Assembly (NCBI GenBank): GCA_947177795.1
Contig: CAMWVR010000017.1
Span: 1 to 32,983 of the forward strand
Source of the DNA: an uncultured Clostridia bacterium
Lineage (GTDB): Bacteria; Bacillota; Clostridia; Christensenellales; UBA3700
Direction: 5' to 3'
DNA: 32,983 nucleotides
Both the position numbers and the translations under genes were made by a program. Below the pieces are notes generated by a model. It did no database searches. It was given only the letters and a program-made list of their open reading frames with translations, and was not told the DNA's origin. Positions 1 through 32,983 of the stretch are shown one piece after another. The stretch's first letter is position 1, and every line of letters begins with the position of its first letter.

Positions 1-42
1 ATATATATTTATATTAAATAATTTTATAATTTATCCTAAACT

Positions 43-76
43 AAAAACGTGTGTACCAATCAGTACACACATTTTT
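43..76 (-). terminator. Bidirectional-looking intrinsic terminator after the his operon
   Basis: Eight-bp perfect stem (GTGTGTAC at 49-56, GTACACAC at 63-70) with a 6-nt loop. On the minus strand it is followed by five Ts (43-47), and on the plus strand by five Ts (72-76). It lies just beyond the hisIE stop and is the only terminator-like structure at this end, so it probably ends the his transcript. The symmetrical T-runs suggest it can also stop transcription entering from the left. Confidence 0.75.
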
Positions 77-96
77 AATGTAACTTCACAACAAAA

Positions 97-780
97 CTAC
101 TTGTCTTCTTTAATTTTATCGGTATTGGATTGTATTTTATCCTCGCCGTATTTTGGATTGGGCGCTTTGCCTTTTCTTGCCATAACTTCTTGAAAAATGT
201 CCTGTATAGTAATTCCGCTTGCTTCTGCCAATACAAGAGCGTGATATAGCAAGTCGGACAACTCGCCTACGAGTTCGCCTTTCTTACCTGCCACGGCGGC
301 AATTACCGTCTCCGTTGCTTCTTCGCCAACCTTCTTGCAAATCTTCTCTATACCTTTGTCAAAAAGGTAGTTGGTATAAGAGCCTTCGACAGGTTTTTCT
401 TTACGCTGTCTTATAGTGTCAACGTCCTCGAAGACAACCTTATAATCAGGTACAAATTCAAACTCTTTCAACGTGCGGTAAAAACAGCTTCTGTTGCCGG
501 TATGGCATGCCGCCCCTATCTGCTCTATAAGCAAAAGCAGGCAGTCGCAATCGCAATCGTACAATATCTTCTTGACCTTTTGAAGATGTCCCGAAGTCTC
601 GCCCTTTTTCCAAAGACACTGTCTAGAACGGCTGTAATAATACGCGTATCCGCTCTCCAAAGTCTTGTCTATTGCCTCTTGGTTCATATATGCTTGCATA
701 AGCACTTCGCCGGTGTACACGTCTTGCGCAATCGCGCATATAAGTCCGTCGTCGTTGAATTTAAACTTGATATCTTCCAT
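97..780 (-). CDS. hisIE: Bifunctional phosphoribosyl-AMP cyclohydrolase / phosphoribosyl-ATP pyrophosphatase
   Basis: Catalyses steps 2 and 3 of histidine synthesis: hydrolysis of PR-ATP to PR-AMP, then ring opening to ProFAR. The 227-residue protein has the HisI domain first (about 1-110), with the SRSRQ..W.KG.TSGH signature and the metal-binding cysteine cluster CDCDC plus the later GAACHTG segment. The HisE domain follows (about 115-205), with the helix KKVGEEATE and the ELSDLLYH segment. This fusion order is the usual one. A lysine-rich tail of about 20 residues follows HisE. The start has a clean AAGGAG site 6 nt upstream. It is the last gene of the his operon, separated from hisF by a 94-nt gap that holds one R1 repeat. 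Confidence 0.96.
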
Positions 781-823
781 ATTATCTCCTTATAAAAGAT
801 GGCATTTAAAATTAAATTTGATA

Positions 824-852
824 GAGATTTCTCCACTTAGGTCGAAATGACA
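824..852. repeat. R1 palindrome (short form) between hisF and hisIE
   Basis: One copy of the R1 REP-like palindrome: AGATTTCTCC...CGAAATGACA, with arms ATTTC and GAAAT around a short degenerate centre. It lies inside the his operon, in the spacer between the hisF stop and the hisIE ribosome binding site. Confidence 0.75.
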
Positions 853-874
853 ATCTATATTCTCTAATGACGAT

Positions 875-1636
875 TTATATTCTCACAGATATACCTTCAT
901 TCTTAAGGTATTCTTTTAGCGTCTTTATCTCCAATTCTTTGAAGTGGAACAACGACGCCGCCAACGCCGCATCGACTCCGACGCTGTCGTCAAGCACGTC
1001 TTTGAAGTGGCTCATCTTTCCCGCTCCGCCGCTTGCAATGACGGGTATATTGACAGCCTGACAAACGCGTCTCGTCAAGTCAAGGTCGTATCCCGCCTTT
1101 GTGCCGTCGCCGTCCATTGACGTCAAGAGTATCTCGCCTGCGCCGTTTTTCTCGGCTTGCATTGCCCACTCGATTGCGTCTATGCCAGTGTTGATTCTTC
1201 CGCCGTTGAGATAGACGTCAAAAGAGCCTTTGTCGTTGCGCTTTGCGTCTATGGCTACTACTACGCACTGTCTGCCGAATTTGAGCGCCGCGTCTGTAAT
1301 GAGATTGGGATTACGCACCGCCGAAGAGTTGATACTTATCTTGTCTGCGCCGAGATTGAGTAGCGCGCGAAAATGCTCTACGGTGGAAATTCCTCCGCCT
1401 ACCGTCAATGGGATAAATACCTGTTCTGCCGCTCTTGCAATTACGTCATACAGCGTATCTCTCCCCTCGTGCGTTGCAGTGATATCCAAGAAGACGATTT
1501 CGTCTGCTCGCATTGCGTTGTACGCCTTGGCTACTTCCACGGGGTCACCCGCGTCTATTAAGTTGACGAAATTCACTCCCTTGACTACTCTGCCTTTGTT
1601 GATGTCAAGACAGGGAATTATTCTCTTGTTTAACAC
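875..1636 (-). CDS. hisF: Imidazole glycerol phosphate synthase, cyclase subunit
   Basis: Uses ammonia from HisH to convert PRFAR into imidazole glycerol phosphate and AICAR. The 253 residues are the full family length and form a TIM barrel that opens [16 protein letters not shown] with the catalytic Asp11. The second catalytic Asp is in VVVAIDAKR near residue 130, and the phosphate-binding glycines are in TVGGGI and ASGGAG. The start codon is GTG (1634-1636), preceded by an AGAGG site. An upstream ATG in a suitable position is not available, so the GTG start is preferred. It lies 17 nt downstream of hisA in the his operon. Confidence 0.96.
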
Positions 1637-1653
1637 GTATACCTCTTTATGTT

Positions 1654-2370
1654 TTACTCTTTTGAAATCTCAAGGGCTTGCTTTAAGTCTATAGCGCCTG
1701 TATATATACTTCTGCCAAGTATTGCTCCGTAGATACCTCTTTCATTTACGGCTTTGACGTCGTCAAGCGTAGCCATACCGCCGCTTGCGATTATATTCAA
1801 ACCGCTCTGCTCGGACAGCTTTGCAGTAGCGTCTACGTTGACTCCGCAAAGCGCTCCGTCTCTGTTGATATCCGTATAAATGACTGTGTCTGCGCCTCTG
1901 CTCTTCATATCCAAAGCCACTTCAAGAGGCGTGAGATTGCTTTTCTCCACCCAACCTTTGATAGCCACAAGTCCGTCTTTTGCGTCGATACCGCAAGCTA
2001 TCTTGTTGCCGTATTTTGCGCAAGCCTCGTCCATCAAGTCGGGATCCGTCACGCAAGCCGTGCCTACTATAACTCTGCTAGCGCCCACTTCTTCAAGATA
2101 AAACTTGATCTTGTCAAATGTCTTTATTCCTCCGCCTATCTGCACGGGAACCGACACCTTTTTGATAAGCTCAATAAGAGTGCTTTTGTTGACGAGCGAG
2201 TCGTCGAAAGCGCCGTTGAGGTCGACGATATGAAGATACTCCGCTCCCATATCCTGCCACTTCAATGCCATTTCTACAGGCGCGCCGTAGACAGTCACGT
2301 CTTCTCTCTTGCCGTATAATAATCTCACGGCCTTATTGTCCAATACGTCAACCGCAGGAAAAAGTATCAT
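1654..2370 (-). CDS. hisA: ProFAR isomerase (phosphoribosylformimino-AICAR-P isomerase)
   Basis: Isomerises ProFAR to PRFAR in histidine synthesis. The protein is a TIM barrel homologous to HisF: it starts [17 protein letters not shown], with the catalytic Asp8. The second acid is in YTDINRDG, and glycine loops are present (QIGGGI, ASGGM). The frame stays open seven codons further upstream. The ATG at 2368-2370 is chosen because AGGAG sits 5-6 nt before it and the conserved N-terminus begins there, giving 238 residues, the usual length. A 122-nt gap with an R1 repeat separates it from hisH. Confidence 0.95.
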
Positions 2371-2433
2371 AGTTGCTCCTATTGTCCGCAATGCGGAAAG
2401 TTGTATTGCTTGCGTTGCAAGCAGTCAATGTTG

Positions 2434-2491
2434 AGATTTCTCGACTTCGCTCGAAATGACAACAGCGTTACTCGAAATGACAACAACGTTA
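2434..2491. repeat. R1 palindrome with a 21-bp tandem duplication
   Basis: A short-form R1 copy (2434-2461, AGATTTCTCGAC...CTCGAAATGACA) runs into a tandem repeat of 21 bp: CTCGAAATGACAACAGCGTTA (2450-2470) and CTCGAAATGACAACAACGTTA (2471-2491), 20 of 21 identical. The second unit ends one base before the hisH stop codon. Confidence 0.8.
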
Positions 2492-2492
2492 A

Positions 2493-3092
2493 CTAATTTA
2501 TCTTTGAAAAATTAGATAAGAGTCTTAGTCCCGTATCTCCGCTCTTTTCGGGGTGGAACTGCGCTCCCCACACGTTGTCTTTGTTGACGGAAGACACGAA
2601 TTCATAGTCGTATATGCAAGTCGTCTCCACGTCGCTTGGGTCGCAACAACTTGCGTGATAACTGTGTACGAAATAAAAATTCATATCGTCCACTCCGTCA
2701 AAAAGTCTCGTACGCTTTTGAAGGCGCAATTCATTCCAACCTATATGCGGAACTTTGAGTTTTGTGTCAAACCTGACGACTTCGCCCTTGATAAGTCCAA
2801 GACCTTGATATTCGCCGTCTTCATAACTCTTGTCAAAGAGCATCTGCATCCCGAGGCATATCCCCAAGAAAGGTTTGCCCTTTGCAATCTCCTTTTTGAG
2901 CGTGTCGACAAGTCCGCTTTGAGTGAGAGCCGTCATTGCGTCTTTGAATGCGCCTACCCCCGGCAAAACGATATGACTTGCATTTGCAAGATCGACCGCC
3001 TTATCCGTAATCTTCGCGTCCTGTCCCACGTACTCAAAAGCCTTTTGCACGCTACGCAGATTGCCCATACCGTAATCGATTATCGCAATCAT
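2493..3092 (-). CDS. hisH: Imidazole glycerol phosphate synthase, glutaminase subunit
   Basis: Class I glutamine amidotransferase that supplies ammonia to HisF. The 199 residues show [14 protein letters not shown] at the N-terminus, the oxyanion segment PGVGAF, the nucleophile Cys79 in GICLGMQ, and the His-x-Glu pair in QFHPEKSG. The ATG overlaps the hisB stop codon (ATGA, 3089-3092), so the two genes are probably translationally coupled. Confidence 0.96.
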
Positions 3093-3670
3093 TCTAGCAT
3101 ACCTTTTGAAGAGGGAATTTTGTCACTGACAATTGTAGTTGCTTCCTTAAGCGCTCTTGCAAAAGCCTTGAATATTGCCTCAATCTTGTGGTGTCCGTTG
3201 CTGCCGTAATGCAAATTGATATGCAACGTCAAGCCTGCGCAATTTGCCACAGCGCGGAAAAACTCCTCAACTAATTCGATATCAAAGTCTCCTACTTTGC
3301 CCGTCATACCCTCGGCGTTGAATACCAAAAACTGCCGTCCGCTGATATCCACTGTGACGGTCGCCAAACTCTCGTCCATGGGTATCGTCACGCTTGCGTA
3401 TCTCTTGATACCCACCTTATCGCCAAGAGCCTGCGCTATGGCTTTGCCAAGCACTATGCCTATATCCTCGACCGAGTGGTGTCCGTCGACTCGCACGTCG
3501 CCGTTGCATTTCACACTCAAATCAAATCCCGAATGGCAGGCAAACAGCGTTATCATGTGATCAAAAAAGCCAATGCCTGTGTCAACGGCGTATTTGCCGT
3601 CTCCGTCAAGGTTGAGCGAAAGAGCGATTTGCGTCTCTTTGGTGTTTCTCTCTATTTGCGATTTTCTCAT
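3089..3670 (-). CDS. hisB: Imidazoleglycerol-phosphate dehydratase
   Basis: Dehydrates IGP to imidazole acetol phosphate, step 6 of histidine synthesis. The 193 residues are the monofunctional form; there is no N-terminal histidinol-phosphatase domain as in enteric HisB. Metal ligand motifs are clear: the [10 protein letters not shown] segment, DGHHSVED, and [11 protein letters not shown] near the C-terminus, the classic duplicated His pattern. It overlaps hisH by 4 nt and follows hisD after 43 nt. A separate histidinol phosphatase must exist elsewhere in the genome. Confidence 0.96.
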
Positions 3671-3713
3671 CTATCCCTCCAAGCTGTCGGTGTATTGCCG
3701 ACGCCGAATATTC

Positions 3714-4994
3714 TTATTTCTTTCTCAACTTAATAGTGTTTGCGTGAGCCGTAAAGCCCTCCGATTGGGCAAGTCTGATCACGTCGTCGCCTATGCTCAT
3801 AAGATCGTCTTTATCGTATTCGATATAACTTATCTTCTTCATAAAGGTATCTACGGACAGCACCGAAGAGTATCTTGCGCTTCCGCTCGTCGGCAACACG
3901 TGCGACGGCCCTGCAAAATAATCTCCCAGAGGCTCTGGCGAATAGTTGCCGACAAATATCGCGCCCGCGTTGGACAACTTCAAGGCTATCTTGTCTGCGT
4001 CCTTTGCGCACACTTCTAAGTGCTCGGGAGCAACTCTGTCCGCAATGGCAATCGCCTCGTCCATATCCTTTGCGATGATTATAGCGCCGTTGTTGGTCAA
4101 AGAATTCTCTATTATCTCTTTGCGAGACAAAAGCGCCGTCTGACGGGCAAGTTCTCTATCCACTTCTTGCGCAATTTTCTCGCTAGTCGTGACGAGTATG
4201 CTTGCGGCAAGCTCGTCGTGCTCAGCTTGAGAAAGCAAATCGCCTGCGAGCAAGACGGGATCTGCGCTGTCGTCTGCAATGACGAGTATTTCGCTGGGTC
4301 CTGCGATCATGTCTATCGCAACGTGTCCGAATACTTGCTTTTTGGCAAGCGTGACGAATACGTTGCCCGGACCTGCAATGAGGTCTACTCTAGGCACTGA
4401 CTGCGTGCCGTATGCCATAGCGGCAATTGCCTGCGCTCCGCCGACCTTGTATATCTTGTCGATACCGCACTCCTTGCACGCAACGAGTATTGCGGGATTG
4501 TTGATATTGGGCGTAGCCACGATTATTTCGCCCACTCCCGCCGCCTTTGCCGGCAAAGCCGTCATAAGCACCGTCGACGGATAGCTCGCCTTACCGCCCG
4601 GCACGTACAGTCCCACTCTCGAAAGAGGTCTGTATATCCAGCCGAGTTTGCTCTTTCCGCCATTCCCTACGGAGAAAAACTCGTTGACGAATTTATCTCT
4701 TTGGCGAGAATGATAATCAAGAATACTTGCCTTTGCCTTGCGTATGCTCTCAATCAAATCTTTATCGACCGACTTATAAGCCTCGTCTATCTCTTTTTGA
4801 CTGACGAGAATGCTGTCGCCGTCAATGACCTGTCTGTCAAACTTGTGCGCATACTCGAAGAGCGCTTTATCTCCTCTTGCTCTCACGTCGGCAATGATAG
4901 CGTCGACAGCCGAGATATACTCGCTGTTGTCAAGTTGAGTTCTTGCAAAAACTCTGCTCATATCGTCTGCGCCGTATTTCAGTATGGGTACCAT
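3714..4994 (-). CDS. hisD: Histidinol dehydrogenase
   Basis: Oxidises L-histidinol to L-histidine with two NAD+ (last two steps). The 426 residues match the family. The signature region GPGNVFV..AK..V.G.VAIDMIAGPSEILV is intact, followed by DLLSQAEHDELA (zinc/substrate ligands) and the APEHLE segment. SGSARYSS lies in the C-terminal half. It starts at 4994, 4 nt after the hisG stop, and is co-transcribed. Confidence 0.97.
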   Translation of the reverse strand: MVPILKYGADDMSRVFARTQLDNSEYISAVDAIIADVRARGDKALFEYAHKFDRQVIDGDSILVSQKEIDEAYKSVDKDLIESIRKAKASILDYHSRQRDKFVNEFFSVGNGGKSKLGWIYRPLSRVGLYVPGGKASYPSTVLMTALPAKAAGVGEIIVATPNINNPAILVACKECGIDKIYKVGGAQAIAAMAYGTQSVPRVDLIAGPGNVFVTLAKKQVFGHVAIDMIAGPSEILVIADDSADPVLLAGDLLSQAEHDELAASILVTTSEKIAQEVDRELARQTALLSRKEIIENSLTNNGAIIIAKDMDEAIAIADRVAPEHLEVCAKDADKIALKLSNAGAIFVGNYSPEPLGDYFAGPSHVLPTSGSARYSSVLSVDTFMKKISYIEYDKDDLMSIGDDVIRLAQSEGFTAHANTIKLRKK

Positions 4995-4998
4995 AAAT

Positions 4999-5643
4999 CT
5001 AGTTTTCCTTGTTTTTGATTATTTCGTCGATGCTCTTGACAAGAGGTTTGATCACGTCGGCTTTGGTCTTGAGAGACACTTTGTTGATGATAAGTCTTGC
5101 CGAACAGTTGACAATCTCCTCAAGTACGCAAAGGTCGTTTTCTTGCAATGTCTTGCCGCTCTCGACAATGTCGAGTATGATATCGCTAAGTCCAACTATC
5201 GGTCCGAGTTCTATCGAGCCGTGAAGCGGTATTATCTCCGCATTTTGTCCTTTGCCGTCAAAATAGTCTTTTGCGATACTCACGTACTTGGTGGCAACTT
5301 TGATGATGTTGCGAGGCTTGGACAAATCGAAATCCTTATATCCCGCAAGGCAAAGTCTGCACTTTGCAAATCCCAAATCGATGAGTTCGTAAACGTCCCT
5401 ATCTTCTTCCATGAGCGTATCTTTGCCCACCACGCCCACGTCGGCTACGCCGTGCTCTACGTATATTGGCACGTCGCTTGGCTTGACGAATATAAACTGA
5501 AACTTTCCGCTTACGTCACTCATTACAAGTTTACGCGACGGCTCTAATATGCGACGGCAATCAATACCGCACTGCTCTAGTATGTCTACGCTCTTTTCGG
5601 CAAGTCTGCCCTTTGCCAAAGCAAAAGTAATCACGTCTTGCAT
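4999..5643 (-). CDS. hisG: ATP phosphoribosyltransferase, short catalytic form
   Basis: First committed step: ATP plus PRPP gives PR-ATP. From ATG 5641-5643 the protein is 214 residues, the short form lacking the C-terminal regulatory (ACT-like) domain. It therefore needs HisZ, encoded just upstream. Motifs include the start ITFALAKGRLAEKSV, the DVPIYVEHGVADVGVVGKD segment and the PRPP-binding stretch DIILDIVESGKTL. The frame extends 36 codons upstream inside hisZ, but GAGGAGG lies 7-8 nt before the chosen ATG and the conserved N-terminus starts there. The start lies 1 nt after the hisZ stop. Confidence 0.95.
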   Translation of the reverse strand: MQDVITFALAKGRLAEKSVDILEQCGIDCRRILEPSRKLVMSDVSGKFQFIFVKPSDVPIYVEHGVADVGVVGKDTLMEEDRDVYELIDLGFAKCRLCLAGYKDFDLSKPRNIIKVATKYVSIAKDYFDGKGQNAEIIPLHGSIELGPIVGLSDIILDIVESGKTLQENDLCVLEEIVNCSARLIINKVSLKTKADVIKPLVKSIDEIIKNKEN

Positions 5644-5644
5644 A

Positions 5645-6817
5645 TCACACTTCCTCCTCTTTTGCTCCAAAGAAAATTCCTCTTTGCGCTTTGAGCGTGT
5701 CTTTGACTTTGACGAGGTCTTGCTTGGAAGTGGCAAAAGTACATTTTGCATTTACGCCTTGGATCAAAAGTTGTTGGACTTTTTTCTCTGCAAGGCTCAT
5801 ATTGGCGGGAGTATAACCTACCACGACTTGCACCTTTGGAGACTTGATAAGTTTTTGCTGATTGTCAAGCGCTCTCGTCAAATATCCTATGCCGATAGCA
5901 AAACCCACCGCAGGGATATTTTTGCCGAATGCGTCGCACAACCTGTCGTAACGTCCGCCTGCAAGGATAGCCCTGCCAAGGTTCTTGATTATGCCTCGCA
6001 TAACCATGCCTGAATAATATTTCATCTTACCCACGCTACTCATATCAAAAGTGACGTACTTCTCGTAGCCAAGGCTCTTGATACCTGCGTATACCGCTTT
6101 GAGGTTGTCCACAGCAGAGCGCATTTGCGCATTGAGACACATCGCCTGCGCCTCTTGCAAAATCTCTTCTCCGCCGAAGAGCATTGGCAGTCTTGCCAAC
6201 GTGTCGAGCATATGCTTGTCCATTTCGTCGGATAGCGTAAATAGCTTGATACCGTTCTTGGATTCAATGCAATTGACGAGTACGTCTCTGTCCTCTTCCG
6301 CCACGTCGTAAGCGTCAAGCAAGCCTTTGAAAAAACCCACGTTGCCGAGCTCAATCTGAAAGTCGTCCAAGCCCACCGCAAGCAAACTCTTGATTGCAAG
6401 CATGACGACCTCGACGTCGATATTGTCGCCCTGCTCACCCATTATCTCCACGCCGGCTTGCGTAAACTCTCTCAACTTGCCCTCGTTCTCGATTGCGCTG
6501 AAGGATTTGCCGAGATAGCAAAGTCTTTGGCTGTCTTGCAACTTGGTGCATACGATACGCGATATCGGCATTGTTATGTCGGGACGCAAAATAAGCAAGT
6601 CCCCGTCCACGTCGGTGACCTTGAACAACTTGTTGAGTTCCACTTTGCCTACGCCGCTGTCAAAAAGTTCGTATCTCTCCAATATCGGAGACTCTATCTC
6701 GCTGTAACCGTAGAATTTAAAGCAATCCATGAGCTTGCTTTCCACGACTCTTTTTGAAAAGCAATCGTCTGGCAAATGGTCTTGCGTGCCTTTGGGCAAC
6801 TTGAATTTCTTGATCAT
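5645..6817 (-). CDS. hisZ: ATP phosphoribosyltransferase regulatory subunit
   Basis: HisRS-like paralogue that forms a hetero-oligomer with short HisG and carries histidine feedback inhibition. The 390 residues begin with the HisRS-type LPKGTQDHLPDD, then motif-2-like RPDITMPISRIVC and the GGRYDRLCDAFGKNIPAVGFAIG motif near residues 290-310. The C-terminal anticodon-binding domain is short and its sequence divergent, which argues for HisZ rather than a true HisRS. It is the first gene of the his operon and sits 90 nt downstream of the predicted promoter. Confidence 0.93.
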   Translation of the reverse strand: MIKKFKLPKGTQDHLPDDCFSKRVVESKLMDCFKFYGYSEIESPILERYELFDSGVGKVELNKLFKVTDVDGDLLILRPDITMPISRIVCTKLQDSQRLCYLGKSFSAIENEGKLREFTQAGVEIMGEQGDNIDVEVVMLAIKSLLAVGLDDFQIELGNVGFFKGLLDAYDVAEEDRDVLVNCIESKNGIKLFTLSDEMDKHMLDTLARLPMLFGGEEILQEAQAMCLNAQMRSAVDNLKAVYAGIKSLGYEKYVTFDMSSVGKMKYYSGMVMRGIIKNLGRAILAGGRYDRLCDAFGKNIPAVGFAIGIGYLTRALDNQQKLIKSPKVQVVVGYTPANMSLAEKKVQQLLIQGVNAKCTFATSKQDLVKVKDTLKAQRGIFFGAKEEEV

Positions 6818-6885
6818 AAGATACCTGTCGTTGAATTTTTGTACTACGTCGAATATTAAGCGAAAACAAAAAATTTACGCCCGCA

Positions 6886-6917
6886 AAATATTATAATACG
6901 CATATATTATAATATTT
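6886..6917. promoter_or_regulatory. AT-only 13-bp inverted repeat over the his promoter -10 (operator-like)
   Basis: Perfect inverted repeat, AAATATTATAATA (6886-6898) and TATTATAATATTT (6905-6917), with a 6-nt GC-containing centre CGCATA. It covers the predicted -10 box and start region of the his promoter, where a repressor would compete with RNA polymerase. It could also be chance symmetry in an AT-rich promoter or a weak end for yhbY transcription; no T-run follows it. Confidence 0.5.
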
Positions 6918-6934
6918 AACCGAGCGTTTGTCTA
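6906..6934 (-). promoter_or_regulatory. Promoter of the his operon
   Basis: On the minus strand TAGACA (6929-6934) and a perfect TATAAT (6906-6911) are separated by 17 nt. Transcription should start near 6898-6900, giving an 80-nt leader before hisZ. No T-box or His-rich leader peptide is visible in this leader. Confidence 0.72.
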
Positions 6935-6970
6935 TCGATTGAAAAAATATATTTGCAAAAAGCCTTTAAA

Positions 6971-7258
6971 TCAAAGCAAATGCTTTACTCCGCTCTTTTT
7001 GGATACTCTGTAAAGCGTAATCTTGCTACCCAACACCTGCACTACTTCAGCATTGGCGCTTTGAGCAAGTTCTTCGGCAATCTCTTTTGCCGAAAATTCA
7101 GCGTTTTGCAATACGGCTATCTTGATGAGCTCTCTGCTCTCCAATTGCTCGTCGATTTGTTTTATCAACGTTTCGCCGATACCGTTTTTTCCTATGTGAG
7201 TTGTGGGTTGCATCTTCATTGCAAGCGACCTCAACGTCGCTCTTTGACTGCTTGTCAT
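6971..7258 (-). CDS. yhbY: YhbY-type RNA-binding protein (CRS1-YhbY/CRM domain)
   Basis: A 95-residue single CRM-domain protein, the standard size for the bacterial family, which associates with pre-50S ribosomal particles. The family's GxxG RNA-binding loop is present as GKNG in THIGKNGIGETLI, preceded by the LRSLAMKMQPT helix and followed by the ELIKI.VLQNAE strand. GGAGGACAT precedes the ATG. Its neighbour upstream is obgE, another 50S assembly factor, a common pairing in Gram-positive genomes. A 378-nt repeat-filled gap separates the two here. Confidence 0.92.
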   Translation of the reverse strand: MTSSQRATLRSLAMKMQPTTHIGKNGIGETLIKQIDEQLESRELIKIAVLQNAEFSAKEIAEELAQSANAEVVQVLGSKITLYRVSKKSGVKHLL

Positions 7259-7297
7259 ATGTCCTCCGTATGTGTTCGCCTATGGCGAGTGATGATT

Positions 7298-7443
7298 AGA
7301 TTTCTCGACTTCGCTCGAAATGACATTTGGTAATCACCTCGACGTTATTTTTTGTCACCTCGAGCGTAGTCGAGAGGTCTAATCCTTTTGTCTTTGTATT
7401 GATTGAGATTTCTCCACTTCGCTACGCTACGGTCGAAATGACA
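7298..7443. repeat. Cluster of three R1 palindromes between obgE and yhbY
   Basis: Three R1 copies: 7298-7325 (arms ATTTC/GAAAT), 7353-7380 (reverse orientation; arms read as ACCTC/GAGGT on the other strand) and 7406-7443 (longer centre with a GCTACGCTACGG expansion). The arms of the middle copy differ from its neighbours yet remain complementary. Together with the adjacent R2 element, these copies make up most of the 7259-7636 gap; no gene was seen in it. Confidence 0.8.
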
Positions 7444-7473
7444 TCATATTTTGGTGTGCTGATATGCGCGCTT

Positions 7474-7636
7474 GTTCGGCGAAAAGAGAGATAGACAAAA
7501 AATAAAATAGCGGATTTTTTGTCAAGATAGTTATTGGCGAATATCGTCGTACTTGCCGTACGATGATGTGAGCCAGAGGCTATATTGGCGGAAAAGACGC
7601 ATCTTTAGATTTGTCTAGCCTGTCTTTGAGCCGAAC
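7474..7636. repeat. R2 hairpin element, copy A, abutting the obgE stop
   Basis: A 163-bp element bounded by GTTCGGC (7474-7480) and GCCGAAC (7630-7636), with an inner terminal stem TAGACAAA/TTTGTCTA. The centre holds the palindrome CGTACTTGCCGTACG. The interior matches copy C (15120-15281) over most of its length. The right end touches the obgE stop codon (7637-7639), so it would form the 3' UTR of the obgE message. No T-run follows the stem, so a simple intrinsic terminator is unlikely. Confidence 0.85.
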
Positions 7637-8896
7637 TTACTCTATAAAGTCGAATTCGATATCGGCAATCCTCACCGTATCCCCCTCTTTACACCCATTT
7701 TTGACGAGTTCTTTAATTACGCCTCTGTCTTTGAGCATCTTTTGGAAATACCTAAAAGATTCGTAATCGTCAAGCACGACGTTGCGCACAAGCATATTGA
7801 TAAGTCCGCCGTGCACTTCGTATACTCCGTCTTCGTCGATAGTGACGATATACGACGTGCTGTCGTTGCGGTTTTCGTCAAACGCCACGACTTCCATTGG
7901 CTCTGCCTCGGGCAAAGTATCAAGCAAGTCTACTATCTGCGAAAGCATTTCTTTTGTTCCGCTATTGGAGATTGCCGAAACTCTGATTACTTTTTTGCCT
8001 ATCTTCTTTTCAAATTCGTCTATCAAGCTTTCGTCTTCAAGCAAGTCGCATTTGTTGGCGACGACGATTTGCTCTAGCCCTGCCAATTTCGTCGAGTAAT
8101 TCTCAAGCTCTGCATTGATAGTGACGAAGTCCTCGTAAGGGTCGCGTCCCTCGATACCCGATATATCCACGACATGGACGATAAGGCGCACTCTCTCGAC
8201 GTGTCGTAAAAAGTTGTGTCCCAAACCTGCGCCCTCGCTTGCGCCTTCGATAAGTCCGGGGATATCGGCAAGCACGAAATCTCTGTCATAATACTTGACT
8301 ACGCCGAGATTTGGCGTAAGAGTAGTAAAATGATAATTTGCTATTTTTGGTTTTGCCGCCGATACGACGGACAAAATCGTCGACTTACCTACGTTTGGAA
8401 AGCCCACAAGTCCTACGTCGGCAATGGTCTTGAGTTCAAGCGTAAGTTCTATCTCTTGAGTCTTCTCGCCCTTTTGGCTGAATCTCGGAGCTTTGCGTTG
8501 AGCCGTGGCAAAACGCGCGTTGCCCTTGCCGCCGAGTCCGCCCTTTTGCAACAAAAACTCGCTGTCGTCATAAAACATATCGGCAAGCACGTTGCCGCTG
8601 CTCTTTTCTTTGATCACAGTACCTTTAGGAACTTTGATATAAAGCGGCTTTCCGCTCTTGCCCTTGCAATTTTTTGCTCCGCCGTTTTCGCCGTTTTCAG
8701 CGCGGAAATGCTTGGCAAATTTGAAGTCAATGAGAGTGGACGCGCTTTTGTCTACGACAAAAATCACGTCTCCGCCGTTGCCTCCGTCTCCGCCGTCAGG
8801 TCCGCCTTGCGCGACGTACTTTTCGGTATGAAAGGATACTATACCGTCTCCGCCGTTGCCTGCTTTTACGAATATTGTTGCGATATCTAAAAACAT
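7637..8896 (-). CDS. obgE: Obg family GTPase
   Basis: Essential GTPase in late 50S assembly and stress signalling. The 419 residues show the glycine-rich Obg fold (1-158: GNGGDG, GGPDGGDGGNGGDV and similar repeats), then the G domain with P-loop GFPNVGKS (165-172), G3 DIPG (211-214) and G4 NKCD (281-284). A C-terminal OCT domain (about 345-419) is present, as usual in Firmicutes Obg. AAGGA precedes the ATG. An R2 repeat abuts its stop codon. Confidence 0.97.
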   Translation of the reverse strand: MFLDIATIFVKAGNGGDGIVSFHTEKYVAQGGPDGGDGGNGGDVIFVVDKSASTLIDFKFAKHFRAENGENGGAKNCKGKSGKPLYIKVPKGTVIKEKSSGNVLADMFYDDSEFLLQKGGLGGKGNARFATAQRKAPRFSQKGEKTQEIELTLELKTIADVGLVGFPNVGKSTILSVVSAAKPKIANYHFTTLTPNLGVVKYYDRDFVLADIPGLIEGASEGAGLGHNFLRHVERVRLIVHVVDISGIEGRDPYEDFVTINAELENYSTKLAGLEQIVVANKCDLLEDESLIDEFEKKIGKKVIRVSAISNSGTKEMLSQIVDLLDTLPEAEPMEVVAFDENRNDSTSYIVTIDEDGVYEVHGGLINMLVRNVVLDDYESFRYFQKMLKDRGVIKELVKNGCKEGDTVRIADIEFDFIE

Positions 8897-8979
8897 ATTC
8901 TTTCCTTATTAACAAGACTTTGTATATCGGCAATAATACCAATCTCCAAAGTCTAAATTACTTACGTTTTTTATTGTTG

Positions 8980-9105
8980 AGATTTCTCCACTTCGCTACA
9001 CTCAAGCGTAAGGAGCGAAGCGACGGCATAGCGAGCAATCAAGTGCGTCTCGTGCGAGCGTCAATGACATCTGATTTTGTCACCTCGAGCGTAGTCGAGA
9101 GGTCT
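8980..9105. repeat. R1 long form (90 bp) plus a short R1 copy
   Basis: 8980-9069 begins like a normal R1 copy (AGATTTCTCCACTTCGCTAC), then continues into about 60 bp of extra sequence (GGAGCGAAGCGACGGCATAG...) and ends GCGAGCGTCAATGACA. The same extra block recurs at about 32603-32664 with three differences. A short R1 copy in reverse orientation follows at 9078-9105 (TGTCACCTCGAGC...GAGAGGTCT). Confidence 0.8.
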
Positions 9106-9167
9106 ATATCCGCTTATCAGTACAGACAAAGCCGCAGTGACGTTTTCATTTGGTCGGTAGCGGAAAA

Positions 9168-10553
9168 CTATACTCGCTCGTTAAGTTTCTCTATTATTGC
9201 CTTCGCCGCCTTTCTGCCTGCGCCCATTGCAAGTATGACTGTTGCCGCGCCTGTGACTGCGTCACCGCCCGAATATATACCTTCAATGCTCGTCTGCATA
9301 GTCTCTTCGTCGACTACTATCGTTCCCTTTTTGGAGAATTCCATACCTGCGCAAGACTTGCGTACAAGCGGATTTGGACTTGTGCCGAGAGCTACGATAA
9401 CTTGGTCTACGTCGATGACGAATTCGCTTCCTTCAATCGGCTCAGGTCTTCTGCGTCCCGAAGCGTCTGGCTCGCCAAGTTGCATCTTTACGCACTTAAT
9501 ACCGCATACCTTTCCGTCCTTGCCGAGTATCTCCACGGGATTTGTGAGGAGCACCAACTTGATACCCTCTTCTTCTGCGTGGTCTATCTCTTCTGCTCTT
9601 GCAGGCATCTCTTCTCTGCCTCTGCGATAGATTATGTATACTTCTCCGCCGCCTATTCTCTTGGCAGTACGCGCCGCGTCCATAGCCACGTTGCCTGCGC
9701 CAATTACTGCGATAGACTTGCCGCAATATATCGGCGTGATAGCGTCTTCTTTATAAGCCTGCATAAGGTTGGCTCTCGTCAAAAGCTCGTTGGCGGAAGA
9801 TACGCCGTTGAGATTTTCGCCTGGGATATTCATAAACATTGGCAGGCCTGCGCCCGTGCCAATGAATATTGCGTCGTACTGCTCTTTGAGTTCTTCAAAC
9901 GTGATGGCCTTACCCACGACGGTGTTGAGTCTAAACTCTACTCCAAGCGCTTTGAGTTTGTCAATTTCTTTGGCTACGACGTCGTCTTTGGGAAGTCTAA
10001 ACTCGGGAATACCGTATACCAATACTCCGCCCGCTTTGTGGAACGCCTCGAATACCGTAACTTTAAAGCCTGCCTGAGCGCAGTCTGCCGCGCAAGCAAG
10101 TCCTGCCGGACCGCTGCCTATGACCGCAACGCTCTTGCCGTTGGGAGCAGGCGCTTTCAATGCCGAAGTACCTTTCTTGAGCCCGTAATCTCCCACGTAT
10201 CTCTCCAATGCGCCAATAGCCACGCTTCCGCCGAGTTTTGCCTTGCGGATACACTTGCCCTCGCACTGATTCTCTTGCGGACAAACTCTGCCGCATATCG
10301 CAGGCAAAAGCGACGATTGACTTATGACTTCCAATGCGCCGTCTTTGTCATTTTGCGTAAGGCATTTGATAAACGCAGGAATGTTTATGCCCACGGGACA
10401 GCCCGTACGGCAAGGCGCATTTTTGCAATTGATACATCTCGACGCTTCCTCCAACATAAGCGCGTCGTCAAAGCCTAAGTTTACCTCTTTAAAATTGTGT
10501 ATTCTCTCTTGCGCCGATTGGTGCAAGGTCTTATTTCTCGGTGCGTTGTTCAT
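9168..10553 (-). CDS. nfnB: NADH-dependent reduced ferredoxin:NADP+ oxidoreductase, subunit B (GltD-like)
   Basis: Large subunit of the bifurcating transhydrogenase that couples NADPH, NAD+ and ferredoxin. The 461 residues carry two cysteine clusters typical of the GltD-like fold with two [4Fe-4S]: Cys40, 43, 48, 52 (CINCKNAPCRTGC) and Cys87, 91, 97, 101 (CGRVCPQENQCEGKC). The FAD-binding Rossmann GSGPAG is at 146-151, a second dinucleotide site is VIGAGNVAMDAA, and the C-terminal FAD motif is GIYSGGDAVTGAATVILAMG. The gene starts 4 nt after nfnA. A lone glutamate synthase small subunit is the alternative, but pairing with nfnA and the absence of gltB favour Nfn. Confidence 0.92.
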   Translation of the reverse strand: MNNAPRNKTLHQSAQERIHNFKEVNLGFDDALMLEEASRCINCKNAPCRTGCPVGINIPAFIKCLTQNDKDGALEVISQSSLLPAICGRVCPQENQCEGKCIRKAKLGGSVAIGALERYVGDYGLKKGTSALKAPAPNGKSVAVIGSGPAGLACAADCAQAGFKVTVFEAFHKAGGVLVYGIPEFRLPKDDVVAKEIDKLKALGVEFRLNTVVGKAITFEELKEQYDAIFIGTGAGLPMFMNIPGENLNGVSSANELLTRANLMQAYKEDAITPIYCGKSIAVIGAGNVAMDAARTAKRIGGGEVYIIYRRGREEMPARAEEIDHAEEEGIKLVLLTNPVEILGKDGKVCGIKCVKMQLGEPDASGRRRPEPIEGSEFVIDVDQVIVALGTSPNPLVRKSCAGMEFSKKGTIVVDEETMQTSIEGIYSGGDAVTGAATVILAMGAGRKAAKAIIEKLNERV

Positions 10554-10557
10554 TCTC

Positions 10558-11379
10558 TCAACCTCTCAAATTACATTTCTGCTCGTGTTCGCGATAGAAC
10601 TTGGATCTCATCATTGCCTCGTCAAAGTCTACTTTGTGTCCGTCGAATTCGGGGCCGTCTACGCAAGCGTACTTCGTCTGTCCGTCAACCGTGAGTCTGC
10701 AACCGCCGCACATTCCCGTGCCGTCTACCATAATGGTATTCATAGATACCACGGTGGGTATATTGTATTTTCTCGTCAGTTCGCTGACGTTCTTCATCAT
10801 GATCATAGGTCCGACGACGAGTACGCAGTCTATCTTATCCCCTGCGTCGATTCTCTCTTGCAAAACCGTGGTAACAAAACCTTTTGTACCTAAAGAGCCG
10901 TCGTCGGTAGATATATATACGTTGTCGCAGTTGGCTTTGAATTCGTCGATATCAAAGAGCAATTCTTTTGTTCTTGCGCCCATTATCACGTCGCTCTTCA
11001 AGCCCTTTTGATGACGCAGTTTTGCTTGCGGATATATTACGGCGCAACCTATGCCGCCGCCGACAAGTACCAAGTTTTGATATTCGTCCAAGTCGGTGGG
11101 ATTGCCAAGCGGTCCGACCAAAGCGTGTAATTCGTCACCCTCTTTGAGCATAGCCATTCTGTGAGTGGAATATCCCACTTCCTGCACGAGCAAAGTTATC
11201 GTCTCTTGTTCTCTGTCATAGTCGCAGATAGTAAACGGAACTCTCTCTCCGCCCTCCTCGACTATTACTATTACGAACTGTCCCGGCAAGCAGTGCTTAG
11301 ATACCACCGGCGTATGTACGACGTATTTCTTTACTCTTGGAGCAACGTCGAAAATTTTTAAAAGTTTGTTCATATTCAA
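10558..11379 (-). CDS. nfnA: NADH-dependent reduced ferredoxin:NADP+ oxidoreductase, subunit A
   Basis: Small subunit, 273 residues, related to PyrK/sulfide dehydrogenase flavoproteins. It has an FAD-binding ferredoxin-reductase fold (about 1-100, with VPFTICDYD for flavin binding) and an NAD-binding domain (VGGGIGCAVIYPQ). The C-terminal [2Fe-2S] segment DGTGMCGGCRLTV...YAC has Cys224, Cys227 and Cys239 plus Asp219, fitting the one-Asp/three-Cys ligation known for NfnA rather than the four-Cys PyrK pattern. AGGAG precedes the ATG. Together with nfnB it forms a two-gene operon. Confidence 0.92.
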   Translation of the reverse strand: MNMNKLLKIFDVAPRVKKYVVHTPVVSKHCLPGQFVIVIVEEGGERVPFTICDYDREQETITLLVQEVGYSTHRMAMLKEGDELHALVGPLGNPTDLDEYQNLVLVGGGIGCAVIYPQAKLRHQKGLKSDVIMGARTKELLFDIDEFKANCDNVYISTDDGSLGTKGFVTTVLQERIDAGDKIDCVLVVGPMIMMKNVSELTRKYNIPTVVSMNTIMVDGTGMCGGCRLTVDGQTKYACVDGPEFDGHKVDFDEAMMRSKFYREHEQKCNLRG

Positions 11380-11427
11380 CTCCTGTTATATTCTCCAATA
11401 TTTAAAAAGTTATATTTTATAATGTAG

Positions 11428-11571
11428 AGATTTCTCCATTTCACTTCGTTTCAGTCGAAATGACATTTGGGTTTAGCCACCTTAACCAACCTTATTGTCA
11501 TTTCGAGCGTAGTCGAGAAATCTAAATCCATTTAGATATTTCGACTTCACTTCGTTTCGCTCAATATGACG
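11428..11571. repeat. Cluster of three R1 palindromes between nth and nfnA
   Basis: Copies at 11428-11465 (arms ATTTC/GAAAT), 11496-11523 (reverse orientation, same arms) and 11534-11571 (arms ATATT/AATAT, ending GACG instead of GACA). The third copy has different arms that remain perfectly complementary. The 224-nt gap contains nothing else recognisable apart from the nfnA ribosome binding site. Confidence 0.8.
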
Positions 11572-11603
11572 TCACACTGTTGTTATTTCTCCACTCCGCA
11601 TTA

Positions 11604-12242
11604 CTACTCATTAAGATAAGTCTTGCAATAGTCGCATATCATACAACTGCCGCACTCGGGTTTTCTCGACGAGCAGGTATATCTGCCATGATGTATCAGC
11701 AAGTGATGAGCGTGAGACCATTTCTCTTTTGGGAGTATCTCCATAAGCGCTTTTTCCACTTTGAGCGGGTCGTCACTGTCGCAAAATCCTATGCGGTTGG
11801 CAAGTCGCAATACGTGCGTATCCACGGCTATGGCGTCACCGCCGTAAGCCACGGAATATACTACGTTTGCAGTCTTTTTTCCCACGCCTGCCAAAGTCAT
11901 AAGTTCTTCTATCGTACTTGGAACTTTGCCGTCGAATTTCTCGACGATATCGCGGCTTGCAGAGATAATATTGCGCGCTTTGTTGCGATAAAATCCGCAA
12001 GAATAGATATAAGGCGCAAGATCTTCGTCTTCAAGGCAGGCAAATTGCTCAGGCGAGTTGTACACCTTAAAGAGTTTTTTCGTCACTTGATTGACGCGCT
12101 TGTCCGTGCATTGCGCCGAGAGTATTACTGCCACCAGCAGTTCAAACGGCGTGCCGTATTGAAGTTCGCACTCCGCATTGGGGTGCATTTGCTCCAACTT
12201 GGCAAGCATATCGTCTATATCTTCTTTTGAAAATTCCTTCAT
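11604..12242 (-). CDS. nth: Endonuclease III (DNA glycosylase/AP lyase)
   Basis: Base-excision repair enzyme for oxidised pyrimidines. The 212 residues have the helix-hairpin-helix LAGVGKKTAN with the catalytic Lys123, catalytic Asp141 in AVDTHVLRLANRIG, and the [4Fe-4S] pattern C-x6-C-x2-C-x5-C formed by Cys190, 197, 200 and 206. The start region is odd: no strong ribosome binding site is visible, and the closest purine-rich stretch (GGAG, 14 nt upstream) belongs to an R1 repeat that ends 9 nt before the start codon. Confidence 0.95.
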   Translation of the reverse strand: MKEFSKEDIDDMLAKLEQMHPNAECELQYGTPFELLVAVILSAQCTDKRVNQVTKKLFKVYNSPEQFACLEDEDLAPYIYSCGFYRNKARNIISASRDIVEKFDGKVPSTIEELMTLAGVGKKTANVVYSVAYGGDAIAVDTHVLRLANRIGFCDSDDPLKVEKALMEILPKEKWSHAHHLLIHHGRYTCSSRKPECGSCMICDYCKTYLNE

Positions 12243-12250
12243 ACTGATTT

Positions 12251-12278
12251 AGATTTCTCCACTTCGGTCGAAATGACA
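12251..12278. repeat. R1 palindrome immediately upstream of nth
   Basis: Short R1 copy AGATTTCTCC...GTCGAAATGACA with arms ATTTC/GAAAT. It ends 9 nt before the nth start codon on the minus strand, so it probably lies in the nth 5' UTR or overlaps its translation signals. Confidence 0.75.
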
Positions 12279-12313
12279 TTAATTGGCTGTTCTGATAGAA
12301 TTAGTAATCCACC

Positions 12314-12393
12314 GTTCGACGATAAGAGAGATAGGCAAAGAATAAAATAACGGAACGCATTTTAAATTTGCCTAGCCTCGCTTTGAGTCGAAC
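12314..12393. repeat. R2 hairpin element, copy B (internally deleted), abutting the dapL stop
   Basis: An 80-bp version of R2 bounded by GTTCGAC (12314-12320) and GTCGAAC (12387-12393), with inner stem TAGGCAAA/TTTGCCTA. The first bases (AATAAAATAACGGA) and the last bases match copies A and C, but about 80 bp of the centre, including the CGTAC palindrome, is missing. The right end touches the dapL stop codon. Outer and inner stems differ from copy A at paired positions on both sides. Confidence 0.83.
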
Positions 12394-13569
12394 TTATACT
12401 TGAAGTATTCTCTTGACTGCCTCAAGCGTAGTCTCTCTGTCACCGAAAGCCGTAAGGCGGAAGTATCCCTCTCCCATTTCGCCAAAACCTGCTCCGGGCG
12501 TGCCGACTACGTTGGCTTTGGTAAGCAAGTGATCGAAGTATTCCCAACTCGTCATACCCTCGGGGCACTTGAGCCATATATACGGAGAATTTATTCCGCC
12601 CGTATGCCATATTCCCTTTGCCTCGAGCGCCTCGTGGATAATGCGCGCGTTTTCCTTATAGTACGCAATATTTGCCTTTATCTGCTTTTGTCCTTCCTCG
12701 GAGAACACAGCCTCCGCGCCTCTTTGGATTACGTAAGGCACGCCGTTGAATTTGGTGCATTGGCGTCTATTCCAAAGTTTGTTGAGTTGGGTTCCGTCGA
12801 ATACAAGTTCTTTAGGCACGACGGTATAACCGCATCTCGTACCCGTAAAACCTGCCGTCTTGGAAAAAGAACAAAACTCTATTGCGCAAGTTCTTGCTCC
12901 CTCAATCTGCAATATGCTGGTTGGCAAACCTTCTTCGCCGACAAACGCCTCGTACGCGCTGTCAAATATAATCAAAGCCTTTTGCTTGTTGGCGTAATCT
13001 ACCCACGCTTTCAACTCCTCGCGAGTATATACCGATCCTGTCGGATTGTTGGGAGAACAGATATAAATAATATCCGCCTTATAATTCTCGTCTGGCATCG
13101 GCTTGAAGCCGTTGGCTTGGTTGCCTTGCGCGGTGTCTATCTTTCTGCCTGCCATAACGTTGGTGTCAACGTAAGCCGGATATACCGGATCGGGTATAAG
13201 CACTTTGTTAGAAGGATGCAATATATCGAGAATATTGCCAAGGTCACTCTTTGCTCCGTCACTTATAAATACTTCGTCGGAAGATATCTTCACATCCTTG
13301 GTAGCATAGTAATCAACCAATGCATTTCTCAAAAAGTCGTGACCTTGCTCGGGACCGTATCCTTGGAAAGTCTCCTTTACGCCCATCTCGTCGACGGCTT
13401 TGTGCATTGCCTCAATCACTGCGGGAGCTAGCGGCAACGTAACGTCGCCGATACCCAATCTGTATACTTTTACGCCGGGATTAGCGGCTTGAAATTCTTT
13501 GATTTTTTTAGCTACCGTAGAAAACAGATAGCTGTCTTTTAGGTCCAAAAAATTATTATTGATTTTCAT
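12394..13569 (-). CDS. dapL: LL-diaminopimelate aminotransferase
   Basis: PLP enzyme that converts tetrahydrodipicolinate directly to LL-diaminopimelate, bypassing the acyl intermediates of lysine and peptidoglycan synthesis. The 391 residues begin KINNNFLDLKDSYLFSTVAKK, with the family segment RLGIGDVTLPL. The fold-type I core shows CSPNNPTG, the Asp of IFDSAYEAF and PLP-binding Lys237 in SFSKTAGFTGTRCGY. The length and N-terminus separate it from general aspartate aminotransferases. AAAGGAA precedes the ATG. It lies 33 nt downstream of purA, probably in one transcript. Confidence 0.95.
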   Translation of the reverse strand: MKINNNFLDLKDSYLFSTVAKKIKEFQAANPGVKVYRLGIGDVTLPLAPAVIEAMHKAVDEMGVKETFQGYGPEQGHDFLRNALVDYYATKDVKISSDEVFISDGAKSDLGNILDILHPSNKVLIPDPVYPAYVDTNVMAGRKIDTAQGNQANGFKPMPDENYKADIIYICSPNNPTGSVYTREELKAWVDYANKQKALIIFDSAYEAFVGEEGLPTSILQIEGARTCAIEFCSFSKTAGFTGTRCGYTVVPKELVFDGTQLNKLWNRRQCTKFNGVPYVIQRGAEAVFSEEGQKQIKANIAYYKENARIIHEALEAKGIWHTGGINSPYIWLKCPEGMTSWEYFDHLLTKANVVGTPGAGFGEMGEGYFRLTAFGDRETTLEAVKRILQV

Positions 13570-13602
13570 TCTCTATTCCTTTATTTATATATTATCAATA
13601 TA

Positions 13603-14892
13603 TTACTTTATTTTGCTTTCTTTCATCACGACGTATTCTTCTCTCTCTGCGCCTACCGAAACGTAAGTGATAGGACAGCCGACCGCCTTTTCAAGATACT
13701 CAATGTATGCAAGCGCCTGCTTTGGCAAATCGCTTGGTTTTCTGCAACCCGATACGTCGCATTTCCAACCGTCAAGGTATTCAAATACAGGCGTTGCGAT
13801 TCTCAAATCTTCTCCGCTTGGGAAAGACTTGGTAATCTTGTCTCCCACCTTGTAAGCTACGCATACAGGAATCTTGTCAAGATAAGACAGTACGTCAAGC
13901 TTTGTAAGAGCAAGCTCCGTTGCGCCTTGCATCTCCACGCCGTACTTAGACGCCACTACGTCAAAAGCGCCGACTCTTCTCGGTCTGCCCGTAGCCGCTC
14001 CGTATTCTCCGCCCGCTTCTCTCAAAGCCTCGGCTTCTTTGCCAAACATCTCTACCGTGAACGGTCCTTCGCCTACGCAAGAACTGTAAGCCTTCATAAT
14101 ACCGAATACGTTGTCAAGTCTGTACTTGGGAATACCTGCGCCGATAGGAGCGTACGCCGCAATGGTGTTGGACGACGAAGTATAAGGATTGATACCAAAA
14201 TCAATGTCTCTCAATGCGCCCAATTGCGCTTCGAATACGACTTTTTTGCCCGCCTTGAGACTCTCGTCCAAAAACTCGCCTGTGTTGCACACAAAAGGTT
14301 TGAGTTTGTTGCCGTACTCTTCGAGCCAATTCATTATCTCGTCGACTTCTATCTTGTTGGAACCGTAAGCCTTTTGGATAAAGAGATTTTTCCACTCAAC
14401 GATACCCTCAATTCTCTTTCTCAAAGCCTCGGGGTGGAACAAGTCGCCCATCATTATGATCTTCTTTAGATATTTGTCGCCGTATACGGGCGCAATACCT
14501 CTTCTCGTAGAACCGTACTTGGCGTCGCCCAATCTATCTTCTTCCAAGCAGTCCTGTCTTACGTGATACGGCATACAAATAACCGCGCGAGAACTTATCT
14601 TGAGATTGTCGGGCGTGATCTTGACTCCCTTTTCCGTAAGTCTGCCCATTTCGCCGACAAGGTGCTGCATATCTATAACCATGCCGTTGCCCATTACGTT
14701 GACGACTTCGGGACGCAAAATTCCCGACGGAATAAGGTTGAGAATAAACTTGCCAAGATGATTGATGACTGTGTGTCCGGCGTTGTTTCCGCCCTGATAT
14801 CTGACTACCACGTCGTAGTCGCTGGATACCAAGTCGACCATTCTGCCCTTGCCTTCGTCACCCCAGTTGATTCCTACTATTGCTGTTAACAT
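13603..14892 (-). CDS. purA: Adenylosuccinate synthetase
   Basis: GTP-dependent ligation of IMP and aspartate, the first step from IMP to AMP. The 429 residues are full length. The GTP/IMP-binding N-terminus reads GINWGDEGKGRMVDLV with the catalytic Asp and His of the GGNNAGHTV segment. Further signatures are GSTRRGIAPVYGDK and TGRPRRVGAFD. AAAGGAGAAT lies 8 nt upstream of the ATG. It is paired with dapL downstream, and guaA lies upstream, so both branches from IMP are neighbours. Confidence 0.97.
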   Translation of the reverse strand: MLTAIVGINWGDEGKGRMVDLVSSDYDVVVRYQGGNNAGHTVINHLGKFILNLIPSGILRPEVVNVMGNGMVIDMQHLVGEMGRLTEKGVKITPDNLKISSRAVICMPYHVRQDCLEEDRLGDAKYGSTRRGIAPVYGDKYLKKIIMMGDLFHPEALRKRIEGIVEWKNLFIQKAYGSNKIEVDEIMNWLEEYGNKLKPFVCNTGEFLDESLKAGKKVVFEAQLGALRDIDFGINPYTSSSNTIAAYAPIGAGIPKYRLDNVFGIMKAYSSCVGEGPFTVEMFGKEAEALREAGGEYGAATGRPRRVGAFDVVASKYGVEMQGATELALTKLDVLSYLDKIPVCVAYKVGDKITKSFPSGEDLRIATPVFEYLDGWKCDVSGCRKPSDLPKQALAYIEYLEKAVGCPITYVSVGAEREEYVVMKESKIK

Positions 14893-14973
14893 TGTTTTGT
14901 ATTCTCCTTTTCGCTTATGCGAATAAACTTTATCTATTTGTTTTATCTTTTCGTCAGTATATTATCCATAATT

Positions 14974-15094
14974 AGATATTTCGACTTCGCTACGCTCCGC
15001 TCAATATGACGTCACGGGCTTGAGATTTCTCCACTTCGGTCGAAATGACATTAAAAAGACTCTTCGACTCCACTGCGTTTCGCTCAGAGTGACG
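14974..15094. repeat. Cluster of three R1 palindromes with three different arm sequences
   Basis: Side by side: 14974-15011 with arms ATATT/AATAT, 15023-15050 with arms ATTTC/GAAAT, and 15057-15094 with arms ACTCT/AGAGT. All keep the shared frame AG-arm-TC-(G/C)AC and arm-GAC(A/G). This locus shows best that pairing, not arm sequence, is conserved. With R2 copy C it accounts for most of the 392-nt gap between guaA and purA. Confidence 0.83.
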
Positions 15095-15119
15095 CATTTT
15101 AAGCGTTAATTTCGTTCAA

Positions 15120-15281
15120 GTTTGACGAGAAGTGATATAGGCAAAGAATAAAATAGCGGATTTTTTGTCAAGATTGTCTTTGGCGAGCGTCGTCGTACTT
15201 GCCGTACGTCGGCGTGAGTCAAAGGCTGTATTGGCGGAAAAGACGCCTTTTGGATTTGCCTAGCCTCGCTTTGAGCCAAAC
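15120..15281. repeat. R2 hairpin element, copy C, 3 nt after the guaA stop
   Basis: A 162-bp element with outer arms GTTTGAC (15120-15126) and GCCAAAC (15275-15281), inner stem TAGGCAAA/TTTGCCTA, and centre CGTACTTGCCGTACG. It is nearly colinear with copy A. In the minus-strand RNA the outer arms would pair GUUUGGC with GUCAAAC, where the one non-Watson-Crick position is a G-U wobble. Read as plus-strand RNA it would be an A-C mismatch. Confidence 0.85.
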
Positions 15282-15284
15282 ATA

Positions 15285-16820
15285 CTATTCCCACTCAATC
15301 GTTGCCGGCGGCTTTGACGTAATATCGTAAGCAATTCTGTTGATATGCTTTACCTCGTTGACAATCCTCGTAGATATTTTCTCAAGTACGTCGTAAGGTA
15401 TTCTTGCCCAATCTGCCGTCATTGCGTCGACGGAAGTAACGCCTCTCAACACCAACGTATAGTCGTAAGTACGGCTATCGCCCATTACGCCTACACTGCG
15501 CATATCGGTAAGTACTGCGAAGTACTGCCAAATCTTGTCGGAAAGTCCGTTGAGTTTGATTTCTTCTCTGAAGATATAGTCTGCGTCTCTCAATATCTCC
15601 AACTTCTCTGGAGTGATATCGCCTATTATTCTTATAGCAAGCCCGGGCCCCGGGAACGGCTGACGCATTACGACGTCGTGAGGAAGTCCCAATTCAAAGC
15701 CTACTTTGCGTACTTCGTCTTTGAACAAGTCTCTAAGCGGCTCGATTATCTCCTTGAAGTTGACTACGTCGGGAAGTCCGCCCACGTTGTGGTGGGATTT
15801 GATGACTGCGCTGCTGCCAAGTCCCGATTCGATTACGTCGGGATAGATAGTGCCCTGCACGAGATAATCTACTGCGCCTATTTTATTTGCCTCGACTTCA
15901 AAGACGTCGATAAACTCTTTGCCTATTATCTTGCGCTTTTTCTCGGGGTCTTTTACTCCGCTCAACTTCTCCAAAAATCTCTGCGAAGCGTCTGCGAGTA
16001 TTACGTTCATGCCCATGTCTTCTTTGAAGACTTGCATTACCTCCTGCGCCTCGTTCTTTCTCAAAAGACCGTGATCTACGAATATACACGTCAATTGGTC
16101 GCCCACAGCCTTGTGGATAAGAGTTGCGGCAACCGCCGAATCTACGCCGCCGCTGAAAGCGCAAAGCACTTTCTTGTCGCCAATCTTTGCTTTGAGCTCG
16201 GCAATAGACTTGCTGACAAAGTTGGACATAGTCCAATCACCCTTTGCCTTTACGATATTGTATAAGAAATTTTTGAGCATATCCAAGCCTTGATGCGTGT
16301 GCATAACTTCTGGGTGGTACTGCATACCGTAAATGCCCTTTTGCTTGTTTTCAAAAGCGGCAACCTTGCAAGTATCGGTGCTTGCAGTCACTTCGAATCC
16401 TTCGGGCAGACGAGCAACGTGGTCTGTGTGGCTCATCCAGCAAATCCCCTTTTTGTCAAGACCTTTGAAGAGCAAACTGTCAGTGTCGTATTTTGCTTCC
16501 TGTCTGCCGTATTCTCTCTTTTCAGCGTGTTCTACCTTACCGCCGAGCGTGTGGGCAATGAGCTGACAGCCGTAACATATTCCCAGCACGGGCACACCCA
16601 ACTCGAATATCTCTTTGTCTATCTTCGGAGCGCCCTCTTCGTAAACGCTGTTGGGACCGCCCGTAAAGATAATACCAATCGGATTAAGCGACTTGATTTT
16701 CTCCATTGAAATCGTGTAGGGATACATCTCGCAATACACGTTGTGTTCTCTTACTCTTCTTGCGATAAGTTGGTTGTATTGACCGCCGAAGTCAATTACC
16801 AACACCTTTTCATTAGTCAT
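15285..16820 (-). CDS. guaA: GMP synthase (glutamine-hydrolysing)
   Basis: Converts XMP to GMP with ATP and glutamine. The class I amidotransferase domain (about 1-190) has nucleophile Cys82 in GICYGCQ and the His169/Glu171 pair in YHPEV. The ATP pyrophosphatase domain has the P-loop SGGVDS (223-228). The C-terminal dimerisation domain ends in the family signature [12 protein letters not shown]. The frame can start at a TTG at 16826, but AAGGAG sits 8 nt before the ATG at 16818-16820, so that start (511 residues) is preferred. It follows the P-type ATPase by 15 nt and is probably co-transcribed with it. Confidence 0.96.
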
Positions 16821-16835
16821 TAACAAAACTCCTTA

Positions 16836-19800
16836 TTATTTTTTATTGTCAAATCTATTGAAAAACTCTTTGACCTTGTTTTTCTCTTTGTTGATAAATC
16901 CGCCCGTCTCTTTGAAGAGCGCCTTGAACGCTTCTATCTCCACTCGCATAAACGCCATGATCGGAACTATGCAAATTATGATTATGACAAGTTTTATTAT
17001 CATATCGGGATAAAGCGTTACCAACGAGAATTTCTCGCTGAAGAAGGGATTGCTTACTGCGAATATGAACGCCACAAGCAACAGCGCAAGCATGAATATC
17101 TTGTCTTTGGTATACGGCATGCACACTTGCATCAATACTATAAACGATACCGACGCCGTGATAAATACGCTCATCGTGGATATCTGCGGAGATACGTCAA
17201 AACCTATATCGTTGTACATCCAACATACTAGTATTATTGCAAATGCTACCGTAAGACCTGCCGGTAAGGCTCGTTTGAACACCTTGCTCAAGAAGTTGCC
17301 CTTGACTCTTCTATCGTTGGGTTCAAGCGCCAAGATGAAGGACGGTACGCCTACGAACAATGCGTTGATGAGCGTCAGCTGTATCGGCTCGAACGGATAA
17401 GTCGCAAATTGGAATATGATGAGCAACAACGAAAGCACTGCGCTGAACGTCGTCTTGACGAGGAAGAGCGATGAAGCTCTCTCAATGTTGTTGATGACTC
17501 TTCTGCCCTCGCTGACCACGCTCGGCAATGCCGAAAAGTCCGAATCGAGCAGGACTAGCTGCGCTACGTTACGGCTTGCGTCAGATCCGCTCGCCATAGC
17601 AATTGAGCAATCTGCCTCTTTGAGCGCCATAACGTCGTTGACGCCGTCGCCCGTCATGCCGACGGTGTGACCGTGCGCTTTGAGCGCCGCAACGAGTTCT
17701 TTCTTTTGACTCGGCGTAACTCTGCCGAATACCGTATATTTCTCGACGGCTTCGTATATCTTTTCCGTGGTATCCAAATCGACGGACGCGTCGACGTACT
17801 TCTCGGCATTCTTCAATCCCGCTCTTTCGGCTACTTTGGAGACGGTGAGCGGGTTGTCACCCGAAATAACTTTGAGTTCGACGCCCTGCTGCTCGAAATA
17901 ATTAAACGTAGCGGGAGCGGTACTTCTTATCTTATCGCTCAAGACGATGAGCGCAATAAGACTCATCTGATTGGGATCCATCTGCGAATCTTTGAGTTCT
18001 TCGGTGGTATTGACAAGCACCAATACTCTGAATCCTTGCATTGCGTATTCGTTGACGTTGCGCTCAACGGTGTCGTATCTCTCCTTAAGTACGAACTCGG
18101 GCGCGCCGACTATAAACGTACCCACGCCGTCAAAACTTGCTCCGCTCCACTTTCTTGCGGATGAGAACGGCATAAGCTTCGTCACTTTGAAGGTCTCGTT
18201 AGACGAGAAATATTCCGCGCAAGCCTCGAAAGTTGCGTTGTTTGCGCCAAGCGCCTTGACCATGTTAGCCATTATGTCGTCCGCCGATCCGCACATAGAC
18301 GAATATACGTGGACGTTCTCGACCTGCATAGTGCCTTCCGTGATAGTACCCGTCTTGTCAAGACAAAGCACGTCGACTCTCGCAAGCGCCTCTATCGAAT
18401 ACAAATCCTGTACGAGCGTACGCTTTTTTGCAAGTCTTATGATACCAAGAGCAAGAGCTATCGAAGTCAGCATTACCAAGCCTTCGGGAATCATTCCGAT
18501 GACGGACGAAACCGTACTCGTTACCGCGCCCGAAATACTCGGAGAATACTTGCGGTTGGTGAAGAACATCATGATACCCAACGGGAAGATGATGACCGTA
18601 GCTATTCTGATTATCCAATTTATCGAACGCATAAGTTCCGACTTGGACTTTTTGAACTTCTTTGCCTCGCTCATAAGCTTTGACGCATAAGTGTCTTCGC
18701 CTACGGCTATGACCCTTGCTTTGCAAGTGCCCGCTTGAACGAAACTGCCCGACATAAGCTGATCGCCGAGACCTTTATGTATATCGTCCTGTTCGCCTGT
18801 AAGCAACGACTCGTTAGCCTCGCACTCTCCGCCGACGACTATACAGTCGGTGGGTATCTGACTGCCTTGCTTGAGTATGATCACGTCGTCGATGACGATT
18901 TGATCGGTAGAAATACTCACTATTTGTCCATTACGCACAACGTCTATCGACGGCGCAGACACCAACGAAAGTTTGTCAAGAGCGCGCTTGGATCTTATCT
19001 CTTGGAAAATACCTATCACGAGATTGACGAGCGCAATACCCGCAAAAAGCATATTCTTGAGTTGTCCGTTGAAAATGATTATCAGACATACGAGAAAAAT
19101 ATTGACCAAGTTGAATAGGGTAAATATATTTGACGTAAAAATCTTGAGATAAGATTTAGAGATCGAATTGTCTTGATAGTTTGTCAATCCTCTCAACTGT
19201 CTCTCTTCTATCTGTTCGTCGTTGAGTCCTTGTTCTGCGGTCGACTCAAAATGAACGAACTCGACGCTGTTGTATTTCTTGGACTTTTCTTTGAGTTCTT
19301 TTGCCTTACGTTTTTCTTCGGCCTTTTGCGCAGCTTTCGCAGCCTTTTTTTCTGCCTTGAGATCGGCTTTGACGACGTCGTCCTTTTTGTCGGTCTCGTC
19401 GGGCTTTAAGTCGGCTTGGCTCTCTTGCGAGACTGACTCGTCGGCAGAAGTCTCTTGCGGCTTGCTATCCTTATCGTCCAAAGCCTTTTCCGACTTATCC
19501 TCAACGGGTACGCTCTCTATAGTTGCCGTTTGGCTGTCTGCTACCTCTTGAGAGACGATATTCTCGTCCGCCTGCTTTTCTTCGACAGCCTCAGTCTGCT
19601 GTTTTTCCGCAGAAGCCGTCGAAGAAGGCGCGACCTTCTTGACTACGACGACCTTTTTGACCGTCTTTCCCGTTTTGCCTGAGGTATTTGTCTTATCCGT
19701 CGCATTAACTGCGCCTTCCGTAGTGGCATTTGTCTTATCCGTTTCTCCTGTAGCTTTATTTACAGGCACCTTCTTAACAACTTTTTTGACTACAACGGTC

Positions 19801-20018
19801 TTTTTTGCGCCTTGCGCAGCCCCTTGCTGTTGAGTAGCAACATTTGTGTTTATATCTTTTTTTGTGGAATTATTATTCGTAGAAGTAGTAGAATTCCCCT
19901 TCGTCGTTACCTTTTTTACGGTTTTGGTCGAAGAAGACGAGCCTGCGTCGGACGCAGTTTCCTGCTTGTCAAACATAGACATCTGTTCTACATTGTTCTT
20001 TTTGCTTTTCTCCGCCAT
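16836..20018 (-). CDS. P-type cation ATPase (CtpE/CaxP-like, probably Ca2+) with long Lys/Thr-rich N-terminal extension
   Basis: Membrane cation pump of 1060 residues. The core (about 265-1060) has A-domain TGE (407-409), the M4 motif PEGL (511-514), phosphorylated Asp554 in DKTGT, and hinge motif GDGVND (790-795). About ten hydrophobic segments include pairs near 300-340, 466-530, 840-900, 920-970 and 975-1025. IPEGLVMLTS followed by LARVDVLCLDKTGT resembles mycobacterial CtpE and streptococcal CaxP, for which calcium transport is reported; substrate here is inferred. The first 265 residues have no known domain: KKV-rich basic repeats (33-130), an acidic Gln/Glu/Asp/Ser stretch (135-212) and a Lys/Ala/Glu helix (216-250). 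guaA follows in the same operon. Confidence 0.9.
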   Translation of the reverse strand: MAEKSKKNNVEQMSMFDKQETASDAGSSSSTKTVKKVTTKGNSTTSTNNNSTKKDINTNVATQQQGAAQGAKKTVVVKKVVKKVPVNKATGETDKTNATTEGAVNATDKTNTSGKTGKTVKKVVVVKKVAPSSTASAEKQQTEAVEEKQADENIVSQEVADSQTATIESVPVEDKSEKALDDKDSKPQETSADESVSQESQADLKPDETDKKDDVVKADLKAEKKAAKAAQKAEEKRKAKELKEKSKKYNSVEFVHFESTAEQGLNDEQIEERQLRGLTNYQDNSISKSYLKIFTSNIFTLFNLVNIFLVCLIIIFNGQLKNMLFAGIALVNLVIGIFQEIRSKRALDKLSLVSAPSIDVVRNGQIVSISTDQIVIDDVIILKQGSQIPTDCIVVGGECEANESLLTGEQDDIHKGLGDQLMSGSFVQAGTCKARVIAVGEDTYASKLMSEAKKFKKSKSELMRSINWIIRIATVIIFPLGIMMFFTNRKYSPSISGAVTSTVSSVIGMIPEGLVMLTSIALALGIIRLAKKRTLVQDLYSIEALARVDVLCLDKTGTITEGTMQVENVHVYSSMCGSADDIMANMVKALGANNATFEACAEYFSSNETFKVTKLMPFSSARKWSGASFDGVGTFIVGAPEFVLKERYDTVERNVNEYAMQGFRVLVLVNTTEELKDSQMDPNQMSLIALIVLSDKIRSTAPATFNYFEQQGVELKVISGDNPLTVSKVAERAGLKNAEKYVDASVDLDTTEKIYEAVEKYTVFGRVTPSQKKELVAALKAHGHTVGMTGDGVNDVMALKEADCSIAMASGSDASRNVAQLVLLDSDFSALPSVVSEGRRVINNIERASSLFLVKTTFSAVLSLLLIIFQFATYPFEPIQLTLINALFVGVPSFILALEPNDRRVKGNFLSKVFKRALPAGLTVAFAIILVCWMYNDIGFDVSPQISTMSVFITASVSFIVLMQVCMPYTKDKIFMLALLLVAFIFAVSNPFFSEKFSLVTLYPDMIIKLVIIIICIVPIMAFMRVEIEAFKALFKETGGFINKEKNKVKEFFNRFDNKK

Positions 20019-20070
20019 TTATATATCCTTGTTTCGCTTATAATAATACTTAAAAATAAGTAGCAACTAA

Positions 20071-20099
20071 ATAATATCACATTGAAAAATTTATGTCAA
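20071..20099 (-). promoter_or_regulatory. Strong promoter of the P-type ATPase-guaA operon
   Basis: On the minus strand a perfect TTGACA (20094-20099) and TATTAT (20071-20076) are separated by 17 nt. The predicted start near 20064 gives a leader of about 45 nt. An AAGGA site precedes the ATG at 20016-20018. Confidence 0.75.
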
Positions 20100-20183
20100 A
20101 TATAATTCAGAATAATTGCATATAAATATGTGCGCGTTAAAATTATCAAATTATATTTGGATTTCGACTTATAAAAAACATAT

Positions 20184-20197
20184 TTGAACAATGTTCA
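20184..20197. promoter_or_regulatory. Palindromic site TGAACAATGTTCA, copy 1 (operator-like)
   Basis: Thirteen-bp perfect palindrome TGAACA-A-TGTTCA (20185-20197) preceded by T. It lies about 85 nt upstream of the -35 of the ATPase promoter. The same palindrome recurs at 20346-20360. Half-site spacing (GAAC-3 nt-GTTC) suits dimeric HTH repressors such as TetR-family proteins. No regulator gene is adjacent. Confidence 0.45.
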
Positions 20198-20262
20198 GAT
20201 ATTAAATATATCAGAAAATCGACCTATTTTGCACATTTTAATTGTTTTGAATATTAAAGATC

Positions 20263-20286
20263 AAAAAAGCAAAGCAATTGCTCTGC
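20263..20286 (-). terminator. Intrinsic terminator after tyrA (end of aromatic cluster)
   Basis: On the minus strand GCAGAGCA...TGCTTTGC forms a continuous stem with one G-U pair over 20269-20286, followed by six Ts (20263-20268). It sits about 70 nt past the tyrA stop codon. Confidence 0.72.
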
Positions 20287-20345
20287 TCCGCTTTTATATT
20301 AACAAACCTTGTCGGCATCGTAATTATTATGTCGATTTGCAGTAA

Positions 20346-20360
20346 TTGAACAATGTTCAA
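20346..20360. promoter_or_regulatory. Palindromic site TTGAACAATGTTCAA, copy 2, overlapping the tyrA stop
   Basis: Fifteen-bp perfect palindrome containing the 13-bp sequence seen at 20185-20197. It overlaps the tyrA stop codon (20357-20359). The rest of the 338-nt gap 20019-20356 holds the ATPase promoter, the other palindrome and the tyrA terminator. No gene is seen in it. Confidence 0.45.
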
Positions 20361-21229
20361 AGATTATTTTTTGTCGTTCTTTTTTTCTCCAAAGCCAATC
20401 GTCTTGCCGATGACTTGACGAATGCCGACTTCAATCTCTCGACGTCATTATCCACAAGAGCCTGCTTAATGCCTGAAAGTTGAGTCTCAAAACGAGTGAT
20501 AGTAGATATAAGATTGTCCTTATTGCCCAAAAAGAGTTCGCTCCACAAATCCTCATTGATATTGGCAATCCTCGTCAAATCTCGATAGCTGTCGCCGATA
20601 TAACTCGCCGTATCGCTATCCTCGTCATCGCTGTTGATGAGCGACACCGCAATGGCGTGCGGGAGTTGAGAAGTATAGGCAATCACTTTATCGTGAGTCT
20701 CAACGTCGGTAATGCGAATTCTTCCAAAGCCTATGTCAGTGACGATCTCGCTCATTCGCTCTATTGCGTCTTGCGTAGTGTCGGGCGTGGATACGATAAG
20801 GAAATTAGCGCCTTGCAACACCTTGTCGTCGGCGTATTTAAATCCCCTTTTTTCTCTGCCTGCCATGGGATGACAAAATAGAAATTCGCAACCGTCGGGC
20901 ACTCGGTCGTTGATTTGATCGACGAAATGGCTTTTGATTCCCGCAACGTCGCTTATCAGACAGCCTTTTTTGATATACTTGCCGTACTGCTCAAGATAAC
21001 TCACTATTTGATTGGGATAAAGCGCAATAATTATAACGTCGCTTTGTTGAAAAAACTTTTCTGGAGTATTGCCGCCATCCTTGATAGCGCCCACTGCAAT
21101 AGCGTCTTCTATGCTTTGAGAAGACCTGTTGACGCCGTATACGGTGTATCCCTTCTTTGAGAGAGCTATTGCATACGATCCGCCGACTACTCCCAAGCCA
21201 ACTATTGTGATTACTTTATCTTGTTTCAT
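20357..21229 (-). CDS. tyrA: Prephenate dehydrogenase
   Basis: NAD(P)-dependent oxidative decarboxylation of prephenate to 4-hydroxyphenylpyruvate for tyrosine. The 290 residues contain an N-terminal Rossmann fold GLGVVGGSYAIALSKKGY, the segment ISDVAGIKSHFVDQI, the catalytic-site region FCHPMAGREKRGFKYAD and the helical SQLPHAIAVSLIN. There is no ACT domain, so tyrosine feedback through this protein is not evident. AGAGG precedes the ATG, and a 6-bp hairpin lies in the leader at 21245-21259. It is last in the aromatic cluster, separated from aroQ by 348 nt of R1 repeats, so it may have its own promoter. Confidence 0.95.
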   Translation of the reverse strand: MKQDKVITIVGLGVVGGSYAIALSKKGYTVYGVNRSSQSIEDAIAVGAIKDGGNTPEKFFQQSDVIIIALYPNQIVSYLEQYGKYIKKGCLISDVAGIKSHFVDQINDRVPDGCEFLFCHPMAGREKRGFKYADDKVLQGANFLIVSTPDTTQDAIERMSEIVTDIGFGRIRITDVETHDKVIAYTSQLPHAIAVSLINSDDEDSDTASYIGDSYRDLTRIANINEDLWSELFLGNKDNLISTITRFETQLSGIKQALVDNDVERLKSAFVKSSARRLALEKKRTTKNNL

Positions 21230-21280
21230 AATGCCTCTTGGATTTCCGACACAGTCGGAGTTTTCCGTTTTTTTATTTTG

Positions 21281-21545
21281 AGATATTTCGACTTCGCTTA
21301 CGCTCCGCTCAATATGACGTTCAAAAGGTTTTTAATTTCTTTCTGTCATTTCGACCAAATCATAGCGCCGTGAAGAGATTGTTATCCGATTATCATACCG
21401 TTGAGGCCTTACGACTTCACTCGTTTCGCTCAAGGTGACATACAAGGTTTTGGATTTCTCCATTACGCTATACTACAGTCGAAATGACACAAACGCGAGC
21501 GTCAATGACATTGCATTTTGTCATTTAGAGCGCAGTCGAGAAATC
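21281..21545. repeat. Dense array of five R1 palindromes between aroQ and tyrA
   Basis: Copies at 21281-21319 (arms ATATT/AATAT), 21344-21379 (degenerate), 21403-21440 (arms GCCTT/AAGGT, the first pair being G-T), 21452-21488 (ATTTC/GAAAT) and 21519-21545 (reverse, ATTTC/GAAAT). Between the last two, 21491-21510 carries only the right end of the long-form block (GCGAGCGTCAATGACA). The array fills nearly all of the 348-nt gap. No gene is seen here. Confidence 0.8.
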
Positions 21546-21577
21546 TAATCCGTTTGACAATCGATATCAAACTATAA

Positions 21578-22009
21578 TTACTCAAGCAGTGACTCAACCG
21601 CCTCAATATATCCATCGTATCCCTTACCGCTTATCTGCGCAATGCATGCAGGCGCCGTGACAGACACTTGTCTGAATGGTTCTCTTGAGTGAATATCGGA
21701 TATATGCACCTCAACTACGGGTATTGGCGCAATCGCCTTGATAGCGTCGTAGATAGCGTAACTGTAGTGAGTATGCGCTCCCGGATTGATAACTACGCCG
21801 TCATAGCCGCCATAATAGCATCCGTGCAGACAATTGACTATTTCTCCCTCGATATTGGATTGGAAAAAGTCAAGTTTAACGTCCAAATCTTTACACTTAT
21901 CGGTTATAAAATCGCATAGTCCTTTATAATCCAAATAGCCGTACACGCCTTTTTCCCTTATACCCAGCATATTGAGATTTACGCCGTTGATAATCATAAT
22001 TTTTTTCAT
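21578..22009 (-). CDS. aroQ: Type II 3-dehydroquinate dehydratase
   Basis: Converts 3-dehydroquinate to 3-dehydroshikimate. The 143 residues match the small dodecameric type II enzyme. Motifs: NGVNLNMLGIREKGVYG with the catalytic Arg/Tyr loop, NPGAHTHYSYAIYDAI, and VEVHISDIHSREPFR with the catalytic His. The usual proline in NGPNLN is replaced by Val here. It begins 34 nt after the aroE/K stop, in the aromatic cluster. Confidence 0.95.
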   Translation of the reverse strand: MKKIMIINGVNLNMLGIREKGVYGYLDYKGLCDFITDKCKDLDVKLDFFQSNIEGEIVNCLHGCYYGGYDGVVINPGAHTHYSYAIYDAIKAIAPIPVVEVHISDIHSREPFRQVSVTAPACIAQISGKGYDGYIEAVESLLE

Positions 22010-22043
22010 TATTCACCCATTTTGTACATATTCTACGTTTAAG

Positions 22044-23336
22044 TTATTTGACTATTTTAACGATATCTTTGACAGTCTTATACATATCGTATTCGTGACT
22101 TTTCACGACGTAATCGCAAGTCGAATAATATCTGTCCTTTCTCTGATCATATATCTGTCTCAACTTTTGCGCTCCGTCCTTGAGTAGCGGTCTGGTATCG
22201 GTACGTACGCCGGCAATAATATCTTCGATTTTTCTCTCTATCAATATTATCACTCCGCTGAGTCGCATTGCGCTGACGTTGACGTCTCTCAAAACCGCTC
22301 CGCCGCCCGTCGCAACGACAAGATTTTTTTTATGCGATAATTCTTCAATTGCCTTGCTCTCCCAATCTCTGAACACGCTTTCGCCCTCGTCGAACAATTG
22401 GTTTATGCTTTTACCGGATATTTGCGTAATATATTCGTCTGCGTCGACGAATTGCCAGCCAAGAGCCTTGGCTACTCGTTTTCCTTTGACAGTCTTTCCG
22501 CATGACATAATGCCCGTGAGATAGATATTACCGCCATTTGCATTGAAATAATCTTTCATCAAAGAGTTGAATATCCTCTTCGTCAAAGTCTCGTCGGTAA
22601 TTGAATTATTCCATATCTCCTGCGACTTCATCGCTTGTGCGACGAGCATATACAATCCGCCCACGGCCTTTTTGCCGAGTCTCACCGCATTTTGCAACAA
22701 TTGCGTATACACGGGATTATACACTATGTCGACGACCGCGTCGAAGTTCTTTATAATCTCGTCGGATACGGGACAGCCGTCAGTATTGGGAAACATACCC
22801 ACGGGAGTGGTGTTGACGATGACGTCGCCTTTAAAACTCTCAAGTTCATCATAAGTAATAAAGTCGTCGACGTCTTTTTTGCTTTGATTGCGAGTCGCAA
22901 TCTTTACGCATTTCGCTCCGCGCTGTTTGAGTATAAAATATACAGACTTACTTGCGCCGCCGCTGCCGAGAATAACGAAAGTCTTGCTTTTTATCTCGAC
23001 GTCGTTGGCTTTGAGCATTCCCTCAAAACCGTAAGGGTCGGTATTATATCCGTACAGCTTGCCGTCGGAATTGACCACGGTATTGACTGCGCCAATCTTC
23101 TTTGCCTCTTGCGACGTTCCGCTAAGATACTTGATTACCTTTTCTTTATAGGGTACGGTCACGTTGAAACCGTCGTATTGCATCAGCGTATCTTTGCAAT
23201 CGTCGAGCATATCTTGCATAGCAATTTGCTCGACGCCGTAAGTAGCGTCCTTTTTGTAATAATCAAAATACGCTTTATGTATTTGAGGCGACATAGTATG
23301 CGTAAGTTTTTCGCCTATTACGCAGTATTTTTTCAT
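22044..23336 (-). CDS. aroE/aroK: Fused shikimate dehydrogenase-shikimate kinase
   Basis: One 430-residue polypeptide combining two successive pathway steps, dehydroshikimate to shikimate to shikimate 3-phosphate. AroE part (about 1-260): substrate motif THTMSPQIH, catalytic Lys in FNVTVPYKEK, catalytic Asp in NTDPYGFEG, NADP-binding GSGGASKS and the ATRNQSKK phosphate-binding segment. AroK part (about 270-430): P-loop GIMSCGKT, DADEYI, the Arg of VFRDWE, and Walker-B-like ATGGGAV followed by lid arginines TDTRPLL. Both sets look intact, so both activities are expected. It starts 4 nt after the pheA stop. Confidence 0.94.
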   Translation of the reverse strand: MKKYCVIGEKLTHTMSPQIHKAYFDYYKKDATYGVEQIAMQDMLDDCKDTLMQYDGFNVTVPYKEKVIKYLSGTSQEAKKIGAVNTVVNSDGKLYGYNTDPYGFEGMLKANDVEIKSKTFVILGSGGASKSVYFILKQRGAKCVKIATRNQSKKDVDDFITYDELESFKGDVIVNTTPVGMFPNTDGCPVSDEIIKNFDAVVDIVYNPVYTQLLQNAVRLGKKAVGGLYMLVAQAMKSQEIWNNSITDETLTKRIFNSLMKDYFNANGGNIYLTGIMSCGKTVKGKRVAKALGWQFVDADEYITQISGKSINQLFDEGESVFRDWESKAIEELSHKKNLVVATGGGAVLRDVNVSAMRLSGVIILIERKIEDIIAGVRTDTRPLLKDGAQKLRQIYDQRKDRYYSTCDYVVKSHEYDMYKTVKDIVKIVK

Positions 23337-23340
23337 GAAT

Positions 23341-24471
23341 TTATACCCTTTGTCCTTTGGCGTATTCGCCTATAATCTCAAAAAACGAAGATACTTCCGC
23401 AACGTACTCCAACGCCTCGTTTAGCTTGGGAGAGTTGCAAGGATGCTCCAAGTCAACGTAAAAATAATATCTCTCGGGAGAGTTCTCTACGGGTCTTGAC
23501 TCTATGTTGAGCAAGTTAATTCCGTTCTTGGCAAAATACTTCAAAGCGTTGAAGAGCGCTCCCGGAGTGGAATTCAACGCAAAGACTATGCTCGTCTTGT
23601 CGCTCTTATCGCTGTCCAACAAATTCTTGCCGATGACTATAAAACGAGTATAGTTGCAAGACTGCGACTGGATATTCTCTGCGACGACTTCGAGTCCGTA
23701 AAGCCGAGCGTTGCGCTTTGACGCTATCGCCGCTTTGCTCTTGTCGTTTTGTTCTGCGACAAGCTTTGCCGACGACGCAGTTGATTTAAATGGAATAATA
23801 TTCCACTTTCCGCCCGATAAATAATTGTCGCATTGCGTAATCGCCTGAGGATGAGAATACACTTCTTTGACGTCTTCCAGCCTCGCGCCTTTGACTCCCA
23901 AAAGACAGTGGTCGATGCCTTGCCACTGCTCGCCTACGACAAAAAATGCGTATTTGCGAAGCAAGTCGTAGACCTCGGTAATTGCGCCTGTCGAAGAGTT
24001 TTCTATGGGCAAAACTCCGTATTGTATCCTGTCTTCTTTCAAAGCAATAAATACGTCTTCAAAGGTAGCAAAGCTATCGCCTTTGTCGTCGCCGAAAAAG
24101 TCCGTCATAGCTTGTTGAGAATTAGATCCCTTGTCGCCGTAATATCCTTTTTTGCCATTTAAATCAAGCGGTTGGCGACAGTATTTGCCAAAAAGATTTG
24201 ACTTAGAAATTTTCTTTCGCTGCAAATCTTTGCTCAGTCCCATAAGTTCGACCATAAGTTGACGGGCAGAGTCGGCGTATTCTTTGTTGACGAGATTGTC
24301 CACCGCTTTTGCAAGCACCTCGTCTTCTCTCGAGCTTTGCAATACGCTCGCATTGCGCGTCTTTTTATACTCGGCAACGCCCAATACCAATCCCATTCTT
24401 TTCTCAAAAAGTGAGATAATCTCCTTGTCGACTAAATCTATCCGTTCTCTCAATCTATCCAATTCGTCCAT
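23341..24471 (-). CDS. pheA: Bifunctional chorismate mutase / prephenate dehydratase (P-protein)
   Basis: Takes chorismate to prephenate and then phenylpyruvate. The 376 residues have an AroQ-type chorismate mutase (about 1-90; LRERIDLVDKEIISLFEKRM), a prephenate dehydratase domain (about 108-285; VLPIENSSTGAITEVYDLL and the catalytic CNYTRFIVIG) and a C-terminal ACT domain (about 295-370; ESRPVENSPERYYFYVD), which normally binds phenylalanine for feedback inhibition. The dehydratase start reads GYYGDKGSNSQQA where most relatives have a GTFS-like turn. It is the only chorismate mutase seen here, so it probably also feeds TyrA. Confidence 0.94.
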   Translation of the reverse strand: MDELDRLRERIDLVDKEIISLFEKRMGLVLGVAEYKKTRNASVLQSSREDEVLAKAVDNLVNKEYADSARQLMVELMGLSKDLQRKKISKSNLFGKYCRQPLDLNGKKGYYGDKGSNSQQAMTDFFGDDKGDSFATFEDVFIALKEDRIQYGVLPIENSSTGAITEVYDLLRKYAFFVVGEQWQGIDHCLLGVKGARLEDVKEVYSHPQAITQCDNYLSGGKWNIIPFKSTASSAKLVAEQNDKSKAAIASKRNARLYGLEVVAENIQSQSCNYTRFIVIGKNLLDSDKSDKTSIVFALNSTPGALFNALKYFAKNGINLLNIESRPVENSPERYYFYVDLEHPCNSPKLNEALEYVAEVSSFFEIIGEYAKGQRV

Positions 24472-24499
24472 ATAATACCGCCCGAATTATTGTCTATAT

Positions 24500-25585
24500 T
24501 TACAGATCTTCTCTGTATCGCAAAAGGTCGTAAATCGCTATGGCTGCGACCGCTTCGATGACAGGCACGGCTCTTACGACTATGCATGAGTCGTGTCTGC
24601 CCGTCAAATTGAGTTTGACGTTCTCGCCCGTGATGACGTTGATGCTGTCTTGCTCTTTAAAAATCGACGCCGTCGGCTTGATTGCCGCATCGAAAATTAT
24701 CGGCATACCCGTGGACAGTCCGCCCAAAATTCCGCCGTTGTTGTTGGTGGCGGTAAACACTCTTCCGCCCAAACATCTGAACGGGTCGTTTGCCTCGCTG
24801 CCTTTCATCTTGGTAAGTTCGTAGCCTTTGCCAAACTCCACTCCTTTGACTGCGGGAACAGAGAAAAGCAAACTTGCAATCTTTGACTCAATGCTCTCAA
24901 AGAAAGGTTCTCCGACGCCTGCGGGAACTCCGACGATTGCGCACTCTATCGTACCGCCTACGCTGTCGCCTCCCGACCTAGCCTCTTTTATCAGATAATC
25001 CATTGCGACGAATTTTGCGTTGTCAATGAGCGGAAATACCTGTCTGGTCAAGTTCTCAAGCATATTGCCTTCGACTCTTGCGTCGAATTTTGTGTCCTTG
25101 ATATTGCCTATCGAAGCGATGTGCGAACCTATAAACACGTCTTTGAGTCTAAGCAACTGTTTGCAAATTGCGCCTGCAAACACCAACGGCGCAGTGAGTC
25201 GTCCCGAAGAATGTCCTCCGCCTCTGTAGTCGTTGTTGCCTCCGCTCTTGTGATAATACCCAAAATCACTGTGTCCAGGTCTGACGACTTCTTTGAGCAA
25301 GTCGTAGTCTCCGGACTTGGTATTGGTGTTGCGGATAATACCGCAAAGCGGCGTACCCGTCGTCTTGTCGTTGAAATATCCGCTGACAATCTTCACCTCG
25401 TCCGCCTCTTGTCTAGGCGTGGAATACTCGCCGCCGTTGGGCGCTCTCCTCGTCATTTCTCGTTGTATCTCCGCCATATCCAAAGGCACGCCTGCCGGCA
25501 AATTGTCTATCACGACGCCAATTGCCGAGCTGTGCGATTCTCCGAATATCGTTATTTTGATATTACTGCCATATACTGCGCTCAT
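24500..25585 (-). CDS. aroC: Chorismate synthase
   Basis: FMN-dependent anti-1,4-elimination of EPSP phosphate to chorismate. The N-terminus MSAVYGSNIKITIFGESHSSAIG, the RRAPNGGEYSTPRQEAD segment, GNNDYRGGGHSSGR and the C-terminal RHDSCIVVRAVPVIEA are all family signatures. The frame continues 24 codons upstream, but GGAGG sits 7 nt before the ATG at 25583-25585 and conservation starts there, giving 361 residues, the usual length. The 155-nt gap to aroA contains a hairpin at 25617-25646. Confidence 0.96.
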   Translation of the reverse strand: MSAVYGSNIKITIFGESHSSAIGVVIDNLPAGVPLDMAEIQREMTRRAPNGGEYSTPRQEADEVKIVSGYFNDKTTGTPLCGIIRNTNTKSGDYDLLKEVVRPGHSDFGYYHKSGGNNDYRGGGHSSGRLTAPLVFAGAICKQLLRLKDVFIGSHIASIGNIKDTKFDARVEGNMLENLTRQVFPLIDNAKFVAMDYLIKEARSGGDSVGGTIECAIVGVPAGVGEPFFESIESKIASLLFSVPAVKGVEFGKGYELTKMKGSEANDPFRCLGGRVFTATNNNGGILGGLSTGMPIIFDAAIKPTASIFKEQDSINVITGENVKLNLTGRHDSCIVVRAVPVIEAVAAIAIYDLLRYREDL

Positions 25586-25616
25586 TTGTTCCTCCGTGTT
25601 TCTTGTAGAGTCTCGA

Positions 25617-25646
25617 CTTGAGTTTACGCATTTGCGCTCACTCAAG
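25617..25646 (-). other. Hairpin in the aroA-aroC spacer
   Basis: Seven-bp perfect stem CTTGAGT/ACTCAAG around a small inner CGC/GCG stem, 32 nt upstream of the aroC start. No T-run follows, so it is not an intrinsic terminator. It could be an mRNA-processing or stability element or may be incidental. Confidence 0.35.
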
Positions 25647-25740
25647 CCTCGCCTCAATTTCTAATCTAAATATTTTAATAATTATCATTTTCCAGTGTTC
25701 AGCATTTCCGACGCGCAACCTTATATTGAAAACATATAAT

Positions 25741-26988
25741 TTAGTTGCGACGAATTACCTTGCCGCCAAGGCTGACAAAGTGGTCAAAGAAGTTGGGATA
25801 CGACTTAGACACGCTTTGCGCTCCCGATATCTCGACTTCGCCGTCGGCTACCGTCGAAGCTATAGCCAGCATCATTGCCATGCGATGATCCCCGTGACTG
25901 TCGACAACTCCGCCTCGCAGTCTGTCCACTCCGTCGATAGACAAATAGTCTTCGCCTTGAGTGATCTTTGCGCCCAATTTACCTAGCTCCTGCGCCGTGG
26001 CGGAAAGCCTGTCGCATTCTTTGATTTTCAATCTCGATATATTGACTATATCCGTATGTCCTCGTCTCAGACAGCACGCCAATGCAAATACGGGAATTAC
26101 GTCGGGACAATTACTGCCGTCAAACGTCAACACTTCGTTCTCGTCCGCCGACTTGAGTCTGCTTACGAAGTCAACGATGACTTTATCTCCCTGCAAGCTA
26201 TCTGCGTTAAGCCCTTGCATAACGACTTCACTGCCGAGATAATTGGCGACTTCATAATACGCTTCTTGCGAATAATCTCCCTCGATGCGGTAATCGCAAG
26301 CCTGATATCGCCGTCCGCCTTTGATATAGAAAACGCTGCCGTCGCAGACTACGTCAATACCGAAATCTTTGAGCGCCGAAAGCGTCAAATGCAAATAACC
26401 CACCGATTGCAACTGCCCCTCGACGATTATCTTGCTGTCTCCGTCAAGCAACGACAACGCAAACAAAAGTCCCGTTATAAATTGCGAACTTACTCCGCCG
26501 TCGACGTGATATTCTCCGCTTTTCAACTCGCCTTTTACGCTCAAATCCAAAAGATGATTTGCATTCAAAAGACTCTTGTCGATATACTCGACGCCTTGCT
26601 CTTTGCAAATATCTCTATAGATCGTCATAGGTCGCTCGCCCAATTTGCCTCTGCCGACAAACGTATTTTTTCCGCTGTTGAGCGCCAACGCTATCGGCAA
26701 AATAAATCTCAACGTAGACCCCGATTCTTTGCAGTCGTAAGTCAAGTCTGCCGACGCCTTCGCCGAATTGCCCTCTATCTCCAATACGCCGTCTTTTACG
26801 ACGATCTTTGCGCCCAGCGAGCGCATACACTCAATCGTCGCGACTATATCGTCGCTCAAAGCCACGTTAGATACCGTACTTTTTCCGCGAGCAAGACATG
26901 CGCAGATTATCGCTCTGTGCGCAAGGCTCTTTGACGGCGGTATCGCCACGGTTCCTTTAAGTTTTGTCGGTGTGATTATAGCGTCCAT
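25741..26988 (-). CDS. aroA: EPSP synthase (3-phosphoshikimate 1-carboxyvinyltransferase)
   Basis: Transfers enolpyruvyl from PEP to shikimate 3-phosphate; this is the glyphosate target. From ATG 26986-26988 it is 415 residues. Signatures: IPPSKSLAHRAII at the N-terminus, the PEP loop ESGSTLRFILP, GERPMTIY, IKECDRLSA and GDHRMAMMLAIAS. The loop differs from the LGNAGTAMRP of class I enzymes such as E. coli and resembles divergent Clostridia forms. Glyphosate sensitivity cannot be read from this. The frame extends 39 codons upstream inside aroB; the chosen ATG lies 1 nt past the aroB stop, and a GAGGAG is 16 nt upstream, so coupling to aroB translation is likely. Confidence 0.95.
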   Translation of the reverse strand: MDAIITPTKLKGTVAIPPSKSLAHRAIICACLARGKSTVSNVALSDDIVATIECMRSLGAKIVVKDGVLEIEGNSAKASADLTYDCKESGSTLRFILPIALALNSGKNTFVGRGKLGERPMTIYRDICKEQGVEYIDKSLLNANHLLDLSVKGELKSGEYHVDGGVSSQFITGLLFALSLLDGDSKIIVEGQLQSVGYLHLTLSALKDFGIDVVCDGSVFYIKGGRRYQACDYRIEGDYSQEAYYEVANYLGSEVVMQGLNADSLQGDKVIVDFVSRLKSADENEVLTFDGSNCPDVIPVFALACCLRRGHTDIVNISRLKIKECDRLSATAQELGKLGAKITQGEDYLSIDGVDRLRGGVVDSHGDHRMAMMLAIASTVADGEVEISGAQSVSKSYPNFFDHFVSLGGKVIRRN

Positions 26989-26989
26989 G

Positions 26990-28036
26990 TTATTTGAGAA
27001 AATACTCCTCGTCGGTTGCAAAGGTATAGCTCTCGCCGATTTCTTTGAGCAAAACCACGTTGAGCTTTTTGCCCAAATTCTTTTTGTCGCTCTTGATTGC
27101 CTCAAGCACGTCTTGCGCCTTTACTGGATCAGACACAGGCAAGCCGTATTGTCTCAATACGTTTTGCAATCTGTTTGCCGTACCCTTTGCCGTCTGCCCA
27201 AGCCTCTCTGAAATTTGCGTAATATACGCCATACCTATTGCCACGGCTTGTCCGTGAGAATAACCTGTGAAGTTATAATACTTTTCTATTGCGTGTCCGT
27301 AAGTGTGTCCGAAATTGAGCAACATTCTCTCGCCGTTGTCTTTTTCGTCGACTTCGACGACACGTCTTTTTATATCGCAGCAAGTATAGACTATGTCTTC
27401 TACTTTGTCCATAAATTCTTCGCGCGATTTTATACTCTCCAAGAGAGCAAAAAGAGCTTTGTCTTTTATGCAACCGTATTTGATAATCTCCGCCATACCG
27501 TCGATATAGAACTTGTCGGAAAGATCGTATAATACGTCGGTGTCGATAAATACCAACTTGGGCTGATAAAAACTGCCGACCAAATTTTTTCCTTCGGGCA
27601 AATCTACCGCAACTTTGCCGCCCACCGAGCTGTCCACTTGCGCAAGCAACGACGTGGGAACTTGAACGAAATCCACTCCTCTCAAATACGTCGACGCAAC
27701 AAAACCGCCTAGGTCGCCTATCACACCGCCGCCAAGAGTGATGACCAAATCACGACGTGTAAGATTAAAGGCAATCATGCTCGAATATATGGGATATATA
27801 GAATTGATATTCTTCGTAGGCTCGCCTGCTTCAAGTACCATAAGTTTGCACTCGTATCCCTTAGCAATAAGACTGTCTATCACAACGTTGGCGAATATCG
27901 GAGCGACGTTGGTGTCGCTGAGAATAAAGACCTTTCCGCCCCTGCTCGTCACGTAATCGCCTATGCTTGACAGGTGGTTTCTGCCTATGATTATGTCATA
28001 ACTGTTTTCGCCGAGATTTACTCTCAATTTCTTCAT
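26990..28036 (-). CDS. aroB: 3-dehydroquinate synthase
   Basis: Converts DAHP to 3-dehydroquinate using NAD+ and a divalent metal. The 348 residues show the Rossmann-like N-terminal half (VFILSDTNVAPIF), the NAD loop LGGGVIGDLGGFVAS, PTSLLAQVDSSVGGKVAVD and the metal-ligand segment NFGHTYGHAIE. GAGGCAG precedes the ATG. It is the first gene of the aromatic cluster. DAHP synthase, which makes its substrate, is not in this window. Confidence 0.96.
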   Translation of the reverse strand: MKKLRVNLGENSYDIIIGRNHLSSIGDYVTSRGGKVFILSDTNVAPIFANVVIDSLIAKGYECKLMVLEAGEPTKNINSIYPIYSSMIAFNLTRRDLVITLGGGVIGDLGGFVASTYLRGVDFVQVPTSLLAQVDSSVGGKVAVDLPEGKNLVGSFYQPKLVFIDTDVLYDLSDKFYIDGMAEIIKYGCIKDKALFALLESIKSREEFMDKVEDIVYTCCDIKRRVVEVDEKDNGERMLLNFGHTYGHAIEKYYNFTGYSHGQAVAIGMAYITQISERLGQTAKGTANRLQNVLRQYGLPVSDPVKAQDVLEAIKSDKKNLGKKLNVVLLKEIGESYTFATDEEYFLK

Positions 28037-28098
28037 ATCTGCCTCGTTGTCTGACTTTGTCGCATTTATACGATCTATGTTCCGTCACTATTTTTTGA

Positions 28099-28125
28099 CG
28101 TCATTTCGACCGTAGCGGAGAAATC
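28099..28125. repeat. R1 palindrome upstream of aroB
   Basis: Reverse-orientation copy CGTCATTTCGACC...GGAGAAATCT with arms ATTTC/GAAAT, in the 173-nt spacer between the MATE gene and aroB. The spacer also has AT-rich promoter-like sequence, but no promoter could be placed with confidence. Confidence 0.7.
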
Positions 28126-28209
28126 TAAATCGTTTTTATATACCAAATATATATTACTATAAAATGCGACACTTCGCAAGTAATATAAAAAAGTTGTATC
28201 AAATATCAT

Positions 28210-29604
28210 CTAATTACTTTCTTCGTCAAAACTTTCCTGAGTTTCTTTTTCTTGAGACCTTGCCAACGGAATCAACTTCTTTTTATAAGCTATCATCATA
28301 CAGACAAAGCAAAAACTTCCGCCCACTACCCAACTGCCCGTCGGCGCCCAGAACATGCCCTCTAGCCCCCAAAAATGCTCAAAGAGATAAGACAGCGCAA
28401 TTCTGAAAATTATCGACAGCATCGTCGACAGCACGAACGTCTTGAGCATACCTATCGCCTTGAATACCGCCTGCGACTGCACGATTATGCACATGAGCAT
28501 ATATCCCCAACCTATCGCCACGAGATAACCCGTACCCGCAGTGATTACCTCGACATTATCGTCAAAAAGTCCCACCAGCCACTTGCCCGTCAAAACCGTG
28601 AAAAGCGTGGAAAACACTCCGAAAAATGCCACCGCTACCCAGCTTGCTTTATATCCTTGCACAACTCTTTTGTATTGCTTTGCGCCGTAATTTTGAGCGA
28701 CGAATGTCGTCAAAGCGTTGGTATACCCTCGCATAGGAGTCTGCAACAGCGCATCGAGACGGGTGCCCGAGTTGACTCCCGCAACTACGTTCTCGGGATA
28801 AGTATTGACAAGTCCTTGAATCGCAAGTCTTGCGACGTATACGAATACTTGCTGCAAAGACATGGACAGCGAATACGACGTAATCTCAAAGATTATACCT
28901 TTGCTTATCTTCAAATCGTCTTTTTTCAATCTAAGCAATTCAAACTTTTTGTGAGTGTAGATTATGCAAAGCGCAGCCGACAACATTTGAGCAAAGACGG
29001 TCGCCATTGCCGTACCCTCGATACCCCATTTGAAAACCACGACGAAAAGCACGTCCAATATCGCATTGATCGCAACGGATACGAATAAAAATATCAACGG
29101 CGTAAAGCTGTCGCCTATTGCGCGTACCGCAAAACAATAGAAGTTGTAAAGATAAGTGAATATCGCTCCCGCAAAGACTATCTTGAGATAGTTGTCCGCA
29201 CCTTGCAACAGCGTGTCTTTGGTGTTGAGCAGTTTTAAAAACGGACGGGACAGACCTATGCTTGCCGCGCTCAATATCAGCGTAAATATCACGCCTATCA
29301 CGAGAGCGTTGCCCATTACCTTTTTAAGCGCTCCGTAGTCCTTGTCACCGAAATGCCTTGACATAATGACGCCGCCGCCCATTGCAAACCCAATAAGCAA
29401 AAATATAATTATGTTCATCACGGGACTTGCCACGCCCAATTCCGCCAAAGCGTTGGTGCCTATAAATCTGCCCGCTACGATAGAGTCAACGACGTTGTAA
29501 AGTTGTTGACAAAAGTCGCCTATGATAAGAGGCAATGAGAATTTGAGTATTACCTTCGCCGGACTTTGAGTCAAAAGCGGAGTTTTAGATAGCGCGCCGT
29601 CCAT
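28210..29604 (-). CDS. MATE family multidrug/organic cation antiporter
   Basis: Inner-membrane efflux protein of 464 residues with twelve predicted hydrophobic helices in two homologous halves. The N-terminal half carries the MATE pattern PLIIGDFCQQLYNVVDSIVAGRFIGTNALAELGVASP, and the second half repeats it (TYPENVVAGVNSGTRLDALLQTPMRG). It resembles the DinF/NorM-like Clostridia MATE group; the substrate cannot be inferred. AAAGGAA precedes the ATG. It stands upstream of aroB in the same direction, separated by 173 nt, and is not obviously part of that pathway. Confidence 0.9.
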   Translation of the reverse strand: MDGALSKTPLLTQSPAKVILKFSLPLIIGDFCQQLYNVVDSIVAGRFIGTNALAELGVASPVMNIIIFLLIGFAMGGGVIMSRHFGDKDYGALKKVMGNALVIGVIFTLILSAASIGLSRPFLKLLNTKDTLLQGADNYLKIVFAGAIFTYLYNFYCFAVRAIGDSFTPLIFLFVSVAINAILDVLFVVVFKWGIEGTAMATVFAQMLSAALCIIYTHKKFELLRLKKDDLKISKGIIFEITSYSLSMSLQQVFVYVARLAIQGLVNTYPENVVAGVNSGTRLDALLQTPMRGYTNALTTFVAQNYGAKQYKRVVQGYKASWVAVAFFGVFSTLFTVLTGKWLVGLFDDNVEVITAGTGYLVAIGWGYMLMCIIVQSQAVFKAIGMLKTFVLSTMLSIIFRIALSYLFEHFWGLEGMFWAPTGSWVVGGSFCFVCMMIAYKKKLIPLARSQEKETQESFDEESN

Positions 29605-29676
29605 GTATTCCTTTAAATCTTTATATATACAATATACGCCGTTTGAAAAAATTTGTTAAATGAATTGAAGACGATA

Positions 29677-29705
29677 TTGAATTAAGACCTCAAATTTGAT
29701 ATAAT
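29677..29705 (+). promoter_or_regulatory. Promoter of the plus-strand ABM-family gene
   Basis: TTGAAT (29677-29682), 17-nt spacer and perfect TATAAT (29700-29705). The predicted start near 29712 coincides with the GGAGG ribosome binding site (29712-29716), so the 5' UTR would be only about 12 nt. Confidence 0.75.
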
Positions 29706-29723
29706 AGATGCGGAGGAAACAAT

Positions 29724-30014
29724 ATGAGTATTACTGTCAACATATATTATACGGGACAAAACGGCAACGCCGTGAAATTTGCGGAAGAAATGGTATCAAG
29801 CGGAATCGTCAAAGACGTGCGAAATGAAAAAGGAAATCTAAAATACGAATACTATTTTCCAATGGACGATAAAGAGACTGTTTTGCTTATCGACCGTTGG
29901 GAAAATCAAGAAGCTATTGACTTTCATCACAAGTCGCCTATGATGGAGCAAATCGCTGAGCTCAGGAAAAAATACAAACTAAAAATGAGAGTCGAGAGAT
30001 TTGAAAATGATTGA
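29724..30014 (+). CDS. Antibiotic biosynthesis monooxygenase (ABM)-domain protein, YgiN-like
   Basis: A 96-residue protein, one whole ABM/dimeric alpha-beta barrel domain: a first beta strand SITVNIYYT, helix GNAVKFAEEMVSSGIVKDVR, strands NLKYEYYFPM and TVLLIDRWEN, helix QEAIDFHHKSPMMEQIAELRKKY, and a last strand KLKMRVERFE. The WEN-x-EAI-x-x-H-x-x-S pattern is typical of small putative quinol monooxygenases and heme-degrading relatives. The substrate is unknown. It is the only plus-strand gene in the window, has its own promoter and GGAGG site, and is followed by a terminator at 30038-30071. Confidence 0.85.
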   Translation: MSITVNIYYTGQNGNAVKFAEEMVSSGIVKDVRNEKGNLKYEYYFPMDDKETVLLIDRWENQEAIDFHHKSPMMEQIAELRKKYKLKMRVERFEND

Positions 30015-30034
30015 CTTGATTAAATGACCTTCAA

Positions 30035-30071
30035 CAAAAAAGGTACGTACAAAATAATGCGCGTACCTTTT
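30035..30071. terminator. Shared bidirectional terminator between the ABM gene and leuA
   Basis: Ten-bp perfect stem AAAAGGTACG (30038-30047) and CGTACCTTTT (30062-30071). On the minus strand it ends in a run of Ts (six at 30036-30041), terminating leuA. On the plus strand it ends in four Ts, adequate for the converging ABM gene. Confidence 0.8.
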
Positions 30072-30112
30072 GATTATGATTAATTATTCAAAACGATAAT
30101 ACTATATAATTA

Positions 30113-31771
30113 TTAACGTCTGTTGAGAGCCGACACAAGCGCCCTCACACTCGCTTCAATGATATCGTTGTGGATACCAACTCCCCAGACGAGCTTGTGA
30201 GTCTCCTCTATCTCTATGCAGACGTAAGCCACCGCCTGCGACCTCGAGGTCTTCGTGCGCGCATGCTCTTGATATTCGACGATGTGATAAGTGTCGCCGA
30301 CGACGTTCTTGATTGCGTTGCTCACAGCGTCAAGTCTGCCGTTGCCGCTTGCGCAAGACGAGATTGCTCCTTTGCCGTCGACTTCCAAAGTGACGGTGGT
30401 CTCTATTCCGTCGACCTGCTTATAGTGATGCTCCAATATCTTGATAGGACTCTCGACGTTGACGTAATTGTCCTCAAAGACTTTGTATACCTCGTCGGGT
30501 TGAAGCTCTTTATGCGCATGGTCTGACACGCTCTTGACGGCGTAACCAAAGTTTTCTCTCATCTTGGCAGGCATCACGATACCAAAACGTTCTTCCATAA
30601 GAAAGCCTATTCCGCCCTTGCCAGACTGCGAATTGATACGTATCACGTCGCCCTCGTACTCTCTGCCCACGTCCTTGGGGTCGATAGGAAGATAAGGTAC
30701 GCTCCAATGGTCGGGATGCTTTTCTTCTCTCCACTTCATGCCCTTTGCGATAGCGTCTTGGTGCGATCCCGAGAACGCCGCAAACACGAGTTTGCCTGCG
30801 TAAGGGTGTCTGTCGTGAACCTTGAGATCGGTCACTTTCTCATACTCTGCGACTATCGGCAAAATGTTGCTGAAATCCAAGCGCGGATCTACGCCGTGAG
30901 TATACATATTGAGCGCAAGCGTGATTATATCCACGTTGCCGGTGCGTTCGCCATTGCCGAACAAAGTACCCTCGATTCTGTCTCCGCCCGCCAGCAAGCC
31001 GAGTTCGCTATCTGCGACCGCGCAACCTCTGTCGTTGTGCGGATGCAAAGATATAATCAAATTTTCTCTGTCGATAAGCGACTTGCACATGAATTCGACT
31101 TGACTTGCATATACATGCGGCAATGACATGGACACCGTCACGGGCAAGTTTATGATGACTTTTCTATCGGGAGTGAGCTTCCAAATCTTGATGACTTCGT
31201 TGCAAATATCCCTTGCAAATTCCATTTCCGTGCCCGTAAACGACTCGGGAGAATACTCGAAAATAAACTCGCCATCCATCTTGGACGCATATTCGTTGAA
31301 AAGCCTTGCTCCGCTCTTTGCGATCTCGATTATCTCTTCATTCGACTTCTTGAATACTTGTTGTCTTTGCGCAACGGAAGTGGAATTGTAAAGATGCACG
31401 ATCGCCCTCTTGACTCCCTTCAACGCCTCGAAAGTCTTGGCAATGATATGCTCTCTCGACTGCGTGAGAACTTGAATCGTCACGTCGTCGGGAATGAGGT
31501 GCCTGTCTATCAAAGCGCGCAAAAATTCGTATTCCGTTTCGCTAGCCGCGGGGAATCCCACTTCGATTTCTTTAAATCCCAATTTGCATAGCAACGTAAA
31601 AAACTCCAATTTCTGCTCAAGACTCATAGGCACAACCAATGCTTGATTGCCGTCGCGCAAGTCAACGCTACACCATATAGGCGCTTTGTCGACGTACTCT
31701 TTTTTTGCCCAATCGTTGCACTCAAACGGAGGCATAAAATAACCTCTTTGATACTTCTCTACGTTTTTCAT
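30113..31771 (-). CDS. leuA: 2-isopropylmalate synthase (long, type-2/yeast-like class)
   Basis: Condenses acetyl-CoA with 2-oxoisovalerate, the first committed step of leucine synthesis. The 552 residues carry the HMGL-like TIM barrel with catalytic Arg39-Asp40 in VDLRDGNQAL, metal ligands His243/His245 in LHPHND and Asn279 in GNGERTGN. A linker and a C-terminal LeuA regulatory domain (about 430-552) follow, where leucine normally binds. The opening PPFECNDWAKKEYVDKAPIWCSVDLRDGNQ marks the longer fungal/actinobacterial class, not the E. coli class. AAGGAG precedes the ATG. It is controlled by a leucine-type T-box about 390 nt upstream. Confidence 0.95.
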   Translation of the reverse strand: MKNVEKYQRGYFMPPFECNDWAKKEYVDKAPIWCSVDLRDGNQALVVPMSLEQKLEFFTLLCKLGFKEIEVGFPAASETEYEFLRALIDRHLIPDDVTIQVLTQSREHIIAKTFEALKGVKRAIVHLYNSTSVAQRQQVFKKSNEEIIEIAKSGARLFNEYASKMDGEFIFEYSPESFTGTEMEFARDICNEVIKIWKLTPDRKVIINLPVTVSMSLPHVYASQVEFMCKSLIDRENLIISLHPHNDRGCAVADSELGLLAGGDRIEGTLFGNGERTGNVDIITLALNMYTHGVDPRLDFSNILPIVAEYEKVTDLKVHDRHPYAGKLVFAAFSGSHQDAIAKGMKWREEKHPDHWSVPYLPIDPKDVGREYEGDVIRINSQSGKGGIGFLMEERFGIVMPAKMRENFGYAVKSVSDHAHKELQPDEVYKVFEDNYVNVESPIKILEHHYKQVDGIETTVTLEVDGKGAISSCASGNGRLDAVSNAIKNVVGDTYHIVEYQEHARTKTSRSQAVAYVCIEIEETHKLVWGVGIHNDIIEASVRALVSALNRR

Positions 31772-31796
31772 ACTATGCTCCTTTTTGTTTTGCTCT

Positions 31797-31954
31797 TATA
31801 TAATATATTTTAATAAGGTTTAATCTTCGCCAAATGTCACAATACTTCGTTAAGTCTCCTCGACAGAACTTTGCCATGCCTTCGTCGACTTGCCTCGTCT
31901 TGAGACATTTTGCTTGCTTAAAACGCTTTGCTCTTTATTAAAATATATTATATA
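31797..31954. repeat. AT-rich 158-bp inverted-repeat element in the leuA leader
   Basis: Perfect 20-bp terminal inverted repeats, TATATAATATATTTTAATAA at 31797-31816 and its complement at 31935-31954, enclose 118 bp of ordinary composition. The element starts 26 nt upstream of the leuA start codon and lies fully in the predicted leader RNA. No open frame is present. It could be a MITE-like insertion or an RNA stem. Confidence 0.7.
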
Positions 31955-31999
31955 GTCGCATTTATTTTTTCACTTTTTTATATACTTAATTATTACTCA

Positions 32000-32159
32000 C
32001 GTTGGGATAGAAAATAGTGGCGCAAGATTTTCACGAGTAAGAATGTTTTCTATACAATGAAAACGAACGCAGGCGTACTTGCTGTACGTCAAGTGAGTTT
32101 GAAGACGTAGAGAAAGCATTATGCCGTGTTAACTTGCGACGCCTGTTTCTATCCCAACG
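32000..32159. repeat. R2-like hairpin element, copy D (divergent), in the leuA leader
   Basis: A 160-bp element with 14-bp perfect ends, CGTTGGGATAGAAA (32000-32013) and TTTCTATCCCAACG (32146-32159), plus inner pairing of AATGTTTTCTATAC (32042-32055) with GTAGAGAAAGCATT (32107-32120) at 12 of 14 positions, allowing one wobble. The centre GCGTACTTGCTGTACG matches the CGTACTTGCCGTACG core of copies A and C. Total length is the same as those copies, but the end sequences are unrelated. Confidence 0.72.
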
Positions 32160-32163
32160 CTAC

Positions 32164-32194
32164 AAAAAACGCCTCTTGCAATCTGCAAGAGGCG
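32164..32194 (-). terminator. T-box-controlled intrinsic terminator
   Basis: On the minus strand an 11-bp stem CGCCTCTTGCA/TGCAAGAGGCG (32170-32194) with a 3-nt loop, followed by six Ts (32164-32169). It directly follows the T-box antiterminator sequence, as expected for transcription-attenuating T-boxes. Confidence 0.9.
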
Positions 32195-32400
32195 AACCTG
32201 TCCGCTGTACCACTCTTTTTCATATCTGCGGCTATCACCGACTTACGATACCTCAACGCTATAACGGGCTTACCCGACACTCTTTTACTTTGTTTCAAAG
32301 AGGCGACTCAAAGGCGAGTTGGCTTTCTTAATCTTACTGTCTCGCACCTACCGACAGTTCTCTGTAAAGACTCAAAAGTTAATATTCCTTGTCATTGTCT
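32164..32400 (-). promoter_or_regulatory. Leucine-type T-box riboswitch
   Basis: tRNA-sensing leader. Read on the minus strand it has the stem I features ACAGAGAACTG and the distal loop GGTGCGAG (32341-32348), then GCCAACTCGCCTTTGAG, where the specifier is CTC (Leu; 32316-32318) followed by a purine. The conserved T-box AGAGTGGTACAGCGGA is at 32201-32216; its UGGU would pair with ACCA, fitting the A73 discriminator of tRNA-Leu. A terminator follows. Uncharged tRNA-Leu is expected to stabilise the antiterminator and allow leuA expression. Confidence 0.92.
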
Positions 32401-32422
32401 TTAATATTCCAATTATGGATAT

Positions 32423-32451
32423 AGTTTAGTATATATTTATTGCATTGTCAA
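32423..32451 (-). promoter_or_regulatory. Promoter of the T-box-leuA transcript
   Basis: On the minus strand a perfect TTGACA (32446-32451), 17-nt spacer and TAAACT (32423-32428). Transcription would start near 32416, just ahead of T-box stem I. A second TTGACA lies 12 nt further upstream but has no well-spaced -10. Confidence 0.68.
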
Positions 32452-32535
32452 GTGTTTTGTCAAATTTTTCGACATACATATTTTGGTACGGCAACTCGTC
32501 CATAACCGTTTATTTTTGTCACCTCGGCATAATTA

Positions 32536-32779
32536 TGTCATTTCGAGCGTAGTCGAGAAATCTAATCCCCTTGAGATTTCTCCACTTCACTGCGTTTCGG
32601 TCGTAAGTAGCGAAGCGACGGCATAGCGAGCAAGCAGGTGCGTCTCGTGCGAGCGTCAATGACATTATTACATTAGACTCTTCGACTCCACTGCGTTTCG
32701 CTCAGAGTGACGCATTCAAGGCGTAACTTTCACTTTAAACGAGTCATATTGAGCGTAGCGTAGCGAAGTCGAAATATCT
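32536..32779. repeat. Array of R1 palindromes including the second long-form copy
   Basis: Copies at 32536-32563 (reverse; ATTTC/GAAAT), 32574-32664 (91-bp long form sharing the roughly 60-bp extra block with 8980-9069), 32675-32712 (arms ACTCT/AGAGT) and 32743-32779 (reverse; ATATT/AATAT). The array lies between the leuA promoter and the last gene. The 31772-32780 gap therefore holds, in order, the AT-rich element, R2-like D, the T-box, the promoter and this array, with no gene seen. Confidence 0.82.
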
Positions 32780-32780
32780 A

Positions 32781-32981
32781 TTACTTCTTGCTCCTCATAG
32801 CCCTTTGTTCTTTTAGCAATTCCTGATAACGCTCAATCTGATCATCCCTAAGATCTACCATCCTCTTTGCCGTCTCAAAGGCTTGTTTATCGCTTACTAC
32901 TACTTCAGTCTCCTTGACTCTCACTTTTGTGCCGTCTCCGCTCGCGTCTCTTCTGATGTCTTTCATATACTCGTCTTCCAT
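32781..32981 (-). CDS. Small charged protein of unknown function, possibly truncated by the window edge
   Basis: An open frame of 66 residues ending in TAA at 32781. A candidate ATG lies at 32979-32981, 2 nt from the window edge, so neither the ribosome binding site nor a longer upstream reading can be judged. The sequence is strongly charged: a Lys/Val-rich strand-like segment (KVRVKETEVVVS) followed by a helix rich in Arg, Gln and Glu (DDQIERYQELLKEQRAMRSKK), possibly a short coiled coil. I do not recognise the family. It may be the C-terminus of a longer protein. R1 repeats follow its stop codon directly. Confidence 0.5.
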   Translation of the reverse strand: MEDEYMKDIRRDASGDGTKVRVKETEVVVSDKQAFETAKRMVDLRDDQIERYQELLKEQRAMRSKK

Positions 32982-32983
32982 TT

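Follow-up and report, generated by a model that had tools for sequence, protein, structure and literature searches.

A P2-type cation pump with a long, predicted disordered polyampholyte N-terminus in an uncultured Clostridia bacterium: a possible electrostatic tethering arm

The pump gene and its core

The window analysed here, a stretch of 32,983 nucleotides from an uncultured Clostridia bacterium, contains on its minus strand an open reading frame (20018..16836) which starts with ATG, comprises 1060 amino acids and encodes a P2-type, CtpE-like cation ATPase (16836..20018). The start codon is preceded by an AAGGA ribosome-binding site and a 7-base spacer (20019..20030, minus strand; AAGGATATATAA-ATG), and the same or a similar AAGGAT is found in orthologues of the same genus. 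Residue 264 is the first of the conserved core motif GLNDEQIEER, and hydrophobic sequence first appears at about residue 290, which leaves approximately 263 residues ahead of the pump core, in good agreement with the initial annotation, where the segment preceding the first membrane helix had been put at about 265 residues.

The folded core (residues 264-1060; 16839..19229, minus strand) was modelled by AF2, from an alignment of 43 rows, with pLDDT values mostly of 70-90 and above, and its sequence is 95-99% identical among close species. It matches PF00122 (E1-E2_ATPase; E 5.3e-44, 150.3 bits, cut-off 28.1) and PF00702 (HAD; E 1.1e-17, 65.4 bits, cut-off 26.4) and contains the DKTGT phosphorylation motif, which is invariant in the compared sequences; these domains and the motif place the protein in the P-type ATPase superfamily (P2-like), and the AF2 model and Foldseek both indicate a P-type ATPase fold. 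Ten transmembrane (TM) helices in a type II topology fit the model (at approximately residues 290-316, 320-349, 461-491, 495-531, 828-869, 878-897, 909-935, 943-965, 971-996 and 1004-1030) and agree with hydrophobic peaks in the sequence, and TM4 carries an IPEGL motif (GMIPEGLVMLTS, residues 508-519). A VPEGL motif is found in CtpE of Mycobacterium smegmatis, a Ca2+ uptake P-type ATPase of family 23 with 791 amino acids and 10 TMs, and IPEG(A)L in the Ca2+ pumps of family 2 (PMC5615198). The present pump shares with CtpE the type II topology, the ten helices and the (V/I)PEGL motif in TM4; since PEGL-type motifs are common to CtpE and the family 2 pumps, the motif cannot separate the two, and its match to both makes Ca2+ a reasonable candidate substrate. 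CtpE, with 791 amino acids in all, has no room for a tail of the kind described below.

The general P-type model was the only NCBIfam model to which the pump scored above cut-off. It remained far below the cut-offs of the PMR1/SERCA Ca2+ models (TIGR01522, 237.9 versus 798.3; TIGR01116, 174.8 versus 703.4) and of the plasma-membrane H+ model (TIGR01647, 287.3 versus 615.5) and the MgtA/B model (TIGR01524, 199.7 versus 610.75), the latter showing that its core belongs to another subfamily than MgtA; no CtpE equivalog was among the NCBIfam matches. Foldseek matched the model, at sequence identities of about 20%, with Pma1, SPCA1, the Listeria Ca2+-ATPase, SERCA, ACA8 and MgtA; Pma1 ranked first by E-value and ACA8 seventh. 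Both the H+-ATPase Pma1, whose N-terminal extension is ordered, and the autoinhibited Ca2+-ATPase ACA8 have regulatory terminal extensions; both are eukaryotic pumps.

A compact aromatic-acid cluster is located at 20357-28036 of the window (minus strand), whose genes we take, from our own reading of the sequences, to be tyrA, aroQ, a fused aroE-aroK (430 amino acids), pheA, aroC, aroA and aroB. The part from tyrA to aroC adjoins the pump gene in several related genomes.

Architecture and translation of the N-terminal tail

The tail (residues 1-263; 19230..20018, minus strand) is composed chiefly of K, A, T, V, E and S, with 47 lysines among the first 265 residues, and its net charge is nearly zero (+4), which makes it a polyampholyte. 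The basic KKV repeats, the acidic stretch and the Lys/Ala/Glu helix named in the initial annotation could all be located, each on the minus strand. A first, short KKV unit (TVKKVTTKG, residues 33-41; 19896..19922) has homologous counterparts in two genomes, G001 and G008; a second one comprises residues 72-85 (KKTVVVKKVVKKVP; 19764..19805) and a third one residues 117-130 (GKTVKKVVVVKKVA; 19629..19670), with related units in tails of the same genus. The acidic stretch (residues 136-220; 19359..19613) has a net charge of -16, corresponding to a net charge per residue of -0.19 over 85 residues. Directly before the core follows the charged Lys/Ala/Glu helix (residues 218-251; 19266..19367), which is predicted by AF2 as well, with pLDDT values of 71-78. 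Residues 1-217 are without secondary structure in the AF2 model (pLDDT about 30) and all sub-blocks of the tail fall below the Uversky order boundary, so that the disorder proposed earlier is supported by both kinds of prediction. The Pfam search gave no match in the tail region. Segregation of charges, which had also been claimed, holds at a scale of 15 residues, where it exceeds that of shuffled copies (z 2.8; 4 of 300 shuffles as high), and not at a scale of 5 residues (z -0.1), and is thus modest.

Two simple explanations for the KKV units were rejected. The hydrophobic moments of the two long units are no higher than those of shuffled sequences (p about 0.5 for a helix and about 1 for a strand), which speaks against an amphipathic helix or strand. 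Recent slippage of a codon array is not supported either, as Tandem Repeats Finder detected no array at the KKV units and their codons vary.

After the in-frame ATG codons at residues 1, 13 and 15, the next one is found at residue 323. There is no GTG or TTG codon between residues 180 and 275, and the TTG codons nearest to the core, at residues 275 and 278, lie within conserved core sequence, so that no credible start exists near residues 250-260. In each orthologue of the same genus an upstream Met at the beginning of the tail directly follows a ribosome-binding site of the AAGGA/AAGGAT or AAAGGA type, and none of 36 family members starts around residue 260 with a conserved start codon and ribosome-binding site. 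The orthologues of two other genera, g3 and g4 (e.g. L143, L146 and L155), show a TATATTAT/GATATTAT-like box within about 10-15 bases upstream of the ATG and no clear Shine-Dalgarno sequence there, as if the mRNA were leaderless.

Substitution patterns point in the same direction. Tails of close pairs are 50-72% identical where the cores are 95-99% identical; for the genome of the window (G000) and G001, for example, identity amounts to 99.1% in the core and 71.6% in the tail. The dN/dS ratio of the tail is 0.14-0.30 in eight out of nine close pairs and 0.52 in the remaining one, compared with 0.008-0.08 for the core, the ratios being rough for more distant pairs, whose dS is close to saturation. 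With dS well above dN, the tail is read by the ribosome in this frame and its amino acid sequence is under constraint; this shows purifying selection on the tail, far weaker than on the core. A mis-called start, with the real protein beginning around residue 250 and the tail not being made, would fit the many relatives in the order that start 5-40 residues from the core, but given the excess of dS over dN across the tail, the ribosome-binding site and start codon at its beginning in the same-genus orthologues, and the lack of an ATG between residues 15 and 323 and of GTG or TTG between 180 and 275, the chance of this is negligible. The tails of the orthologues equally speak against an assembly artefact, and the uninterrupted frame noted in the initial annotation represents a real protein.

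Distribution and conservation of long tails

Of 46 genomes from the same family, 42 encode an orthologue of the pump (E 1e-160), and in all 36 members with a readable N-terminus (the window included) 157-306 residues precede the core motif. These 36 members span five genera, and their cores differ by up to about 40%. Orthology is supported by shared synteny (aro genes-ATPase-guaA-purA, with the aro cluster on one side of the pump and guaA and/or purA on the other) and by the tree of 58 pump cores, in which the long-tailed family members form one clade (support 100/100). Its sister f7 has tails of 36 residues, and those of f3, f15, f16 and f31 measure 13-32 residues. A separate clade of f28, f14, f18 and f32 (support 88/91) again shows long tails of 108-218 residues, of other sequence and each with basic patches; long tails in two separate clades indicate at least two origins, or one origin followed by losses. 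Several genera of the family also encode a paralogue with a short tail of 33-39 amino acids; the genome of the window has three PF00122 loci, none of which is of this type. The notion that typical pumps of this kind are short-tailed thus holds for these paralogues and for several families with 13-54 residues, but not for the four families of the second clade.

No convincing alignment above shuffled sequences was obtained between the window tail and tails outside the genus (z at most 2.3). What is kept outside the genus is the length class, the composition, the clustering of charges and a basic patch close to the core. Tails of the family consist of 16% K, 14% A and 13% E and contain almost no Cys or Trp. 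In the 36 tails a strongly basic 12-mer is found at a median of about 22 residues ahead of the core motif (median z 2.05 versus shuffles) and charge segregation at the 15-residue scale reaches a median z of 2.6, both tests counting related tails as independent; in several tails, e.g. those of G016, G002, G004, G215 and G224, segregation is not beyond chance.

The KKV units are less widespread than the tail itself. A KKV-type unit (KKVVVKKV or IKKTIVKKVVK) is present in 8 of 13 same-genus tails, and related units such as EDGKVLIKKTIVKKVVK occur in same-genus tails that are otherwise not alignable, while none was found in the same-genus group of G005, G007, G010 and G015 or in G006. Comparison of orthologues thus confirms the persistence of a long charged tail (36 of 36) and not that of the KKV units, which only some members of the genus possess. 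As the tails of other orthologues are long and charged even where KKV is absent, the units are a local elaboration, and a role as the functional core of the tail is not supported. Another motif, EQ[ML][STG][ML] (EQMSMF, EQLTL or EQLGL), is shared at the N-terminus by two subclades of the genus whose tails have diverged in other respects, and Q[LM][ST][LMI] is present in 8 tails compared to 0.16 in shuffles; like the KKV counts, these numbers refer to motifs chosen post hoc, after viewing the sequences, in related rows. The string QMSMF resembles a DNA-clamp-binding motif. We discarded this reading, as the string is limited to few tails and such a function is unlikely on a membrane pump.

Within the organism's proteome such tails are rare. 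In genome stretches of 433 kb with 320 ORFs, 7 of the 320 contain an 80-residue disorder-like window, and only 2 of the 320 contain it before the first membrane segment, namely the pump and, on contig C37, an MFS-like protein deliberately included in the sample. This indicates that N-terminal stretches of this type are no general habit of the proteome but special to few proteins. The MFS-like protein (L133, 12039-13352; PF07690 E 1.4e-5, below cut-off) has a disordered N-tail of about 90 residues, with a Lys-rich cluster at its end ahead of the first membrane segment; its C-terminus is of low complexity. A search of the genome with the pump tail returned only the gene itself and one weak match (E 0.0026), to another membrane protein, whose Lys-rich N-terminus is disordered; on this basis the idea that KKV units form a proteome-wide module was rejected.

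A scan by codon pattern led to an unrelated family of large surface proteins, present in the window's own genome in 32 copies with a common C-terminal domain of 134 residues, for which no significant Pfam match was found. Their layout comprises a signal-peptide-like start, a long extracellular part, one or two TMs and cytosolic EKVVEKE/VEVPVEK repeats (examples: L158, nt 1476-6416; L159, nt 1159-6003), and they are located on contigs C2, C6, C7, C8, C28, C42, C54 and C76-C81. Many copies sit close to the end of a contig, a possible reason for the fragmented assembly. The genomes compared were 15 from the genus, 12 of which contain the family with 8-32 copies, and 10 from other families of the order, none of which contains it. 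The three genomes of the genus (g1) that are without it, G005, G007 and G010, also lack KKV units in the pump tail; since G006 has the surface proteins and no KKV units, this co-absence may reflect only shared ancestry.

Possible roles of the tail

Disordered N-terminal tails are a known, though poorly understood, regulatory element of P-type ATPases and have been studied in short tails of about 30-36 residues, as in the Mg2+ pump MgtA of E. coli. The KEIF segment of MgtA, 33 residues long, is disordered and binds anionic vesicles (PMC7226168), and the dimer of MgtA has its N-terminus placed against TM2/TM4 and in contact with the A and P regions (PMC10925321). Like the tail described here, that of MgtA is cytosolic, disordered, poorly conserved and yet consistently present; it is basic, with proposed contacts to anionic lipid or to acidic surfaces of the pump (PMC7226168, PMC10925321). 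The Na,K- and H,K-ATPases are, like the present pump, P2 pumps with a polybasic, disordered cytosolic N-terminus, and their Lys-rich tails have been proposed to act as electrostatic switches under kinase control, binding anionic lipid and shifting the E1/E2 equilibrium (PMC10771482). Whereas the MgtA tail is cationic and comprises about 33-36 residues, the present one, with approximately 263 residues, is of mixed charge and includes an acidic stretch and a charged helix. It is several times longer than the tails of MgtA or the Na,K-ATPase; the N-tails of Na,K- and H,K-ATPases are much shorter.

With respect to such electrostatic switches, the present pump does have a disordered N-terminus with a polybasic cluster near the membrane domain. 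A Ser/Thr kinase that could phosphorylate the tail was not detected: a search of the organism's own genome (97% complete) with PF00069 for a Hanks-type kinase gave nothing at E 0.001, and ORFs of more than 600 amino acids on the stretch of contig C13 that encodes a PASTA protein contain no kinase HRD/HCD motif. A phosphorylation switch is thus unlikely and we do not propose a kinase-driven mechanism.

Our preferred, tentative reading is that the gene encodes a plasma-membrane, CtpE-like P2-type cation pump whose long, disordered cytosolic polyampholyte acts as an electrostatic tethering or autoregulatory arm, i.e. as a tether or brake at the actuator side; we assign this reading, pump and arm taken together, a probability of about 0.45. 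The charged helix 218-251 would fix the tail to the actuator side, and the basic patches might attach in a reversible manner to the head groups of anionic lipids or to acidic surfaces on the cytosolic domains, with the acidic stretch competing for these patches. Such contacts could bias the movement of the actuator domain and hence the E1/E2 balance, which would render pump activity dependent on lipid charge, ionic strength or divalent cations. In favour of this reading are the predicted disorder of residues 1-217 next to the helix 218-251, the retention of a tail in all 36 readable family members, purifying selection on the tail, the basic patch that stays close to the core, charge segregation above that of shuffles, the rarity of such tails in the proteome sample and the precedents named above. 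Contact of the tail with lipid or pump and its effect on activity are what we infer by analogy with the pumps discussed above. The regulatory or anchoring arm suggested in the initial annotation therefore stands as the best reading of a tail which is a real, predicted disordered protein segment, its function being suggested by this analogy. The near-neutral charge (+4), in contrast to the cationic tail of MgtA, the long KKV units that are no more amphipathic than shuffles, the several tails without charge segregation beyond chance, and an AF2 model that by its nature does not bear on binding all count against tethering, as does the fact that tails outside the genus cannot be aligned with the window tail, since no specific contact is then conserved.

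The main rival, which we regard as somewhat less probable, is a tolerated or purely entropic extension that has no specific partner, either a disordered segment constrained in length and solubility, whose sequence has drifted to low complexity, or a bulky brush on the cytosolic face. The fast drift of the tail (dN/dS of 0.14-0.52 versus 0.008-0.08 for the core), the lack of any tail alignment between genera and the retention of only length class and composition outside the genus are what such a spacer would predict. However, the tail has been lost in none of the 36 family members from five genera despite the divergence of their cores (up to about 40%), its basic patch stays near the core, comparable tails are rare in the proteome sample, and there is no DNA tandem array pointing to recent slippage. 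That no readable orthologue is without the tail speaks against plain junk, yet leaves room for a non-specific role.

Docking of cytosolic partners by short linear motifs such as EQ[ML][STG][ML] or the KKV units is improbable. It would account for the recurrence of EQMSMF/EQLTL/EQLGL in two diverged subclades, for Q[LM][ST][LMI] in 8 tails versus 0.16 expected from shuffles, and for the KKV-type units in 8 of 13 same-genus tails, but several tails within the genus, and almost every tail outside it, lack both motifs, and the counts are post hoc and from related rows. Still more improbable is binding of RNA, DNA or the ribosome, which the initial annotation had also considered: apart from the Lys-rich blocks nothing speaks for it, and the acidic stretch, the near-zero net charge and the absence of a Pfam match in the tail speak against it.

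Returning to the tethering arm, a further and speculative extension, to which we give only a small chance, is that long polyampholyte N-tails arose at least twice in one order of Clostridia on CtpE-like cation pumps, as kinase-free electrostatic regulators whose acidic and basic blocks sense cytosolic divalent cations or membrane charge and which are selected for charge pattern and length, not for sequence. With no Hanks-type kinase detectable in the genome, sensing of lipids or ions would be separable from control by phosphorylation. The family further provides a natural series, consisting of one lineage whose tails measure 157-306 residues, its sister with 36 residues and a second long-tailed clade of other sequence, by which the roles of tail length, charge pattern and sequence become testable.
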